Below, one piece after another: positions 1 through 64,000 of a DNA stretch of 64,000 nucleotides; the first letter of the stretch is position 1; each line of letters begins with the position of its first letter. The position numbers were made by a program, and so were the translations under genes. Source of the DNA: Halorhodospira halophila (GTDB lineage: Bacteria > Pseudomonadota > Gammaproteobacteria > Nitrococcales > Halorhodospiraceae); contig NZ_NHSN01000019.1 in the NCBI RefSeq assembly GCF_016653405.1, positions 48,733-112,732 on the forward strand, given 5' to 3'. The notes below the pieces were generated by a model. It did no database searches. It was not told the DNA's origin and saw nothing but the letters and a program-made list of their open reading frames with translations.

Positions 1-1311
1 ACCGGTCCCCGCAGCCAGCCCCAAGAAGAGCACCGCACTGGCGAGCAACGGCCGGTTGGGCGCCGCCGGGCTTCCCGGCTGCTGCGGGGGTTCCAGCACC
101 CGAAAGTCCACCGAATCGGTGCCGGTCTCGATCTCCCCGGCCAGTACCGCCTGCTCCAAGCGATCCCGGAGCTGATCATAACTGCTCTGCAGGGCTTCGT
201 AATCCCGCGTCAGTCGATTGTAATCGGACTGGATCTCCGGGACGTCATCGGCCATGGCCTCCAGCTCATCGACCCGCGCCTGGCGCTCGTCGACGCGGGT
301 CTCCAGCGAAGCGACCCGGCTCTCCGCCTCGGCCAGATCCATCTGCAAGGGATTGTCGGCGTCCCCCAGGCCCACCCGATCCACCGGCGAGGCCAGCAGC
401 TGCTCGCTGAATTCCGCCGCCTGCTGCTCGCGCTCCTCCCGCAAATCCTCAAGGACCCGCCGCGTGTGTTTCACGTCCGGGTGCGCGTCCGTGTACTGAC
501 GGCGCATCTCGTCCAACTCGGATTCCAGGTTGCTGATCCGACGATCAAGCTCCGGATTCTCGTATTGACGCGGCTGCATCAACCCAGGCTGGTCGCCATC
601 GCCCTCAAGCTGAGCCACAAGGTGCTCGTACTGGCTCCGTGCCTGGTCGAGCTCGAATTCGGCCTCTTCCAGGCTCTCCCGCTCCGCCTCCAGGCGGCTG
701 TAGAAGTCCCCACCGGCGACCAGCACCTCCGAGTGCTCGCGCCGGAACTGCTCGATCTCCTCCTCCTTGGCCCGCAACTCCTCGGCGTACCGCCCGAGCT
801 GGTTCTCGATGAACTCCCGGGAACTCACCAGGTCCCCACGGGGATCGCCCAGCCCCCGCTCCATGAAGAGGTTGCCGGTCTCGCGCACCACGCGGTAGGC
901 CACCTCGGGATCCCGGTGCGAGAAGGAGATGGTGTAGATGTTCTCATCCCGCCCGCGCAGATCGATGCCGCGCAGGCTTCCGACCACGGCGTCCAGATCG
1001 TCCCGACCCAGCAGGACGTCGAGATCCGCCTCTCGGGCAATCTCCCGGAGATTATCCCGACTGAGCAGGGTGCTGGTCATCATACTCATCCGCTGCTCGG
1101 AATCCGGGCGCACCGCCATGCCGCTGAGCAACGGGTCCAGCACCGAATCGGTATCGACGTAGACCTCGCTGGAGGCCTGGTAGGTATCCGGGATGGTGTG
1201 GATGTAGGCCCAACCCGGGATGCAGACGAGCCAGGCGATGGGCAGGATCCACCACCGCCGGCGCCAGGTCGCTCTCAGTTGATGCAGGATTTCCTGGACG
1301 ACCTGCTCCAT
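1..1311 (-). CDS. XrtA/PEP-CTERM polysaccharide chain-length determinant (partial)
   Basis: Inner-membrane protein that sets exopolysaccharide chain length (Wzz superfamily, PEP-CTERM type). The visible 437 codons start at ATG 1311 behind a GGAG box. They give a short cytoplasmic N-terminus, one membrane segment (about residues 20-35, WWILPIAWLVCIPGWAY), a Wzz domain beginning with TYQASSEVYVD, and a long Glu/Arg-rich coiled coil (about residues 150-390). A Pro-rich stretch (LEPPQQPGSPAAPNRP) then leads into the second membrane segment, where the window cuts the gene. Family members are about 500 residues, so only the C-terminal end is missing. The neighbouring cluster presumably continues to the left with tyrosine kinase, exosortase and related genes, but none of that is visible. 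Confidence 0.85.
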   Translation of the reverse strand, partial: MEQVVQEILHQLRATWRRRWWILPIAWLVCIPGWAYIHTIPDTYQASSEVYVDTDSVLDPLLSGMAVRPDSEQRMSMMTSTLLSRDNLREIAREADLDVLLGRDDLDAVVGSLRGIDLRGRDENIYTISFSHRDPEVAYRVVRETGNLFMERGLGDPRGDLVSSREFIENQLGRYAEELRAKEEEIEQFRREHSEVLVAGGDFYSRLEAERESLEEAEFELDQARSQYEHLVAQLEGDGDQPGLMQPRQYENPELDRRISNLESELDEMRRQYTDAHPDVKHTRRVLEDLREEREQQAAEFSEQLLASPVDRVGLGDADNPLQMDLAEAESRVASLETRVDERQARVDELEAMADDVPEIQSDYNRLTRDYEALQSSYDQLRDRLEQAVLAGEIETGTDSVDFRVLEPPQQPGSPAAPNRPLLASAVLFLGLAAGTG

Positions 1312-1391
1312 GTGCGTCCACTCCAGCCAGCTTCGCTGGCGTTTGCTCCGTTGAGGGCGCGGGCCACCCGCCGCCAAGCTTTCCTCAAAGA

Positions 1392-1410
1392 GGTGTCAAG
1401 ATAACTTACG
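1392..1410 (+). promoter_or_regulatory. Putative PrsR upstream activating element (PilZ gene)
   Basis: GGTGTCA followed by TTACG, with GTGTC-N10-AC spacing. The same GGTGTCA...TTAC pattern in the same orientation lies upstream of three other sigma-54-like promoters in this window. It ends 75 bases before the -24 box at 1485. Assignment to PrsR is inferred from that co-occurrence. Confidence 0.45.
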
Positions 1411-1484
1411 CACAACCTTTAGGGGAAGGGCTCTCCGGCCCGGTGAACCGCGTAGGCGCCTGATTTTTGGTCCACGCCCCTGAT

Positions 1485-1500
1485 CGGCAGTAATCTTGCA
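1485..1500 (+). promoter_or_regulatory. Sigma-54 (-24/-12) promoter for the PilZ gene
   Basis: The sequence CGGCAGT-AATC-TTGCA has the GG and GC dinucleotides at sigma-54 spacing and a perfect TTGCA -12 box. It ends 44 bases before the ATG at 1544, almost the same distance as at the two PEP-CTERM genes (46 and 47). The expected transcription start falls in the palindrome at 1508-1525. Confidence 0.65.
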
Positions 1501-1507
1501 GGCACAC

Positions 1508-1525
1508 TTAAACGGGGCCGTTTAA
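1508..1525. promoter_or_regulatory. Perfect palindrome at the predicted transcription start
   Basis: TTAAACGG-GG-CCGTTTAA is a perfect 8-base inverted repeat with a 2-base spacer. It lies just downstream of the -12 box and before the ribosome-binding site of the PilZ gene. The position suits a repressor operator or a 5' leader hairpin; no binding protein can be named. Confidence 0.4.
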
Positions 1526-1543
1526 ACCGCGGGGAGTGAAGGG

Positions 1544-2161
1544 ATGTCACACATCAAAGTCGCCGAGGAGCTTGCCGATTTCTGGTGGCCCTTGCTGAAG
1601 GAGCAGCCCTGGGACCGGTGGCCCGGCTCGCTGGAAGAGATCCATGAGCAGATCTATCAGGACGTGGCGACAATCAGCAGCTACCGCAGCCTGTCGCGCC
1701 TGCTGATTGCGGAACTGATCGATCGGGCCGGGGCGCCTCCGGTCAAAAACCGCGCGCAGGCAACCATCTATACCCAGTCGGCAACACCCAGACACCGGGA
1801 ACTGCTCATCGGTACCCCGTATCTGGACATCCTCTACCCATCAGAGCGCCCATCCAGGCCCGACGCTTCCCCGCAGCAACCAGCGTCCACCGCGACGTCA
1901 GAGCGTCGGCGGCTGCCTAGGCACCGGGTCCGTGCCCAAGGGAGCCTTCATGCTCACCAAACCGAGATCCCGTGCGAGATACGGGACCTTTCCCGCCTGG
2001 GAGCCCAAATCCGGGTCGAGCAGCCAGAGCGGATCGGTCGACCACTCGCACCGCGGGATATCGTCCGCATCCGCATGAGCGGCCGCCGGCCCCGACCCGC
2101 CCGAGTCGCTTACGTTGGGCAAAAAGCCTACGGATTGGAGTTTATTGGCCCGCCGACGTGA
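1544..2161 (+). CDS. PilZ domain (c-di-GMP receptor) protein
   Basis: 205-residue cytoplasmic protein. The N-terminal 110 residues match no family I recognise. The C-terminal 90 residues form a PilZ domain: the c-di-GMP-binding RxxxR appears in RLPRHRVR (about residues 125-132) and the D/NxSxxG motif as DLSRLGA (about 148-154). ATG 1544 follows a GGAG...GGG purine run. A sigma-54-type promoter at 1485-1500 places it in the same putative regulon as the PEP-CTERM genes, so it may couple c-di-GMP level to polysaccharide production or PEP-CTERM function. The binding motifs are visible; the coupling is inferred. Confidence 0.8.
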   Translation: MSHIKVAEELADFWWPLLKEQPWDRWPGSLEEIHEQIYQDVATISSYRSLSRLLIAELIDRAGAPPVKNRAQATIYTQSATPRHRELLIGTPYLDILYPSERPSRPDASPQQPASTATSERRRLPRHRVRAQGSLHAHQTEIPCEIRDLSRLGAQIRVEQPERIGRPLAPRDIVRIRMSGRRPRPARVAYVGQKAYGLEFIGPPT

Positions 2162-2278
2162 TTCTGACAACTGAGGCGATTTCGGCCCGGCGCTGAGATC
2201 TGATATTGTCGGCGAGACACGCTGGCGCATTTCCTCGATTTTTAAGAGGTTATAACGGGATGGACTCTGCAATGGACG

Positions 2279-3049
2279 GTGCGCCTGAGCTGTCTATCTC
2301 GGTGGCCTCTGAGGAACGGATTTGTGCAACAACCACACAGTTATGATGTAATTCTGGCCGATACGCCCGAGACCCGGCGACAGCACTTCCGGCTCCGCTA
2401 TCTTGTGTTCTGTCAGGAGAGGAATTTCGAGCCCCCGGAGGCGTTCCCTAACGGGCTTGAGACCGACGAACACGATCGGCACGCGCTGCACTTCCTGATC
2501 CGTCAGCGCCGCCCCCACGCCCCGTGGTTCGGAGCCTTTCGCCTACTGCTTCCCTCGGGCCGGCCTCGGCCCATCGAGGCCATGTGCTCGCTGGCAGAGG
2601 ACGTCCCCCATGAGCGCAGAGGTGAAGTGTCTCGCCTGATCGTGCGACACAGCGCACCGCGGCACTCACAAACCGCGCTCTTCCGGCTCTGCCGGGCCGC
2701 CCACCAGGCGGCTACAGAGCATGCCCTGGATCAGCTGCTTTTCCTGGTCCGCCCGGGACTGCGGCGGATGCTCAACCATCGAGGGCTCCCGCTGAAGCGC
2801 TTTGGCGAGCCATGCTGCCACCGCGGTCTGCGTTACCCATGCGGCAATGGCTTGGGGCCGCTTGGGAGGGGGCTGGAGCACTGGCAATGCAAGGAGGGAT
2901 ACCCGGGACATCAGCAGGAGGAGCCGGCGTATCGGCGGGCGTCCGCGTTGATCAGACCCAGCGGCACCCACCCGGCACTGGACCAGCCTCTCCGGACGCG
3001 GCTACCGGCAACCCCGGCTTCCGCAGCGGATGCGCCCACCGCTGGCTGA
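2279..3049 (+). CDS. PEP-CTERM/exosortase-associated acyltransferase (LuxI-like), copy 1
   Basis: Member of the exosortase-associated acyltransferase family that resembles LuxI-type N-acyl-amino-acid or homoserine-lactone synthases (GNAT fold). The N-terminal half carries the family hallmarks: FRLRYLVFCQERNFE, GLETDEHD, GAFRLLLPSG and GEVSRLIV. The product and acyl donor are unknown. The start is uncertain: GTG 2279 is the first in frame, GTG 2323 gives a more usual N-terminus, and the ATGs at 2260 and 2272 open a 28-codon reading frame that stops at 2343. The last 70 residues (after HRGLRYPC) do not resemble the family and may reflect C-terminal divergence or an old frameshift. A paralogue follows at 3165. 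Confidence 0.75.
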   Translation: MRLSCLSRWPLRNGFVQQPHSYDVILADTPETRRQHFRLRYLVFCQERNFEPPEAFPNGLETDEHDRHALHFLIRQRRPHAPWFGAFRLLLPSGRPRPIEAMCSLAEDVPHERRGEVSRLIVRHSAPRHSQTALFRLCRAAHQAATEHALDQLLFLVRPGLRRMLNHRGLPLKRFGEPCCHRGLRYPCGNGLGPLGRGLEHWQCKEGYPGHQQEEPAYRRASALIRPSGTHPALDQPLRTRLPATPASAADAPTAG

Positions 3050-3164
3050 ACCGTTCCACCACGCCGCGGTGGGGCATCCTGCCCTCGGCGATGCGCCGTG
3101 GTAGCGGGCGCGCTATAGTGTCCGAAAAACCCCAACACTCTAGCGGCCACTCAAGGAGCCAGCC

Positions 3165-3977
3165 ATGCGTGACGTGCCGGGACACACGCCCATAACGACT
3201 GCCTTCAAGGAGCTCTTCCGGCTGACCCTGGCCGGCAACCCGCAGGAGCTCGCAGAGGCACAACGCCTGCGCTACGACGTCTACTGCACTGAGCTGCAGT
3301 TCGATGCCCCCGAGAACTACCCCGATCAGCGGGAGACGGACGAGTTCGAAGACCAGTCCTGGCACTGCCTGCTTCGCTATGAGCCACCAGACCACCCGTC
3401 CCTGCACCGGATCGCCGGCCATGTCCGCATCGTCCACGTCGACGCCAACGCCACGCACCCGGAACTGCCCTTGGTCCACAACTGCCGCGATTCCCTCAAC
3501 CCGGAGGATCCGGATCACCCGGCAGCCCACGACCCGGTGTCGATCTGCGAGATCTCGCGCCTGGCGGTGCACAGCGACTTCCGGAGACGCCACGGCGAAG
3601 GCAAATCCGCTTACGGCGACCTGGATGCACTGGCCGCGATCGAAAACCACCCACGGACCTTCCCGCTGGCCGCGGTGAGCCTGTTCATGGCGTCGGCGCG
3701 GATCGTTCAGCTCGCCGGCAAGGAACACGCCTACGCCATGATGGAGCCGCAACTCGCCCGTCACTCCGGCCGGCAAGGTCTGCATTTCCGGCAGATCGGC
3801 GAGACCCTCTACTACCATGGGCGCTGGCGTGCCCCCTTTCACATCCGCTTCTCCGAGGCCATTGAGAACATCCAGCAGTCCGAACAACTGCTCTCGCCAC
3901 TATTCCGCATGGCCACGAAGCAGATCCCGACGCTGCGCAGCTTCCAGCAGGCGTCGGCACTCGAAACCGAGCGGTAG
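3165..3977 (+). CDS. PEP-CTERM/exosortase-associated acyltransferase (LuxI-like), copy 2
   Basis: 270-residue paralogue of the preceding gene, better conserved over its whole length. Motifs: AQRLRYDVYCTELQFD (about residues 35-50), RETDEFED, AGHVRIVHVD, and CEISRLAVHSDFRRR, then a C-terminal segment with GLHFRQIGETLYYHGRWRAPFH typical of the family. ATG 3165 has an AAGGAG box 6 bases upstream. The ThiF-like gene follows closely, suggesting one operon with the RND exporter genes. By family analogy it transfers an acyl group to a small molecule or glycan component; the actual substrate is not known. Confidence 0.85.
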   Translation: MRDVPGHTPITTAFKELFRLTLAGNPQELAEAQRLRYDVYCTELQFDAPENYPDQRETDEFEDQSWHCLLRYEPPDHPSLHRIAGHVRIVHVDANATHPELPLVHNCRDSLNPEDPDHPAAHDPVSICEISRLAVHSDFRRRHGEGKSAYGDLDALAAIENHPRTFPLAAVSLFMASARIVQLAGKEHAYAMMEPQLARHSGRQGLHFRQIGETLYYHGRWRAPFHIRFSEAIENIQQSEQLLSPLFRMATKQIPTLRSFQQASALETER

Positions 3978-4005
3978 CCCAACGCGCACTGGAGAGGGGA
4001 TCGCA

Positions 4006-4902
4006 TTGACGGAATTCGATTACGCCACTGCGTTCAAACGCACCATCGGCTGGGTCACCCCCGCCGAACTCAACCGATTGCGCCAAGCCCGAGTCGCCAT
4101 CGCCGGACTGGGAGGGGTCGGAGGCAGTCACCTACTCACGCTGGCGCGATTGGGCATCGGCGGTTTCAGCCTGTCAGACTACGATCAGTTTGAGCTGCAC
4201 AACCTCAATCGACAGGCCGGCGCCACCATGGACAGCCTCGGCCGCTCAAAGCTTGATGTCCTCCAGGAACAGGCCCTGGCCATCAACCCCGAGCTGTCCG
4301 TCGCCACCTTCCCTGGCGGCATTGACGCCGACAACGTAGACGCCTTTCTCGACGGCGCCGACGTCTATGTCGATGGCCTTGACTTCTTCGCTTTCGAGAC
4401 ACGGCGACTGGTCTTCGCCCGGGCCGCCGCGCTCGGCATCCCGGCGGTGACCGCAGCACCGTTGGGGATGGGCGTTGCCCTGCTAAGCTTCGACCCCGAG
4501 GGGTTGTCGTTCGATGACTACTTCGACCTGCGCAGCGGGCTCAGCGATGAGGAGCTTGCCGTGCGGTTCATGGTTGGACTTGCCCCGGCCCGGCTGCACA
4601 TGCACTATCTGGCCGACCCTTCGGCGGTGGATCTCGCCGCGCAGCGGGGGCCGTCGACACCCATGGCCTGCGAGCTGTGTGCAGGGGTCATCGGTACCGA
4701 GGTGCTCAAGGTCGTTCTCAACCGCGGCCCGATTCGCTGGGCCCCGCACGGGCTCCATTTCGACGCCTATACGCAGCGCATGGCCCGCACCTGGCGCCCG
4801 GGCGGCAACCGCAACCCCCTGCAGCGGCTGATGATCCGGATCGCCCTCCGGCGCCTGGCCGCCATGCGGAACGACCACCAAGCCGCTCAAGCTGGTCGCT
4901 GA
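4006..4902 (+). CDS. ThiF/MoeB/HesA-family adenylyltransferase
   Basis: 298-residue E1-like enzyme that would adenylate the C-terminus of a protein or a carboxylate. It shows the nucleotide loop GLGGVGGSH (about residues 33-41), the acidic strand end SDYD, the catalytic NLNRQ arginine (R69) and the lysine of GRSKLD (K82). Only one CxxC (CELC, near residue 222) is present, so the usual four-cysteine zinc site is incomplete. No ubiquitin-like partner ending in GlyGly is seen nearby. The start chosen is TTG 4006, preceded by GGAGAGGGG; longer forms would overlap the previous gene by 160 bases. The next start follows its stop directly, indicating an operon. Confidence 0.8.
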   Translation: MTEFDYATAFKRTIGWVTPAELNRLRQARVAIAGLGGVGGSHLLTLARLGIGGFSLSDYDQFELHNLNRQAGATMDSLGRSKLDVLQEQALAINPELSVATFPGGIDADNVDAFLDGADVYVDGLDFFAFETRRLVFARAAALGIPAVTAAPLGMGVALLSFDPEGLSFDDYFDLRSGLSDEELAVRFMVGLAPARLHMHYLADPSAVDLAAQRGPSTPMACELCAGVIGTEVLKVVLNRGPIRWAPHGLHFDAYTQRMARTWRPGGNRNPLQRLMIRIALRRLAAMRNDHQAAQAGR

Positions 4903-4914
4903 ATGGAGGATCCC

Positions 4915-5742
4915 ATGCCCCTATCGAAAGCCTGCTGGCCTTCGCATCGTATTCTGGCGGCCCTGCTGGGTGCTGCCATGCTTGCCCCTGCGGTGGCACT
5001 GGCGGACGAAGCCCCGAGCGGCGAGGAACTCGCCCAGGCCGTCTTCGACCGACCGGACGGCGACGATCTGGTCACCCGCGGCAGCATGACCCTCACGGGC
5101 GAACGTAGCCGGGACCGGGTTCGGGAGAGCTTCGAGTACCGACTCGATGGTGCCGATGGCGAGAGTTGGAGCCTGATCCGCTTCACCTCGCCGGCCAATA
5201 TCGAGGACACGGCCCTGCTCGTCCACAATCACGCCGACGGCGAGAGTGACCAATGGCTTTACCTCCCGGCGGCCGATCGGGTTCGGCGTGTCAGTGGCGA
5301 CAACCGCGGCTCGAGCTTCGTCCAGTCGGATCTGTACTTCGAAGACCTGGAAGACCGCCGCCCGGAGGAAGATGAACACCGGCTGATCGGCACGGACACC
5401 TACGGCGGCCGGGAGGTCTGGCTCTTGGAGAGCAAGCCGGTGGAGGCCGACAACTCCACCTACTCCAGACGCCTGCGCTGGATCGATCCTGACACCCTGG
5501 TCGAGCTGCGCATCGACTTCTACCGCGGCGGCGAGGATCCGATCAAGCGGCTTGAGGTCCAGGAGCTGGAGAAGATCGACGGCTACTGGACCGTCACCCG
5601 CAGCACCATGAGCCACCTGGAGCAGGGCACCCAGACCGTCCTCGAAGTGGATGACACCCGTTATGACCAAGGCCTCCCGCAGGATCTGTTCACCAGTCGT
5701 GTCCTGTCGAACCCGAGCCGCGAGCGCCCCTTCCGGCCCTAA
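4915..5742 (+). CDS. Outer-membrane lipoprotein-sorting (LolA-like) protein
   Basis: 275-residue periplasmic protein with a signal peptide (ILAALLGAAMLAPAVALA, cleavage before DEAPS) and a LolA/LolB-like half-barrel of the kind encoded beside RND/MMPL exporters. Typical motifs are LIRFTSPANIEDTALLVH, QWLYLPAADRVRRV and SFVQSDLYFEDL. ATG 4915 is preferred over ATG 4903 because GGAGG lies 5 bases before it. It probably carries a lipid or hydrophobic molecule delivered by the exporter at 7195. Its 3' end overlaps the next gene. Confidence 0.8.
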   Translation: MPLSKACWPSHRILAALLGAAMLAPAVALADEAPSGEELAQAVFDRPDGDDLVTRGSMTLTGERSRDRVRESFEYRLDGADGESWSLIRFTSPANIEDTALLVHNHADGESDQWLYLPAADRVRRVSGDNRGSSFVQSDLYFEDLEDRRPEEDEHRLIGTDTYGGREVWLLESKPVEADNSTYSRRLRWIDPDTLVELRIDFYRGGEDPIKRLEVQELEKIDGYWTVTRSTMSHLEQGTQTVLEVDDTRYDQGLPQDLFTSRVLSNPSRERPFRP

Positions 5743-7180
5743 CCCGGGCCGATGGCTGGTCGGATTGCTCGTCGTTGCACTCCTGGGGCCCACAAGCGCG
5801 GTCCAGGGGCAGACGCTGCGCTTCGATGCGCCGGAAGAGAACGCAGAGGCCAGTGACGCCGATGCCGAAGACACGGAAAGCGGCACGCGGCCGGCGCAAG
5901 GGCTGCTTGACGACTGGCGCTTTCGCTTGGAGAGCGGGCTGCTCGAGTTCGGCGCGCTGACCTCCGGCGACCGCCCGCAGGACTGGACTGCCCACGGCCG
6001 CAGTGTTCTGCGCGCCGACCGCTCCATCGGCACGCAGTGGGAAGTTCGCCTGGGCGCTCGCATCGACGCCTATGCACAGCAGGGTGGCGAATATCCCGCC
6101 GTCTCGACCGCCGAACTGGACTACGGGGAGAACTTCCTGCGCTACCGGGCCATGGACTGGCAGATGACCCTGGGGACGCAGAAAATCCTCTGGGGCCGGG
6201 TGGATGAGACCCCGCCCACGGACCGCCTCAGCACCAAGGACCTCACCCGCTTCGCCCTGGATGAGCTCGCCGACCGTCGGCGTGCCAGCCCGGCTGCCCG
6301 GCTCGAGTATTTCCAGGGCCCCTGGAAGCTCGACCTCGTCGGGCTGATCGGCTTCCGTGAGGCCGAATTGCCTGACGACGACAGCATCTGGCACCCGGTC
6401 GACCGTGAGGCTGGACGTCTGCTCGGACTCGACCCGGAGGCCGAACTCCCGAACGGAACGCCATTGAGCACACTGATCCAGAACGCCGACTTCGGGGACG
6501 CCCCCTCTGGCCGCGGCGGCGGCGGGCTGCGCATCAGCCGGGACGGCCAATCCGTGGACTTCGCCGCCACGCTGCAGCGGGTGCGGCACTCGCAGCCGTA
6601 CTACCGGCTCAGTGACGATAGCCAGGCAGAGTTGGGCGCACTCAACCCCAACGACCCCCTTCCCTCGGTCACTTTTGATGCCGAGCACCCCATGACCTGG
6701 GTGGTCGGCGGCGATCTCGGCTTTGTCACCGGCGGCTGGACCTGGCGCATCGAGGCGGCCTGGCTCAGCGATGTCCCCATCACCCGGGAGGAGGATTTTG
6801 CCTACGACAAGACCGAGGGCTTCGACTGGGTCATCGGCACCGAAGGCTTCCCCACCCCACGGGACGATCTGCGCCTGACCGTCCAGCTGCTCGGCGAGCA
6901 CCTTATAGACGCCGAAGATGCGCTAGATCCGGATGAGATCTATTACATCAACGGCGAGATCGAGGACTTCTTCCTGCGCAACGAGTGGCGAGCCCGCCTG
7001 CGCTTCTCGGCGGCGATCAACCGGCGCGACAACTACCTCAACCCCGAGCTGGCCTGGATCGCCGCCGAGCCAAATGAGCTGTTCTTCGGCGGGCACTGGA
7101 TGGGCGGCGAGGACGACAGCCTGGGCGGCTTCTACCGGGATCGCCGACTGCTTGTCGCCGGATGGCGCGGCCAGTTTTAA
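5651..7180 (+). CDS. Outer-membrane beta-barrel (DUF1302-like) protein
   Basis: Up to 509 residues, with a signal peptide (RWLVGLLVVALLGPTSAVQG). The mature part is rich in alternating aromatic/polar beta-strands: FLRYRAMDWQMTLGTQKILWGR, RLEYFQGPWKLDLVGLIGFR, and a final strand ending in WRGQF, i.e. a terminal phenylalanine as in barrel proteins. Such proteins often sit between a LolA-like protein and an RND exporter. The start is unclear: ATG 5651, ATG 5663 and GTG 5699 all lie inside the previous gene and none has a strong ribosome-binding site. Likely the outer-membrane component or acceptor of the adjacent exporter. Confidence 0.7.
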   Translation: MTPVMTKASRRICSPVVSCRTRAASAPSGPNPGRWLVGLLVVALLGPTSAVQGQTLRFDAPEENAEASDADAEDTESGTRPAQGLLDDWRFRLESGLLEFGALTSGDRPQDWTAHGRSVLRADRSIGTQWEVRLGARIDAYAQQGGEYPAVSTAELDYGENFLRYRAMDWQMTLGTQKILWGRVDETPPTDRLSTKDLTRFALDELADRRRASPAARLEYFQGPWKLDLVGLIGFREAELPDDDSIWHPVDREAGRLLGLDPEAELPNGTPLSTLIQNADFGDAPSGRGGGGLRISRDGQSVDFAATLQRVRHSQPYYRLSDDSQAELGALNPNDPLPSVTFDAEHPMTWVVGGDLGFVTGGWTWRIEAAWLSDVPITREEDFAYDKTEGFDWVIGTEGFPTPRDDLRLTVQLLGEHLIDAEDALDPDEIYYINGEIEDFFLRNEWRARLRFSAAINRRDNYLNPELAWIAAEPNELFFGGHWMGGEDDSLGGFYRDRRLLVAGWRGQF

Positions 7181-7194
7181 AGGACACTGACGGC

Positions 7195-9450
7195 ATGCAA
7201 TGGATGCTCCACCGCCCGCGGCTGGCCCTGATCCTCCTGGCCCTTCTGGTCCTGCTGCCCGGCCCCCTGCTGCTGCAGCTGCAGATCGACAACGCCCCAG
7301 AGAGTTATTTCCCGGAAGAGGCACCCGCCGTTGTCACGGATCAACAGGTCCGCGATATCTTCCCCCAGGAGCAGCTACTGGTGGCGCTCTTCGAGGGGGA
7401 TGACCTCTTTGAAGCGGATTTCCTCGGCCGCCTGCACGCCCTGGTGGAGGACCTGGAGGCCGCACTCACCGTCGAGCGTGTCCTCGCCCCCACCACCAAC
7501 GACCACATCCGGGCCACGGTGGACGGTTTCGCCGTCGAGCGGCTGATCCGCGTCAACGAACTCGACGAACGGACCGCCGAGCACTGGCGGGAGCGGGTGA
7601 CCGGCGATACGTTCGCACCCGGCTTCCTGGTGGCCGAGGACGGCTCGGCGCTAGCCATCCTTGCCCGCCCCCACGCCCTGGAGGACAGCCTGCAGCGCCT
7701 GGAACTCGAGCAGCGCATGCGGGCGGGCATCAAAGAGCACGGGCTCGAGGCGCAATTGACCGCCATCGGCGGACACATCGCCCTGGACGTGGCGCAGCTC
7801 CAGTCCATGATCAACGACCTGATGCTACTGGTCCCCGGCACCCTGGGCATCGGCCTCCTGCTGCTGTGGTTCCTCTTCCGCCGCATCCTGGTCCTGATCC
7901 TGGCAGCGGCCACCATCAGCGCAGTCACCGGGGCCGCCATGGGCCTGCTGGTGCTGCTGGGCAAACCCTTTACCCTGATCACGGCCATCGTACCCCCGCT
8001 ACTCACGGCGCTCACGGTCGCGATGCTGATGCACTTCTTCAACGCGGTGCTCCACCATGCCCGACGGGGCGCAGTGGGGCCGGACCGGGTGCGCGCTGCC
8101 CTCCGGGATGTGGCCCGCCCCACGCTATTCATGGCGCTGACCACGGCAGTGGGCCTGGCGTCGCTCACTGTCAGTCCGATTCGTCCGATTGAGAGTTTCG
8201 GCTTGATCGCCGCCTTCGGCGTGGTCTTCGGGGCGCTGTGCGTGCTCTTCCTGATCCCGGCCCTGGTCCTGCGCTTCGACCGCGGCCCGTGGGTCAGGCG
8301 TCGCGGGGCGATGGCAGGACTGGACCGCTTCACCGCCACCACCGCCCGTTGGGCGGTGCGCCGACCCGGGGCCATCCTCGCGGTCACCGCCCTGGTCATC
8401 GTGGTCTCCATCCCCATGATCCGCCAGGTGGAGGTGGAGACCGACCTCTACGAATTCTTCGCCGACGATCATCCGCTGACCCAGGCTACCCACCGGATCG
8501 AAGGACAGCTCTCCGGGGTCATGCCCCTGGAGGTCATCTTCAAGGGGCCGGACGTGGACAGCCTGCTCGACCCGAAGCGGCTGGAAGCCATGGCACAGGT
8601 CCAGGAGTGGCTCGACGAGCGACCGGAGGTGGACTACAGCCTCTCTCTGCCCGATCTGGTGGCCGAGATGCACTGGGCCTTCCATGAAGAGGATCCGGAC
8701 TACCGGCGCATCCCCGATAACGAGGCCCTGATCGCCCAGTACCTCTTCATCCACGACGGCCGCGACCTGTTCGATGTGGTGGACAGGGACTACAGCCAGG
8801 CGCGGCTGATGCTCAACCTGAACGCCACCGGGGCGCGGGAGCTCAATACCCTGATCGATGACCTGCGCGACCACCTGGCAGCAGAACCGCCGGCCGACCT
8901 GGAGTGGGACCTAACCGGCATGGGCCGGCTCTTCGCCGATCAGGAGCGGCTGCTGATCCAGGGGCAGCTGCACAGCCTGCTGGTGGTCGTGATCGCCATC
9001 TTCATATTGATGCTGATGATGTGGCGCTCGGCCACCGTAGCGGCCGCCAGCATGGTGCCCAACCTGGCCCCGATCCTGCTGATCTTCGCGCTTATGGGGC
9101 TGCTGGGTATATGGCTCGACATGGCCACCGCCATGATTGCCAGCGTGGCCGTCGGCATCGCCATCGATGACACGATCCACTTCCTTCACGCCTATCGATC
9201 CCGACGGGCCCGGGGCGCGTCCACGGTGTGGGCGATCGCCCGCGCCTCCCGGCAGGCCGGACGGGCCATTACCGCCACGACCATCATCCTGGTGGGGCAA
9301 TTCCTGCTGGTCGGCACCTCGGGATTTCAGCCCACCCAGGCTTTCGGCCTGCTGACCGCCTTCGGGCTGGTGGTGGCGCTGATTGTCGACCTGGTGGTCC
9401 TCCCGGCCCTGCTAATGGCGACAAGAAGGCGTCAATTCCGAGGTATGTAG
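7195..9450 (+). CDS. RND superfamily (MMPL-type) exporter
   Basis: 751-residue inner-membrane transporter with the duplicated RND architecture. TM1 is at about residues 8-28, followed by a periplasmic domain to about 205 and a cluster of five helices (205-370). TM7 (about 395-415) precedes a second periplasmic domain, and five more helices lie between about 590 and 745. The conserved helix motif GIAIDDTIHF (about residue 655) is typical of MMPL-like exporters. ATG 7195 is chosen because AAAGGA precedes it and TM1 follows at once. Driven by proton motive force, it probably moves a lipid or acylated product, perhaps one made by the acyltransferases upstream. Confidence 0.85.
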   Translation: MQWMLHRPRLALILLALLVLLPGPLLLQLQIDNAPESYFPEEAPAVVTDQQVRDIFPQEQLLVALFEGDDLFEADFLGRLHALVEDLEAALTVERVLAPTTNDHIRATVDGFAVERLIRVNELDERTAEHWRERVTGDTFAPGFLVAEDGSALAILARPHALEDSLQRLELEQRMRAGIKEHGLEAQLTAIGGHIALDVAQLQSMINDLMLLVPGTLGIGLLLLWFLFRRILVLILAAATISAVTGAAMGLLVLLGKPFTLITAIVPPLLTALTVAMLMHFFNAVLHHARRGAVGPDRVRAALRDVARPTLFMALTTAVGLASLTVSPIRPIESFGLIAAFGVVFGALCVLFLIPALVLRFDRGPWVRRRGAMAGLDRFTATTARWAVRRPGAILAVTALVIVVSIPMIRQVEVETDLYEFFADDHPLTQATHRIEGQLSGVMPLEVIFKGPDVDSLLDPKRLEAMAQVQEWLDERPEVDYSLSLPDLVAEMHWAFHEEDPDYRRIPDNEALIAQYLFIHDGRDLFDVVDRDYSQARLMLNLNATGARELNTLIDDLRDHLAAEPPADLEWDLTGMGRLFADQERLLIQGQLHSLLVVVIAIFILMLMMWRSATVAAASMVPNLAPILLIFALMGLLGIWLDMATAMIASVAVGIAIDDTIHFLHAYRSRRARGASTVWAIARASRQAGRAITATTIILVGQFLLVGTSGFQPTQAFGLLTAFGLVVALIVDLVVLPALLMATRRRQFRGM

Positions 9451-9471
9451 AAAAAAGACCGCACACAGCTT

Positions 9472-9490
9472 GTGTCGAACAATCTACCAT
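9472..9490 (+). promoter_or_regulatory. Putative PrsR upstream activating element (PEP-CTERM gene 1)
   Basis: GTGTC-N10-CCAT, aligned with AATCTACCAT against AATTTTACAT of the element at 27726-27752. It is the most divergent of the group but has the same orientation and lies about 105 bases before the -24 box. Regulator assignment is inferred. Confidence 0.35.
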
Positions 9491-9594
9491 CTTCTGCAGC
9501 GACAGATTCGAGTCACCCGGCGGGAACCAACAACGCCCGGCTTTCCCCTTATTGGTCAACGCCTTCCATAGCACCTTGGCTCTCAGGGGCTTTG

Positions 9595-9610
9595 TGGCAC
9601 GTATCCTGCG
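9595..9610 (+). promoter_or_regulatory. Sigma-54 (-24/-12) promoter for PEP-CTERM gene 1
   Basis: TGGCACG-TATC-CTGCG: a perfect -24 box and a -12 box with GC at the correct 10-base spacing from GG. It ends 46 bases before ATG 9656. Confidence 0.7.
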
Positions 9611-9655
9611 ATACCTGTGATGCGACGACCCACTGCATCACTAGAGGACACGACC

Positions 9656-10633
9656 ATGAACCGCCGCAATGTTCTATGGATGGCGACCATCGGGGTTGGG
9701 CTGGCCGCCCCGACCGCCTGGGCCGGCCCCTTCATCATCGATGTGGGGACCGACTTCAGCGGCAATGACCGCACTACCACCGAACCCATCCGAACCCTGG
9801 GGTTCAGCAATATCTACGCGACCTCCTTCTATCTTGGTGATCCGAATACCATCGGTACCACCATCATCGACACCAACATCCTCAGCGAGATGAACGGGCT
9901 CGGCTACAGCGCCGGGACGTACCCCGCTTTGGATGGCACCAGTCAAGTCACCCTGCGTGACCCCAACATGGTTGCAGATCGCTCGATTTCCCGCCTTCAG
10001 TACGAGGATTCCGACACCTCCGGGATCAATGCCGGCAACCGCCACAGTGGAGAGAACTGGGCATCCCCGGACAACGAGGGCTGGGGGCTGACCTTTGATT
10101 ACCGCATCGAGGGCCGCATCGTGGAAGGGCCCGGCGGCGACCCGGAGCCGTATTTCGACAGCGGGTACTTCGACGTTTTCTATCAGAACGGTCCTTCTGA
10201 ACAACGGACCCAGGTTCTCCGGATGGTGCTCGAGGACTCCGTGCTACAAGCGCCCAATCTGGATCTTCTGGGCATCCTCACCTACGAGGACTTCGATTCC
10301 GACAGCGCCCTGGTTCAGGACTTCTTCCTCGACACTGAAACCGGTCGCACCTTCTATGATCTGATCACTGAGGGTGAGGTGATTTCCATCTCCTGGCGCC
10401 TGGATACCAACGTGGACCCGCCGCTGCCACTCGACTCCAATCTAGCGGACCTCTCCGCGGAGAACGGAGATATGGTGTTCGCCCGTCAGACGGAGCTGAG
10501 CGGCTCGGTCCGATACCAGGTCAACCAAGTTCCGGAACCGACGACCATCGGGCTTCTCGGACTGGGCCTTATGTGGCTGGCTTGGGTGATGGGGAAGGGG
10601 CGGAGGTCGAAGATGAATCTCCGCGCTAGTTGA
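9656..10633 (+). CDS. PEP-CTERM sorting-domain protein 1
   Basis: 325-residue secreted protein. It has an N-terminal signal peptide (cleavage near AWA-GP), an acidic beta-rich body, and a classic C-terminal sorting tag: VPEPTTIGLLGLG, a hydrophobic helix and a basic tail (GKGRRSK). Exosortase A would cut near the PEP motif and couple or release the protein with the exopolysaccharide. ATG 9656 lies 8 bases after GAGG and 46 after a sigma-54 box. The body is homologous to the convergent PEP-CTERM protein at 10715 (WGLTFDY / WGLTLDF, ISISWRLDTNVDP / IPLSLRADTNRDP). No enzymatic motif is seen; a structural matrix role is likely. Confidence 0.9.
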   Translation: MNRRNVLWMATIGVGLAAPTAWAGPFIIDVGTDFSGNDRTTTEPIRTLGFSNIYATSFYLGDPNTIGTTIIDTNILSEMNGLGYSAGTYPALDGTSQVTLRDPNMVADRSISRLQYEDSDTSGINAGNRHSGENWASPDNEGWGLTFDYRIEGRIVEGPGGDPEPYFDSGYFDVFYQNGPSEQRTQVLRMVLEDSVLQAPNLDLLGILTYEDFDSDSALVQDFFLDTETGRTFYDLITEGEVISISWRLDTNVDPPLPLDSNLADLSAENGDMVFARQTELSGSVRYQVNQVPEPTTIGLLGLGLMWLAWVMGKGRRSKMNLRAS

Positions 10634-10643
10634 TACCACGCTC

Positions 10644-10682
10644 AAAAAACTACCGGGCAACCTCTAAAGGGTCGCCCGGTAG
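10644..10682 (-). terminator. Intrinsic terminator of PEP-CTERM gene 2
   Basis: CTACCGGGC pairs with GCCCGGTAG across a loop (10650-10682), with six A bases at 10644-10649. Read on the minus strand this is a GC hairpin followed by a T run, i.e. a terminator for the gene at 10715-11611. The hairpin may also slow transcription arriving from the convergent gene. Confidence 0.85.
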
Positions 10683-10714
10683 CCCGTCAGAAGTAGCAGG
10701 TTGGATTTGACTTA

Positions 10715-11611
10715 TCAGACCTGATCAGCGTCCCGGCGACGATAGCCGACCGTTAGCCCGATTCCGGCGAGCCCGAGTCCAAGCAACGCCAAGGTTGCAG
10801 GCTCGGGCACATTGACGCGCGCCGTCATGTTCAACTCATTACGCACGTAAGAGACAAAGTCACTATCTCGATCCACATCGATTTCACCCGAGTCTGATAT
10901 CTCGTCAGGATCTCTGTTGGTGTCAGCTCTCAGTGAGAGGGGAATCTCCATACCGAGCAAAGTTCCCCAAGTCTCTCCGCTACCGATGTCGCGAAAAACC
11001 GGAAGGCCTTCCTCTTCGATGACCTCGGTGATTTCCGCATTAACGACCAGGTTCCCGGGCTCTCCGCTCCCCGAGGTAACAGCAGCATCCAGGATACGAG
11101 TCTCGTTTTCCCCGTCATGGTAGTTCAGGCCGATAGAACCGGTATCAAAATTGATACCGACGGGATCCTCCGGGTCACCAAAGACCATCCCCTCAAAGTT
11201 GAAATCGAGTGTCAACCCCCAGAAGGCGATTTCTTCGCCGTTAACCTCAAACGTATCTCCCCACTCAGTGGCATTACCACTGAACCCAGTCGCATCCTGC
11301 TCAGCCCGGGTGGTGTCCTCGTCCCAGCTGATCGAGCGATCTGACAAGGTCGGCGTTGTCAAGCCAAGTAACTCCAAGGTGTCGGCGTCATTGGTCGCCC
11401 GCACCCCCCGGACGTCAACGCCGTCAGTAGTCCCCAGAACATCCGTAAACAGGGACGTCTCGAACACGTTGCTTTCACCGAACACGCCCCGCTCGATGAC
11501 GCCGTCGTTGAACTCCATCTGGAAAGGCCCCGCCAGAACCGCTGCCGGTGCAGCCATAAGCCCGACGGCCAACCCTTTGATGACCTGCTTGCCTACCTGT
11601 TTCCTAGCCAT
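10715..11611 (-). CDS. PEP-CTERM sorting-domain protein 2
   Basis: 298-residue, very acidic secreted protein. It has a signal peptide (GLAVGLMAAPAAVLA before GPF), a beta-rich body, and the tag VPEPATLALLGLGLAGIG with a YRRRDADQV basic end. It is a paralogue of the protein at 9656, in the opposite orientation. ATG 11611 follows AAGGGG. A near-perfect sigma-54 promoter (11658-11673) and a strongly conserved upstream element (11769-11795) precede it, arguing that PrsR controls it. Function of the body is unknown; probably a matrix protein handled by exosortase A. Confidence 0.9.
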   Translation of the reverse strand: MARKQVGKQVIKGLAVGLMAAPAAVLAGPFQMEFNDGVIERGVFGESNVFETSLFTDVLGTTDGVDVRGVRATNDADTLELLGLTTPTLSDRSISWDEDTTRAEQDATGFSGNATEWGDTFEVNGEEIAFWGLTLDFNFEGMVFGDPEDPVGINFDTGSIGLNYHDGENETRILDAAVTSGSGEPGNLVVNAEITEVIEEEGLPVFRDIGSGETWGTLLGMEIPLSLRADTNRDPDEISDSGEIDVDRDSDFVSYVRNELNMTARVNVPEPATLALLGLGLAGIGLTVGYRRRDADQV

Positions 11612-11657
11612 TTCGCTTGCCCCTTACGTGATGTTCGCTTGGCCACACCGCTTATCA

Positions 11658-11673
11658 AGCAAGCGACATGCCA
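11658..11673 (-). promoter_or_regulatory. Sigma-54 (-24/-12) promoter for PEP-CTERM gene 2
   Basis: On the minus strand TGGCATG-TCGC-TTGCT, a match to the TGGCAYR-N4-TTGCW consensus at every defined base. It lies 47 bases upstream of ATG 11611. Confidence 0.8.
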
Positions 11674-11768
11674 GAAAGCGCGCCTAAAAACTAACTTCTT
11701 GTTTAAAAGGAGATTTTTTTAACTTTCCGGCGGCGTCCACAACACACACACCCAACCACACGGACCCC

Positions 11769-11795
11769 ATGTAAAAAGAACTGACACCGTCTGCC
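11769..11795 (-). promoter_or_regulatory. Putative PrsR upstream activating element (PEP-CTERM gene 2)
   Basis: On the minus strand GGCAG, two bases, GGTGTCAG, then TTTTACAT, 96 bases before the -24 box. The same blocks with identical spacing occur at 27726-27752 upstream of another sigma-54-like promoter, while the linker bases differ. Such conservation over 27 intergenic bases suggests an enhancer site; PrsR is the natural candidate. Confidence 0.6.
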
Positions 11796-11822
11796 CAAAG
11801 GGTTGTTGCCGCCACCACCAGC

Positions 11823-14567
11823 CTACTCCTCGCGCCGGGCATCGCTGAGCAGCTCCTCCGCCTCATCACGGGCATCGAAGGCGTCGTGTTCGGCGAGCAG
11901 ACGATCAAGAAGATCACGCGCCTCGTCATTCTCCCCCAGGGTTACCAGGCCGCGGGCGAGGTTGACGCCGATATCCGGCTCCTCGCCGGCCTGATCCCAC
12001 GCCTGCCGCAGCAATTCGACGGCGCGCTCGGGCTCACCAGTGTCAAGTAAAATGACACCGTAGGTGTCGAGGACTTCCGGCTGCTCCGGTGCCCGCTCGT
12101 GGGCCCGGCTGGCGTAGTCTCGCGCCCGTTCCGGATCCTCGGTGCGATACAGCCAGGCCAGGTTGTTCAGTGCGATGACATCCTCGCTCTGGTGCGCCAG
12201 CTGTTCCTGGTAGACCTCCCGTGCACGCTCCGAGTGGCCCTGCTGCATCAGGCCACCGGCCAGCGCGTGGCGAACGGCGCTGTCCTCGGGGTGGTCCGCC
12301 AACCAGCCGCTAAGCTGGTCGAAGGCATCCGCATGGCGACCCGCGTTGGTCAGGGCCTGGTACCCCTCCAGCACCCAGGTTCGCCGCTGCTCGTCCGCCA
12401 AAACCTGCTGATACCCGTCCGCAGCCTCCTCGAACCGGCCCGCGCGCAGGTCCAGCCAGGCTTGGTGGACGCGCACGCCCGGCTCATCCCCATGCGCCTC
12501 GAGGGCGGGCCCAAGGACCTCCCGCCCCTCGTCGAAACGACCCAGCCAGCCCAGCTGACGGGCCAGCGCGATACGCGCAGGCATGTGCGTAGGCTCCCGC
12601 TCCACGGCCTGCTGCAAGGTCTCAACAGCAGTCTCCCGCTGCCCTGCCAGGATCTGGCTGCGGGCCAGGCGGTACCGCAGCTCCGCCGACTCCGGATCCG
12701 CCTCCACCGCCTGCTCAAGCAACTCGGCGCTGCGCAGGGCGTTGTCCATGCCCTCATACTCTTCGGCCGCCCGCGCCAGCACGCTCACGTCGTCCGCATT
12801 GTGCTCGACCATCCGCTCGAGCCAGTCGATCACACCCGCCTCATCGCCGAGTTCGCGGTTGAGCTGCACCAGTCGGAATCCGGTGACCGGCTCGCCGGGG
12901 TACGCGTCCTGCGCGCTCTCCAGAGCCTCGAAGGCTGACTCCAGATCCCCAGCCATCAGCGCCAGCGCGCTGAGGTTCTGAGACAGGCCCGGGTGCCCGG
13001 GGAGCCGCTCCAGACCCTCGCGGAGAACCGCCCGAGCGGCGTCGAGGTCTTCTTGCCCCATTAGGGCGGCCGCATGGAAGGAGTAGCTATCGGGCTGCTC
13101 GGGGGCCTTCTTGCGCAGCCGCTCCGCAGCCTTCTCGGCCTCATCGAAGCGTTGCTCCTGCAGATGCGCCATCAACACGGCGAGGTCCGCCTGGCGTGGC
13201 TGCTCGTCGGCCTCGGCCGCAGCCTCCAGCATCGCCAGCCCCCCCTCGCGATCCCCATCCTGGGTCAAGGCAACCCCGAGCATCTCGCGGATGGCCGCGG
13301 TATCCTGCCCGGCATCTACCATCCCACGCAGCGCCTCCACGCCGCGCTCACGCTCGCCGGTATCCAGGTAGAGCGCAGCCAGCCTGGGCCCGAGCGCATC
13401 ACGCAGGTCCGGGCGCTCCTGCACCACCTCGGCCAGGGTGTCCCGGGCGCGCTCCGGGTCCCCCTGCTCCACCCGCAGGTTGGCCAACAGGGTGTAGCTG
13501 CGGGCATTGCCCGGACCCAGCGCATGGAATCGCTCCAGGTAATGCTCCGCCTGGCGCACGTTGCCGGCCTCCAGATGGATCTGCGCCAGATACGGCATGG
13601 GCGGGCGGTAGCGGTCGTGCCGGGCCAGCGCGGACTCAAACTGGCGGCGCGCCTCATCCCGGTCGTCCCGCTCCACCGCCACCAGGCCGGCAAGGAAATA
13701 GCCGCCGGGATGGTCCGACGCCCCGTCGCGCACGAAAAGGGCGTCCTCCTCGGCACCATCGATCTCGCCCTGTTCCAGGCGCAGGGAGCCGCGGCTGAGG
13801 CGTTCGTTGATCCCCTGGGGCTGCAGTTCCACAGCGCGGTCATAGGCGGCGAGCGCGTCCTCCAGATCGTCGCGTAGCCGCGCCAGGTCCCCCTTGAGGG
13901 ACCAGCCCAGGGCCAGCTCATCGTCCGTGCGCACCGCCCGATCCACCGCCACGCTGGCCTCGGGCTGATCTCCGCGGCTCAGGGCCTCATAGGCACCGGC
14001 CAGGTGGACGAGAGCATTCTCCGGCGCCGCTTCACGCGCCGCATCGAGATCCGCGCGGGCCTGCTCGCGGGCATCTTCTCCGGCCCCAAAGCCGCCGATG
14101 GCACGATAGGCGAGGAACTCCGCGCGCTCGCGCCCTTCGAGGTCGGGCTCGGGCAATTCCAGGACCGCAGCGCCTTGGCGCGTCTCCACCAGCAATCGGG
14201 CCAGCGGCAGGGCATACCGATCCGCGTCGGCGCCCTCGTCCAGGGCCCGGCCCAAGTGCCGGATCGCCCCGTCCGTGCGCCCTTCGCCCTTCATGGCCAG
14301 CCCGAGCTGACCGCGCACCTGCGCATCCTCTTCACGCTGCAGCGCGCTCCGGTAGTCGATCACCGCACTGCCGTAATCCCCCTGCTCCATGGAGCGCTCA
14401 GCACGCTCGAGCAGCTCTTCCTGGGTCAACTCACCACAGCCGACCAGCCCCGCCGCCAAAAGGGCGGCGAAGCCCACAGCTTTTAGACCTTGGCCAAAGG
14501 AGTTTCCAACCCGCTGCCCCAGACGCTCCAGATCGCCGCCGACCTGCCAGACTACGCTCTTGCACAT
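11823..14567 (-). CDS. prsT: PEP-CTERM system TPR-repeat lipoprotein PrsT
   Basis: 914-residue lipoprotein. The signal sequence ends in the lipobox LVGC (about residue 44), and the rest is a run of tetratricopeptide repeats (e.g. GDYGSAVIDYRSALQ, NNLAWLYRTEDPERARDYASRAHERAP, DTYGVILLDTGEPERAVELLRQA). The PrsT family is encoded beside prsK/prsR in exosortase A clusters and probably scaffolds polysaccharide export or PEP-CTERM protein handling in the periplasm. ATG 14567 is preferred because GAGGGA lies 6 bases before it; ATG 14573 overlaps the prsR stop as ATGA. Either way it is translationally coupled to prsR. A second copy lies at 61568. Confidence 0.88.
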   Translation of the reverse strand: MCKSVVWQVGGDLERLGQRVGNSFGQGLKAVGFAALLAAGLVGCGELTQEELLERAERSMEQGDYGSAVIDYRSALQREEDAQVRGQLGLAMKGEGRTDGAIRHLGRALDEGADADRYALPLARLLVETRQGAAVLELPEPDLEGRERAEFLAYRAIGGFGAGEDAREQARADLDAAREAAPENALVHLAGAYEALSRGDQPEASVAVDRAVRTDDELALGWSLKGDLARLRDDLEDALAAYDRAVELQPQGINERLSRGSLRLEQGEIDGAEEDALFVRDGASDHPGGYFLAGLVAVERDDRDEARRQFESALARHDRYRPPMPYLAQIHLEAGNVRQAEHYLERFHALGPGNARSYTLLANLRVEQGDPERARDTLAEVVQERPDLRDALGPRLAALYLDTGERERGVEALRGMVDAGQDTAAIREMLGVALTQDGDREGGLAMLEAAAEADEQPRQADLAVLMAHLQEQRFDEAEKAAERLRKKAPEQPDSYSFHAAALMGQEDLDAARAVLREGLERLPGHPGLSQNLSALALMAGDLESAFEALESAQDAYPGEPVTGFRLVQLNRELGDEAGVIDWLERMVEHNADDVSVLARAAEEYEGMDNALRSAELLEQAVEADPESAELRYRLARSQILAGQRETAVETLQQAVEREPTHMPARIALARQLGWLGRFDEGREVLGPALEAHGDEPGVRVHQAWLDLRAGRFEEAADGYQQVLADEQRRTWVLEGYQALTNAGRHADAFDQLSGWLADHPEDSAVRHALAGGLMQQGHSERAREVYQEQLAHQSEDVIALNNLAWLYRTEDPERARDYASRAHERAPEQPEVLDTYGVILLDTGEPERAVELLRQAWDQAGEEPDIGVNLARGLVTLGENDEARDLLDRLLAEHDAFDARDEAEELLSDARREE

Positions 14568-14569
14568 GA

Positions 14570-15928
14570 TCATTCCCTCAATCCGAATTTATCGAGCAGC
14601 GTGTACAACGTCGGCCGGGTCACCCCCAGCAGCCCCGCCGCCTGGGCGATATTGCCGTTGCAGCGACTCAGGGCCCGGATCACCGCCTGCTGCTCGGCTC
14701 GATCGCGGACCTGCTTGAGCCGCAGGGTGTCGTCCCCTTCCTCATCATTACCCGGCACCTCCAGACCGAGTTCCTCCGGGGTGATCCGTTTGCCGTCGGC
14801 CATGATCACCGCCCGGCGGATGACATTCTCCATCTCGCGCACGTTCCCCGGCCACGTGTACGCCTCGATGGCATCGATGGCCTCCGGCGTGAATTCGCGC
14901 CGCGGCTGTTGCTGCTCGCGGGCGAAGCGCTCGAGCAGCGAGTGCGCGACGAGGGCAGCATCGCCCTGGCGCTCGCGCAGCGCCGGAATGGTGAGTTCGA
15001 TCTCGGCGACCCGGTAGAAGAGGTCTTCTCGGAAATCCCCCTCGCGGATCATCTGCCCCAGATCCCGGTGGGTGGCACAGACCACGCGCACATCCACCGG
15101 GATCGACTGCCGGCCGCCGACCCGCTCGATGACTCGCTCTTGGAGAAAGCGCAGCAGCTTGGCCTGCAAGCTCAGCGGCAGATCGCCGATCTCATCGAGA
15201 AACAACGTACCACCGTCGGCGTACTCGATCTTGCCGATGGTCTGCCGGTGGGCGCCGGTGAACGCGCCCTTCTCATAACCGAAGAGCTCGCTTTCGAGCA
15301 GGTTCTCGGGGATGGCCGCGCAGTTGATAGCCACGAACCGCTGCTCGCTGCGCCCGCTGAGCCGATGCACGGCGCGCGCGAGGATCTCCTTGCCGGTCCC
15401 GCTCTCGCCACGGAGCAGGACGGTGGCATCCGCCGGCGCCACCCGCTCGACCATTCGGCAGACCCGGAGCATCTCCGGATCTCCGGTGAGAAACCCATCC
15501 AGCGGCGATGCGGAGCGCTGCGCCAGACGCCGATTCTCCGCCTCCAGGCCGTAGAGCTGCGCTGCCCGGTCCACCAGCAGCCGGAGCGTATCGGCATCCA
15601 CCGGCTTGCTGTAGAAGTCGTAGGCGCCGAGCGCCACGGCGCGCAGGGCGTTCTCCCGGTCGTCGTTGCCGGTAACGACGATCGCCTTGCTCTCCGGTGC
15701 TTCACCGAGCACCTCCTGTAGCGTCGCCAACCCCTCGCTGGCGTTGGCCGGATCCGGCGGCAGCCCCAGGTCGACCAGAACCAGCTCCGGCTCGTGGCGC
15801 CGCGCCTCCTTGATCGCCTGCCCCCGGTCGTAGGCCTGGATGATCTCGTAACCATCAAAGCACCAGCGCAGCTGCTCCTGCAGCCCCTCGTCATCTTCGA
15901 TGATCAGTAGCTTATAGGTATTCGCCAC
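14570..15928 (-). CDS. prsR: PEP-CTERM two-component sigma-54 response regulator PrsR
   Basis: 452-residue NtrC-type activator. The receiver domain (residues 1-125) has the acidic pocket IIEDDEG, the phospho-acceptor aspartate in LVLVDLGLP and the lysine in YSKPVD. The AAA+ domain (about 140-380) has Walker A GESGTGKE and the sigma-54-contacting GAFTGAH loop, followed by a Fis-type helix-turn-helix ([20 protein letters not shown]) at the end. GTG 15928, with AAGGAG upstream, is preferred to TTG 15949. PrsR is activated by PrsK and acts with RpoN on PEP-CTERM genes; sigma-54 promoters in this window fit that role. Confidence 0.9.
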
Positions 15929-15951
15929 CGTCTCTTGCTCCTTGCCCAAAC

Positions 15952-18024
15952 TCAGGACACGGCCGCCGCCGGGGCCGACACCGCCGCGGCCGTGCGCGCC
16001 AACAGCCGCACCGTGAAGCGCGTGCCACTGCCCGGCTCGCTCTCGACGTCGATACGCCCACCGAGGGCAGCGATGTACTCACGGGCCTCGTAGACGCCGA
16101 TGCCCATCCCCGCGTTGCCCTTGGTAGTCTGGAACGGTCGGAACAGCCGATCCCGCATGAAGAGCGGATCCATGCCGTGACCGTTGTCCTCGATCACAAT
16201 ATAGCCCCACTCCTGGCGCTGACTCAGCCGCACGGTCACCCGGCCATCCGCCGGTGTGGCCTCCTGGGCATTGCGGACCAGATGGGAGACGATATTGAAG
16301 AGTCGATCGTGGTCGGCCACCACCTGCACCTCCTGATCCAGGTGCAGCTCGGGCCGCGGCTCTCCCCGCGCCCCATCCACCACCTGACGTAGCACCTCGG
16401 CGAGCTCGACCCGCTGCGCCGGCGCCGCCGGACCCGGCTGGGCGTGGCGCAGCTGCGCCAGCGTCCGATCCAAGCGCTCCCTGGCGTGTCCAACGGTCTC
16501 GAAGGCGTTGGCCACGAACGCCGGGTTGTCCCGATGCCGCTCGGCATTGGCCAACACCAGCGAGAGCTGCCCGGAGACGTTCTTTAGATCATGGACGAGG
16601 AAGGCCGCGAGGCGGTGGAAGGTCTCGAACTGCCGCGCCTCGAGCAGCGCCTCGTCGGTCTGCATCAGTGCCACATAAACGGCGAGCTGACGCCCCGCCG
16701 TCTTGAGCAGATCCCGCTCTTCCCACTCGATCACCCGCGATGTCCGGGGCTGGGCCAGCACGACAAAACCGGTCAGATCATCGCCTTGGAGCAGCGGGAC
16801 GAGGAGCCAGTAACGGGTGTTCTCCAGCAACCAGGCGGGCGGCTGCAGCCCTGGGTACAAATCCGGGTCACGGCGCAGATCGTCGAGGTCCACCACCCAC
16901 CCGGTCTGACGGAGAAACGGTACCAGCCCGCCTTCACCCGACTCCGGCGGGTGATCCGGCTCACCCAGGTTGAGCACGCCTTCCAATCGGTAATCGCACT
17001 GGCGATCCTGGACCCAGAGCAAGCCGCCCGGGCTGTCGACCAGCTCAGCGATCGCCCCCACCCCCCGCTGGCGCAGCGGCTGCTCGTCATGCTCCCGGGA
17101 GAGGGTCTCCGTGAAGCGCAGCCACTCCTCGCGGTAATCGTACTTGTAGTTGAAGAAGTGCTTGTTGATCAGCACGCGCAGACGGGCGCGGAAGCTGCCC
17201 GAGAAGAGGACCAGAATCAGCAGCAGGGCAGCGCCGAACAGCAGCGCGGCCTGGAGGAGCGCCCCCCAATCACCGCCCAGCTCCCGGAGCAGGTAGCCCG
17301 CGAGGCCTACCGCCAGCAGGTACAGACCGGCGCCGGTGAGCGCCGCCGTATGGAAAACCAGGTGTCGGGAGATCACCGGGGCCTTGTCGCGGGGCAGCTG
17401 CCGCTGCATAGAGATCGCAAGCAGCGGCACCACCAGGGCGTTGGCCAGCCCGCGGGCCTGGATCGTCGGCGTCTCCACCGCCTGGAACAGCACCCGATCG
17501 GCAAGCAAGAAGAGATCGAAGGCGAAGAGCCCGCCCACCCCCAGGCACAGGAACTTGATCGACCAGCGCTCCTGCTCCGGGGTGTTGCGGTAGGTCTGCT
17601 CGACCAGGACCAGACCGGTGATGGCGAGCAGGAGCAGCACCAGCCCGTAAAACGGCTCCAGGCCCCACCCGAGCCCCATCAACGGCACCAAGGCAAGCAG
17701 CAGTAAGCCACTTAGGACAACCCCCCAGCGGCGCAATGCCCGCTGGCCCCGGCGGCTGTGGCCATGCATGCGCGCCATCAGGGCCAGCAGCAGCACGAAC
17801 CAACCACCCGCCCGAACCACTTCCCAGAAGCCACTGCCAACAACCACCGCACCGTCGCCCAGCTGCAGCGACAGCCAGACGTGCTCGCCCGCCCACCCGG
17901 CGGTGAGCAGCGCCGCGGCCACCAGCGCAACGGCACCGGGCCGATCACGCCAGAGCAACAGAGTCGCCCCGGCGAGCCCCAGGAACCCGGCCAGTGCCAC
18001 GGCGTAGCTTGCAGCAGAGAGCAT
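15952..18024 (-). CDS. prsK: PEP-CTERM system sensor histidine kinase PrsK
   Basis: 690-residue membrane kinase. About eight hydrophobic segments fill residues 1-290, followed by a GAF-like sensor (about 310-460). The dimerisation helix holds the phospho-histidine in FLVHDLKNVSGQL, and the ATPase domain has VRNAQEAT (N box), IEDNGHGMD (G1) and GMGIGVYEAREY (G2). ATG 18024 has GGAGG 6 bases upstream. It lies between the sugar transferase and prsR on the same strand and would phosphorylate PrsR. The signal is unknown; the multi-helix sensor and GAF domain suggest a membrane-borne or small-molecule cue. Confidence 0.9.
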   Translation of the reverse strand: MLSAASYAVALAGFLGLAGATLLLWRDRPGAVALVAAALLTAGWAGEHVWLSLQLGDGAVVVGSGFWEVVRAGGWFVLLLALMARMHGHSRRGQRALRRWGVVLSGLLLLALVPLMGLGWGLEPFYGLVLLLLAITGLVLVEQTYRNTPEQERWSIKFLCLGVGGLFAFDLFLLADRVLFQAVETPTIQARGLANALVVPLLAISMQRQLPRDKAPVISRHLVFHTAALTGAGLYLLAVGLAGYLLRELGGDWGALLQAALLFGAALLLILVLFSGSFRARLRVLINKHFFNYKYDYREEWLRFTETLSREHDEQPLRQRGVGAIAELVDSPGGLLWVQDRQCDYRLEGVLNLGEPDHPPESGEGGLVPFLRQTGWVVDLDDLRRDPDLYPGLQPPAWLLENTRYWLLVPLLQGDDLTGFVVLAQPRTSRVIEWEERDLLKTAGRQLAVYVALMQTDEALLEARQFETFHRLAAFLVHDLKNVSGQLSLVLANAERHRDNPAFVANAFETVGHARERLDRTLAQLRHAQPGPAAPAQRVELAEVLRQVVDGARGEPRPELHLDQEVQVVADHDRLFNIVSHLVRNAQEATPADGRVTVRLSQRQEWGYIVIEDNGHGMDPLFMRDRLFRPFQTTKGNAGMGIGVYEAREYIAALGGRIDVESEPGSGTRFTVRLLARTAAAVSAPAAAVS

Positions 18025-18040
18025 GATGCGCCTCCGGGCG

Positions 18041-19450
18041 CTAGCGGGCGCCCTGACCGAAGAGCACGACGGCGACAGTGCGAATCAGGATGACCAGATC
18101 CAGGAAGAACGTGTGGTTCTTCACGTAGTAGAGATCGTATTGCAGCTTCTGTCGGGCGTCCTCGATCGAGGCCCCGTAGGGATAACAGATCTGCGCCCAC
18201 CCGGTGATCCCCGGGGGCACCGTATGGCGGGCCCGATAGAACGGCACCTCCTCGCTCAGCCGATCGACGAACAGAGGCCGCTCCGGGCGAGGACCAACGA
18301 ACGACATCTCGCCTTTGAGCACATTGAGGATCTGCGGCAACTCGTCGATGCGCAACTTGCGGATGACGCGGCCGACCCGGGTTACCCGGTCATCATCCTT
18401 CTGCGCCCAGACCGGCACCCCGTCCTTCTCCGCGTCCTGGCGCATGCTGCGGAACTTGTAGAGCCAGTAAGGCTCATTGGCCAGACCGATGCGCTGCTGA
18501 CAGAAGAAGATCGGCCCCGGGCTTTCCATTTTGATGGCCAGCGCCGTGACTGCCATGATCGGGAGGGTGACCAGCAACAGCGCCAGACTGACCAGGATAT
18601 CGAACACCCGCTTGACCGTGGTGCGCACCCCGTCCTGACGGAATCCCTCGCCAAAGACCAGCGAGCTCGTGTTCAGCGAGTCCAGCCGCAGGTGCCTCCG
18701 CTCCCGCTCCAGGAAACCGGTGATATCGACCACCGAGATCTCGTGGAGCTTGCAGTCGAGCAGCTCGCGCACGGGCAGCTGACCCCGCCGCTCACGGACC
18801 GCCACCACCAGCTCGTCGGCCCGGTGCCGCCGGCAGATATCCAGCAGCCGTTCGCCCTCCTGCTGGTGGATCACCTCGTCCGCGGGCACATCCACGTGAT
18901 GGGCCGTCGGCGTGGCAACATACCCGAGGAAGACGTAGGGCATCTCGGAGCGATGGTTCTCGCCCTGCATCTCGGCGACGGCGGCAGCGCGGCTGCCCAC
19001 CCCCAAGGTCAGGATCCGCGGCTTGAGCCGGTCCGAGGCGACCACCCGCTGATACGCCACGCGCTTGAGTAACATCAGGGCGAAAACCGCGCCCATGGCG
19101 GCAATCAGCGGACCGGGCTCCAGCGTCAGCACGGGCACAACGGCCAGGATGGTCAGGATCCCGACCGCTGCCGCCAGCATCGCCAGGGCCAGGCGCACGC
19201 TGAGCATCAGCGCGCCGTCGCGCATGGTGATCTGCCCCGGGTCGTAGAGCCCCATGCCGGCCATGCTCAGCACCACCACCGCGGCCGCAACCACCATCTC
19301 CACCTTGAGCTGGAGCTCTTCCAAACCGGCCGAGCCGACGGCCCCGGACTGGAGCGGGAAGATAATCGCCAACCCGGCAAGAACCAGCAGGCCCTCCAGA
19401 CCCACCAGCACCATGACCTTGCGCGGCACGAAGTGGCCAAAAAAACGCAC
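18041..19450 (-). CDS. Exopolysaccharide-initiating sugar-1-phosphate transferase (PEP-CTERM type)
   Basis: 469-residue polyprenyl glycosylphosphotransferase that starts polymer synthesis by moving a sugar-1-phosphate to undecaprenyl phosphate. It has four N-terminal membrane segments (to about 125), a Rossmann-like middle domain and one further helix (DILVSLALLLVTLPIMAVTAL). The catalytic domain carries SPGPIFFCQQRIG, LYKFRSMRQDAE, LRIDELPQ and SFVGPRPERP. The form with a nucleotide-fold middle domain is the one found with exosortase A. GTG 19450 is chosen because GGAGG precedes it by 7 bases. It lies 52 bases after the Wza-like gene and 16 before prsK, i.e. in one operon. Confidence 0.9.
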   Translation of the reverse strand: MRFFGHFVPRKVMVLVGLEGLLVLAGLAIIFPLQSGAVGSAGLEELQLKVEMVVAAAVVVLSMAGMGLYDPGQITMRDGALMLSVRLALAMLAAAVGILTILAVVPVLTLEPGPLIAAMGAVFALMLLKRVAYQRVVASDRLKPRILTLGVGSRAAAVAEMQGENHRSEMPYVFLGYVATPTAHHVDVPADEVIHQQEGERLLDICRRHRADELVVAVRERRGQLPVRELLDCKLHEISVVDITGFLERERRHLRLDSLNTSSLVFGEGFRQDGVRTTVKRVFDILVSLALLLVTLPIMAVTALAIKMESPGPIFFCQQRIGLANEPYWLYKFRSMRQDAEKDGVPVWAQKDDDRVTRVGRVIRKLRIDELPQILNVLKGEMSFVGPRPERPLFVDRLSEEVPFYRARHTVPPGITGWAQICYPYGASIEDARQKLQYDLYYVKNHTFFLDLVILIRTVAVVLFGQGAR

Positions 19451-19502
19451 GTTGACGCCTCCAGGGGAGCGCCTCACTGCGCCCCCGTTCCGTGGCGGTC
19501 GT

Positions 19503-20126
19503 TTAGAAGAAACGTTCCGGTATGATCAGAACATCACCCGGCTTGATATCAACGTTCGCTTCGATCTCGCCCCGATTGAGCAGGTCGTGGAGTCGGACCC
19601 GGTACTGCCTGCGTTCGCCATCCTCCTCCCGGATCAGCACCGTCCGGTTGCCCGCCGCGATATCGGTGATCCCGCCGACCTCGATCATCACGTCCATCAC
19701 CGACATGTCCTCGCGGTACTGCAACGCGCGCGGCTCCGCCGCCTGCCCGATGACCCGGACCTGGCGATCGTAGGGGCCGGCGAACCCGGTGACGATCACG
19801 GTCACCACCGGATCCCGCAAGTAGAGGCTGATCTCCTCCTCCATGACCCGCGCCAACTCCGTGGGGGTGACCCCGCTGGCCTGGACATCCTCCACCAACG
19901 GCGTGGAGATCTGTCCGTCGGGGCGCACGGGCACGCTGATGGAGAGTTCGGGGTTGCGCCAGACCTGGATATTGAGCGTATCCCCGGGGCCGATGATGTA
20001 CTGCTCGATCTCGGCATCATCGACGGTACTGGGTGCGGGCGGGACCGAAGCGCAGCCAACCAGGGCCGCGAGGAGCCCGGCGGCGGCAAGCATCCGAGCA
20101 ATCAGGGCCGGACGGTCACGATCCAT
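19503..20126 (-). CDS. XrtA-associated polysaccharide export lipoprotein (Wza-like)
   Basis: 207-residue outer-membrane export protein with a lipoprotein signal (lipobox ALVGC). The polysaccharide export domain follows (YIIGPGDTLNIQVWRNPELS... VRPDGQISTPLVEDVQASG), and the SLBB region contains VRVIGQAAEPRALQYREDMSVMDV. It ends in IKPGDVLIIPERFF as in PEP-CTERM export proteins. ATG 20126 follows GGGAG; a longer reading frame upstream lacks a credible start. It is the first gene of the minus-strand export/regulation operon and is divergent from galE, with a 161-base promoter region between them. Confidence 0.9.
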   Translation of the reverse strand: MDRDRPALIARMLAAAGLLAALVGCASVPPAPSTVDDAEIEQYIIGPGDTLNIQVWRNPELSISVPVRPDGQISTPLVEDVQASGVTPTELARVMEEEISLYLRDPVVTVIVTGFAGPYDRQVRVIGQAAEPRALQYREDMSVMDVMIEVGGITDIAAGNRTVLIREEDGERRQYRVRLHDLLNRGEIEANVDIKPGDVLIIPERFF

Positions 20127-20287
20127 GGGCACTCCCTTCCTGGTGACGAGTCTCACGCCGGACCTTCGGATTAAACCACACACGTCGCACGACTTCCACG
20201 CCCGATCCGGGGCACGAGGATCCATCGCAACCAGCCGCCGAAGTGCTAGACTGCAACTCAACCAGTCTTGATAAGGAAATCCGTCCC

Positions 20288-21295
20288 ATGCGCGTCCTCG
20301 TTACGGGTGGCAGCGGTTATATCGGCAGTCACGCGGTGGTGGCCTTGATGGAGGCCGGTCATCAGGTCGTGGTCCTCGATAATCTGGAAAACAGTGCGGG
20401 CACGGTGGTCTCGCGGATCGAGCGGATCACCGGGCAGGCGCCCGATTTCATTGAGGGCGACCTCCGCGACGCAGATGCGCTCGAGAAGGTCTTCGCCAAC
20501 GCGTCCTTCGATGCCGTCATGCACTTTGCCGGCCTCAAGGCGGTGGGCGAGAGCGTGTCCCGTCCCCTCGCCTACTATGAGACCAATGTAGGCGGTACCG
20601 TGCGTCTCTGCCAGGCGATGGAGCGCGCCGGCGTGCGGCGGCTGATCTTCAGCTCCTCGGCGACCGTTTATGGAGACCCGGCCCGGGTGCCGATCGACGA
20701 GGACGCTGCCACCGGCGGCGTGACCAACCCCTACGGCCGCAGCAAGCACATGGTCGAGCAGATCCTGTTCGACCTAGGGCGCGCGGATCCGCGCTGGTCC
20801 ATCGGCATCCTGCGCTACTTCAATCCGGTCGGGGCCCACGAAAGCGCCTTGATCGGCGAGTCGCCCCGGGGGATCCCCAACAACCTGGTGCCGTACATCG
20901 CCCAGGTGGCCAACGGCGAGCGCGAGCAACTCAACGTTTTCGGCGACGATTACCCGACCTGGGACGGGACCGGGGTGCGCGACTACATCCATGTGGTCGA
21001 TCTGGTGGCGGGCCACCTGCGCGCGCTGGAGTTCCTTGAGGCACAGCCGGGCAGCCACGTCTGGAACCTGGGCCGCGGCGAGGGCTACAGCGTCCTGGAA
21101 ATGGTCCGTGCGTTCGAAGAGGCCAGCGGTCGGCCGGTCCCCTACCGGGTCACGGATCGCCGACCCGGCGACATTGCAGAGTGCTGGGCCGACCCGAGCA
21201 AAGCGGAACGGGAGCTCGGCTGGCGGGCCGAGCGGGACCTGGCCACGATGATGCGGGATACGTGGCGGTGGCAGCATAATCAACGGATTGGGTAA
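20288..21295 (+). CDS. galE: UDP-glucose 4-epimerase
   Basis: 335-residue short-chain dehydrogenase-type epimerase that interconverts UDP-glucose and UDP-galactose for glycan building. It has the NAD loop VTGGSGYIGSH (residues 5-15), SSSATVYGDP with the catalytic serine, the Tyr-x3-Lys pair in NPYGRSKHMVEQ, and the sugar-binding segment GVRDYIHVVDL. ATG 20288 is preceded by AAGGA. It is transcribed away from the Wza-like gene, and its 3' end overlaps the convergent gene at 21280 by 16 bases. Confidence 0.93.
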   Translation: MRVLVTGGSGYIGSHAVVALMEAGHQVVVLDNLENSAGTVVSRIERITGQAPDFIEGDLRDADALEKVFANASFDAVMHFAGLKAVGESVSRPLAYYETNVGGTVRLCQAMERAGVRRLIFSSSATVYGDPARVPIDEDAATGGVTNPYGRSKHMVEQILFDLGRADPRWSIGILRYFNPVGAHESALIGESPRGIPNNLVPYIAQVANGEREQLNVFGDDYPTWDGTGVRDYIHVVDLVAGHLRALEFLEAQPGSHVWNLGRGEGYSVLEMVRAFEEASGRPVPYRVTDRRPGDIAECWADPSKAERELGWRAERDLATMMRDTWRWQHNQRIG

Positions 21296-22071
21296 TTGCT
21301 TAGGGCTCGCTTCGGACGATGGATCAGTGTTCTTATGTATTGCCTCGACTCGTCTAACATCGCTTGCCATCCGCCCGTCCGGACGAAATCGACATGCACC
21401 ACCTGTAAACATGCGGGAACCATCGGAACACCGTAATATCGCGCAGCTGCGAGCCGGTGATTCCCGTTATCCCCCAAGATGAGCTGTCCAGTCCGCGAAA
21501 CCGCCAGTCCGATACCACCCCGCTCCCTGAACTGACCCTTCGTCGCCACACTCTGCGGAAGGAGATGGCGTCCAGACCAAACCACGGCGAACAATTCATC
21601 CAGTGCGCGGTATCGACGCACCAAATCTTTCAGTGACCGACAACCATCCTCCTCACCGCAGATGTGAATCAACCTCTTCATCAGGTCGATTTCACCCACC
21701 GCTTCCCAAGATTTTCCCGTTTCCAGCTTGCGGACTGTCCGCGCTACAATGCGGTTTTCCATTATTGGCAGAACCGCTTTATCCCAATCGCCCGGTACAA
21801 TCACGTTCGGGCCATGGAGCGGACGTGGACCAATCTGCACTTCTTCCGGGGAATAGACTTTGCTTAGAACTGGTGGCCGGGGGAGGATACTCAACGTTAA
21901 ACTGATTTGCTTCGTCGGCACATAAATCAGTTGGTACTTTTTGGGAGCATCTTTCCCGAACCGCAGAAAATTTTTAACATCTTCCCGATAAATACGAAGC
22001 GCCCATCGTGGATGACGACAGGATTCTGGCAAGAACGAAAGTCCCTTAACGTAGGCACCCAGCTTATCCAT
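21280..22071 (-). CDS. ParB/sulfiredoxin-fold-like protein of glycan cluster
   Basis: 263-residue protein of unknown function. Near the C-terminus, LILGDNGNHRLAAARYYGVPMVP resembles the GxHRxxAA loop of ParB/sulfiredoxin-like nucleotide-binding domains. The N-terminal half is basic and aromatic with no known domain. ATG 22071 has GGGAG 7 bases upstream. A related but broken gene lies at 55133-55842 (SGQHRFYIARALGVKRFP), so this family is used twice in the window. DNA here is A+T-richer than in galE next door, and the gene is paired with a sulfotransferase, suggesting acquisition as a glycan-decoration pair. A kinase-like or nucleotide-related role is possible but unproven. Confidence 0.6.
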   Translation of the reverse strand: MDKLGAYVKGLSFLPESCRHPRWALRIYREDVKNFLRFGKDAPKKYQLIYVPTKQISLTLSILPRPPVLSKVYSPEEVQIGPRPLHGPNVIVPGDWDKAVLPIMENRIVARTVRKLETGKSWEAVGEIDLMKRLIHICGEEDGCRSLKDLVRRYRALDELFAVVWSGRHLLPQSVATKGQFRERGGIGLAVSRTGQLILGDNGNHRLAAARYYGVPMVPACLQVVHVDFVRTGGWQAMLDESRQYIRTLIHRPKRALSNYPIR

Positions 22072-22098
22072 GCAAGCGCTCCCAACGCACCCCAAAAA

Positions 22099-22839
22099 CT
22101 AACGCGCGTTCTCGTAGATATCGAAGTCTTCACTGTACAGGTGCTCGACTCTTTTTTTCTGTTGCTTCGTCAAGGAGAAGCCAAACCTTTTATTCGATTT
22201 GTTTGTGTGCGGCACTTCAACCGGCGAATAATCTGAGACACCAGAAGCTTCGTAACATGCGGCAACCCCTTTTCTCATGCTCTCCATGCGATAGATGTTC
22301 GGGATGTTGAGTGCCCCTCCTAAGTCTTTAATATCATTCACCATCGGATTTGTGTGCGTGGAAAAGAGCAGACCATAAGGCTCAAAAATAGATTGCTGAC
22401 GACATGAATCCTGCTTATCTAGCATATCAAGAAAGACATCAAAACATTTTCTACTCGAAACCAGACATCTCGGATCCCGAGAAAAAAGACGAAGATTCGC
22501 CATCACCCTGCCCCTTGCCGTCATTCTTTTGGGCCAGATCAGGTGATAATACATGGACACCACACGGTCGTAGGGGTTTCTGGAGAAGGCGACTCGAAAC
22601 ATACTGTCCCATGTGTCCGGATAAAGATAGAGACGCGCAAACTCACTACGCCGGAACTGATAGGGGCCCAGTGGTGTTGTGTATGTATTCAGAATATCAT
22701 TCCATTCCTCACGTGGCCGCTGTATGAAACACGACGGCATCTTGAATCGTTCCGTGCAGGTATAAAGCCCTCCCAAAGCCTGACGCAGCGATGTACCCGC
22801 TGACTTTTTAATATGCAACCAAAAGATCCCGTTTGACAC
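22099..22839 (-). CDS. Sulfotransferase family 2 protein
   Basis: 246-residue enzyme expected to move sulfate from PAPS to a carbohydrate. It has the 5'-phosphosulfate loop IFWLHIKKSAGTSLRQ at the N-terminus and the 3'-phosphate motif RVAFSRNPYDRVVSMYYHL (about residues 80-98), as in carbohydrate sulfotransferases. GTG 22839 places the loop at the normal distance from the start; an in-frame GTG at 22896 would add 19 residues that include a run of nine G. That G9 tract sits directly upstream of the preferred start and may affect expression. It lies 27 bases before the ParB-like gene, so the two are likely cotranscribed. Confidence 0.75.
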   Translation of the reverse strand: MSNGIFWLHIKKSAGTSLRQALGGLYTCTERFKMPSCFIQRPREEWNDILNTYTTPLGPYQFRRSEFARLYLYPDTWDSMFRVAFSRNPYDRVVSMYYHLIWPKRMTARGRVMANLRLFSRDPRCLVSSRKCFDVFLDMLDKQDSCRQQSIFEPYGLLFSTHTNPMVNDIKDLGGALNIPNIYRMESMRKGVAACYEASGVSDYSPVEVPHTNKSNKRFGFSLTKQQKKRVEHLYSEDFDIYENAR

Positions 22840-22845
22840 ACCCCG

Positions 22846-22854
22846 CCCCCCCCC
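22846..22854. repeat. Homopolymer C9/G9 tract at the sulfotransferase start
   Basis: Nine consecutive C on the plus strand (G9 in the sense of the sulfotransferase gene), within a wider C-rich stretch. It sits immediately upstream of GTG 22839, or inside the coding region if GTG 22896 is used. Either position would allow slipped-strand length changes to alter expression. Confidence 0.6.
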
Positions 22855-23015
22855 TACCCCAAGAATCTTCCCGAAGGTAGCCCAATGACAAGACACGCCG
22901 CCGGTACCACCCTTCCGGTTCGGCCCCCACCATGATGGTAGCCGACGCAGGTGACCGCGCCACCCGAATCAATTGAATGGATGGTTGGAGCGAAGACGCG
23001 ATTAGGGTCTGCCCG

Positions 23016-24509
23016 CTACAGTGCGTCACCGGTGAGCCGGTCATTCGCCCGCCCATACAGATCTTCGAAGCGGACCAGATCGTCCTCTTCCAGGTAGGGG
23101 CCGGTCTGGATCTCGATGATCTGCAGCGGGATGCGGCCCGGATTCTCGAGCCGGTGGGGTCGCGTAGCGGGGACGTAGGTGGACTGGTTTTCCTCTAGGT
23201 AGATCTCCTCCTCGCCGTTGACCACGCGGGCCGTCCCGGCGATGACCACCCAGTGCTCCGAGCGGTGGTGGTGCATCTGTAAAGAGAGCTTACACCCGGG
23301 TTTGACCACGATCCGCTTGAGCTTGTAACGGTGGCCGCTCTCCAGGGTCGTGTAGCTGCCCCAGGGGCGCGCGACGGTGACGTGGTACTCGGCCAGCTCG
23401 GGGCGCTCGGCGGCGACCTGGGCGACCAGCGGCTTGAGGTCGGCCAGGCGCTCGCGCGGACAGACCAGTGTGGCGTCCCGGGTCTGCACCAGCGCCAGGT
23501 TCTCCACCCCGTAGGCGGCGAGCAGACCGCCGTCGGCACTCCACAGCAGGCTGTCGCGGCTGTCCACCGGCAGCGCCGGCCCATTGCAGACGTTGCCCCG
23601 TTCATCCTTGGCCCGCTCCTGGTAGAGGGCCTCCCAGCTACCCAGATCGCTCCAGCCCAGGTCCACGGGCACCACGGCCACTTTGTCCGCCCGCTCGACC
23701 AGCCCGTAGTCGATGGAGGTCTCGGGCAACTGGCCGTAAGCCGCTTCATCAGGTATGACGTCGCTCTCCACCCAGCCCTGGACCGCCTCGGCAATGGCCG
23801 GCTGGTGCTCCCGCAGCAGGTCCAGGAAACGGTCGGCCCGGAAGACGAACATGCCGCTGTTCCAGTAGTAGCCGCCGTTCTCGAGGAAGCGGCCCGCCGT
23901 GTCGGCATCCGGCTTCTCGACAAAGCTTCGGGCCTCCTCCACCCCGCCGGCCAGCGTCTCCCCGGCCTCGATGTAGCCGAACCCCGTCGCTGGCGCCGTG
24001 GGACGGACGCCGAAGAGGACCAGATGCCCAGCATCCGCCGCGTGCTCAGCCCGCTCCCAGGCCGCGAGGAGCGCCTCCGGCTCGCCGATGCGGTGGTCCG
24101 AGGGGAAGACACTGATGAGGGCATCTGGAGTCTGCCGGGCGATGCCGGCCACCGCCCAGGCGATGGCCGGAAGGGTGTTGCGGGCCGACGGCTCGGCGAG
24201 CACCCGCTCGGCCAGCGGTGCGGACACCTCGTGCAGTTGCCCTTTGACCTCGAAACGGTGGTCGGCATGGGTCACCGTGGTAATCCGCTCCGGCGCCAGA
24301 GCAGGCAGAAGCCGACCCGCAGTCTCCTGGAGCAGGGTCGCCTCCCCCGTCAGGGCCAACAGCTGTTTGGGCATATTCCGCCGGGAGAGCGGCCACAGGC
24401 GCGTCCCGGACCCGCCGGCGAGGATCACCGCATGACGCCGATCCGCCCGCGATACCTCCCCGGGCCCTTCCTCTTCCGCGCTGCTTGCGCCGCACACGCC
24501 GTCCGCCAT
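23016..24509 (-). CDS. manC: Mannose-1-phosphate guanylyltransferase / mannose-6-phosphate isomerase
   Basis: 497-residue bifunctional enzyme of the AlgA/ManC type that makes GDP-mannose. The N-terminal nucleotidyltransferase has AVILAGGSGTRLWPLSR, NMPKQ and FVEKPD; the C-terminal cupin isomerase has KLSLQMHHHRSEHWVVIAGTA and STYVPATRPHRLENPG. ATG 24509 has GAGG 6 bases upstream; ATG 24521 overlaps the stop of the previous gene as ATGA. It is the last gene of the minus-strand operon that starts with the twin-arginine protein, so GDP-mannose supply is tied to that cassette and probably to the same sigma-54 promoter. Confidence 0.9.
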   Translation of the reverse strand: MADGVCGASSAEEEGPGEVSRADRRHAVILAGGSGTRLWPLSRRNMPKQLLALTGEATLLQETAGRLLPALAPERITTVTHADHRFEVKGQLHEVSAPLAERVLAEPSARNTLPAIAWAVAGIARQTPDALISVFPSDHRIGEPEALLAAWERAEHAADAGHLVLFGVRPTAPATGFGYIEAGETLAGGVEEARSFVEKPDADTAGRFLENGGYYWNSGMFVFRADRFLDLLREHQPAIAEAVQGWVESDVIPDEAAYGQLPETSIDYGLVERADKVAVVPVDLGWSDLGSWEALYQERAKDERGNVCNGPALPVDSRDSLLWSADGGLLAAYGVENLALVQTRDATLVCPRERLADLKPLVAQVAAERPELAEYHVTVARPWGSYTTLESGHRYKLKRIVVKPGCKLSLQMHHHRSEHWVVIAGTARVVNGEEEIYLEENQSTYVPATRPHRLENPGRIPLQIIEIQTGPYLEEDDLVRFEDLYGRANDRLTGDAL

Positions 24510-24517
24510 CGCTGACC

Positions 24518-25657
24518 TCATCCATGCTGTTGTGGGTTGGCCGCCGCCCGGTCTTCGCCCGAATCATCCTCCCGCGGGGCCAGAAAGGCTTTGTAAAACA
24601 GATGCCGCGCCAGGAGCAACGGCGGCATCTTGAGCCAGTGGCCGCGGAGGAAAACGAGCGCCCGCGCCAGGGCATCCACCCAGGGGGTCGCAGAAACCCG
24701 GCCGTTCAAAGCGTGATGAAACATCCGCCGGCTGACCCAGCGCGCCGGCAGACTTGCCGCGTGATCATGCAGTCGCCGCTCTACGCTTTCCGGGACCAAG
24801 GTCCCGAAGCGGTGCTGGCAGCAACGGATCGCCGGCTCCATCAGCCAAGCCACCTGGAGCGCCTCCGCCTCGTTCAGGAGCTCCTCCCAGAACACTACGC
24901 CGTGCTGCGCCTCATAGTGCTCGATGAGGGTGTGGATATCGTAAAGGTCGCGGAGCCCGCGGTCCCAGTCGGTCTCCGAGAAGAGGTGGACGATGGCGTG
25001 CAGCACCAGGTGCCGGGGCGCCGGCAGCTGGAGGCGATCCATACCCCCGATGGGGCGCGCCGCGGACAAAAGTCGTTCCGGATCCACCGCCACGGCGAAG
25101 GTAGCGGGCAGGATGTTGTGGTGGAGATCGAGCGTCGTGCCGCGCTTGACGTGCTGCAGCGGCGGCAGCTCATGCATCCACTGGCGATAGTAACGCTGGT
25201 CGTAGGCCGAGTGGTGCGTACCGAACCAGCCCTCGTAAAAGAGCACCGCCTCCGCCCGTTCCACCTCGTCACGGCGAAAAAGCAGATCGATGTCCGCCGC
25301 GATGCGGCCGGCTGCGTTCGGCAGCCCCGCCAGAACGTAGGCGCCGCCCTTGAGGACCAGGGGCGGCGTGAGGTTGCGGATCAGCCCACTATCGAGCTGC
25401 TCGAGCTCCCAGCGCAGGGCGGCGGCGTTGGTCTCGGCAGTCAGCGCCGCCCCCCAAAGGTGGCGGGCCGCCCACTCCGGCAGGCGCTCGGCCACACCCG
25501 CCTCCATGGCGCGGTGCCAGAGGGCCCCGAGCAGCAGGTTCTCACGGCCGACGGCCAGCATCGCGGTCCACTCCCGCCCCGAGCGCTCCAACAACGAAGC
25601 TGGCTGTGCCAGGCCGTCACACAGAGCTTGGGTGGGATCCGGCTGCCAGTTCTTCAA
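24518..25657 (-). CDS. Nucleotidyltransferase family protein (NTP_transf_5-like)
   Basis: 379-residue protein of the nucleotidyltransferase group found with exosortase and RiPP-type clusters. The core shows LVLKGGAYVLAGLP (about residues 100-113), the metal-binding pair AADIDLLFRR (DxD, about 120-128) and LDLHHNILPATF further on. The substrate is unknown. Relatives occur beside HprK-like kinases in lasso-peptide clusters, where they act on phosphorylated peptide. The start is uncertain: TTG 25657 overlaps the kinase gene by 41 bases and no strong ribosome-binding site is seen. It is part of a four-gene cassette with the kinase, the PqqD-like protein and the Asn-rich secreted protein. Confidence 0.75.
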   Translation of the reverse strand: MKNWQPDPTQALCDGLAQPASLLERSGREWTAMLAVGRENLLLGALWHRAMEAGVAERLPEWAARHLWGAALTAETNAAALRWELEQLDSGLIRNLTPPLVLKGGAYVLAGLPNAAGRIAADIDLLFRRDEVERAEAVLFYEGWFGTHHSAYDQRYYRQWMHELPPLQHVKRGTTLDLHHNILPATFAVAVDPERLLSAARPIGGMDRLQLPAPRHLVLHAIVHLFSETDWDRGLRDLYDIHTLIEHYEAQHGVVFWEELLNEAEALQVAWLMEPAIRCCQHRFGTLVPESVERRLHDHAASLPARWVSRRMFHHALNGRVSATPWVDALARALVFLRGHWLKMPPLLLARHLFYKAFLAPREDDSGEDRAAANPQQHG

Positions 25658-26552
25658 AGATGGGGATCGCCTCTTCCAGTCGGCTGTAGCGGAAATCGTA
25701 GCCTTGCGCCTGCTCGACGATATCTACGGTCCGGTGGAACGCGCGGGCCCCGAGGGCGGCGTAGTTGAAGGAGTTCCGCGCCAACCCCATAAACGTTTCC
25801 CCCTCCGAGCGCTCGGTCAGAACCGCCGGAGCTTGCGGTTGATAGCGGGGGAAGACCACCCACGCAGGCGTCGCCGGCTCGTTCGCCCGGACCACACTAT
25901 CACGGGGCGGGCGCATGTGGGCCACCGACCCTTTCAAGGTATCGTGGCAGCGCTCACTGAGAAACGCATCCGGGGCAATGGCCTGGATCACATCGATGGA
26001 GGCGTTCTTCAGGCTCACCGGCCGACTTAGCCCCAAGACCCGCACCTCGCTACTCGCCAGATCAACCAGCGTGGCCTCGTCACTGAGCAGCCGCCAGCCG
26101 CTGCAGGCCAGCGCCGCACACAGGGTGCTTTTCCCCGACTCCGGCGGCGCCGGCATGATGAGGGCCCGGCCGTTCTTCTCCAGGCAGGCGGCATGAAAAA
26201 GTAGGAAGTGCTTAACTTGGGTCCCGATGCACCAGTTCAGCCCCCACTCAAGCATCGGGAAGGCCTGGTTGCGGGGGAGCGGCTTGAAGATATTCTTCCG
26301 GTCGGCGTAGAAGAGCGCTTGCGGTCGGTAAAAGCGCCGAAGCCCCAGGGGTTCCCGAACCTCGCAGAAGAAGTCCGCGCCATCCTCTGGCTCAATCACC
26401 CGATGATCAGCGTAGAGACGCCAAAGGCCTTCAGCAACACTACTCAGTCGGCTTTTGAGAAGGGAGCGCACCGGACCGGTTTGAACCAGCAGGCACCCTG
26501 CGGCGAGGCGACCCGACAAGTCGGCGTAACCCAATTCAGCTACCGACGTCAT
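25617..26552 (-). CDS. HprK-related kinase A
   Basis: 311-residue relative of HPr kinase/phosphorylase belonging to the HPr-rel-A system. The C-terminal kinase domain has a P-loop MPAPPESGKSTL (about residues 133-144) and the acidic LLSDEATLVD that corresponds to the catalytic strand of HPr kinase. The N-terminal 110 residues are specific to this group. No HPr protein is encoded nearby, so the target is probably another protein. The gene overlaps the PqqD-like gene by 17 bases and the nucleotidyltransferase by up to 41, indicating tight coupling. Inferred role: phosphorylating a peptide or protein presented by the PqqD-like chaperone. Confidence 0.85.
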   Translation of the reverse strand: MTSVAELGYADLSGRLAAGCLLVQTGPVRSLLKSRLSSVAEGLWRLYADHRVIEPEDGADFFCEVREPLGLRRFYRPQALFYADRKNIFKPLPRNQAFPMLEWGLNWCIGTQVKHFLLFHAACLEKNGRALIMPAPPESGKSTLCAALACSGWRLLSDEATLVDLASSEVRVLGLSRPVSLKNASIDVIQAIAPDAFLSERCHDTLKGSVAHMRPPRDSVVRANEPATPAWVVFPRYQPQAPAVLTERSEGETFMGLARNSFNYAALGARAFHRTVDIVEQAQGYDFRYSRLEEAIPIFEELAAGSHPSSV

Positions 26553-26853
26553 CGCAATGTTCGCAAATCAAGCCGATCTCCATGAGGGAATTCAAAGCTG
26601 ATGCGAGACGCTCTCGCTCTGCGCGCTCCTCCTGCTCCTCGTTGAAAAGCCTTAAGAACTCCGATTCGTAAGCCGGCGACTTAGCATTGAGCACAGTTAA
26701 GATGCCAACCACCTCTCCCGGTAAAACGTAGGTGCCCCCCATGCCGACAGTATAAATGAACCCAAAATTTCCCACCACCCGGTATTCCAGCCCGGAACCC
26801 TCTCCCGTCCGCGAGAAGCAGGCGGAAGACAAATAAAAGAGCCTTGGCTTCAC
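26536..26853 (-). CDS. HPr-rel-A system PqqD family peptide chaperone
   Basis: 105-residue PqqD/RRE-like protein. PqqD-type domains bind leader peptides and hand them to modifying enzymes. The predicted winged-helix pattern is present: VVGNFGFIYTVGMGGTYVLPGEVVGILTVLN followed by a charged helix (EEQEERAERERLASALNSLMEIGLI). The start is GTG 26853, 13 bases after the stop of the Asn-rich protein gene. The 3' end overlaps the kinase gene. The candidate client is the protein encoded just upstream. Confidence 0.75.
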   Translation of the reverse strand: MKPRLFYLSSACFSRTGEGSGLEYRVVGNFGFIYTVGMGGTYVLPGEVVGILTVLNAKSPAYESEFLRLFNEEQEERAERERLASALNSLMEIGLICEHCDDVGS

Positions 26854-26866
26854 GCCCTGCTAGCAC

Positions 26867-27562
26867 TCAGTCCAACAAGAAGTCAAAAAAACAGTCTTTC
26901 TCGTAACAGGAGTTTCCATTGATTGTGTTTTTAAAAAAAGCAGCCACTCCATCCTTAGACAACTCATCTCCAGTGCCCGGTATTTTGTAGTATCCATTAT
27001 CGAGAGCATCTGTAACCATTTCTCTAATCTGTTCTGACCCAGGACCCAAATATTCGACAGATGAATCGGTACTACTCATATAGGCAGCGGATCCAAAGCG
27101 GATCACCCTCCGATCCGAATCACTTACCTTATAACCATTTTTCTTTACAATATTATTGTTGTTTCCATGGGCAGCGTAACTCAAATTGAGAGAGTTACCG
27201 TTATCGTCTGTATACGTGCCTGAACTATACTCAAAGACGTCATTGAAATCTTCCTCCTTAGCATCGTCGGACCCCCCGCCATTACCTTCGTTACCCCAAT
27301 ACCCTGTGCTCTTCCCATTGCAATTAACAGCATCTCCGTGGCGCGATACGTTCCCCGAAACCCATCCGGAGGGGTTACAATTGCCACCGTTTCCATTACT
27401 TGCTCTAAGCGGGTTGCTGTAGAGCGTCATCAGCACGGGCACACTACCCAGCGCCGCCTGGCTAAAGCGCCGGCGCGACATACCCCGGCTCGGGGAGGCG
27501 TTGTCCTGCTCTTTCGCGTCGGGGCGCGGCTCGGGGGTCTGATTGCGCTCGTGTTCCGTCAT
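26867..27562 (-). CDS. Asn/Gly-rich twin-arginine secreted protein, candidate client of HPr-rel-A system
   Basis: 231-residue protein without a family I recognise. A hydrophilic, Pro/Glu-rich leader (residues 1-28) is followed by a twin-arginine-like signal, SRRRFSQAALG (29-39), and a hydrophobic stretch. The mature part is rich in Asn, Gly, Ser and Asp (NGNGGNCNPSG, GNEGNGGGSDD, GNNNNIVKK), with two cysteines near the C-terminus (CYEKDCFFDFLLD). ATG 27562 has GAGGGA 7 bases upstream; TTG 27577 is less likely. The gene is A+T-richer than its neighbours. A sigma-54-like promoter and conserved upstream element precede it. It probably is exported folded and modified by the kinase and nucleotidyltransferase downstream. 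Confidence 0.65.
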   Translation of the reverse strand: MTEHERNQTPEPRPDAKEQDNASPSRGMSRRRFSQAALGSVPVLMTLYSNPLRASNGNGGNCNPSGWVSGNVSRHGDAVNCNGKSTGYWGNEGNGGGSDDAKEEDFNDVFEYSSGTYTDDNGNSLNLSYAAHGNNNNIVKKNGYKVSDSDRRVIRFGSAAYMSSTDSSVEYLGPGSEQIREMVTDALDNGYYKIPGTGDELSKDGVAAFFKNTINGNSCYEKDCFFDFLLD

Positions 27563-27623
27563 CGCGGATTCCCTCAAAGGTCGCGCTGCTTCAGTTGGAA
27601 GTTACCGGTCTACCGAATTCTTT

Positions 27624-27639
27624 TGCAAGCTTCATACCG
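27624..27639 (-). promoter_or_regulatory. Sigma-54-like promoter of the HPr-rel-A operon
   Basis: On the minus strand CGGTATG-AAGC-TTGCA: GG and GC at sigma-54 spacing and a perfect TTGCA -12 box; the -24 box is weaker. It ends 62 bases before ATG 27562 (47 before TTG 27577). The conserved element at 27726-27752 lies upstream as at PEP-CTERM gene 2, which strengthens the call. Confidence 0.6.
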
Positions 27640-27725
27640 AGGCACGGGAGAACGGCTCAACCCTGTGCTGTGTCAGGGTGTTGGGGCCACGCCCTCCCGG
27701 TTCCCTCCGGCTCCCGAACCCTCGA

Positions 27726-27752
27726 ATGTAAAATTTGCTGACACCACCTGCC
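27726..27752 (-). promoter_or_regulatory. Putative PrsR upstream activating element (HPr-rel-A operon)
   Basis: On the minus strand GGCAG, two bases, GGTGTCAG, four variable bases, TTTTACAT. The blocks and spacing match 11769-11795 upstream of PEP-CTERM gene 2. It lies 87 bases before the -24 box. It is just outside the methyltransferase gene, so coding constraint does not explain the conservation. Confidence 0.6.
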
Positions 27753-27778
27753 GCGCAGCCCCAAGCGACCCGGCAGCC

Positions 27779-28513
27779 TTATCCGACTCGCGCCCGGACC
27801 AGGAAGGAGTGGCAGAGGCGCCGCTCCAATCCTGGCACGATCCGCAGGGCGCCGCGCACCGCTCGGTGCTCCACCCAAGGCTGGAGCCGCGCGATCCGCC
27901 CGGGCAGCAGCAACAGCCAAGCCACCTGCTGGACCTCCGTGCCCGTCGCCTGCAGTTCCTCGACGAGGCCAGTATAGTCGTCATAGCGCAGGTGTGGCGA
28001 ACGACCGGCCCGCTTGCGGCGCCACTCGGCGAAGACGGTGGGCAGGCACCGGGCGTTGAGGGCATCCACCCAGATCTCACCGCCCGGGCGCACTACCCGG
28101 GCCATCTCCGCCAGCGCCGGCCGCGGCCCCGGCAGCGCCTGGAGGACCCCGAGGCACAGCACCCCGTCAAAGTGATCATCGCCGAAGGGCAGCCGCTGGG
28201 CATCCCCGGCAACCCAGGGAATCCCCGGCTCGCTGCGCTGCTGCGCCTTGAACAGAGACGGCTGGGAGTAGTCCAGGCCAACCACGTCACGCCCGCTCTC
28301 CCGGAGGTAGCGCGTGTAGGTACCAGCCCCGCAGCCGAGATCCAGCCAGCGGCCCGCCGGGGCATCCGCCTGCTCCCAGAATTGGCGAAACTGTCGGAAG
28401 CGAGCATCCAAGCCGGTGGGCGTCCAGCCCGCGATCCCGGCATCATCGTCCAAGGTGGCGCCCCGCTGCATGAACCGCCGCTGCCAGCGCCGTGCAAAAT
28501 CAGGATCGGTCAC
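27779..28513 (-). CDS. Class I SAM-dependent methyltransferase
   Basis: 244-residue methyltransferase. It shows motif I WLDLGCGAGTYTRYL (about residues 55-69), motif II VVGLDYSQ, DAQRLPFGDDHFDGVLCLGVLQ (post-I/motif IV region) and VVRPGGEIWVDALN. The substrate is unknown; a sugar or lipid in the glycan pathway is likely from context. GTG 28513 overlaps the stop of the O-antigen-ligase-like gene as GTGA and follows GGGAGGGG, so translation is coupled. A tail of about 60 residues after the core is hydrophobic and basic and may touch the membrane. Confidence 0.82.
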   Translation of the reverse strand: MTDPDFARRWQRRFMQRGATLDDDAGIAGWTPTGLDARFRQFRQFWEQADAPAGRWLDLGCGAGTYTRYLRESGRDVVGLDYSQPSLFKAQQRSEPGIPWVAGDAQRLPFGDDHFDGVLCLGVLQALPGPRPALAEMARVVRPGGEIWVDALNARCLPTVFAEWRRKRAGRSPHLRYDDYTGLVEELQATGTEVQQVAWLLLLPGRIARLQPWVEHRAVRGALRIVPGLERRLCHSFLVRARVG

Positions 28514-30441
28514 TGCCCCTCCCTGTCTCGTGATCCGGTTTCCCCCAGCCGCCCGTCGCCTCGACCGGCATGACCCGCCGCTGCCCCCAGCAAGAGCACT
28601 AGATAGAAGAGTAGCGCGATGTGGGGGTTGAAGAAGATGGTCGCGAACATCCCCACCGCCAGCGCCCCGGTGATCCCGGCGGCAGCCGCCAGCGCCGCCA
28701 GCGTCGGTGGGCGGGCATAAGGCGCCAGGGCCCAAAGGCCGGTGGCGACGAGCACCAGCCACAGCGCCGCGCCCGCAATCCCTTGATCGAAGTAGAACTC
28801 CAGTAGCTGGTTCTCGGTGCGCCAGGCGTCGTAGTTGCTGGTGGTATAGAACCAGTGTCGGCCGCCCGCTGCAAACGTCCCGTTCTTGAGCAGCTGAGAG
28901 CCGTCGCCCCGGTGAATGCGGACGTCGTCCATGAGCAGCGGTCCCGGCAGACCATCCTCGCGACTCAGCGAAAAGACCAGCGATCGCTCCAACCCAGGCA
29001 TCCCGCGCCCGGCGGGCGGCGCAAGCCGGAGGGCCATCCCACGCCACGGCGGATCGCTCCCCTCACCGAGGCCATCCAGCTGGATCCAACGCTCTGCGCA
29101 GCGGACCGGGTAGACCACCGACTCCTCACAGAGGGCCACTCGCAGCCGGGCACCCGGCGGCCCCTGCACCCGAAGCACGACATCCACCCACTCCGGTCGG
29201 TCGGCGGCGAAAAGCCGCTGGGCAAGGCGCCCGGTCGGATCCTCGCCCATCCAGAGCATCGCCGTCTCGCCCTGCCCCAAGAAACCGTACTGTCCAACGG
29301 GATCGTCCACCTGCGGCGCGGTGCGGTAGGCCGCCGGGAAGGTCCCCACGCCGTGCCCCATCCACGGCGTCCGGGCTGTCTCCGCGGAAATCGCCAGGAT
29401 CGTCGCCCAGCGATCCCAGCGCCCCTCCGCATCGCGGGTCGTGGCGGACCAGCGGTCGCTGGCGAAGCCGTCGAGCATCGCCAGGGCGATCCCGATCGCT
29501 ACCAGGATCGGCATCCACGCCAACAGGATGCTGGTCCGGCGGCTCCGCCCCCCGGCACGGGTCAACAAGGGCCCGCCGAAAAGCGCCAGGACCAACAACG
29601 CCACGGCGACGGCCAACCACGCCGAGCGCGTAAAAGTCACCACGGTGGCGTAGCTGACCAGCAGGCTGACCGTCAGCGTCCAGAGCAGCGCCCAGCGGGG
29701 CCGGGTCCAGGCCCAGACCAGCGCGAAGGGGATTGTCAGGGCGAGGAATGCCGCCAGGCTGGGCCCACCGACGTGCATGTCGGTGAACCAGCCGGCGACC
29801 CGAAAACCGCTTTCGGTGTCCAAGACCCCCGGGTAGACGGCTCGCTCGCGCACCACTGCGCCCACTGCCGCGAGGCACCCCAGCGCCATCCCCGGTACCA
29901 GCCCGCGCAGGAACTGCTCGCGGGGCGGATCTGGGGCGTAGCGCACCAGCAACAAGGCGCCGAGCGCCAGCAGCACCCCGGAAGCGGTACGGGCGGTGTT
30001 CCAGGGGGCGGCGTAATCCACCCAGGGCCCCGGGGCCTGGGTCAGCCACCACCAGACGGCCACCCCGACGCCGAGCGCTGTGGAGGCCAGCAGCCCGTAG
30101 AACGAGAAGCGCAGCGGCGCTGGTAACAGGGCGGGCAACGCGGGCGAACAATCCGACTGCCACGCCGGCCAGCGCAGGAGTGCCACCGCGAAGGTCATCA
30201 TGAGAAGCAGCTCCACCTCGCCGAAGTGGAGCCAGCCGGTCCACGGCATCCCGTCGAGTAGGGCCACCGCAGGCGGCAGGACCCAGAGCCAGGCCAGGGG
30301 GTAGCGAGCCAGGGCAAACGCATAGACGACCAGCCCCACCACCAGCCAGGCCACGCCCTGGGGCCAATGGAGCGCCAGCGTGAGGGTCAGCAGGGCGAGC
30401 AGTAGACCGCCCACCTGGGGCACCCATGCCCCCCATCCCAC
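28510..30441 (-). CDS. O-antigen ligase/polymerase-like membrane protein with periplasmic insert
   Basis: 643-residue membrane protein. About ten hydrophobic helices fill residues 1-320, with the Wzy_C/O-antigen ligase segment around VVTFTRSAWLAVAVALL and MGHGVGTFPAAY. A soluble insert of roughly 140 residues (about 385-530) follows, with a jelly-roll-like pattern (VVLRVQGPPGARLRVALCEES, LLKNGTFAAGGRHWFYTT). Two to three final helices end the protein. The insert resembles carbohydrate-binding modules in sequence character only. GTG 30441 follows GGAGG by 6 bases; its start region is divergent from the acyl-CoA ligase (80 bases apart). Likely polymerises or transfers a glycan in the periplasm. 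Confidence 0.75.
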   Translation of the reverse strand: MGWGAWVPQVGGLLLALLTLTLALHWPQGVAWLVVGLVVYAFALARYPLAWLWVLPPAVALLDGMPWTGWLHFGEVELLLMMTFAVALLRWPAWQSDCSPALPALLPAPLRFSFYGLLASTALGVGVAVWWWLTQAPGPWVDYAAPWNTARTASGVLLALGALLLVRYAPDPPREQFLRGLVPGMALGCLAAVGAVVRERAVYPGVLDTESGFRVAGWFTDMHVGGPSLAAFLALTIPFALVWAWTRPRWALLWTLTVSLLVSYATVVTFTRSAWLAVAVALLVLALFGGPLLTRAGGRSRRTSILLAWMPILVAIGIALAMLDGFASDRWSATTRDAEGRWDRWATILAISAETARTPWMGHGVGTFPAAYRTAPQVDDPVGQYGFLGQGETAMLWMGEDPTGRLAQRLFAADRPEWVDVVLRVQGPPGARLRVALCEESVVYPVRCAERWIQLDGLGEGSDPPWRGMALRLAPPAGRGMPGLERSLVFSLSREDGLPGPLLMDDVRIHRGDGSQLLKNGTFAAGGRHWFYTTSNYDAWRTENQLLEFYFDQGIAGAALWLVLVATGLWALAPYARPPTLAALAAAAGITGALAVGMFATIFFNPHIALLFYLVLLLGAAAGHAGRGDGRLGETGSRDREGQ

Positions 30442-30520
30442 CGCTGACCTCCAGCAAAAACTGCCGGGACCTGTACACTCGTTGGTACGATGCGCCTTCA
30501 CGGATGCACCTGTCAGGGAT

Positions 30521-32128
30521 ATGGCGGAACGACTCCACGACCTGCTCCTCGCCCCGGCCCACGAGCAAGCCGGCCGGATCGCGTTGCGCCAGGCCGGCAA
30601 CCCGGCGGCGGCGCTTCGCTACGAACAACTCGCCGAGGAGGTCGAGCGCACCGCCGCCGCGCTGCTTGAGCAGGGCCTTGAGCCGGACGATCGGGTGGGA
30701 GTCTACCTGGAAAAGCGGCTGGAGGCGGTGGTGGGCCTTTTCGCGGCGGCGGCTGCCGGCGGCATCGCGGTACCCATCAACCCGGTCCTTAAACCCGCGC
30801 AGGTCGCCCATATCCTGCGCGATGCCGGCGCGCGCTTTCTGATCACCTCCACAGCCCGCAGCCAGACCCTCCAGGCCGAATGGGCACACTGCCCGACCCT
30901 CGAGCACATCTGGTGGGTGGAGGATGCGCCGGCGCCGGACGCTTTGCCCCGAGGCGTTGCGGGCCATCGCTGGGATCAGCGGCCGCGGTGCGCCCCTGGG
31001 CCACATCCCCGTCGTATCGAGCGCGATGCGGCGATGCTGCTCTACACCTCCGGCAGCACCGGTTTACCCAAAGGCGTGGCCCTCTCGCACCGCAACCTGA
31101 CCGCCGGGGCCGCGAGTGTCGTCGCCTACCTGGAGAATGACGCCGAAGATCGCATCCTGGCAGCCCTGCCGCTGAGCTTCGACTACGGCTTCAGCCAGCT
31201 GACCACCGCCTTCATGGTAGGCGCTGAAGTCGTCCTTCACGACTACCTTTTGCCGCGGGAAGTCCCCCAAAAGGTGGCGGAGCACGGCATCACCGGGCTC
31301 GCAGGCGTCCCGCCCATGTGGTTCGACCTGGCCGAGCTGCCGTGGCCACCAGCCGCCCGCGCCAGCCTGCGCTACCTCACCAACTCCGGTGGGGCTCTGC
31401 CACGGGCGACGCTGGAGGCACTGCGCCGCCAGCTTCCGGAGGCGAAGCTCTACCTGATGTATGGACTGACCGAGGCGTTCCGCTCCACCTACCTGCCGCC
31501 CGAGGAGCTCGACGCCCGTCCGGATTCCATCGGCCGCGCCATTCCCAACGCCGAGGTCCAGGTGGTTCGGCCCGACGGCAGTGCTTGCGCCCCGTACGAG
31601 CACGGTGAGCTCATCCACCGTGGCCCGCAGGTGGCGCTGGGTTATTGGAACGCCCCGGAGGCCACCGCAGAGCGCTTCCGGCCCGCTCCCAACCGGCCGG
31701 CTGAGCTACCGTCCAGGGAATACGCTGTCTGGTCCGGCGACACGGTCTACGCCGATGAGCAGGGCTTCCTCTACTTCGTCGGACGTACCGACGAGCTGAT
31801 CAAAACCTCGGGCTACCGGGTCAGCCCCCAGGAGATCGAGGCGGCGGTGCTAGAGATCTCGGGGGTCCAGGAGTGCGTGGCCATTGGCCTGCCGGAGCCG
31901 CGGTTGGGCCAACGCATCGCCGCGGTGATCGCCACCGACGCCGGGGCAGGCATCGACGCGGAGACGATCCGCCAGGCCTGCCGATCGCGCCTGCCCTCCT
32001 TCATGGTCCCGGAAACCATCCGGATCCAGGGGCACGGCCTCCCGCGAACCGCCAACGGCAAGATCGACCGTGCCGCCCTGCGCGACCATCTACTCGATAC
32101 CGAGGCCCGCGATCATGCAGCGCCTTGA
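30521..32128 (+). CDS. Acyl-CoA ligase (AMP-forming), exosortase A-associated
   Basis: 535-residue adenylate-forming enzyme. It shows the P-loop LLYTSGSTGLPKGVALSH (about residues 172-189), the YGLTEAFRSTYLP motif, VWSGDTVYADEQGFLYFVGRTDELIKTSGYRVSP with the hinge, and the catalytic lysine in NGKIDR near the C-terminus. The exosortase-A-associated subfamily is followed by a PLP decarboxylase, as here. It probably loads an amino or carboxylic acid onto an acyl carrier protein; one is encoded at 59796. ATG 30521 is preferred; its ribosome-binding site (AGGGAT) is close. The stop overlaps the next start. Confidence 0.88.
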   Translation: MAERLHDLLLAPAHEQAGRIALRQAGNPAAALRYEQLAEEVERTAAALLEQGLEPDDRVGVYLEKRLEAVVGLFAAAAAGGIAVPINPVLKPAQVAHILRDAGARFLITSTARSQTLQAEWAHCPTLEHIWWVEDAPAPDALPRGVAGHRWDQRPRCAPGPHPRRIERDAAMLLYTSGSTGLPKGVALSHRNLTAGAASVVAYLENDAEDRILAALPLSFDYGFSQLTTAFMVGAEVVLHDYLLPREVPQKVAEHGITGLAGVPPMWFDLAELPWPPAARASLRYLTNSGGALPRATLEALRRQLPEAKLYLMYGLTEAFRSTYLPPEELDARPDSIGRAIPNAEVQVVRPDGSACAPYEHGELIHRGPQVALGYWNAPEATAERFRPAPNRPAELPSREYAVWSGDTVYADEQGFLYFVGRTDELIKTSGYRVSPQEIEAAVLEISGVQECVAIGLPEPRLGQRIAAVIATDAGAGIDAETIRQACRSRLPSFMVPETIRIQGHGLPRTANGKIDRAALRDHLLDTEARDHAAP

Positions 32129-33386
32129 AGAACTGCCCTGCATGCGGACCTTCACGGTGCGCGACGGTTGCCTGAGCCTGAGCGGCAGACCGGTCCCTGA
32201 GCTGGTAGCCGAGGCCGGCGGGACACCGGTGTATCTGTACGACGAAGCCATGCTGCAGACGCGGCTGGCCGAACTCCGGGGCGCCCTCCCCGGCGATGTG
32301 GCCGTGCATTACGCCGTCAAGGCGAACCCCATGCCGGCGTTGCTACAGTACCTGGCCGATCGCGTGGACGGATTCGATATCGCCTCTGCCGGCGAGTTGG
32401 AGCGGCTGCGCACCATCGGTGTGGCCCCGGATCGGATCAGCTTTGCCGGCCCGGGCAAACGCGACGAAGAGCTTGCCGCTGCCATTGCGGCCGGGATCAC
32501 GCTGCACATCGAGTCCGCCGGCGAACTGGAGCGGGTGGCGGAGCTGGCGTCCCGTTCCGAGGCGAGACCCCAGGTCGCCCTGCGCATCAACCCAAACTTT
32601 GAACTCAAACGCTCTGGCATGAGGATGGCCGGCGGCCCGCAGCCCTTTGGGATCGACGCCGAGTGCGCACCGCAGCTCCTGCAACGCATGGATGCGCTGC
32701 CGGTCGCCTTCCAGGGCTTCCACCTCTTCGCCGGTTCACAGAATCTGCGCACCGATCTGCTGATCGAGGCACTGGAGCCGATGTTCCGGCTCCTCGGCGA
32801 CCTGGCCGCGCAGGCGCCGGGACCGGTTCGACAGGTCACCCTCGGGGCCGGACTCGGCATCCCCTACTTCCCGGGCGATCAGCCGGTGGACCTGCCCGCC
32901 TACGCCCGGGCACTGGATAGCTGCCTGGCCCAGCGCCCGGAAAGCCTTCAGGGAACCCGAATCGCCCTGGAGCTGGGCCGTTACCTGGTGGGTGAGGCCG
33001 GCGTCTATATCGCCCGCGTGATCGACCGCAAGGTCTCGCGCGGACAGGTCTATCTGGTCATCGACGGGGGCATGCACCACCACCTGGCGGCCTCCGGCAA
33101 CCTCGGCCAGGTCGTGCGACGCAACTTCCCTGTGGCGGTGGCCAACCGGATGGACGAACCGGCCCAAGAGACCGCTACGGTGGTCGGCCCCCTGTGCACC
33201 CCCCTGGATCGCCTCGCCGAGCAGGTGGAACTCCCCACCGCCGAACCGGGGGATCTGATCGCCGTCTTCCAGTCGGGGGCTTACGGGCTGACGGCCAGTC
33301 CGGTGCATTTCCTCAGCCATCCCCTGCCGCGGGAGCGGCTGATTCCAACCATTCAGGAGGGTTCACGCCGTGGCCACACCCGTTGA
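32115..33386 (+). CDS. PLP-dependent decarboxylase, exosortase A-associated
   Basis: 423-residue fold-type III enzyme related to diaminopimelate and ornithine decarboxylases. It shows the PLP lysine in HYAVKANPMPALL (about residue 63), FDIASAGEL, FHLFAGSQN, the glycine loop LGAGLGIPYFPGD, and DLIAVFQSGAYGLTASP at the C-terminus. The subfamily accompanies the acyl-CoA ligase in exosortase A loci; together they may make an amine-bearing acyl unit. ATG 32115 overlaps the ligase gene; ATG 32142 (MRTFTVRDG) is a reasonable alternative matching usual family N-termini. Confidence 0.88.
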   Translation: MQRLEELPCMRTFTVRDGCLSLSGRPVPELVAEAGGTPVYLYDEAMLQTRLAELRGALPGDVAVHYAVKANPMPALLQYLADRVDGFDIASAGELERLRTIGVAPDRISFAGPGKRDEELAAAIAAGITLHIESAGELERVAELASRSEARPQVALRINPNFELKRSGMRMAGGPQPFGIDAECAPQLLQRMDALPVAFQGFHLFAGSQNLRTDLLIEALEPMFRLLGDLAAQAPGPVRQVTLGAGLGIPYFPGDQPVDLPAYARALDSCLAQRPESLQGTRIALELGRYLVGEAGVYIARVIDRKVSRGQVYLVIDGGMHHHLAASGNLGQVVRRNFPVAVANRMDEPAQETATVVGPLCTPLDRLAEQVELPTAEPGDLIAVFQSGAYGLTASPVHFLSHPLPRERLIPTIQEGSRRGHTR

Positions 33387-33891
33387 CACCTTCCAGCGCT
33401 ACTTCCGCTACCAGTTGCGACGCGGGCGGGATCACGATGTAGTCTCCGTCGTCTATGCGGGGGACTCGGCGCAGAACTCATCGCAGGAACCACAGACTAC
33501 GGCCTCGGTGGACCTGGTACCGCAACAGCGCACGGCCCTGGTCCGGGACATCCGCATCACCCCGGAGTTTCGGCTACGCGAGGATGAGGGCGAGACCACC
33601 CACGGCGACCTGAAGCGATTACGGCACCTCTACAGCCGCACCTTCCCGCTGCCCTACGCGGCGGCGATGGCCGGGGCCCTGGCCCACGCCAGCAACCGGG
33701 ACTTACGGCAGCTGCGCGCCTACCTCTCGCGGGATGAGATCCGCATCCTGCCGCATCTCTTTGCGTTGCAGCACTGTGGCGACCGTGAGTATCAGGGGCA
33801 AACGCGCCAGCTTTTGAACACCGCGGCGGAGCGCATGCCGGTGTTCTACGAGTTCGTCTGTATTGCCGCCCGGGAGTTGGCGGAGTCATAG
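33370..33891 (+). CDS. Uncharacterised protein following the decarboxylase
   Basis: 173-residue soluble protein with no domain I recognise. Charged residues are abundant (RRGRDHD, LREDEGETTHGDLKRLRHLY) and the C-terminal half looks helical. GTG 33370 has AGGAGGG 9 bases upstream and overlaps the decarboxylase gene by 17 bases, so it belongs to the ligase/decarboxylase operon. No signal peptide or membrane segment is seen. The context suggests an accessory role in that pathway. Confidence 0.65.
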   Translation: MATPVDTFQRYFRYQLRRGRDHDVVSVVYAGDSAQNSSQEPQTTASVDLVPQQRTALVRDIRITPEFRLREDEGETTHGDLKRLRHLYSRTFPLPYAAAMAGALAHASNRDLRQLRAYLSRDEIRILPHLFALQHCGDREYQGQTRQLLNTAAERMPVFYEFVCIAARELAES

Positions 33892-33907
33892 CTTCAACCG
33901 CCAAACT
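33875..33907. terminator. Hairpin between convergent genes
   Basis: AGTTGGCGG pairs with CCGCCAAACT (one bulged A) across a 14-base loop spanning the 3' ends of the convergent genes ending at 33891 and 33906. No T run follows on either strand, so termination strength is uncertain. Confidence 0.4.
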
Positions 33908-35309
33908 AGGAGCCGGCAATCACGCGCCCTGCTTTTGCCGGGGCCGCCGCGTCCCTGCGCGTGAGGGCGAAGGCCAACCAATCGAGCAGCATCACAGCAC
34001 CCGCTGCCGCAAGGCCGGCAAGCACTAGCGAACTGGAGTCGGGGCGCCCCCCCTCCGTGAACAGCTTGCCGAACTCCACCAACGCCGCGAGACTCACCGC
34101 AACCCCGGCCGCCCAGGCTGCGATCTGATAACGCGTCGCCCGTACTCGCAAGGCCAGGAGCCAGGCAAAAACACCCAACGGCGCATAGAGGAGCAGGTGG
34201 AAGAGCATGCTGCGTAGGGCCGCAACTTCCGCGACGTTGTAGTGGTAGTAGAACGGAAGTAAACGGGTGCTTTGAAGGGTGTCAACGGCTTGGTCGATAT
34301 CCCAATGGTAGGGTCGGAACTCGTGGCTACCCAACACGAGGAGCAGCGTATAAGGCAACGCAGCACCAGCGACCAAGAGCGGCCCCCATTGCCGCAGAGC
34401 GGCCAAAAGGCGGCTGGCATCGGTCAACATGCTCCTTCCGATGAAGATCCCCAGGGTGATGCCGAAAGCGCGCATCATTGCTGAACGCCCTTCAACGACC
34501 CCGGAGGCCACGAAAAGATTGAGTAGCTCCAGGCCCACGGCCACCGCGAGCGCTGCCGCCATACCAAGCCGCCAAGGCTCTCGCCGAACGCGCGGGATCA
34601 GCACGACCAGCAACAAGCCCAGCGGGAGGCTGGCCACCAACTCCGCCCCCCGAAACCCTACGCAGGAAGGATCCGCGAGGCAGCCCGCACTTTGCGCCCA
34701 TAGGTGAACCGCGCCGGATGTCAGGCGCTCGGCAACCGCCCAGGGGCTGAGCACGAGATCAAAGGGCAACAAGATCAGCCCGGTGTAAGCTAAGACATAT
34801 GCAGAAACGACCACCAGCAGCGCCGTGGGGCCGCCGCGACGTATGTGTCCAAGCCAGCCACCGAGCCAACCGCGCAGGGCAAACCAACTGACCACTCCGA
34901 TAACGCCACCGAGGAAGTTCCCGCTCATATCAGCAATGGCGGGGTAACGAACCGGCAGCCAGATCTGCAGGAACTCGATGGTCATGGTGGTCATCAGCGC
35001 GACCAGGGCCGCAAGCACCCCCATCACCCACTGCCCTGCGCGACCTTGAACCGCGTGCGACAACCAGGCCGCCCAGAAGAACCCCAGCGGTACGTAGAGC
35101 AGCACGTTGGCCACCCATTGGCCTTGGTTGCCCCCGGTGATCCCGTGGAATCCGATGCTGGTGTAGACCTCCCAGGCCCGCTCCACACTGATGTCACGGA
35201 ACTCAAACGGCAGGAGTGTAGCGTAGGCGATCACACCCAAACTGAGCCACGCGCCTATGCAGCAGGCGCGGTAGCTCAATGGATCAGCAGGGGGATTACG
35301 CAGCGACAC
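33906..35309 (-). CDS. VanZ-family membrane protein with three VanZ units
   Basis: 467-residue membrane protein made of three repeats of the VanZ-like unit. Each has LLPF, a P-L-G helix and an E-F/L-x-x-L-F helix: LLPFEFR...LLYVPLGFFW...IEFLQIWLP; LLPFDLV...VASLPLGLLL...LELLNLFVA; LLPFYYH...LLYAPLGVFA...LVEFGKLFT. VanZ proteins are common in exosortase A clusters; their exact role is unknown. GTG 35309 (AGGAA 7 bases upstream) is preferred to GTG 35339. It is convergent with the decarboxylase operon. Confidence 0.82.
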   Translation of the reverse strand: MSLRNPPADPLSYRACCIGAWLSLGVIAYATLLPFEFRDISVERAWEVYTSIGFHGITGGNQGQWVANVLLYVPLGFFWAAWLSHAVQGRAGQWVMGVLAALVALMTTMTIEFLQIWLPVRYPAIADMSGNFLGGVIGVVSWFALRGWLGGWLGHIRRGGPTALLVVVSAYVLAYTGLILLPFDLVLSPWAVAERLTSGAVHLWAQSAGCLADPSCVGFRGAELVASLPLGLLLVVLIPRVRREPWRLGMAAALAVAVGLELLNLFVASGVVEGRSAMMRAFGITLGIFIGRSMLTDASRLLAALRQWGPLLVAGAALPYTLLLVLGSHEFRPYHWDIDQAVDTLQSTRLLPFYYHYNVAEVAALRSMLFHLLLYAPLGVFAWLLALRVRATRYQIAAWAAGVAVSLAALVEFGKLFTEGGRPDSSSLVLAGLAAAGAVMLLDWLAFALTRRDAAAPAKAGRVIAGS

Positions 35310-35531
35310 AGACAGGTTCCTGTAGCCCTCAGCCCACACACAGGGCCTGACCCATGATCGGATGAAGGCTCATTGTATCCGTTCGTGGCCACCACGGTAC
35401 GTAATTGAGGTCCAAGATCAACGGTTCCGGAGCATCGGTGATCGCCCTACCCTCCCCCAGTCAATGGCATGGTAATCTGCTGCTCACTGGTCTCGCCTTG
35501 TGTGCCGCGAGACTACACTGGGAGGTTAGCC

Positions 35532-35558
35532 ATGCCGCAAGGATCGCTTCTCGGTTAA
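35532..35558 (+). other. Short leader reading frame before the GNAT gene
   Basis: ATG 35532 has a good GGAGG box 6 bases upstream and encodes only 8 residues (MPQGSLLG) before a stop at 35558, two bases before ATG 35561. It may be a translational leader, or the remnant of a real start lost by frameshift. Confidence 0.3.
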
Positions 35559-35560
35559 AA

Positions 35561-36220
35561 ATGGCCCGCCTGAACACTGCGCTCATCCTCCTCAACGGCG
35601 TCCTAAGAAGGCTGTCACGGCGCATGGAGGCACATCGGTACTACCTGCTGGCGCAACCGGTGGGTCAGAACCGACTCCTGCCCGCCAACCTGCGCCATGC
35701 CATCCGAGTCGAGCAGGCCCGTGCCGATGCCGCGATCCTGACCCGGTCCGGGCGGCCAGACGAAGAGCTGCGGGCTCGCGCGCAGGCGGGCGCGGTCTGC
35801 TTCGTCGCGTACCAGGATGACGAGCCCAGCGGCTTCCTGTGGCTGCACCCCGGCCCCCACGAGGAGCGCACGCACCCCTGCGTCCTGCAGCCGGCACCTT
35901 CCGGGCAGGCCTGGCTTGATCTGGATATCGTGATCCTGCCTCATGCGAGGCACTCATTAACCTTCGCTGCCCTTTGGGATGCCGCCAATGCCTATCTGCG
36001 CGAGCAGGACGCATCCTGGTGCCAAAGCCGGATCTCGGCGTTCAACGCCCACTCCCTGCGAGCCCACCAACGGCTGGGAGCCCGAATCATCGGGAGCCTC
36101 ACCTTCGTGCAGCTTGGACGCTGGCACTTGGTGCTGGGCGGCCCAGCACCAAGGTTACACCTGAGCGCGCCTGATCGTGGTAAACCGATTGTACAACTCC
36201 GGGCACCGTGCGATACCTGA
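35561..36220 (+). CDS. GNAT-like acetyltransferase
   Basis: 219-residue protein with a GNAT-like C-terminal half. An exposed strand VCFVAYQDDEPSGFLWLHPG is followed by LDIVILPHARHSLTFAALWDAANAYL (acyl-CoA strand/helix) and SAFNAHSLRAHQRLGARIIGSL, the usual final motif with Asn and the SLRAHxRLGA helix. It probably acylates a sugar or nucleotide-sugar. ATG 35561 is not preceded by a good ribosome-binding site; a leader frame with one lies just upstream. The next gene may start within or just after its 3' end. Confidence 0.68.
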   Translation: MARLNTALILLNGVLRRLSRRMEAHRYYLLAQPVGQNRLLPANLRHAIRVEQARADAAILTRSGRPDEELRARAQAGAVCFVAYQDDEPSGFLWLHPGPHEERTHPCVLQPAPSGQAWLDLDIVILPHARHSLTFAALWDAANAYLREQDASWCQSRISAFNAHSLRAHQRLGARIIGSLTFVQLGRWHLVLGGPAPRLHLSAPDRGKPIVQLRAPCDT

Positions 36221-36267
36221 ACTCAGGCAAACGGCCCAGGAGCCAAAGTAGAGGTGGAGTCCGAACA

Positions 36268-39027
36268 TTGAGCGATCCGACCCGAGCTGCCCGCAAACCC
36301 ACCCTGGCCCACCTGTTTCTGCTTACCCTGATCATGGGTCTTCTCTCCCACGTCGCTCACGCGGAGACCGTCTCAGTCGGCGACAGCGACGAGCTTGAGA
36401 CCGCGCTGCGTGAGGCGCAGCCGGGCGAGACGATCGAACTCCGCCCGGGCGACTATGTACTCCCCAGCCTGACCCTGCGGACGGACGGCGAAGCCGACGC
36501 CCCGATCACGGTTCAGTCAGTCATCCCTGGCAAGGCGCGGATCTGGTCGGACCACACCACGCTCATGAAGCTTTACGGTGCACATTGGCACTTCCGTGGG
36601 CTCGACTTCCAGGGGAGCCGGAGCGCCAACCATGCCTTCCACATCGTCCGGGGGGCCGACGATGTTGTTCTGGAAGGCAACCGCTTCCAGAACTTCCACG
36701 CGGCCATCAAGGCCAATGGGGAAGGCAGCCCACCCTCCTTCCCGGATCGCGTACGAATCCACCGGAACGTCTTTAACAACGAGACGGCGCGGGACACCAA
36801 CCAACCCGTCGCCGCCATCAACGTCAATGGCGGGCGCGACTGGGTGATCACGGAGAACTTCATCAGCGACATCGGCTACGCGGCGGAGCGCCACGGCGTC
36901 AGCACCAGCACGGCGTTCGTCAAGGGCGGCGCCTACGGTGCCACGTTCGATCGCAATGTCGTCATCTGCGAGTGGCGACACACCGGCGGTTACCGGGCCG
37001 GCATGTCTTTCGGGGGCGGCGGCACCGGTGAGCGATACTTCGACCGCCGCGGCATGGAGCACTGCCGGGAGAACTGCCCGGAGGTGCGCAACAGCCGCAT
37101 GACCAACAACATCATCCTCAACTGCCCCAACCACGCCGGCATCTACCTGAATCAGGCGCACGATGTCTTGATCAGCAACAACACCGTCTACGATGCCTTC
37201 GGTGTCATCGCCCAATTCCCCCACACGGCGGCACGCGTTCAGGACAATCTGATGACCGGCCGGGTATGGACCCGGCGGGACGCCCAAGTGGATACCGCTG
37301 GCAACCTGACCAGCGGCTGGCCCGGGCCCTGGGGCTACTTGCCCAGCGTGCGCAGCCGACTCCACGCCCCCGAGCCCGGCCAGGAGGGTAGCAACTCCGA
37401 CGGCATCGAAGCCGCCCTGGACTGGGCCGTTGCACGGACCCGTGACGCCGTGGACTGGCTTGGCGCCTCGCGGCTGGGTAAAGGGTTGAACCGCTACGAG
37501 GACTGGCTGACCGCACCCGCCTTCGGACAACTACAACCACGGGACCCCGAGGCGATCCTCGGCCGGGGCCACGGCGACGCCGGTGTCGATCACGACTTCT
37601 GCGGGCAACCCAGAGAAGGTGCCGTGGACGTGGGGGCCATCCAGTACACGGCGGGCGACTGCACGCTCCAGCGGGAACTCCCCCGGCGCCACGGGGAGCT
37701 CTTTGCCGGTCTCAGCCAGGGGGATCAGCGCCACCCGGAAACGCCGGCAGCGGCTCAGAGAGACATGGCTGCCCCCCTCGACTTACCGGCGCCAACCCGC
37801 ACCCTGTCAGCGACTCCGGAGAGCTTCTCCGAAAAGGTGGCCGAACTACGCCCCGGCGACGCCCTTGAGCTCGAACCGGGCACCTACTCCGGTGGCCTCG
37901 ACCTGCGTGGCCTGGAAGGGACAGAAGAACGTCCCATCGTGATCCGCGGCCCGGAGAGGGGCGAGGGACAGGAAACCGCTGTGCTGCTTGGTGAATCAGG
38001 GCGAAACACGGTCCGCTTCGAGGATTCCGCCCACATCGTGCTGAAGAACCTGGAACTCGATGGCCGGGGCCGTAACGTCTCTGCGGTCGTGGCGGAGGCC
38101 ACGGGCGATTACGCCCACGACATCACGCTCGATGGCCTGTCCATCCACGGCTATGACGGGATTCGCGGCAACTCCGGGATCACCACCCGCTCCACCGCGT
38201 GGAACTGGGTGATCCGCAACAGCGAGATCCGCCGCGTCGGAACGGGGATGTACCTGGGCCAGCCCGACGGGGCACCGTTTATCGCCGGCGTCATCGAGGG
38301 CAATCAGATCGCCGAAACCCTCGGCTATGGCATGCAGATCAAGCACCAGGACGAACGCACCATGGTCCCCGGCATGCCGACGGATCCTCAGCGCACTGTC
38401 ATCCGTGGCAACACCTTTGACAAGGCCGAGGGCGGCGAGCGCGGCAGTGGCGCCCGCCCGAACCTCCTGGTGGGGCACTTCCCGACCTTCGGGCCGGGGC
38501 AGCACGACCAGTACCTGATCCACGGCAACCTCTTCTTTGAGAACCCGCACCAGCGCCTATTCCAGGGCGAGGGCAACGTCGCCCTCTATAACAACCTCTT
38601 TGTCAATCGACACGGGGTCTCCGGGTTGGGCGGGGATGGCGCGATCTTCCTGCGTCATAACGATGTACCCAAAGACCTCTACGTCCTCAACAACACGTTC
38701 GTCACCGAGGGATTCGGGCTGCGGATCGCCGAGCCGGATACGGACTACGAGCAGATCGTGCAGGGCAACGCGATCTTCTCCGCCGAGCCTTTGAGCCTCG
38801 ATGGCATCGAGGCCCCCGACAACTTCACGGCCGACCTGCCAGCAGCCTGGGATAAACTGGTCCGCGCGGACGGCAGCTTAGAGCAGCTGGATCTGACACC
38901 CCGTGCGGGCGCCTTGGAACGGGACACCGAACTCTCCTGGCCCAAGGAGCTACCCGGGCTGGACCGGGATTACCATGGCGCCCAGCGGTCCCAATCGGTC
39001 TGGGGCGCGCTGCAGGCGCGGGAGTAA
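36268..39027 (+). CDS. Secreted double parallel beta-helix (polysaccharide lyase-like) protein
   Basis: 919-residue secreted protein with two related right-handed beta-helix domains. A signal peptide (LAHLFLLTLIMGLLSHVAHA) is followed by domain 1 (about residues 33-460). Domain 2 starts near residue 510 with ESFSEKVAELRPGDALELEPGTY, parallel to DELETALREAQPGETIELRPGDY in domain 1. Many Asn/Gly-rich coils are visible (VISNNTVYD, VIEGNQIAET, LYVLNNTF). The fold fits chondroitinase B/alginate lyase-like or epimerase enzymes acting on acidic polysaccharide. Catalytic residues cannot be assigned with certainty. TTG 36268 with GGTGGAG upstream is preferred to GTG 36208, which would overlap the GNAT gene. 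Confidence 0.78.
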   Translation: MSDPTRAARKPTLAHLFLLTLIMGLLSHVAHAETVSVGDSDELETALREAQPGETIELRPGDYVLPSLTLRTDGEADAPITVQSVIPGKARIWSDHTTLMKLYGAHWHFRGLDFQGSRSANHAFHIVRGADDVVLEGNRFQNFHAAIKANGEGSPPSFPDRVRIHRNVFNNETARDTNQPVAAINVNGGRDWVITENFISDIGYAAERHGVSTSTAFVKGGAYGATFDRNVVICEWRHTGGYRAGMSFGGGGTGERYFDRRGMEHCRENCPEVRNSRMTNNIILNCPNHAGIYLNQAHDVLISNNTVYDAFGVIAQFPHTAARVQDNLMTGRVWTRRDAQVDTAGNLTSGWPGPWGYLPSVRSRLHAPEPGQEGSNSDGIEAALDWAVARTRDAVDWLGASRLGKGLNRYEDWLTAPAFGQLQPRDPEAILGRGHGDAGVDHDFCGQPREGAVDVGAIQYTAGDCTLQRELPRRHGELFAGLSQGDQRHPETPAAAQRDMAAPLDLPAPTRTLSATPESFSEKVAELRPGDALELEPGTYSGGLDLRGLEGTEERPIVIRGPERGEGQETAVLLGESGRNTVRFEDSAHIVLKNLELDGRGRNVSAVVAEATGDYAHDITLDGLSIHGYDGIRGNSGITTRSTAWNWVIRNSEIRRVGTGMYLGQPDGAPFIAGVIEGNQIAETLGYGMQIKHQDERTMVPGMPTDPQRTVIRGNTFDKAEGGERGSGARPNLLVGHFPTFGPGQHDQYLIHGNLFFENPHQRLFQGEGNVALYNNLFVNRHGVSGLGGDGAIFLRHNDVPKDLYVLNNTFVTEGFGLRIAEPDTDYEQIVQGNAIFSAEPLSLDGIEAPDNFTADLPAAWDKLVRADGSLEQLDLTPRAGALERDTELSWPKELPGLDRDYHGAQRSQSVWGALQARE

Positions 39028-39035
39028 CCTCCCGC
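39018..39035. terminator. Hairpin between convergent genes
   Basis: Perfect 7-base stem GCGGGAG / CTCCCGC with a TAAC loop containing the stop codon of the beta-helix gene. The convergent deacetylase gene ends at 39042. No T run follows, so it may act as a weak bidirectional terminator. Confidence 0.4.
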
Positions 39036-39041
39036 TGCTCG

Positions 39042-40052
39042 TCAGGCGGTGACCGTTTCTGGCCGACGGATGAGGAGGTTGCGCAGCATCCGTGCCGCGA
39101 AGCCGCGGGCGTGCCGATCCCAGGGTGTGAAACGGGGGAGCTCAAGGGGGTCGGCATGCCGTCGCGCCGCCCCCCACGCCGTCGATACCGCGGCCTGGAA
39201 GCCGCAAGCCTCGACGAGTTGCACGTCGCGCGCGGTGTAATCGCGCCCCGGCTGCCCGTTCGGATAGGCGAACAGCCGCACCGGCTCACTGAGCACTTCC
39301 TCGAGGACCTCGCGACTGCCTCCGATTTCCGTGCGAGCGGTGGCATCATCGACACGGCTCAGGATGGGGTGCGAGCGGGTGTGGGCGCCGATCTCGAAAC
39401 CACCGGTGGCCAACTGACGGAGGCCATCGGTGGTCATCATCAGATCTCGCGGCAGCGAGACCCCGCTCTCGCGTACCAGCCGAGCCACACGTTCTTCGCG
39501 CTCCACCCCGTCCAAGTGCTTGACACTACGAATCACTGCCTCGGCCAACCGGCGACGATCCTCGTCGCCGGCGATTCGCCAGACGCCGACCCCCCAGGCG
39601 CTCAGGTCCGTTTCCCCTTTGGGCAAAGCTCGCACGGCCTCGATGATCCGATCATTGAACATGACCCCGCCGTCTAGGTAATCCGCAGCGACGAAGCAGG
39701 TGGCCGGAAGCCCCAGGGCGCGGAGAACCGGGAGCGCGCAGTGGAGGTTGTCGGCGTAGCCGTCGTCAAAAGTGATACAGGCAGCCCGCGGGGGAAGCCG
39801 GCCGCGCCGCAGGGCGGTCACGGCCTCCGATAACGGCAGGACTCGGAACAGCGCCTGGACCCAGCCCATCTGTTCGGCGAACTCGGCCTGGTTCGGCTCC
39901 CCGGGGCGCAGGGGATCCCGCTCGGGCAGGACCCTGTGGTAGATCAGGATGCTCAATGCCCCGCTGCCCCCCGGCGCCAAGAGCCGCAAGGGTAGCCACG
40001 CCGCCGCCAGCGCGGCCCGCTCCGCCGGGGAAGGCGCGATGGGGAAACTCAT
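39042..40052 (-). CDS. Polysaccharide deacetylase (NodB homology)
   Basis: 336-residue carbohydrate esterase family 4-like protein. It shows the metal-binding TFDDGYADN (about residues 93-101) and GAHTRSHPIL (H-x3-H, about 220-229), the LFAYPNGQPGRDYTA motif, and LILIYHR near the N-terminus as in PEP-CTERM-associated deacetylases. It would remove N-acetyl groups from the growing glycan. No clear signal peptide is seen; the N-terminal hydrophobic segment is short. ATG 40052 overlaps the stop of the ATP-grasp gene (ATGA), so it belongs to the 43823-39042 operon. Confidence 0.86.
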   Translation of the reverse strand: MSFPIAPSPAERAALAAAWLPLRLLAPGGSGALSILIYHRVLPERDPLRPGEPNQAEFAEQMGWVQALFRVLPLSEAVTALRRGRLPPRAACITFDDGYADNLHCALPVLRALGLPATCFVAADYLDGGVMFNDRIIEAVRALPKGETDLSAWGVGVWRIAGDEDRRRLAEAVIRSVKHLDGVEREERVARLVRESGVSLPRDLMMTTDGLRQLATGGFEIGAHTRSHPILSRVDDATARTEIGGSREVLEEVLSEPVRLFAYPNGQPGRDYTARDVQLVEACGFQAAVSTAWGAARRHADPLELPRFTPWDRHARGFAARMLRNLLIRRPETVTA

Positions 40053-40912
40053 GCGAACAGCCGATCGGAGACCGGCCCCTCTGCCTCCGGCGGGATGAAC
40101 GGCTCGTCGGCACTACCCGGGCAATTGGTCAGTTCGCCGACGAAACAGTGCTGGCCATCCGTGTACAGATCCACGCGGATGAACTCGAACGGCGCGGCCA
40201 GGGCGGTGGCCAGATCGAGCATCTCCTGCAGGTTTTCGGGCCGCGGCACCGCCCGATCCGCCGGCGGATAGAGCATGGACGCCCCCAAATCCTGCCACTC
40301 CGGCGTGTAGAGTGCCCGGGTGTGGCGTGTATGCCGATCGAGATCCACCTGGATGAGACGCGGCTGGCCCCGGTAGCAGAAGATCTTGTAATCGGAGAGC
40401 TCGGGATCTTCGAAAAGGATCGGCTCGACGATCACACGGGGCTGCAAATACCGATGATTGACCTCGCGGGTTGGCTCGTAGTGGTTGCGCTCAAGCCAAT
40501 TGACCAAGCGCTCGCGATCCACCGGACTCTCCGCCGTGTGGAAGGCCACCTCGCCCGAGAGGTGGGTAGGCTTGACACAGCACTGCTCCGGCAGCTGCAC
40601 CTGCCGCACCGCTTCCGGCGAGTCGAGCAACGCCAAAGTCGGAACGTTGTAGGAGTCCCCCACCTGCGCCCGCACGTAGAGCTTGGCCCAGGCCTTGTCG
40701 GTCACCAGCATGCGAAGGGGGTCGAGCAGCGTGTCGCTGGTCTTAAGCCGGAAAAGGTAATCCGGCAGGCGCATGGCGGAGGATGGCCAGCGCCGGTGGG
40801 TCCGCAGGAATCGAAGCAGCGCCACTAGCCGATCCCCGGCGCGGTTCCGGGGCGCCAGCCGCAGGATCGCGCGACCCAACACCCCGCTCTCCTGTTCGAC
40901 CTCTTCACTCAT
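40049..40912 (-). CDS. TupA-like ATP-grasp protein
   Basis: 287-residue protein of the TupA-like ATP-grasp group found in capsule and exopolysaccharide clusters. Signature stretches: LVTDKAWAKLYVRAQVGDSYNVPTLALL (about residues 68-95), CCVKPTHLSGEVAF with the ATP-binding lysine, DYKIFCYRGQPRLIQVDLDRH, and FEFIRVDLYTDGQHCFVGELTNCPGSA with the metal-binding acidic residues. It likely forms an amide or ester link to a sugar acid. Start and stop overlap neighbours as ATGA, so it is translationally coupled to the GNAT and deacetylase genes. Confidence 0.8.
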   Translation of the reverse strand: MSEEVEQESGVLGRAILRLAPRNRAGDRLVALLRFLRTHRRWPSSAMRLPDYLFRLKTSDTLLDPLRMLVTDKAWAKLYVRAQVGDSYNVPTLALLDSPEAVRQVQLPEQCCVKPTHLSGEVAFHTAESPVDRERLVNWLERNHYEPTREVNHRYLQPRVIVEPILFEDPELSDYKIFCYRGQPRLIQVDLDRHTRHTRALYTPEWQDLGASMLYPPADRAVPRPENLQEMLDLATALAAPFEFIRVDLYTDGQHCFVGELTNCPGSADEPFIPPEAEGPVSDRLFA

Positions 40913-42024
40913 GCTCGCTCCCTTGAGCTGTCCAGCAGACGGTCCACAGCGCGTGCGACGCCCAACCGCCAGCGCGGGCGCTGAATGCGGACCCGAAGCA
41001 TTTCGCCCCGGTGGCTTGCCAGGCTACGCTTGTACTGGCTATCGCCGACCAGCAGGTCGTACCGATCCCACCCCTGTCGGGCGGCATGGGCTACCGCGAG
41101 CGCATGGCAGACCAACCCGGGCTTCAACCGCTGGTCGTCACTGTAGTTTAAACCGCCCTGATAATTGCAGACTGTACCTCCGGCGCAAAGGTTGTACAGA
41201 TAGCCGATCTCATGCTCCGGCGTGCGGACCCGAAAGATCTCCACGACGCCCTCCGGCGCCGCCGCGCGGACCAGACGCCGATGGAAATCGAGCACCCGGG
41301 GGTGGGCAAACGCCCCCTGGAAGCCGCGCCGCATCTGCCAATGCCGTTGATGGAGGCGAACCAGCTGCTCGAACCACTCGATGGCCTGCTCGGCGTCCCG
41401 GGCCGCTTCCTGATCCAAGGCCTCAGGACCGCCGTAAAGCCGCATTGCACGACGGATCTGATAGCGTGTATTGGCGCTTAGCCCACTCAGGTAATCGGCG
41501 ACGTCGGCGATACCGGTGAGTTCTACGTAGAAGTACGGCTTGCGCTCCTCGATCCGTGGGGTGAGCGGGAGCCCTTCCAGCGCCTGACGCAGTGCCTCCC
41601 ACCGATCAGCGCGGACCCAGCCGACCAGCAATTCGTCCCAGTCGCGCCGCTCCAGGAGATGCTCAATCAGGGCACGGAAGGCCGGCGCTTGATCGTCGGC
41701 TTCCGCCAACAGGCCGTTGTGTTCCAGACCGACGCGATCCAGTGCGGCACACCCCGTTTCATTCAGGGCATAGCGGCGCAGTGGCACGCCGTGATCCCAG
41801 GTCCGTCGTGCCCCTCCCAGAGAGAGTGCGGCACGTACCTCCCCATTGTAGGTAATCAGGCGGGGCTCAAATCGGTCGGAAGCCGAAGCCAGGCTCCGGT
41901 ACAACGACTCCTGCCAGGCTCGGGAGAGGAAGGCGTTGCCACCGGACCGGCGGAAGAGCCGATCCCAATCCGTGGCCGCCTGCTCAAAGGGCACCGCAAC
42001 AACACGCCACCCCCCCTGCGTCAC
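40909..42024 (-). CDS. GNAT/FemAB-like acyltransferase
   Basis: 371-residue protein with the BioF2-like/GNAT_6 architecture often called FemAB in exosortase A clusters. The N-terminal half has SRAWQESLYRSL and LITYNGEVRAALSLGG; the C-terminal half has LSANTRYQIRRAMRLYGGPEAL, RLHQRHWQMRRGFQGAFAHPRVLDFHRRL and LCAGGTVCNYQGGLNYSDDQRLKPGLVCHALAVAHA. It probably attaches an acyl or amino-acyl group to the polysaccharide precursor. It overlaps the ATP-grasp gene by four bases (ATGA), and the ABC transporter gene stops two bases before its start. Confidence 0.8.
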   Translation of the reverse strand: MTQGGWRVVAVPFEQAATDWDRLFRRSGGNAFLSRAWQESLYRSLASASDRFEPRLITYNGEVRAALSLGGARRTWDHGVPLRRYALNETGCAALDRVGLEHNGLLAEADDQAPAFRALIEHLLERRDWDELLVGWVRADRWEALRQALEGLPLTPRIEERKPYFYVELTGIADVADYLSGLSANTRYQIRRAMRLYGGPEALDQEAARDAEQAIEWFEQLVRLHQRHWQMRRGFQGAFAHPRVLDFHRRLVRAAAPEGVVEIFRVRTPEHEIGYLYNLCAGGTVCNYQGGLNYSDDQRLKPGLVCHALAVAHAARQGWDRYDLLVGDSQYKRSLASHRGEMLRVRIQRPRWRLGVARAVDRLLDSSRERA

Positions 42025-42026
42025 CG

Positions 42027-43823
42027 TCAGGCCCCTGCCGCAAGCTTCCGGAACTCCGGCCCGCCCTCGTAGAGCTCCTCCCAGGTCCCTTCCTCGACCA
42101 GGGTACCCCCGGAGAGGACGAAGATCCGGTCACACGGCTGGACCGTGGAGAGCCGGTGCGCGATGAGGATCACCGTCTTGCTCTGCCCGAGGTTGTAGAT
42201 CGCGTCCATGACGACCCGCTCCGTGGCGTTATCGAGGGCACTGGTCGCCTCATCCAGAACCAGCACGGGCGGGTCGTGATAGAGCGCCCGTGCGATGCCT
42301 ATGCGCTGGCGCTGCCCGCCGGAGAGGCGCAGGCCGCGCTCCCCGATGACGGTATCGTAGCCGTTGGGGAGTTCTTCGCGTACGAAGGCGTCGAGGTTGG
42401 CCATGCGGGCCGCACGCTCGACCGCATATTGATCGATGCGGGATTCCGGGATGCCAAGGGCGATGTTCCCGCGGACGGTGGTGTCCGCCAGGAAGATGTG
42501 CTGCGGCACGTAGCCGATGGCGGCCTGCCAGTTGCGCATATTCGCCGCGGTAATGGGCTCCCCGTCCACCTTCATGCCCCCCTGCTCCGGCTCCAGTAAG
42601 CCTAGCAGGACATCGACAAGCGTACTCTTGCCGGCCCCCGAGGGCCCCACCAGACCCACCCGGCTATAGGCGGGGATACGCAGGCTCAAGTTCCGCAGAG
42701 CCGGCTCATCGGCGTTGGGGTACCGATAAGTCACATGCTGAATGGCGATCTCCCTTCTGGGCACGATGGGGTCAATGGCTTCCTCGGGATCCGGCAGCGC
42801 GACCCGGTCGCCGTCGTCACGGAGATCCTGGATCAGATGATCCAGGGCGGGCTTCGTAAAACGCAGCCGTGCCAAGCCGTTGAAGATCGACTGGAAGGCC
42901 GGCACCAGGCGCTTGGCGGCCAGCGCATAAGCCCCGATGATGGGCAGCGTCTGCCCCAGGCCACCCTGCCCCATCAGGAACAAGACCAGAAGGACGATTC
43001 CGCCGAAGGCAAAGGCCTCGATCACGTAGATGGGGATGGAGCCGAGGATGCTCGCATTGGCCTGGGTCCGGGCGTACTGTTGGGCCGCATCCTGGTAACG
43101 GTCCAAGTACACGCCTTCGCGCCCGAGCAGCCGGATCTCCTTGGCGCCGGCGAAGGCCTCGTTCACAGCCACGAAGCGCTGCTGATTGGCCCGAACCCGG
43201 GTTTCGCCGATGCGGCTAAGCCACTGGCGAGCGAGAAAATAGATGCCCCCATAGATCGTCGCAAAACTCAACGCCACGAAGAGGGTCAGCACCGGGTAGA
43301 GCAGGAGGAGGAAGCCGAGCAGAAGGGCGACGACCAGCCCCTGGCTGACGAGGCGCAGGCACGGCATCACCGCCCCATCCACGGTCTGACGGCTCTCCTC
43401 GAGCACGGTCTTGGCCAGATCGCCGGAGTTGCGGTTGACGAAGAAGACGTAGGGGCGGCGCAGATAGCCGCTCATCAGCCACTGCGAGACCCGGTACTGC
43501 AGCATGTGGGTGTAACGCGTGGTGACCCACTTCGTGGTCGCCTCGAAGGCGTTGCCAACGGTGATCGCCAGGAACGCCAGGATACCGAGCAGGTAGAGAA
43601 AGCCCTGCGTGGTCTCGAAGCCGAGGCCTTCATAGACGGTCGCCAGGGCCTCGTTCTGCTGGACGGTCTGCGGATCGCCCAGCACGGCCAAGAAGGGCAT
43701 GACCGAGGCCACCCCAACCAGCTGCAGGGCGGCATTGCCGATCATCAGTACCAGGAGGCCTGCCGCAATCCAGCGTTCCCGTCCTTGGATGAGGATAGCC
43801 AGCTTGCCCAGCAAATCGCGCAT
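42027..43823 (-). CDS. ABC transporter, PglK/MsbA-like glycolipid flippase
   Basis: 598-residue half-transporter with membrane domain fused to ATPase. Six hydrophobic segments lie within residues 15-320. The ATPase has Walker A VGPSGAGKSTLVDVLLG (about 382-398), the Q-loop QAAIGYVPQHIFL, signature LRLSGGQRQRIGIARAL, Walker B PPVLVLDEATSALD and the H-loop LIAHRLST. Such proteins flip lipid-linked oligosaccharide or lipid A. ATG 43823 is preferred (AGGGAG 7 bases upstream) over earlier in-frame starts. It leads the operon with the GNAT, ATP-grasp and deacetylase genes and is divergent from the O-glycosylation ligase at 43976. Confidence 0.88.
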   Translation of the reverse strand: MRDLLGKLAILIQGRERWIAAGLLVLMIGNAALQLVGVASVMPFLAVLGDPQTVQQNEALATVYEGLGFETTQGFLYLLGILAFLAITVGNAFEATTKWVTTRYTHMLQYRVSQWLMSGYLRRPYVFFVNRNSGDLAKTVLEESRQTVDGAVMPCLRLVSQGLVVALLLGFLLLLYPVLTLFVALSFATIYGGIYFLARQWLSRIGETRVRANQQRFVAVNEAFAGAKEIRLLGREGVYLDRYQDAAQQYARTQANASILGSIPIYVIEAFAFGGIVLLVLFLMGQGGLGQTLPIIGAYALAAKRLVPAFQSIFNGLARLRFTKPALDHLIQDLRDDGDRVALPDPEEAIDPIVPRREIAIQHVTYRYPNADEPALRNLSLRIPAYSRVGLVGPSGAGKSTLVDVLLGLLEPEQGGMKVDGEPITAANMRNWQAAIGYVPQHIFLADTTVRGNIALGIPESRIDQYAVERAARMANLDAFVREELPNGYDTVIGERGLRLSGGQRQRIGIARALYHDPPVLVLDEATSALDNATERVVMDAIYNLGQSKTVILIAHRLSTVQPCDRIFVLSGGTLVEEGTWEELYEGGPEFRKLAAGA

Positions 43824-43911
43824 GAAGATGCTCCCTGAAATGGAGCCCTGTCCAGACCGGGACAGGACAAAATGGGCAGCGACGCCCATACTATAGTGCG
43901 TTGACACAACC

Positions 43912-43927
43912 CGCACCGATCATGCCA
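43912..43927 (-). promoter_or_regulatory. Possible sigma-54-like promoter before the ABC flippase operon
   Basis: On the minus strand TGGCATG-ATCG-GTGCG: perfect -24 box and GC at the right distance, but a poor -12 box. It lies 89 bases before ATG 43823. No copy of the shared upstream element is found at the expected distance, so this is tentative. Confidence 0.3.
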
Positions 43928-43975
43928 GATATAGGCTAGACCGCCTAGGCTGCCAGGGACCACAGGCCCGCCTGC

Positions 43976-45373
43976 ATGCTGCCACTGCGCGACCTCCTCT
44001 TCGGGACCATGATTTTCGGGTCCCTGCCGCTGATCCTCTACAGGGCGTGGGTCGGCGTCGTAGTTTGGTACTGGGTCGGCCTGATGAATCCCCACCGGGA
44101 GTCGTGGGGCCCCCTGATGAACGCCCCGGTCGCCCTTGCAGTCGCCGCTACCACATTGATCGCGCTGCTCTTTGCCCGCGAGCGGCGCGCCCCGCCTCTC
44201 ACACGGGAGACCGTGCTTTTCGGGCTCCTGATTGTGCACATGGTAGCGGCGACCTATCTCTTCGCCTGGCAGCCTGCGGTGTCACAGGGTCTCTGGGATA
44301 CCTACGTACGCATCCTCATCCTCGCAATCGTCGCGCTGATCCTGATTGACGGCAAGATCAAGACCTCGACCCTGCTTGCGGTCACTGCACTCTCCATCGG
44401 GTACTACGGAATCAAGGGCGGATTCTTCACCGTACGGACGGGTTTTGGCGGCATGGTGCTAGGCCCCTCTGGTAGCTTTATTAGCGGGAACACCGACATC
44501 GGGCTAGCCCTGGTCATGACGTGGCCGCTGATGCTGGTCCTGGCGCGGGAGGTCTATCGCGGCGACTTCGTGGTGCCCATCGGCCAGGCCCTGCTCGACC
44601 GCTGGCACCGGTGGATTGGGCGTGCCCTCTACGGGGGGTTCTGGCTGCACGGGATCGCCATCATCGGCACCTTCTCCCGCGGCGCTTGGGTGGGGATGGC
44701 GGTTGTGGGGCTGCTGATCTTCCTGCGCCTGCGCTACAAGGGCGTCCTCGTAGGGCTCGCGGTGCTGGCGATCGGCGTCGTCGGCGTCACCGTCCCGGAC
44801 CGCATCCAGCATGAGTGGGAGACGTTAGTCCACTGGGAGGAGGACGCCTCCGCCGGGGGCCGCCTAGATGCTTGGGAAGTCTCCTGGAACATCGCCATGG
44901 ATGCTCCGCTGACCGGCTCCGGCTTTGGAACCATGCGACTGCCCCACGATTTGTGGAATAGCTACCGGGATGGCCCTCCCCGCCCGCGGCTGGCTGAACA
45001 CAGCATCTACTTTCAGGTCCTGGGGAACCTGGGCTTCCTCGGGCTCTTCCTCTATCTGAGCCTGATCGGTTTCGCCCTGGTGAGTCTGTGGCGTATTTCT
45101 CGGCAGGCTCGAAAAGCACCGGAAACCCAATGGATTGGTGAATGGTCCTGGGGCGTCGCGGTCGGGTTGATTGGGTTCCTAGTGGCGGGCGCTTTCCTGA
45201 GCCTGGCCTACTTCACCCTGTTCTTCTGCATGCTCGCGCTGGCCATCGTCCTGCGGCGTGAGTACATGGAGGCGCAACCTGCAGCCCAGTTGACTGCTCA
45301 GCGCGCCCCGCACGCGCCCGCCACCGCCCCCAACCGGACCACGCCATCCTCACCGCGGGGGGCGCGCTCGTGA
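43976..45373 (+). CDS. O-glycosylation ligase, exosortase A-associated
   Basis: 465-residue membrane protein of the exosortase-A-associated O-antigen ligase/polymerase family. About ten to eleven helices are seen, with the N-terminal segment LVWYWVGLMNPHRESWG-like pattern (WYWVGLMNPHRESWG at about residues 31-45). The large periplasmic loop is near residues 270-345 (GGRLDAWEVSWNIAMDAPLTGSGFGTM, AEHSIYFQVLGNLGFLGLFLYL). It would polymerise or transfer lipid-linked glycan in the periplasm. ATG 43976 lacks a strong ribosome-binding site. Its TGA overlaps the GTG of the next gene, indicating an operon with the glycosyltransferases. Confidence 0.87.
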   Translation: MLPLRDLLFGTMIFGSLPLILYRAWVGVVVWYWVGLMNPHRESWGPLMNAPVALAVAATTLIALLFARERRAPPLTRETVLFGLLIVHMVAATYLFAWQPAVSQGLWDTYVRILILAIVALILIDGKIKTSTLLAVTALSIGYYGIKGGFFTVRTGFGGMVLGPSGSFISGNTDIGLALVMTWPLMLVLAREVYRGDFVVPIGQALLDRWHRWIGRALYGGFWLHGIAIIGTFSRGAWVGMAVVGLLIFLRLRYKGVLVGLAVLAIGVVGVTVPDRIQHEWETLVHWEEDASAGGRLDAWEVSWNIAMDAPLTGSGFGTMRLPHDLWNSYRDGPPRPRLAEHSIYFQVLGNLGFLGLFLYLSLIGFALVSLWRISRQARKAPETQWIGEWSWGVAVGLIGFLVAGAFLSLAYFTLFFCMLALAIVLRREYMEAQPAAQLTAQRAPHAPATAPNRTTPSSPRGARS

Positions 45374-46608
45374 GGCGCCGGCTTCGCCTGCTCATTGTCC
45401 TGACCGGCCTGCCCTACCCACTGGTGGACGGCCAGAGCCTTCGGTTCTTCCACTATGCCAAGCACCTTCAGCGGGACTGCGCCATCGACCTCGTTCACTT
45501 GGACTATGATCGGCCCGCACCGACCGCCCTCAGTGCAATCTTCGAAAGGATCCATCGGCTACCCGTGGATCCCTCCCAACCACCGTCTGCTTGGTGGCAG
45601 CGGCTGCGCGAACTCACGCGAGCCGAGGCCTTTGTACCGACCAGCCGAGCGCTTCACAACTTCCTGGCCGATGCCGACGATCATTACGATCTGATCTGGG
45701 CCGGCGGGGTCCGCCTGCTGCCGTCCTTCCCGGCCCTGCAAACGCCGATCCTGCTGGATGAGTGCGATCACGACCCGCTGGCTCTGCGGCGCCTGCTCGC
45801 GCTAGAGCGGCGCCCCCTGCGGTGGCTGCGCCTCTATCGCCGATATCGCCTTCAATTGGGGCTCGAGGCGCGTCAAGCGCCGCGGGCCGCGGCCGTTTTG
45901 TTCGTCACTGATGCGGATCGCCGCTCTTTCGAGCAATCCTTTCGCGAAACACCGGTATACACCTTACCCAACGGCGTAGATACGGATTATTTTTCGCCGG
46001 AGAACCGTGCGCCTGAGTCCGGTCACATTGTCTTCGAAGGGGCGATGGACTTCGAGCCCAACGTTCGCGCTGCACGCTATTTGGCACTTGAGATCATGCC
46101 GCGTCTGAGAACTTTCATACCGCACGCTCGACTAACGCTGGTCGGCCGGGACCCCGCGCCCGCCGTTCGGGCACTGGCGAACACCTTCGTCCATGTCACC
46201 GGCCAGGTGAGAGACATCCGGCCGTACCTGGCGGCGGCTGAAGTCTTCGTCGCCCCCCTGCAATCCGGCTCCGGCATCAAGAACAAGGTCCTTCAGGCTT
46301 GGGCAGCCGGCGTACCGTTGGTTGCCAGCGAGCAGGCTACCGAGGGTCTCGACGCGCGAGATCGTGTCAATGTTCTTCTCGCCTCCCATAGGGAACAATA
46401 TACCGATGCCATCGAGCGGCTCCACCGGGCCCCTGAGGAGGCCAGACGCATTGCCGAAAACGCGCGTGACAAGGCGACCACACTTTATACTTGGGACGCG
46501 TCCACGAACCGCCTCTGGCGCATCCTGCAAGGTCTGGCAGACTGCCCCAGGAGCACCCAACCGCCGTCCCTTTCGCGACGACAGGAGCAGGAATGTTCTT
46601 CTCCGTGA
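45370..46608 (+). CDS. Glycosyltransferase, PEP-CTERM/XrtA system-associated (GT4-like)
   Basis: 412-residue GT-B glycosyltransferase of the exosortase-associated group. The N-terminus has the typical TGLPYPLVDGQSLRFFHYAKHL; the C-terminal donor domain has VYTLPNGVDTDYFSP, IVFEGAMDFEPNVRAARYL, FVHVTGQVRDIRPYLAAAEVFVAPLQSGSGIKNKVLQAWAAGVPLVAS with the donor-binding glutamine/lysine loop. It adds a sugar to the lipid-linked intermediate. GTG 45370 overlaps the previous stop (GTGA). Its last 15 residues overlap the start of the GT2 gene. Confidence 0.87.
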   Translation: MRRRLRLLIVLTGLPYPLVDGQSLRFFHYAKHLQRDCAIDLVHLDYDRPAPTALSAIFERIHRLPVDPSQPPSAWWQRLRELTRAEAFVPTSRALHNFLADADDHYDLIWAGGVRLLPSFPALQTPILLDECDHDPLALRRLLALERRPLRWLRLYRRYRLQLGLEARQAPRAAAVLFVTDADRRSFEQSFRETPVYTLPNGVDTDYFSPENRAPESGHIVFEGAMDFEPNVRAARYLALEIMPRLRTFIPHARLTLVGRDPAPAVRALANTFVHVTGQVRDIRPYLAAAEVFVAPLQSGSGIKNKVLQAWAAGVPLVASEQATEGLDARDRVNVLLASHREQYTDAIERLHRAPEEARRIAENARDKATTLYTWDASTNRLWRILQGLADCPRSTQPPSLSRRQEQECSSP

Positions 46609-47582
46609 TCATCCCAACCCGCGACCGCCCGGAACTCTTTGCCCACGCCTTTCGCTCGGTGTGCGGGCAAGACTTTGAAGACTTGGAGATCCTCGTAGTG
46701 GACGACGGGTCGACACCCGAGGCGACAGCGCAGATCCAGGCGCTGGTCGATGAGCAGCCACAGGCCCGTTTGCTCCGGCAGCCACGCCGTCCGCAGGGCC
46801 ACGGCCAAAGCTACTCCATGAACACTGCCGCCCTTGAGGCACGAGGCGTTTACCTTGCCTTCCTCGACGACGACGATGAATGGACCGATCCATCGCATTT
46901 AACCCGAGCCGCTGAAGACCTCCAGAAGGCCGGCGAACCGATCGATGCCTATTACGCCAACCAGGCCGCTTTCTACAGCGACGGTAGACGCAAGCTTGAG
47001 CGTGTTTGGCTGGAAGACCTAGCTTCGCGGTACATTGATGAGTCGGCCGAGGCCACGAAACCGGTTTCGGCCATATCCCTAGACACGGAAGAACTCTTGC
47101 AAAGCGGTGGCTTCGCGCATTTGAACTGCTCAATCCTGAGCCGCGACTTTTACTTGAGCCTTGGCGGGATGGATGAGGGCATCCGTTACGAGTGTGACCG
47201 CGATCTCTACCTCCGTACCCTCGATCAAGCCGAGCACTTGCTCTACAGCCCGAGATGGATGGCCCGACACAACATCCCCGATCCCCAGCGAACGGACAAC
47301 ATGTCCACCGTAATCTCCGCTTTGCAAAAGGCGCAGTACCAAATCACCGTGTACCAAAAAGGGCTCCTCGACGCTCAGCGCGATTCTGTTCGCGAGGCCT
47401 GCCGCAGGGGTCTTGGCTACGTCTACAAGCGCGCCGCCGAGCTGCTCCACGCAACCGGGCAACGGCAGCTAGCCTACCGGTACGCTTGCAAAGGTCTTGC
47501 TGTCCATGGGAATTTACGCTGGGCAGCCTACACCGCTTACCTCGCAGCGTGCCGAGTCCTACCCACGCGAACGACCAACTAG
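46593..47582 (+). CDS. Family 2 glycosyltransferase
   Basis: 329-residue GT-A enzyme. It shows SVIIPTRDRPELFAHAFRSV at the N-terminus, LVVDDGSTPEATA, then FLDDDDEWTDPSHL with the metal-binding acidic cluster, and later SRDFYLSLGGMDEGIRYECDRDLYLRTL. ATG 46593 follows GGAG by 6 bases and overlaps the previous gene by 16 bases. The C-terminal 90 residues are helical and basic. It probably adds a hexose to the repeat unit. Confidence 0.85.
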   Translation: MFFSVIIPTRDRPELFAHAFRSVCGQDFEDLEILVVDDGSTPEATAQIQALVDEQPQARLLRQPRRPQGHGQSYSMNTAALEARGVYLAFLDDDDEWTDPSHLTRAAEDLQKAGEPIDAYYANQAAFYSDGRRKLERVWLEDLASRYIDESAEATKPVSAISLDTEELLQSGGFAHLNCSILSRDFYLSLGGMDEGIRYECDRDLYLRTLDQAEHLLYSPRWMARHNIPDPQRTDNMSTVISALQKAQYQITVYQKGLLDAQRDSVREACRRGLGYVYKRAAELLHATGQRQLAYRYACKGLAVHGNLRWAAYTAYLAACRVLPTRTTN

Positions 47583-47585
47583 CTT

Positions 47586-48377
47586 ATGACCACCCCTGTC
47601 CACCTCATGCGCGTACTCCCGGCCCTCTTGCGCCCCTATAGGCGCATCTTCCTGCTGAGCCACATGCGCGCCTACACAAGCCTCTTCGGCCACATCCTGG
47701 GCTCACACCCAGACATTGAGGGGTATTACGAGCTCCAGATCGGTTACCACAGCTGGCGCAGCCTGATTCGCCAGAAGCTGCACTACTTCTACTACCACGA
47801 CCATTCCCCGAAACCCCGAGCGCAATACCTGCTGGACAAGATCCTGCACAACGGCCACCGACTCGACGCATCCATCTTGGACCGCCCGGGTGATGTCTAT
47901 GTGTTTTGCCTACGTCCCCCCGAAGAGACGATCCCTAGCATCATCCAGCTCTATCAGCGGCTCGCGCCCGGACATCAGTGGACGACCGAATCCGGGGCCT
48001 TCGACTATTACATGAGCCGACTCACGGGGCTCGAGCACTTATCTGAGACCTTGCGCGGTCGATACCTATATATAGACGCCGAGTGCCTTACCAACGACAC
48101 AACTCGCGCCCTGGCGTTTCTAACCGACAACCTGAACCTGGCGACGCCTTTAGAGCCCGAATACCACCGTGGACCGATGACGGGCCACCCTTACCGCGGC
48201 GATCCGTCGGAACGGATCGACTGCGGACATGTCATAAGCACACCGTCAACCAAACCTCCGATCAACGATCATCGACACCTAACCGAAGCCATTACGCGTT
48301 ATCATACTGTCCGTCGACAGCTAGCGGGCGGCTGTGAATCGGCGTTTTTCTATGACTCACCCAACCGGCAGTCCTAA
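47586..48377 (+). CDS. Sulfotransferase-like protein
   Basis: 263-residue protein with a degenerate sulfotransferase P-loop region: IFLLSHMRAYTSLFGHILGSHPDIEGYYELQIGYHSW (in two parts, residues 20-57) follows the R-S-G-T-T-L-L...HP-x-I-x-G pattern, but the Gly-Thr pair is altered. FCLRPPEETIPSIIQLY may be the 3'-phosphate segment. It starts 3 bases after the GT2 stop, so it is cotranscribed. It may sulfate the glycan, but the altered loop leaves activity in doubt. Confidence 0.6.
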   Translation: MTTPVHLMRVLPALLRPYRRIFLLSHMRAYTSLFGHILGSHPDIEGYYELQIGYHSWRSLIRQKLHYFYYHDHSPKPRAQYLLDKILHNGHRLDASILDRPGDVYVFCLRPPEETIPSIIQLYQRLAPGHQWTTESGAFDYYMSRLTGLEHLSETLRGRYLYIDAECLTNDTTRALAFLTDNLNLATPLEPEYHRGPMTGHPYRGDPSERIDCGHVISTPSTKPPINDHRHLTEAITRYHTVRRQLAGGCESAFFYDSPNRQS

Positions 48378-48468
48378 TATGCCTTGGCTCTTGGCACAAG
48401 CCGTCAGTCGAACATCCCTGCACAACTCTGACCCTTTATAAGCTCCGCCGCCAGCCGGGAACGCCTTC

Positions 48469-49533
48469 ATGTCAAGCAGCGCACACACGCCCCAACGAAT
48501 TCTCTTTGTCACTGGCCATGGACACCTCCCTGAACTTATCGGCGGTATGGAGGTAAACACCCACCGACTTGCGCTTAACCTAAAATCACGCGGCCACCAC
48601 GTCGCCGTCCACTGCGCCCTATTAGGACGCGGGATCCTCGGATCCATCTCGCGCCTCCGCCGCAGAGTGTTCAACCATAACACAGTAACCGACCACTACC
48701 TATCCTACCCAGTGACCCGCGCCTGGAACCCCGAAACTTCTATTGGCCACACGATAACGCGTTTTCAGCCTGATGTCTGCATTCTTCAGGGTGGCGTCAA
48801 GGCATCCGCTTTTATTAAAAAACTTACCTCTCTATCCCAGCCTTTTCTCTATTATCAGCACAATCCACAACCACTGGACAAAAAAGCACTTGACTCGAGC
48901 CACTTTTTTATAATAACAAACTCCACTTACACGTCGTCCTTCTATGCCGCCGATCGCGTCCTCGAGATCATCCCCCCAATCGTCGAACCCTGTCTCTACA
49001 AAACAGAGACAGACTCCTCCCATATACTTTTCGTAAACCCTGCTCCTCACAAGGGGCTTGACATCGCTCTGGACCTGGCCCACCAACGCCTGGATATCCC
49101 TTTCCTTTTTTTGCGGCAAACACGTGAGCAGCTCAGAAGTGAAACCCTGCCGCCCAACGTACGCCTTTGCGGACCGTACCGTGATACTCGCAAAGCCTAT
49201 GGTCGTGCCGGCTTACTGCTGGCCCCATCGCAGTGGGACGAAACCTGGGGACGGGTAGTATCAGAAGCTCAATGCACGGGCATACCGGCACTGACCTCTG
49301 ACTCTGGCGGGCTGCCAGAAGCCGTCAGCAACGGGGGGCTATGCGTACCTCGCCACGCGCCTTACACCGATTGGCGCTGCGCCCTCTCAAAAATTTGGGA
49401 TAACCCAGCTCAATATCAACAACTTAGCACCCTATCCAAGTTCAACTCCCAACGAGGTCCGTGCGCCCCCGGCAGTGTTATCAAAAAAATGATGCACACC
49501 ACCCATTTCATTCAAAAAACCTATAAAACTTGA
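48469..49533 (+). CDS. Family 4-like glycosyltransferase
   Basis: 354-residue GT-B enzyme. The N-terminus has ILFVTGHGHLPELIGGMEVNTHRLALNL, the donor-site region HILFVNPAPHKGLDIALDLA, and LLLAPSQWDETWGRVVSEAQCTGIPALTSDSGGLPEAV with the conserved E-x7-E-like motif of GT4 enzymes. ATG 48469 is the first start after a 91-base gap. A+T content begins to rise here compared with genes to the left. Confidence 0.82.
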   Translation: MSSSAHTPQRILFVTGHGHLPELIGGMEVNTHRLALNLKSRGHHVAVHCALLGRGILGSISRLRRRVFNHNTVTDHYLSYPVTRAWNPETSIGHTITRFQPDVCILQGGVKASAFIKKLTSLSQPFLYYQHNPQPLDKKALDSSHFFIITNSTYTSSFYAADRVLEIIPPIVEPCLYKTETDSSHILFVNPAPHKGLDIALDLAHQRLDIPFLFLRQTREQLRSETLPPNVRLCGPYRDTRKAYGRAGLLLAPSQWDETWGRVVSEAQCTGIPALTSDSGGLPEAVSNGGLCVPRHAPYTDWRCALSKIWDNPAQYQQLSTLSKFNSQRGPCAPGSVIKKMMHTTHFIQKTYKT

Positions 49534-49545
49534 ACCATTTTCCTT

Positions 49546-50079
49546 ATGCATTGTCTTATGAAAGAAGACCGTTTAGCTCCCCTACCTGGCCGCGTTCAGA
49601 GCGGTCGAGGTATCGCTACGCTCCACTGCTGCAACCATTCAAAAGAAATTGAATCTGCTCTAGGATACTCACCTTATCCCGGGTCCTTGAATATCATCCT
49701 TGATCAGCCAGTCCGTCTAGCGCTGGAAAACGCATACGTATTCGATCATGGCCACCGTTATCTCTGGCAGGCGAGACTTTTAAAACATCCGGTCTTCCTG
49801 TACCGCTGGGACTTGACTCCCTTACACATCTGCGAGATTATTGCAGATAGAAACCTACGCTCATACTTTCACTTTCAGGATGGTGACCGGGTTACGATAG
49901 AAGTCGGAAAATGCATCCCACATGCCCCTGATATATTTTCCAAGGCCGGGTGGTTTTTTCTATGGTTTGGGCGGAAAAAATGGTTTTACACCTCGGACCA
50001 CTATGAGCGATGGACTCGCTACTATACTTGGCGCCTAGGAGCGGCCCAAAAACCCTGGACCCTATCGCGTACCGATTAA
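49546..50079 (+). CDS. Archaeal riboflavin kinase-like (DUF120/RibK fold) protein
   Basis: 177-residue protein whose core resembles CTP-dependent riboflavin kinase of archaea. LPGRVQSGRGIATLH aligns with the G-x-V-x-SG-x-G strand, IESALGYSPYPGSLNIILD with the F/Y-x-PYxGTLN nucleotide/metal loop, and HICEIIADRNLRSYFHFQDGDRVTIEV with the C-terminal EIIAPxxLR...LKDGD strand. Bacterial riboflavin kinase is unrelated, so this is unusual here. It lies 12 bases after one glycosyltransferase and before another; it may phosphorylate a sugar or other polyol from CTP. Starts ATG 49546 or 49558 are both possible. Confidence 0.7.
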   Translation: MHCLMKEDRLAPLPGRVQSGRGIATLHCCNHSKEIESALGYSPYPGSLNIILDQPVRLALENAYVFDHGHRYLWQARLLKHPVFLYRWDLTPLHICEIIADRNLRSYFHFQDGDRVTIEVGKCIPHAPDIFSKAGWFFLWFGRKKWFYTSDHYERWTRYYTWRLGAAQKPWTLSRTD

Positions 50080-50133
50080 ATCTAGGCAATACCTTCACGG
50101 TTTCTGCCCGATTGCCCCACGAGGAACCGAGAA

Positions 50134-51081
50134 ATGGCGGAACGGACAATAAACTCGAAAAACCGAATTCACCTCCTTCTCTGTGCAAACAATGGGTTTG
50201 CCCAGCATGCGGCGGTCACATTAGCGTCAACTTTGATTAACAACCCTGAGGACAACTTTAACGTAACCGTTGTCGGCGACCTCTCACGATCATCCCAGGA
50301 AAATTTGCGGATCGTTTCAAATTTGTCAGCCAACACTTTTCTGAGATTTTTGACTCTCTCTGAAATATGGGAAATAGATGATAATTCCAGAATTCCTGAG
50401 TATCTTCCAACTCAAGGCGAAAAAAGAGTCAAAGGCGCTTACAGCGTCGACATTTACACAAGGCTTCTTATTAGTAGGATATATAGCGAGAAAATTAATA
50501 AGGTCCTTTACCTGGACAGCGACATCGTTGTCGACGGCTCTTTACGCCCTCTTTGGGAAACAAACATTGAGCCTTATCCGGTAGCAGGGGTTCGTGTACC
50601 ATACTTCGACCGAAACCACCTACCAAACCTATCTCCTGGCGACCCGTATATCAACTCGGGCGTTCTGTTATACAACCTGCCTCAATGGCGCAGGCAACAG
50701 TGTGAGCGACGATGCCTCGACTTCCTAAGAAAACATTCCGAATCCGTTCGTGACCCGGACCAAGATGCTTTGAACGAAACATTGCGCGGGAACATATTTT
50801 TTTTAGAAAAAAAATGGAACACGTTCGGGGCCTATGCGCGCGAGGAACATGCCGAATTAGACAAAAGGTACCGGCCGGTAATTTACCACTACAACGGCGC
50901 GAACAAGCCATGGCTCTACATGTCGAACCACCCCCAGAAAGATTTGTACTACCGCTATCTCCGCGAGACACCATGGAAAAACTACACACCGCCGGATAAA
51001 ACCCTTATTAAAGCGGGCCGAAAGGTCATTGCATCCCTTTTCCCAACACGACTTAGACGTTTACCAAAGAAATTTTTATAA
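50134..51081 (+). CDS. Family 8 glycosyltransferase
   Basis: 315-residue GT-A enzyme. It shows HLLLCANNGFAQHAAVTLASTL at the N-terminus, the DxD motif in KVLYLDSDIVVDGSLRPLW (about residues 124-142), YINSGVLLYNLPQW, DPDQDALNETL and the third metal ligand region IYHYNGANKPW. Family 8 enzymes transfer galactose, glucose or related sugars in lipopolysaccharide and capsule cores. The gene is visibly A+T-rich and contains adjacent T8 and A8 runs at about 50797-50814, within codons for FF-L-EKK. Confidence 0.87.
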   Translation: MAERTINSKNRIHLLLCANNGFAQHAAVTLASTLINNPEDNFNVTVVGDLSRSSQENLRIVSNLSANTFLRFLTLSEIWEIDDNSRIPEYLPTQGEKRVKGAYSVDIYTRLLISRIYSEKINKVLYLDSDIVVDGSLRPLWETNIEPYPVAGVRVPYFDRNHLPNLSPGDPYINSGVLLYNLPQWRRQQCERRCLDFLRKHSESVRDPDQDALNETLRGNIFFLEKKWNTFGAYAREEHAELDKRYRPVIYHYNGANKPWLYMSNHPQKDLYYRYLRETPWKNYTPPDKTLIKAGRKVIASLFPTRLRRLPKKFL

Positions 51082-51278
51082 CCGCTCGCCACATCGATTA
51101 CTTTTTCTTGCTCAGCTGGACTCACCTATTCTTGTGCGTAAGCAGAACCAATTACCTCAAGGGCTTGACAAATTTTGACACATTCCGAGTATACGACAGA
51201 TTAATTAGCCAATAAAATTTCCCACGAAGCCCGAAAAAAAACATGGACACCTACCAGGCAATATAGAGATTTATAAAA

Positions 51279-52214
51279 ATGGTTGACGCGGTGGTAACAT
51301 GGGTCGACGGCTCTGATCCAGAGTATAAAAAAAAGCGCTCCAAGTGGCTCGCGCGGCGTGACCCGGAGGTTGGGGAGAAAAGTACGGCAAGGCACGAGAC
51401 GAGGTGGAACTCCGTTTTTGAGCTCTACTATTGCCTTCATCTAATAAGGAAAAATGCCCCTTGGGTGCGCACAATTTTTTTGGTTACAGATAATCAAAAG
51501 CCCGGGTGGCTGACGGAAGATATCGCGACGAGGCTTGGTGTTGAAATAGTGGATCATACAACTATCTTCTCAGGGCACGAGTGGGCTTTGCCAACGTTTA
51601 ACTCCACCGCTATTGAAACGATGCTTCATCGCATACCAGGCCTTTCCGATCGTTATCTTTATTTTAATGATGACACGTTCCTAATCAGACCCACATCAAA
51701 GGACGACTACTTTTCTGAGGGTATGCCGAAGTGGCGGGGCTGGGAACGGCGTGCGAACGAACAGGCTCTACGGTATCTGGCGCTCTGGATAACGACTGGG
51801 ATAAAAAAAGACGGTTTTATCGGGGGAAGAAAAGAGAAAGAACTTCTTGGGGTCACCTCCCCTTTTTTTCTTGGCCATGCCCCGCACCCATTCCTTAAGC
51901 ATTACACCAGACGGGTCATCGAAACGGATAACCGGCTCGAATCTAATATTGCCTATAAATTCAGAACCTGGGACGGCTTTAATCCCGCAATGCTTGTTGC
52001 CAATGCTGGACTCAACGAGGAAAAGGCCGCAAAGGGACCGGATGACTGGGAAAATATAGAGCCGAAACATGGTACCAAGGGGATTCGAAAACGTCTTTCG
52101 CGGTGTAAGAGAAAGAATCATATCAAGACGGTTTGCATCCAATCGATCGATGTGATGCCAGTTCATCTTCAAAATGAAGTGGAATTTTTTTTAAGCGCTT
52201 CATTATGTTCATAA
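51279..52214 (+). CDS. Stealth-family sugar-phosphate transferase
   Basis: 311-residue protein of the Stealth family, related to GlcNAc-1-phosphotransferase. Conserved region 1 is at the N-terminus (DAVVTWVDGSDPEY). Region 2 contains ETRWNSVFELYYCLHLIRKNAPWVRTIFLVTDNQKPGWL and YLYFNDDTFLIRPT. A later conserved part includes GHAPHPFLKHYTRRVIE. Stealth proteins add hexose-1-phosphate to capsular polysaccharides, so a phosphodiester-linked branch in the glycan is likely. ATG 51279 starts right at region 1. The gene is A+T-rich and is convergent with three minus-strand glycosyltransferases. Confidence 0.87.
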   Translation: MVDAVVTWVDGSDPEYKKKRSKWLARRDPEVGEKSTARHETRWNSVFELYYCLHLIRKNAPWVRTIFLVTDNQKPGWLTEDIATRLGVEIVDHTTIFSGHEWALPTFNSTAIETMLHRIPGLSDRYLYFNDDTFLIRPTSKDDYFSEGMPKWRGWERRANEQALRYLALWITTGIKKDGFIGGRKEKELLGVTSPFFLGHAPHPFLKHYTRRVIETDNRLESNIAYKFRTWDGFNPAMLVANAGLNEEKAAKGPDDWENIEPKHGTKGIRKRLSRCKRKNHIKTVCIQSIDVMPVHLQNEVEFFLSASLCS

Positions 52215-52253
52215 CCGCCTCGAAAACCTTTAGCAGGCATTATTTCAACTCCA

Positions 52254-53096
52254 TCAAAGAAGCCCAAAGTAATCAATGACGTTCTGCATTTGTTGGTCAT
52301 TTTTTCCATGGGATACGTTTAGTTTAGCCAACGAAGGCGAAAAAAAATGTAGCCCTAATGGCCGAACGTCATGCTGCCCTAAACAGACCACTCGAGAACC
52401 CGAGACCTGTGCCACAGCCCAAAAATAGATGTCATCAGCCGTTGGACACAACTTAGCCGCGAGCTCATAGTCAAGCAGGAGGTTTTTGTCCAAGCAGCCT
52501 GGTGGGTAAAGTATGCCCCCCGCGCCTGTTAATAGAACTTGCCTCCCTTCTTTTCGTCGCCTAATCGGATACCATTTATTGTACGAAGCGCAACCGTGCG
52601 CTGAATGAAGAATTTCCCAGCCACGATGCCCGATAACCGCATCTCGTTCGCGCTCGGCCGCTACAATAAGATCCTCGAGCACTGTTGGTTCATAAAAAAC
52701 ATCATCATCGATTGTAATAATCGTCGCGTCAGGATATAACTCTCGCGTTGGAAGCAACTTCTTGTAGCTTTTTAGATTTTTTTCAACCCATAAGATTTCG
52801 AGGCCTCGGTTTTGCTGCTCCTTTAAAGTTGAAGGCATGCTTCGCTCTTTAAACTCACATCGGGAAAGCACGAGCACAATTTTCCCAGGCCGGTGGCTTT
52901 GCCAGAACATAGTCTCTATGGCGACCCATGCATGCCGAATCCGCTGCGGGAAACTCGTCAAACTTACAATGACATCTTGGTTGCCTGAAAGAACCGGTTT
53001 TTTTCTTTCTCTTTTAAAGCGTAATATGCCCCTTTGATTCTGGATTTCTTTTTTTATTCTGTCCTGATAATATTTAAATCTACGGCGTAAAGACAT
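52254..53096 (-). CDS. Glycosyltransferase-like protein
   Basis: 280-residue protein, probably a GT-A glycosyltransferase. IVSLTSFPQRIRHAWVAIETMF (about residues 43-64) is the nucleotide-sugar strand typical of this group, and TIITIDDDVFYEPTVLEDL carries the DDD metal site. GHRGWEILHSAHGCASYNKW and TADDIYFWAVAQ follow. ATG 53096 has AGAGG just upstream and gives a basic N-terminus typical of these proteins; ATG 53210 would add 38 residues and overlap the preceding gene by 25 bases. It is the last of three co-oriented A+T-rich genes. Confidence 0.75.
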   Translation of the reverse strand: MSLRRRFKYYQDRIKKEIQNQRGILRFKRERKKPVLSGNQDVIVSLTSFPQRIRHAWVAIETMFWQSHRPGKIVLVLSRCEFKERSMPSTLKEQQNRGLEILWVEKNLKSYKKLLPTRELYPDATIITIDDDVFYEPTVLEDLIVAAERERDAVIGHRGWEILHSAHGCASYNKWYPIRRRKEGRQVLLTGAGGILYPPGCLDKNLLLDYELAAKLCPTADDIYFWAVAQVSGSRVVCLGQHDVRPLGLHFFSPSLAKLNVSHGKNDQQMQNVIDYFGLL

Positions 53097-53185
53097 TTGC
53101 CTCTTCTCGCTTTCTTTAATCTGGCGGCTTCGGCTTTTTGCCTCCAAGGCTGACTCAACGAAATCGGACGCTAATTCGAAACAAG

Positions 53186-54058
53186 TCAGTATCTTGAGGG
53201 GTTGGTCCATCCGCGTATGATCGCTATTTTGACACAGGTATTATAAATTTTTAGAAAATAACTGATCGGGATAAGCGCAATCTTCTCGTACAAAGTAATT
53301 TTTTTTGAGTAGACAATTGTGCGCCATTCCCAAAATGGCGGCATAAAACCCTTGAGCAAAAAAACCGGTTGTCTCGTTGTTTTTGATGTTATCGGGAAAC
53401 TTCCAGCGGTACGCTTCCGCTTTATCAAAAGATCTTTGAGCGATTTGCGCGCGGGATGTTTTACTATAGCATGGGGGGCGTAAACGATGTTTAAACCTGC
53501 GCCTGATGCCCTATGGCTCCACTCCGTATCACCGCCGGAGAAAAGGGTGGCATCAAATTCGCCAACGTAATCGAAGCAGTAACGCCAGCAAGCCATATTC
53601 GCTGTAACGGATTTGCCGGACTTAGCCATTATTTTTTGGTTGAACGAAAACAGAATCTCGTAGGCTTCCGCTATTGTCCTTTTTTTGCTTGTGCAGAACA
53701 ATACTATACGTCCTGCAATCCGGTCATTTCCTTTAGCTAGACAAATTACTGAGTTTTGAAGCCACTCTGGGTCGGGCACACAGTCCGAATCAGTAAAAGC
53801 GAATACTTGACCTCCAGCGTGCTTTATGCCCGTATTCCTAGCGATGTACGATCCCGGGGTCGTTTCTTTCTTTAAAACCGCGTTATCAGGGAGTTTTATT
53901 GAAAAATGGTTATTTTCTTTCTCATCGTTATCGACAATAATTATCTCAAAGTCTTCCGCAGGGTAGGTCTGATTTTGGAGCGCGTCTAAGCATTTCTGCA
54001 GCCGTTTCTCATCACGATACGTGGGTATGATAACGCTAACGAAAGGATTGGATTCCAT
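53186..54058 (-). CDS. Family 2 glycosyltransferase
   Basis: 290-residue GT-A enzyme. It shows VSVIIPTYRDEKRLQKCLDAL, IIIVDNDEKE, TPGSYIARNTGIKHAGGQVFAFTDSDCVPDPEWL with the metal-binding DSD, and FDATLFSGGDTEWSHRASGAG (the ED/GDTEW segment). The last 60 residues are hydrophobic and basic, suggesting membrane association. ATG 54058 (AAGGG upstream) is preferred to an earlier in-frame start at 54082. A+T-rich relative to the rest of the window. Confidence 0.85.
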   Translation of the reverse strand: MESNPFVSVIIPTYRDEKRLQKCLDALQNQTYPAEDFEIIIVDNDEKENNHFSIKLPDNAVLKKETTPGSYIARNTGIKHAGGQVFAFTDSDCVPDPEWLQNSVICLAKGNDRIAGRIVLFCTSKKRTIAEAYEILFSFNQKIMAKSGKSVTANMACWRYCFDYVGEFDATLFSGGDTEWSHRASGAGLNIVYAPHAIVKHPARKSLKDLLIKRKRTAGSFPITSKTTRQPVFLLKGFMPPFWEWRTIVYSKKITLYEKIALIPISYFLKIYNTCVKIAIIRGWTNPSRY

Positions 54059-54224
54059 TTCATTGCCCTTGGGCGTCAACACAAGTGTATACGAGCGGTC
54101 AGCCGCTTTCTGAACATGCTGACGTTTTTAGCATTAGCTAACTCGGTCTGCAGGCGGCATCACGGCCATCCAAGGTGGTCGCATTTGAACGGTGGCATGC
54201 AAAAATCGCCGATTCCAGCCGCCA

Positions 54225-55013
54225 TCAACGCTCCTTGAACTGCGAAGGGCCGGCCCTGTGCGGGTTTTTAGAAGAGACCCGTTGATTGAAGGCATATTCG
54301 AATATCTCTTTTTGTACATAACGTGGAGTTTTAACCGTAAAACTTTCATATATAGATTCTTCGGTGTCGATTCCTTCTAGCCACCCCTTTTCGCGGGGCA
54401 GGTTGTACATTTTTATACCTTGATACCAGCACCACTTTGCAAACCGCACGTCAGCAAATTTTGAACTGCCCTCTAAGTAGCGGAATTTAGGTGCTAATGC
54501 AGTTGGAATTGCGGCCACGCCCGTCCCAAGCTGCTCCACGCGCGATATTTGGCTTAGAGAATCCCAGTATGGGATGATTTTTCTATGACGCATTGGATTG
54601 GATATGCCCCCCCCCCAAAAACAAAGGTAGTTTATGACGCTTTTCGGGTTGCTAGATAATAGCGGTTTTTCGTACCATGAACCGTGATAGCCAACCGCTG
54701 ATTTAGGTTCAAGTATGCTCCGATGCTGATCAACGGTACGCTCGACATAATCTGACGGGTATAAAATATCATCGTCGAGGTAAAAGATATAATCACTATC
54801 ACAAGCGGCCTCAATGAATTTTCCTGTATCTTTCAGGTCTTTTAGTGGCTTATACCCAAAAATTTTTTGGTTGTTTGCCGCCCAATCTGGAATTTTTCCA
54901 TAACCGTTGAAACAGATTACCAAATGATCTACTTGCTCGAGTATTGTCTGAACGCTCCGCAATACGGCGTCGCTACGGGCCGGATAGGTTGCCATCTTTC
55001 CAAGTATACGCAT
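54225..55013 (-). CDS. Glycosyltransferase containing a G10 tract
   Basis: 262-residue GT-A-like protein. It shows ILGKMATYPARSDAVLRSVQTIL near the N-terminus, VDHLVICFNGYGKIPDW and IFYLDDDILYPSDYVERTV with the metal-binding DDD (about residues 80-82). The codons for WGGG near residue 133 contain ten consecutive G (plus-strand C10, 54607-54616). ATG 55013 gives MRILGKMATYPAR; ATG 55046 is in frame upstream. A one-base change in the tract would truncate the enzyme, so it may be phase-variable; the copy here is in frame. Confidence 0.75.
   Translation of the reverse strand: MRILGKMATYPARSDAVLRSVQTILEQVDHLVICFNGYGKIPDWAANNQKIFGYKPLKDLKDTGKFIEAACDSDYIFYLDDDILYPSDYVERTVDQHRSILEPKSAVGYHGSWYEKPLLSSNPKSVINYLCFWGGGISNPMRHRKIIPYWDSLSQISRVEQLGTGVAAIPTALAPKFRYLEGSSKFADVRFAKWCWYQGIKMYNLPREKGWLEGIDTEESIYESFTVKTPRYVQKEIFEYAFNQRVSSKNPHRAGPSQFKER
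54607..54616. repeat. Homopolymer C10/G10 tract inside glycosyltransferase gene
   Basis: Ten C on the plus strand, i.e. G10 in the coding sense, inside the gene at 54225-55013. It sits in an otherwise A+T-rich stretch, where such a run is not expected from composition. Tracts like this are typical sites of slipped-strand phase variation. Confidence 0.75.
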
Positions 55014-55132
55014 CGAGATTCCCCTAGCCCCCAAAATTGGGTACATGGTTCTATACCCACGCGGAATGTGTTAAATCCTACCTGTCTTCACCTTCGTCCA
55101 TTTGAGTCGTGCCTTCTTATTTTCTTAACCAA

Positions 55133-55842
55133 CTAGCAAGAGGAAACCTGACACCGGTCTTCCGCTGCTTTAATAGCTTCTATCGCGTGGCTGGTAAACG
55201 TTTTTTCCGGTTCTGATGAGAAAGACATGAACCAGCTTTCATGTATCCCAATAACACGAAGGGGAAAGCGTTTCACGCCCAAGGCTCTCGCAATATAAAA
55301 CCTATGCTGGCCTGATACCGATTTTCCTATGCTGCCGTCTTGAGCTATTACAACGTTTGACTCAATTTTTTTTCATGAGTCGTAGCTTGCGCGTCCCCTA
55401 CACTCTGAACCACTTCATTGTTGTACCAGCTTTAAAAACTTTTAACGTCTTCGCTTGAAGTCAACTTCATATTATTATGCCACGCGACACCACTTTGGTT
55501 TATTTTTTTTAATAATTGGTGATACCACAGCGTTTCCTCAAGAAACTGTGACCTCTCAATAAAATCTTTTATCTTCTGGTAATCACTGATTCCCGCTACG
55601 TACCTACCGTTTGGAAATGACTCTCCGGAGATAACGAAAGGCTCGAGATGATCGAGCTGCTTGCGGCACTTATCAACCACCTTTCTTTGGACGCCATAAT
55701 TTTCTAGGAACCGAACAAGAGGACCCGTCCTTGGGCGTACTTCGCCATAATGGAGATCCACCACGGAGGGGTCTACCTTAATGATAGCCTTTTTGCCAAT
55801 TTTACGCAGCGCCTGCCCTCGGGTGATGGCTTTTTCCAGCAT
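55133..55842 (-). pseudogene. Disrupted ParB-like protein of glycan cluster
   Basis: Remnant of a gene related to the one at 21280. An intact 5' part runs from ATG 55842 to a TAA at 55432-55434. The same frame continues after the stop with plausible coding sequence (SWYNNEVVQSVGDAQATTHEKK). A one-base loss in an A8 run (plus-strand T8, near 55377-55384) then shifts the frame into VVIAQDGSIGKSVSGQHRFYIARALGVKRFPLRV and on to a stop at 55133. Two separate lesions make it a pseudogene unless both are sequencing errors. The QHRFYIARALG loop is the ParB/sulfiredoxin-like signature seen in the intact paralogue. Confidence 0.7.
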
Positions 55843-56037
55843 ATAAACCCCTACGAATCAGTCCGTCCCGCCGGCACGCAGGCAGGTTTTGGTGAGCCAA
55901 GCAGTAAGCACCGACAGCCCCGGGCGCACTAGAGAGATGATGACACCATAAGGTTTCGGGCTAGCTAGATTGCAGACCCACCAGTAGTGACCCACTACCC
56001 CCTTCCTTATTTTTTTCCTCGGTCTCGGGAAAAGCAC

Positions 56038-56331
56038 CTAGTCCCGTCCGTTCACAGCGCGCATCGAAGCCTTCACTGTGGTTTCGTGCAGGCCGCTCGT
56101 CGATAGGCTTTTCGATGGGACCGGCTCAATCCGATTATTAAATAAATGATTTTCCAAAAAATGCATCAACTCGGGATGGCCATAAAAGAAGACCCGTCGG
56201 CACCCGGCCAGCATGTCCAAGGTTTTTGAGATCAGTTTATAGTAATGCTCGGCAGAATTTTTCCGACTGTCGGCGAGCATCCAATGACCGGATACGAACG
56301 TCCGGTCTAGCTGGGACCTTGTGAGCCTCAT
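56038..56331 (-). CDS. Short, probably truncated HtrL/YibB-like protein
   Basis: 97-residue protein starting at ATG 56331, which overlaps the methyltransferase stop (ATGA). The N-terminus (TFVSGHWMLADSRKNSAEHYYKLISKTLDML, then RRVFFYGHPELMHFLENH) resembles the first part of HtrL/YibB-like proteins (T-x-V-[ST]-x...R...YY...VVFY), which are normally 250-300 residues long. The remaining domain is absent and the following 195 bases show no remnant I can align. Likely a decayed or truncated gene that is still coupled to its neighbour. Confidence 0.45.
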   Translation of the reverse strand: MRLTRSQLDRTFVSGHWMLADSRKNSAEHYYKLISKTLDMLAGCRRVFFYGHPELMHFLENHLFNNRIEPVPSKSLSTSGLHETTVKASMRAVNGRD

Positions 56332-56966
56332 CCCGCCCCTCCGTGAGGCTTCTGTGCCAAGGCCCATACCGTGACGGGGTAGCGCGGCTCGTTCTTCAGG
56401 CTGCCAAACCAACCCCGCCTCGCCCAGGGTGTGAAGTTTGCCTTGACGCAGGCCCGGTTTCCCCAGGAGTACGTCCGCGTCGTCTCCAGCGGGAACCCGC
56501 ATTCCGCCAGGAAATAACGCATCCCGGTCTCGGTCCACCGCGTGCAGTCGTAGGGGATCTCGTGGACAAGGACGAGAAACGGCGTGGCGTTAAAGAAGTA
56601 GCCACCGGGTCTCAGCATCTCGTAGATGTTCCGGCCAGCCCGATAGGGCCAGAGCAGGTGCTCGAACACTTGGTCGGCGATAATCAGGTCGAATTGCTGG
56701 TCCAGAGGCCCGTCGCAGATGTCGTAGTCCGGGTAATTGGCCTCCGTGTACGAGCGAAAAGGAAGCTTCCCGAACCGCTCGCCTGCGGAGATCTCGAGTA
56801 CATCCAGCTGTTGCGGGCCGAGCTCCTCGATCAACTGGAAGGCGTGCGGATACATCGCCGCCCGAGACCAGTGCTGATAGTCGTAGCCAACGGCCGTAAG
56901 GAGTCGCTTCGTTTTCTCGGCCAGCTCCGGCCGCTTTTGAAGCTCCCGTATCAGTGCCCTCTTCAT
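56328..56966 (-). CDS. Class I SAM-dependent methyltransferase
   Basis: 212-residue methyltransferase with LDVLEISAGERFGKLPFRSYTEANYPDYDICD (glycine-poor motif I/II) and FDLIIADQVFEHLLWPYRAGRNIYEMLRPGGYFFNATPFLV, typical of methyltransf_11-like enzymes in glycan clusters. The C-terminal part (TRTYSWGNRACVKANFTPWAR) may bind substrate. GC content returns to the window's norm here. ATG 56966 overlaps the GT2 stop (ATGA); the truncated gene downstream overlaps its own stop likewise. Confidence 0.75.
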   Translation of the reverse strand: MKRALIRELQKRPELAEKTKRLLTAVGYDYQHWSRAAMYPHAFQLIEELGPQQLDVLEISAGERFGKLPFRSYTEANYPDYDICDGPLDQQFDLIIADQVFEHLLWPYRAGRNIYEMLRPGGYFFNATPFLVLVHEIPYDCTRWTETGMRYFLAECGFPLETTRTYSWGNRACVKANFTPWARRGWFGSLKNEPRYPVTVWALAQKPHGGAG

Positions 56967-57856
56967 GTTTTCTGCCTTGCCTTCGCTTTTGTCTGCGGGA
57001 AAAGCGATCCGTTTCTTAACTTATTCAAAACCACACGATCCGAAAGAAAGTAGAGCAACCGCTTTCGGGGCCGCAACATTTTTACCCGGTCGGTAGTGTA
57101 GACGTCACGGATATGCGTTGGGAGCGCGGCGATACCCTCCCGCTTGAGGGTGGCGTAGAGCAACTGATTCTGGAAATGGCGCTCGCTATATCGTAGAAGG
57201 CGACGCCAGTAAAGCCTCACATCCGCCGGGGACAAAGAGAGCGAGTTAAAGTAGAAACGGGCCTTTTCCGGATTGATGATACGTCGGGTGTGTGTATCGT
57301 CTTTGCCGCCCTGCAAATCGGTTAAGAAGAGATAGCTGAGCAACCCATCCTCACCTTTGGCGCCTGTTGGCAGCCGAATCCCACGGCGACGCATAAGCGT
57401 GATCACTTGATCGCTCATCGCGTACAGGTTCCCGCTCAGGTAGTGGTTGTTCACAAGCTCGGCCGACCACTGCTCCCGGCTCCGGCCGGACCCGGGCAGC
57501 GCCGCTGCCGCGTACGCATCAGGGTTGTTCTCCAACGCTTCAGCAAGATGCTGGATGCTGCCCCGCCCCGGCCGGATGTCTCCGTCCAGAAAGCAGTGGA
57601 CCGGTGCGTCCAGTGCGAGCTCATGGACATAGTAGTTCCACGCGTTGGCCTTGTCCCCGGTCTCGAGCTCGTGGCCGACGATTCGCCGATCCTCCCGGGC
57701 TAGCCGATGGACGATGGCGGCGGATTGGTCCGTCGAGCCGTTGACGATTACGTGCGCCTTGAAGGCACGATCCCCACAAGCCTCCTCAAGGCTGCGGAGC
57801 GTGCGTTCGATCAGGCGCTCTTCGTTATGGGCGAGGACGCATATCGAGATGCTCAT
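56963..57856 (-). CDS. Family 2 glycosyltransferase
   Basis: 297-residue GT-A enzyme. It shows ISICVLAHNEERLIERTLRSLEEA, VIVNGSTDQSAAIVHRLA, then CFLDGDIRPGRGSIQHL with the DxD site (about residues 88-97) and PTGAKGEDGLLSYLF. The C-terminal 90 residues are basic (RLYWRRLLRYSERHF, RVKMLRPRKRLLYFL), consistent with membrane binding. ATG 57856 has AGGA 5 bases upstream; the longer form at 57877 is less likely. It is the first gene of a minus-strand trio and is divergent from the ATP-grasp fusion at 58012. Confidence 0.83.
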   Translation of the reverse strand: MSISICVLAHNEERLIERTLRSLEEACGDRAFKAHVIVNGSTDQSAAIVHRLAREDRRIVGHELETGDKANAWNYYVHELALDAPVHCFLDGDIRPGRGSIQHLAEALENNPDAYAAAALPGSGRSREQWSAELVNNHYLSGNLYAMSDQVITLMRRRGIRLPTGAKGEDGLLSYLFLTDLQGGKDDTHTRRIINPEKARFYFNSLSLSPADVRLYWRRLLRYSERHFQNQLLYATLKREGIAALPTHIRDVYTTDRVKMLRPRKRLLYFLSDRVVLNKLRNGSLFPQTKAKARQKT

Positions 57857-58011
57857 GGTCTTCCTTTTCCGGGTCACTGGGCCGGAGGGTCCGGGAAACC
57901 GAGATCCCCTCTGCCCCAGTCGCGAGGGCCGCGTCGCACGGACCGCGATGGTCGGGTATCGCGCGCCGCTGCCCTCTTAACGTACTCCCTTTTTCCCCGT
58001 AACCTACCCGG

Positions 58012-59799
58012 ATGTCAATGCCCCCTGAGCGAGCACTGGTCCTGGACGGCGAGGAACAATCCACGCTGGCCATCGTCCGTTCCCTGGGCCGCCAGGGTAT
58101 CGCGGTCACGGTCGGCGCGGCCGATCCTGCGGCGATTTCCCGCTGCTCGCGCTATGCGGCTGCGTTCTTCGCTTATCCGGACCCGCTCGCCGATCCAGAC
58201 GGCTTCCTGGAGACGCTAGCGGAGCATGTGGCGCACAGCCGCTATGAGCTCGTGATCCCGGTGACGGAGCTGACCACCCACCCGATGGCTCGCCACCGGT
58301 CGCTGTTCACCCCCTTCACGCGCTTGGCTCTTCCGGAAGACGCCGCCTTGGAGACGGCCACCGATAAGGCGCAAACCATCGCATTGGCCCAAGAACTCGG
58401 CATTCCCACGCCGCGAACCGTTACCGTTACCAACGCCCAGGAGTTGGCCGACTGCGCGGACGCCATGCACCTCCCCTGCGTCCTCAAGCCTGTCCGTTCC
58501 ATTGCTGAAAACGGAGGCGGGGAACGGACCAAGATGAGTGTGACCTACGCCTATAGGCGATCGGAGCTCCTCGAGCTGGGGGAGCGCCTCCTGCAACGCG
58601 CACCCGTGCTCATTCAGGAGCACTGCGCCGGTCAGGGCGTGGGGATCGAACTCCTAGTCGATCACGGGGAGGTGGTCCACGCCTTCCAGCACCAGCGCCT
58701 GCACGAGGTGCCCCTGACCGGGGGCGGTAGCTCCCTGCGCCGCTCGGAGGCCCCGGAGCCAGAGCTGCTGGAGCGCGCGCAACAACTCGTGCGTGCGCTC
58801 GGCTGGCACGGCGTGGTGATGGTGGAGTTCAAGCGCGACGGTGCCGCAGGCACGCCCTACCTGATGGAGGTCAACGGGCGCTTCTGGGGATCGCTCCCCC
58901 TGGCCGTGGCGGCGGGCGCCGACTTCCCCTGGTTGCTCTATCAACTCCTGGTGCACGGCAGGCGCCCCCCGCCGTTCACCGCCCGACCTGGGCATATCGG
59001 GCGCAAGCTCCAGCCTGACTGCTACTGGTACCTGCTGGCGCTCTCCCGCCACGACCCGAGCCCACTTATCCGATGGCCCAGTCGTGGGGAGATCGCCCGG
59101 AGTGCGCTGCTGTTCCTGCACCCACACCATCACATCGACGCCTTTTACTGGCGCGATCCGCGCCCTGCGGCCGTCGACCTCGGGCGTACCCTGGGCTGGT
59201 TCGCGACGATGGTCACCGAGCACGGGAGCGAGGCGTGGCAGCGCTATCAGCAAGCGCGGCCCCGGCGGAGTCTGCGGGTTGTGCGTCTGGCCAGCCAGGC
59301 CCGCCACGTGCTCTTCATCTGCCACGGCAACATCAACCGAAGCGCCGTCGCGCAACGCCTGATGGAACGCGACGCCGCGCAGACGAAGGTGGCCACGGAA
59401 TCCGCCGGACTACTGGAGCGCGGCGAGCGACCCGCAGATCCGGTCATGGTCTCGGTCGCCGCGGAGCACGGGCTCGACCTGGAGGGCTGGCGCTCGCGGA
59501 CCGTCACCACCGAGCAGATGGAGCGCGCCGATTTGGTCCTGGCCATGGAACTGGCGCATCTGCGTGCGCTCGGCCAGCGGTTCCCGGAGCATCGGGCTAA
59601 GATGTACCTATTGAGCGGCCTCGATCCGTTCGGGAACACGCCGACCGAAATCGCCGACCCTTACGGTCAGCCCCGCAGCGCGTACGAGCGGTGCTTCCGG
59701 CAGGTCGAGCACTGCCTTCGCAACCTGAGTGCCGCATGTGCCACTAGCGGCGCAGGCGGAGCAACGGACCCACGGCCCGGGGATGGAGAGGCCTCATGA
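58012..59799 (+). CDS. ATP-grasp ligase fused to low-molecular-weight protein tyrosine phosphatase
   Basis: 595-residue two-domain protein. Residues 1 to about 400 form an ATP-grasp ligase: LGIPTPRTVTVTN, LPCVLKPVRSIAENGGG with the ATP-binding lysine, VLIQEHCAGQGVGIELLVDHG, and VMVEFKRDGAAGTPYLMEVNGRFWGSL with the metal ligands. Residues about 430-580 form a low-molecular-weight tyrosine phosphatase: VLFICHGNINRSAVAQRL (CX5R with C437 and R443) and the general-acid aspartate in IADPYGQP. Such phosphatases usually act on the Wzc-type kinase of exopolysaccharide clusters. Start ATG 58012 or 58018. It is coupled to the acyl carrier protein by an ATGA overlap. Confidence 0.85.
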   Translation: MSMPPERALVLDGEEQSTLAIVRSLGRQGIAVTVGAADPAAISRCSRYAAAFFAYPDPLADPDGFLETLAEHVAHSRYELVIPVTELTTHPMARHRSLFTPFTRLALPEDAALETATDKAQTIALAQELGIPTPRTVTVTNAQELADCADAMHLPCVLKPVRSIAENGGGERTKMSVTYAYRRSELLELGERLLQRAPVLIQEHCAGQGVGIELLVDHGEVVHAFQHQRLHEVPLTGGGSSLRRSEAPEPELLERAQQLVRALGWHGVVMVEFKRDGAAGTPYLMEVNGRFWGSLPLAVAAGADFPWLLYQLLVHGRRPPPFTARPGHIGRKLQPDCYWYLLALSRHDPSPLIRWPSRGEIARSALLFLHPHHHIDAFYWRDPRPAAVDLGRTLGWFATMVTEHGSEAWQRYQQARPRRSLRVVRLASQARHVLFICHGNINRSAVAQRLMERDAAQTKVATESAGLLERGERPADPVMVSVAAEHGLDLEGWRSRTVTTEQMERADLVLAMELAHLRALGQRFPEHRAKMYLLSGLDPFGNTPTEIADPYGQPRSAYERCFRQVEHCLRNLSAACATSGAGGATDPRPGDGEAS

Positions 59800-60047
59800 C
59801 GACCGAGGAGCGGGTTTTGGCTGTGCTGGAACGCACGCTTGAACTCGGGGGAAGGACGCGGTCCATGGACGCGGACACTCCACTGCTGGGCGCACTGCCC
59901 GAACTCGACTCCATGGCGGTGGTGCTCGTCATCGACGCCCTCCAGCGCGAGCTGGAAATCGAGTTCGAGGAGACGGACATCACCGCGGAGGCTTTCGCAA
60001 CCGTCGGCACCCTGGTCGCCCTCGTCGAGACCCGGCAGGGGCGCTAG
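59796..60047 (+). CDS. Acyl carrier protein
   Basis: 83-residue acyl carrier protein-like domain with three acidic helices. The phosphopantetheine site is PELDSMAVVLVIDAL, with S39 as attachment residue (DSM instead of the usual DSL). ATG 59796 overlaps the fusion gene stop (ATGA). It is a likely carrier for the exosortase-A-associated acyl-CoA ligase at 30521, and the adjacent ATP-grasp enzyme may use the loaded carrier. No matching ketosynthase is seen in the window. Confidence 0.83.
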   Translation: MTTEERVLAVLERTLELGGRTRSMDADTPLLGALPELDSMAVVLVIDALQRELEIEFEETDITAEAFATVGTLVALVETRQGR

Positions 60048-60062
60048 CGAGGCCTCAGCGCC
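60040..60062. terminator. Hairpin between convergent genes
   Basis: GGCGCT pairs with AGCGCC across an 11-base loop, spanning the stop codons of the acyl carrier protein gene (60047) and the convergent gspN-like gene (60055). No T run follows. Similar hairpins separate three other convergent pairs in the window. Confidence 0.4.
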
Positions 60063-60843
60063 GCCCCGACTCCTGGATCCGGAACCCGTCCCCCGCGGGC
60101 TCGGCGTGCTGGCTGAGCCAGTCGCGGAGCGCCGGGTCGGCCCCCTCGCGGGGGGTCACGACTGCGTCGAGCTGGTAGCTGCCGTCCCGGCTCACCTGCC
60201 ACTGGCCCTCCAGCCCGACGACCCCACCCTGGTCGCTGAGATCACCACGGGCGCTGTTGTCCGATCCACTGACCGTGGTCGTGGCACCACCCAGATCCAG
60301 CGTCTGGCCGTCTTGGGTGACGCTCAGATCCTGACCGGTGATCCGACCCTCCACCGAGCGGATTTCGCCGTCCTTGCCCAACGAGAGTCGATCCACTTCG
60401 TAGGTCACGGTGCCGCCAACCGGCGGCAGTTCCACGCCGCGCTCCCGCGCCATCTGGCGCAGCCGGTCCATGGGCACCTCGCCGGTGCCCTCGGAGACCT
60501 GCCAGCCGCGGGCCGAGCGGGTGGCAACCCCCTGGAAGCGCACGTCATCCAGGCTGCCGTCGAGATCGACGCTCAACCGGCCGGTGGCCAGTGAACCGCC
60601 GCGGACCTCCCAGGCCACATCGAGCATCCCCGCATCCATACCCCAGATCCGCGGCACCTCCAACTGCTGGACGCGACCGGATCGAACGCTGCCCTCCACC
60701 TCGGCGCTGCTCCATGCAGCAGGCATAGGCAGGTGGCGCTCGGCGGTGCTCCAAGCCGAACCCATGGGAATGTGGCCCACGGCGTAGACCGCGCCGGCAC
60801 CGACGGCGATGAGGAGCAACAAGGTGATTAACAGTGTTCTCAT
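60055..60843 (-). CDS. gspN: Type II secretion system protein N-like (GspN)
   Basis: 262-residue membrane-anchored periplasmic protein. An N-terminal helix (LLITLLLLIAVGAGAVYAV) is followed by a beta-rich domain with the GspN pattern: WSSAEVEGSVRSGRVQQL, VAWEVRGGSLATGRLSVDL, PPVGGTVTYEVDRLSLGKDG and VVGLEGQWQVSRDGSYQLD. No other type II secretion genes are in the window, so it may be a lone member or belong to a distant set. It is convergent with the acyl carrier protein gene. Confidence 0.7.
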   Translation of the reverse strand: MRTLLITLLLLIAVGAGAVYAVGHIPMGSAWSTAERHLPMPAAWSSAEVEGSVRSGRVQQLEVPRIWGMDAGMLDVAWEVRGGSLATGRLSVDLDGSLDDVRFQGVATRSARGWQVSEGTGEVPMDRLRQMARERGVELPPVGGTVTYEVDRLSLGKDGEIRSVEGRITGQDLSVTQDGQTLDLGGATTTVSGSDNSARGDLSDQGGVVGLEGQWQVSRDGSYQLDAVVTPREGADPALRDWLSQHAEPAGDGFRIQESGRR

Positions 60844-60910
60844 ATCTGCCTCTGGATGGTTGGGGGACGCACGGCGCAGCGCCTGACCGCCGGCAGCGGC
60901 CCTCGGTCGC

Positions 60911-61453
60911 TCACGGGCGGAGCAGTTCCATCAACTCCCGCTGCCGTGCCGCTACGGCCTCACGATCAGGGTCGGGGACCGAGCCGAGGAACTCGGTAAC
61001 CCGCTCCTGCTGCGCGCGGATATCCGCGATGATCTCTGCCTTGGCGGCATCCCCCAGGTGCGGATTCTCCTCGATCTGCTCGATGGCCTGCTCCAGCTGA
61101 GCCTGCAGTTCCCGCGGGTCCCCAGCTTCCAGCGCGATGAGCGCCCGATAGATGCGCGCACCCTCCTCCGCCCAAGCGGCCACTTCGTCATACCCGTGGG
61201 GCTCGAGCACCGCCGTTGGCGCTTCCAACTCCTCAGCCACACCACGGAAGGCCTGCTCGCTCTCACCGACGCCGCGCAACTCCCGGGTCGGGTGCCACTC
61301 GGCGATCTCTTCCTCCGCGGCCTGCACCTGCAGAGCCCGGGTCGCCTCCTGCCATTGATCCACCCGCTCCGGCGTGAGGGCCAGCACCGCGCCGGGGATC
61401 GCTCCAGTGAGCAGCGTCATCAGCACCGGAACCGAGCCACGGCGATTGAACAT
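60911..61453 (-). CDS. Secreted coiled-coil protein of unknown function
   Basis: 180-residue protein with a signal peptide (SVPVLMTLLTGAIPGAVLA before LTPE). The mature part is highly acidic, helical and Glu/Ala-rich (EATRALQVQAAEEEIAEW, AQLEQAIEQIEENPHLGDAAKAEIIADIRAQQERV), suggesting a coiled coil. I recognise no family. It lies between the gspN-like gene and the second PrsT-like gene on the same strand. Confidence 0.7.
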   Translation of the reverse strand: MFNRRGSVPVLMTLLTGAIPGAVLALTPERVDQWQEATRALQVQAAEEEIAEWHPTRELRGVGESEQAFRGVAEELEAPTAVLEPHGYDEVAAWAEEGARIYRALIALEAGDPRELQAQLEQAIEQIEENPHLGDAAKAEIIADIRAQQERVTEFLGSVPDPDREAVAARQRELMELLRP

Positions 61454-61567
61454 GGGCCGACTCCCGTGTCGTCCGTCATCCTCGACAGGATATCAGCTCG
61501 GAAAGTCACCCGCCCGCAGAACCCACCAGCGCCTCAGCGCATCCCGTGCTTCCTTAAGGGCGCCGGA

Positions 61568-63556
61568 TCACTCCATAGCCGTCAACGATTGGAGCAGTGC
61601 CTCCGCCTCCCCGCGCCCGGTGAACTCCGGGTGCTCGTTGAGCAGGCGCTCCAGGTGACGGCGCGCCTCGGCGCGATCCCCGCTTCCGTGGTGAACCCGG
61701 GCGATATTGAAAAGGATCCCCGGATTGGCCGGCTCAAGCTCTTGCGCCTGCTCCAAGACGCTAAGGGCCCCGGACAGATCGTGGTTCCTCTGGAGCACCA
61801 CCCCGAGCGTATCCAGCACGCGCGCATTTTGCGGCGCCAATTCGGCGGCACGCTCCGCCAGGGTCAGGGCACGCTCTGGATGGGCCTCACGGATGAGCCA
61901 GGCCAGGTTGTTCAACGCAATCACGTCCTGCGCGTCGGCATCAACCAGGCGCTCGTACTCACTCCGTGCGGCTTCCTCAGCCCCGACCTCGATCAGCAGG
62001 CTCGCCCGGCGGTGCCGGACGGCGACCTCTTCGGGGGTGTTGTCGAGGACGGACTCCAGGACAATGGCCGCGGCTTCGGGATCACCCCGGTGCGCCTCCA
62101 GCTCCGCCAGGGTCAAGCCGAGGGCGAGGTTCCCCGGAACCCGCTCGAATCCCTCCCGCAGGAGTTCCAGGGCATCCTCTTCGCGGCCGAGGGCCAGCAG
62201 CGCCGTCCCACCCAGGCTGTACCCCTCGCTGGCAGCCGGATCCTTGTGACGGGCACGCTCAGCGGTGGCCAGTGCATCGCCCGCCATGCCCAGACGCAGT
62301 TGTGCCGTTCCCAGCATGACGTCCGCGCGGCGCAGTGAGCTGTCCTGCTCTGCGACGGTCTCAAGTTCGCTCATCCCGCGTTCAAGATCACCGAGCATGA
62401 ACAGGCTAACCCCGAGCCACTCCCGCGCATCCACCGACTCCGGCCGCATGGCGACCACCGGCTCAAAGTGGCTGACCGCCACCGCGGCCTGCCCTTCCGC
62501 CAGTCGAATCTGACCGAGCAGCATGTGGGCCATCGGCGTCATCGGACCGGAAACGCCGAAGCGCCGCAGTTGGTGATCGGCTTGCGCCCAGTCCCCTTGA
62601 TCCAGCAGTACGGCTGCCCGATACGGCATCACCGGCCGAAAGGCCGGGTTGAGGGTCGCTGCACGCTCAAAGTGGCTCCGGGCGGTATCGAGCTGTTGCC
62701 GCTCATAGGCGACCAGCCCGAGCACGAAGGGCCCTCCCGGATGCTCGGGCGCCGCCTCCAGGAGCCCCTCCGCGGCCTCGGCAGCCTCATCGAGCCGCCC
62801 CGCCTCCGCAAGCGCGACCGCGTAGAGGAAGCGCTCAGGGATCCGCTCAGGCCGCAAAGCCATCGCCTCGCGATAAGCCGCCAAGGCGTCCTCCGGCGCC
62901 CCTCTGTACCGGGCGATGTTGCCGAGCAAGACCCAGCTGGTCGCCTTGCCGGGGTCCATTTCCAGGGAGCGCCGGGCCGCTGCTTCCGCTTTTGACAGAT
63001 CGGCATCGGCCAGCGCCTGCCAGGCGCGCGCCTGCTCCAGCGCCGCATAGGACGCCCCCCCAGCCTCAGCCCGCTGCAGGCTCGCGAGACCCTGCTCCGG
63101 GTCGCCGGCCTGGAAAGCCGCGCTCGCCTGCGCCGCATGCCACGCGGCCCGCTCGCCTTCGTCGAGCCCATCGGGCAGGCTCAGCGCGGCGGCGGCGGCG
63201 GGGCGGTCGAGGTCTTCGAGCAGAATCGCCAGCAGGATCGGGGCATACCGGGCCGGATCCACCCCGGCGTCCAGCGCCCTGCGCAGCTGGTGCTCCGCCC
63301 GCTCGTAGTCGCCCTGGCTGCGCAGTGCCTCGGCCAACCGGGCCCGAGTTTCCGCGCTGGGATCGTGCCGCAGCGCATTTCGATACTCGATGGCTGCCGC
63401 CGCGTAGCGACCCTCCGCGTGGTGCGCCTCTGCGCGGGCGAGGTGATCCGCCTCGGTAGCTCCGCCTGGATCCCCGCACCCGAACACCAGTCCGGCCGTC
63501 AGTAATACACCGCAGCCTACCGTCAGCCTCTTGCTGCCCCGCCTTTCCCCAAGCAT
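61568..63556 (-). CDS. PrsT-like TPR-repeat lipoprotein, second copy
   Basis: 662-residue lipoprotein with lipobox VFGC (LLTAGLVFGCGDP, cysteine near residue 25) followed by tetratricopeptide repeats. The first, GRYAAAAIEYRNALRHDP, closely parallels the first repeat of PrsT at 11823 (GDYGSAVIDYRSALQ), and NNLAWLIREAHPERALTLAERAAELAPQNARVLDTLGVVL matches its C-terminal repeat block. It is about 250 residues shorter. ATG 63556 has GGAGG 8 bases upstream. No regulator genes accompany it; it is about 47 kb from the main prs operon and may be a specialised copy. Confidence 0.85.
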   Translation of the reverse strand: MLGERRGSKRLTVGCGVLLTAGLVFGCGDPGGATEADHLARAEAHHAEGRYAAAAIEYRNALRHDPSAETRARLAEALRSQGDYERAEHQLRRALDAGVDPARYAPILLAILLEDLDRPAAAAALSLPDGLDEGERAAWHAAQASAAFQAGDPEQGLASLQRAEAGGASYAALEQARAWQALADADLSKAEAAARRSLEMDPGKATSWVLLGNIARYRGAPEDALAAYREAMALRPERIPERFLYAVALAEAGRLDEAAEAAEGLLEAAPEHPGGPFVLGLVAYERQQLDTARSHFERAATLNPAFRPVMPYRAAVLLDQGDWAQADHQLRRFGVSGPMTPMAHMLLGQIRLAEGQAAVAVSHFEPVVAMRPESVDAREWLGVSLFMLGDLERGMSELETVAEQDSSLRRADVMLGTAQLRLGMAGDALATAERARHKDPAASEGYSLGGTALLALGREEDALELLREGFERVPGNLALGLTLAELEAHRGDPEAAAIVLESVLDNTPEEVAVRHRRASLLIEVGAEEAARSEYERLVDADAQDVIALNNLAWLIREAHPERALTLAERAAELAPQNARVLDTLGVVLQRNHDLSGALSVLEQAQELEPANPGILFNIARVHHGSGDRAEARRHLERLLNEHPEFTGRGEAEALLQSLTAME

Positions 63557-63696
63557 TGGACGCCCTCCACCCCGATCAAGCCTGCACCCTGGTGCGCTTG
63601 GCCCGCTTTTCCTTTGAGCAGTATAGGCAGGAATCCAGGGGCGCAAGGATTTCGGCTGGCGGAGTGGAAAAGCTCGGAAAAAACCGGATTACCGGC

Positions 63697-63714
63697 GTGT
63701 CGAAAGGCGAGACA
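63697..63714 (+). promoter_or_regulatory. Putative PrsR upstream element (right-edge gene)
   Basis: GTGTC-GAAAGGCGAG-ACA, i.e. the GTGTC-N10-ACA spacing of the other elements; TGTC and GACA also form a dyad. It is 61 bases upstream of the -24 box at 63776. Confidence 0.35.
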
Positions 63715-63775
63715 AATTCCGGCTGCCAGCGAATCAAAAAATAAGAAGCCGTTTAAAAACGAAAGGTTACGATTT

Positions 63776-63791
63776 TGGCACGCTTCTCGCT
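63776..63791 (+). promoter_or_regulatory. Sigma-54 (-24/-12) promoter near right edge
   Basis: TGGCACG-CTTC-TCGCT: perfect -24 box and a near-consensus -12 box. It points to the gene starting at 63974, 183 bases downstream, a longer leader than in the other cases. Confidence 0.55.
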
Positions 63792-63973
63792 GTACGAAGA
63801 TCGCCGCCCTCGTCCTTGGGCGGCCACATCGGCGCGCCGTTGCACCTCTAGCGTCAGCGGCGCTGCCTTTCACTCCTCCGCACCCCGTTTGGCCTGGACA
63901 CCTCCCCCGGGGGTATAGTCAGGGCGCCCTGAGCCTTTGACTGCCCCCGCCTGGACCAAGACGGAGGTGTCAG

Positions 63974-64000
63974 ATGAGCAACAAGAAGGCCAAGAGCAAC
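63974..64000 (+). CDS. Unknown protein, only nine codons visible
   Basis: ATG 63974 with GGAGG 6 bases upstream begins a basic N-terminus (MSNKKAKSN) that leaves the window. Too little is visible to name a family. A sigma-54-type promoter upstream suggests it may belong to the PEP-CTERM regulon. Confidence 0.5.

What the first reader, a model, noticed from the sequence alone, without database searches (positions are those of the whole stretch)
23016..27562. HPr-rel-A cassette: possible undescribed protein-modification system with its client
Five co-oriented genes: an Asn/Gly-rich twin-arginine protein, a PqqD/RRE-like chaperone, an HprK-related kinase, a nucleotidyltransferase and a GDP-mannose-forming enzyme, most overlapping. 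In lasso-peptide clusters HprK-like kinases phosphorylate the precursor and nucleotidyltransferases act on the phosphorylated product; PqqD-like domains present leaders. Here the client candidate is a 231-residue protein with a 28-residue hydrophilic leader before its export signal. A phospho- or glyco-modified secreted matrix protein is a concrete hypothesis.
Basis: partly seen in the sequence, partly recalled or inferred. Interest (0 to 1): 0.88.

Follow-up and report, generated by a model that had tools for sequence, protein, structure and literature searches.

The report
Kinase cassette with obligate exported client
Across proteobacteria, a little-studied kinase gene is nearly always found with a gene for a protein that is likely exported: these proteins vary widely but keep a similar signal leader and one conserved serine, which the kinase is predicted to phosphorylate before a partner enzyme would cap the phosphate; if true, a whole class of secreted proteins carries an unseen modification.

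Summary
Of 177 unique kinase loci, 165 carry a client in the cluster, and all strong client hits (30 genomes of 369, 36 of 398) lie in kinase genomes. Asn-richness and ManC are not conserved. Conserved are a twin-arginine leader and a serine: of 78 aligned type I clients, like this one, only Arg31 and Ser69 are invariant, Ser69 within C-x2/3-S-G-x2-S-G-N-x-S just behind the leader; type II clients have an unrelated mature part, but C-x-x-S-[hydrophobic] lies in the last 45 residues of 45 of 48 (shuffles 4%; type I tails 0 of 114). One split of the kinase tree separates the two types. Pfam and NCBIfam have no model for the client; its predicted fold found no PDB match. Likely mechanism: PqqD-like protein holds the leader, kinase phosphorylates the serine, nucleotidyltransferase caps the phosphate, Tat exports. 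Nearest relatives are paeninodin-type lasso peptides and Bacillota linear polyphosphorylated peptides (2026); here the clients are whole proteins of Pseudomonadota. Modification and export were not observed; the recognition step rests on weak similarity.

The parts
26867..27562 (-). Client protein, type I (231 aa)
   Evidence: single-sequence search found 6 proteins, the two named ones from Halorhodospira and Ectothiorhodospira; family-wide through profile A2; no Pfam or NCBIfam model matched more than one of 78 relatives, and those only at E 0.004 or worse
27401..27562 (-). Leader of the client (residues 1-54): variable hydrophilic start, then SRRRF...PVLMTLYSNPLRA (Arg30, Arg31, Thr46, Leu47, Ser49, Pro51)
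   Evidence: Arg30 107/108, Arg31 108/108, Thr46 T/S/A 107/109, Leu47 L/V/I 102/109 across type I clients; residue letters checked; the cleavage point itself is inferred
27344..27379 (-). Candidate acceptor motif C62-N-P-S65-G-W-V-S69-G-N-V-S73
   Evidence: C62 108/108, S65 107/109, S69 108/109 plus one Thr, S73 98/109; in the 33 rows that no motif filter had picked: S69 32 plus one Thr, S65 31; in the 78-row alignment A2 only R31 and S69 are invariant; that it is the acceptor is inferred
26870..27298 (-). GYW-type mature domain of the client (about residues 89-231)
26536..26853 (-). PqqD-like protein, predicted leader-binding (RRE-type) chaperone, divergent
   Evidence: TIGR04353 18.5 bits, below cut-off; the other 27 of 28 aligned members match TIGR04353 at E<=0.001; family profile's two best PDB hits are lasso B1 proteins, E 0.06
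25617..26552 (-). HprK-related kinase A, predicted to phosphorylate the client
   Evidence: TIGR04352 369.5 bits; His120, Lys141, Asp158, Glu159 invariant in 30 kinases and aligned with the HprK stretch that holds the same residues; AlphaFold2 pLDDT 95.6 with PEPCK/HprK fold
24518..25657 (-). PF14907 nucleotidyltransferase, predicted to act on the phosphorylated client
   Evidence: PF14907 179.3 bits; homolog in 114 of 114 first loci and in 65 of 85 later ones, mostly type II; of the 20 genomes without it nearby 18 have one elsewhere; K103, G104, Y107, R118, D122, D124 invariant in 106 of 106 aligned
23016..24521 (-). ManC (mannose-1-phosphate guanylyltransferase/isomerase): co-directional neighbour, not part of the conserved cassette
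   Evidence: TIGR01479 534.2 bits; homolog in 10 of 114 loci, 3 of the 61 long ones

Best explanation
The cassette encodes a dedicated client protein together with the enzymes predicted to modify it: the PqqD-like protein likely holds the client's leader, the HprK-related kinase would phosphorylate the conserved serine (Ser65 or Ser69 in this client), the nucleotidyltransferase would then cap that phosphate with a nucleotide or sugar, and the twin-arginine leader would send the folded, likely disulfide-bonded product out of the cytoplasm. Shown here: the gene set and order, the near-obligate pairing of kinase and client, the shared leader, the conserved serine in otherwise unrelated mature parts, the intact active-site residues of both enzymes, and the match of client type with kinase clade. 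Inferred: leader binding by the PqqD-like protein, which serine is the acceptor, the chemistry of the second step, Tat export, and any role outside the cell (the cassette often, not always, lies near exopolysaccharide genes).
For: Pairing: 40 of 41 kinase genomes in a class sample of 369 have a client beside the kinase, the other is cut by a contig end; 61 kinase genomes in a phylum sample of 398: 51 beside the kinase, 2 cut by contig ends, 8 not adjacent, and in 7 of those 8 a client hit was then found in the genome, one of them weak, E 3.4e-6. Specificity: all 30 genomes with a client hit at E<=1e-19 and all 36 with a type II hit at E<=1e-8 are kinase genomes. Target: R31 and S69 are the only invariant residues of 78 type I clients at 14% mean column identity; type II invariants (21 rows) are R39, R40, L42, P51, T55 and tail S174; the strict tail motif is in 45 of 48 type II clients, 4.3% of shuffles and 0 of 114 type I tails, and in 7 of 7 type II clients fetched later. 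Five proteins with the GYW domain but no leader have no such Ser motif before it. Client types are split by one branch of the kinase tree, FastTree support 100, shuffled mean 41.6 changes. Enzymes; the nucleotidyltransferase stays in the genome even where it has left the cluster, 18 of 20, against 2 of 14 control genomes. Precedent: lasso kinases phosphorylate a conserved Ser of the precursor through a His-Lys-Asp-Asp motif and PsmN adds hexoses to the phosphoserine (PMC9266682, passages); LppK polyphosphorylates one Ser and its recognition domain binds the leader (PMC13381572). Export: even cysteine number in the mature part in 86 of 113 type I and 44 of 48 type II clients, where chance gives about half.
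Confidence: 0.62

Rival explanations
1. The PqqD-like protein, kinase and nucleotidyltransferase act as an ATP-dependent quality-control or loading complex for a Tat substrate: they hold the leader until the client has folded, and release it, without leaving a lasting modification.
For: The leader is the only part shared by type I and type II clients besides the Cys/Ser motif; cysteine-paired, folded clients would suit Tat.
Against: A binding-only role does not explain a conserved Ser at opposite ends of the mature part in the two client types nor a fully conserved nucleotidyltransferase active site in 106 of 106.
Confidence: 0.15
2. The conserved Cys and Ser of C-x2/3-S are joined: the kinase phosphorylates the serine, the phosphate is eliminated and the cysteine closes a thioether ring, as in class III lanthipeptides.
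For: Cys and Ser are conserved together in both client types; kinase-driven dehydration is known for lanthipeptides (start of the abstract of PMC10604976 in the listing).
Against: No lyase or cyclase among the cassette genes; cysteine numbers of the mature parts are mostly even, pointing to disulfides; three type II clients keep the serine but lack the motif cysteine.
Confidence: 0.07
3. The client is a substrate of the exopolysaccharide machinery: the phosphoserine is only a primer to which a polysaccharide of the XrtA-type locus is attached.
For: The window cassette sits inside an XrtA/PEP-CTERM exopolysaccharide locus; 24 of 61 loci of at least 14 kb have a homolog of one of five of its specific genes; LPP clusters of Bacilli also lie in capsule loci.
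Against: 37 of 61 such loci show no such homolog; some Thiobacillus loci have an upstream gene that I read by eye as a housekeeping methyltransferase (not searched).
Confidence: 0.12

Closest known systems
Linear polyphosphorylated peptides (LPP) of Bacillota, PMC13381572 (Nat Commun 2026; sections 6 and 12 and passages seen)
   Same: Discrete recognition domain, HprK-like kinase and NTP transferase beside a precursor with conserved N-terminal leader and variable remainder; one Ser is (poly)phosphorylated; clusters in capsular polysaccharide loci; 1-3 precursors per cluster.
   Different: LPP precursors are 35-200 aa, Bacillota only, with a SipW-type peptidase, an MsbA-like exporter and a YxxP leader; here many clients exceed 200 aa, the hosts are Pseudomonadota (one Malonomonas locus besides), the leader has Arg-Arg and almost never YxxP, and no peptidase or exporter was found as a conserved part.
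Paeninodin-type lasso peptides (PadeK/ThcoK, PsmK/PsmN), PMC9266682 (passages seen)
   Same: Kinase acting on a conserved C-terminal Ser of the precursor; nucleotidyltransferase homolog adding hexoses to phosphoserine; the C-terminal Ser parallels type II clients.
   Different: No macrolactam cyclase or B2 protease in the cassette; clients are proteins with signal leaders, not short knotted peptides.
HPr-rel-A system as named in NCBIfam (TIGR04352, TIGR04353)
   Same: Same kinase family (over cut-off) and same kind of PqqD-type partner; the name is NCBI's.
   Different: No NCBIfam or Pfam model covers the clients (78 type I, 21 type II scanned; single weak hits only), and no paper in the searched library uses the family or system names; client, its two types and the Ser motif are described here.
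SynChlorMet cassette kinase ScmC (TIGR04249)
   Same: Related kinase domain (E 5.9e-7).
   Different: Only a local match, far below cut-off; the content of that cassette is recalled, not tested.

Membership tests
HPr-rel-A system (NCBIfam) | Kinase over the TIGR04352 cut-off | tested here: met
   369.5 bits against 200
HPr-rel-A system (NCBIfam) | PqqD-family chaperone TIGR04353 beside the kinase | tested here: inconclusive
   Window protein 18.5 bits against cut-off 35, but same place and alignable with 27 relatives that all match at E<=0.001
HPr-rel-A system (NCBIfam) | PF14907 nucleotidyltransferase behind the kinase (recalled as part of the system) | tested here: met
   179.3 bits; 114 of 114 first loci, 65 of 85 later ones
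Linear polyphosphorylated peptides | HprK-like kinase, discrete recognition domain, NTP transferase | tested here: inconclusive
   Kinase and NTP transferase present; recognition domain only by weak profile similarity to lasso B1
Linear polyphosphorylated peptides | YxxP motif in the leader | tested here: not met
   1 of 161 clients
Linear polyphosphorylated peptides | SipW-type signal peptidase in the cluster | tested here: inconclusive
   None among the five cassette genes and 24 further window proteins scanned; not every window gene was scanned
Linear polyphosphorylated peptides | MsbA-like exporter in the cluster | tested here: not met
   An MsbA-like ABC protein lies 14 kb away, with homologs in only 5 of 114 loci, 4 of the 61 long ones
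Phosphorylated lasso peptides | Macrolactam cyclase and B2 protease genes | tested here: not met
   Absent from the cassette genes
Phosphorylated lasso peptides | His-Lys-Asp-Asp catalytic motif of the kinase | tested here: inconclusive
   His120, Lys141, Asp158 invariant, fourth residue is Glu159 in all 30 kinases
Tat substrate | Twin arginine followed by a hydrophobic stretch | tested here: met
   Arg30 107/108 and Arg31 108/108
Tat substrate | Export by the Tat pathway | not testable with these tools
   Needs fractionation with and without Tat; TAT signal models gave no hit at E<=0.01
HprK/PEPCK superfamily | Shared fold and P-loop | tested here: met

The most novel reading that the evidence does not exclude
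HPr-rel-A is a protein-scale counterpart of phosphorylated RiPPs: one leader format and one kinase/nucleotidyltransferase pair modify whole secreted proteins of unrelated sequence at a single conserved serine, placed either just behind the leader or at the very C-terminus, giving Pseudomonadota a class of exported proteins carrying a phosphate-linked nucleotide or sugar, perhaps used to tie protein to exopolysaccharide.
Probability: 0.4. Interest if true: 0.9.

Novelty: new variant of a known kind. Interest (0 to 1): 0.77.

Why it matters
41 of 369 genomes of the class sample and 61 of 398 of the phylum sample carry this kinase, yet its client has no model in Pfam or NCBIfam and no paper was found under its name. 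The work names the probable substrate, the probable target residue and two substrate classes, so a kinase with no known job becomes testable with one mass-spectrometry experiment. If right, leader-guided phospho-modification, known for small peptides, extends to whole exported proteins.

Tried and rejected

Limits and dropped rows. Genome searches score only part of their first-look candidates (6 per genome at most, 8, 9). The type I profile was seeded with 76 clients picked by a regular expression that asks for the leader and a Cys/Ser pattern; conservation in the 33 unpicked rows is given apart. Left out of the 191-locus table: low-scoring matches L007-L009 and loci L134-L182; 14 loci with a duplicate kinase core were merged, and two rows were set by hand (L237 to type I, L236 to none); L244-L252 came later and count only in the phylum tally. 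A2 holds 78 chosen rows, not all clients; the one Thr at position 69 (L115) is not among them. In the first kinase tree 10 type II rows dropped out through a motif filter; it was repeated with them, without L046, L065 and L195, and with long-branch warnings. TIGR04353 and PDB tests of the PqqD-like family used 28 rows, mostly type I loci. Paper searches by name returned nothing; subscription papers and bioRxiv are not in that library.
Full report
What is there. Five minus-strand genes stand at 23016-27562 as described. The kinase is HprK-related kinase A (TIGR04352, 369.5 bits), the next enzyme a PF14907 nucleotidyltransferase, the last ManC; the PqqD-like protein is a divergent relative of TIGR04353 (18.5 bits, cut-off 35); the 231-residue first protein matches nothing. 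The window lies in a 2.86 Mb genome. A same-genus genome has its kinase on a contig of the same length as the Halorhodospira neutriphila record, so the source is Halorhodospira-like. In the family sample the kinase is over its cut-off in 6 of 12 genomes: patchy even among relatives. The cassette is embedded in an XrtA/PEP-CTERM exopolysaccharide locus with PrsT, PrsR, PrsK, an EpsB-type transferase, an export protein and a putative O-ligase.

The client is conserved. In a class sample, 41 of 369 genomes have the kinase over its cut-off. Reading the DNA in front of each kinase shows a client in 40; in the last the contig ends first. A scan of named genomes gave the 80 loci nearest to the window's kinase, many of Thiobacillus and Massilia, one of Malonomonas. 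With a phylum sample (61 of 398 genomes with the kinase) and the family of one genome (12 of 36 over cut-off), 191 loci with 177 unique kinase cores were tabulated: 114 type I clients upstream, 3 type I downstream of a nucleotidyltransferase, 48 type II clients upstream, 10 with none adjacent, 2 cut by contig ends. For the phylum sample alone: 51 of 61 adjacent, 2 contig ends, 8 not adjacent. Those 8 genomes were then searched as wholes with the type II profile: 7 had a hit. Five lie on another contig, one sits beside the kinase on the opposite strand, one is a weak hit upstream (E 3.4e-6), and one genome (G613) had none. The genome of the Nitrosospira locus without a client (L052) has a hit to the domain part near a contig start (E 1.7e-18), which may or may not be a client.

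It is specific. The type I profile hits 50 of 369 genomes at E<=0.001. The 30 genomes with E<=1e-19 all have the kinase over cut-off. Of the other 20, eight have the kinase as well; four hold only the GYW domain; six hold only the leader, in short peptides, and these six also have a more distant HprK-like match (E 1e-10 or better); two are weak and were not confirmed. The type II profile hits 36 of 398 genomes at E<=1e-8 and all 36 are among the 61 kinase genomes.

What the clients share. Among type I clients Arg30 is 107/108, Arg31 108/108, Cys62 108/108, Ser65 107/109, Ser69 108/109 with Thr in the other, Ser73 98/109, Cys81 106/108. Because 76 of these were seeds picked with a motif filter, the other 33 count more: Ser69 32 plus one Thr, Ser65 31, Cys62 32. 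In the 78-row alignment with 14% mean column identity only Arg31 and Ser69 are invariant. Five proteins with the same GYW domain but no leader match the profile only from position 84 on, and the 60 residues before their GYW show no SGxxSGNxS: the motif travels with the leader, not with the domain. Type II clients share the leader, which was also used to find them, but have an unrelated mature part; 45 of 48 have C-x-x-S-[hydrophobic] in their last 45 residues (4.3% of shuffles; 0 of 114 type I tails), as do 7 of 7 fetched later. The other three replace the cysteine and keep the serine, but the relaxed pattern is common by chance (27%). In a 21-row type II alignment the invariant columns are two arginines, Leu42, Pro51, Thr55 and the tail Ser174. 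The shortest client, 74 residues, is little more than leader plus ACISCNASLI. Thus two unrelated kinds of protein have only the leader and a Cys/Ser motif in common, which is what leader-binding and modifying enzymes would need to see.

Kinase and client go together. On a FastTree tree of 174 kinases, type I (115 rows) and type II (48 rows) are separated by a single change, support 100, against a shuffled mean of 41.6. Relatedness of the hosts contributes to this, so it shows a faithful pairing rather than proof of recognition.

The client outside the cell. The mature domain is predicted with confidence (pLDDT mostly above 90 for residues 101-210) and has no PDB relative in these searches. Even cysteine counts in 86 of 113 type I and 44 of 48 type II clients suggest disulfides, hence export, and speak against a thioether ring at the motif cysteine. 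The twin-arginine motif suggests Tat, but no TAT model hit any of 78 type I or 21 type II clients at E<=0.01.

How it most likely works. By precedent, a lasso-type kinase phosphorylates a conserved Ser of a leader-bearing precursor, a nucleotidyltransferase homolog adds hexoses to the phosphoserine (PMC9266682, passages), and in LPP clusters the recognition domain binds the leader while LppK polyphosphorylates one Ser (PMC13381572, sections 6 and 12 and passages). The HPr-rel-A cassette has the same kinds of enzyme. I therefore infer leader capture, Ser phosphorylation, capping by the nucleotidyltransferase, and export. The leader differs: YxxP is in 1 of 161 clients and P-x3-[TS][hydrophobic] in 27 of 113 type I and 34 of 48 type II. 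Short peptides near more distant HprK-like kinases do have Y-x-A-P followed by an LTL-type stretch and a GS dipeptide behind the leader, and their leader lines up with the client leader by eye, which makes a common origin plausible.

Novelty. NCBI named the kinase and PqqD families, but neither NCBIfam nor Pfam models the clients, and paper searches for the names returned nothing. The kind, kinase plus nucleotidyltransferase acting on a leader-bearing precursor, is known; whole exported proteins as clients, two client classes with the target at opposite ends, and the Pseudomonadota setting make it a new variant.

Noticed in passing
L137, L169, L170, L171, L172, L173, L174: Short peptides (57-87 aa) with an Arg-Arg leader, then Y-x-A-P-x-[VI]-[LM]-T-L and a GS dipeptide behind it, one to three per stretch (one reads as 66 aa); in L137, L169, L170, L172 and L173 beside an HprK-like kinase far below the TIGR04352 cut-off, in L170 with a PqqD-like ORF too. 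They look like a peptide-sized relative of this system.
   Followed up: partly
L177, L178, L179, L180, L181: The GYW...AALLNA domain of type I clients also occurs in other, mostly larger proteins with no Arg-Arg leader, no Ser motif before it and no kinase on the fetched stretch.
   Followed up: partly
L182 905-2101 (genome G307): A second, orphan type I client away from the kinase in a genome that also has the full cassette.
   Followed up: no
L085 (Thiobacillus MAG): Two kinases and two nucleotidyltransferases around a single client.
   Followed up: no
L065 (Thiobacillus MAG): Kinase gene split by frame while client and nucleotidyltransferase read through; assembly error or pseudogene not distinguished.
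   Followed up: no
L244, L248, L249: In these loci a 566-aa ORF, not a PF14907 nucleotidyltransferase, follows the kinase directly on the same strand; the nucleotidyltransferase lies elsewhere in the genome. The 566-aa ORF was not identified.
   Followed up: no
window 11823-48377: XrtA/PEP-CTERM exopolysaccharide locus (PrsT, PrsR, PrsK, EpsB-type transferase, export protein, PLP decarboxylase, putative O-ligase) that surrounds the cassette.
   Followed up: partly
window 48001-56000: G+C falls to 45-53% from about 65%, a possibly acquired stretch; content not examined.
   Followed up: no
window 22099-22896 and 21280-22095: A Sulfotransfer_2 family protein and an unassigned ORF behind ManC on the same strand; no homolog of either was found in 114 kinase loci, of which 61 are at least 14 kb long.
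   Followed up: no
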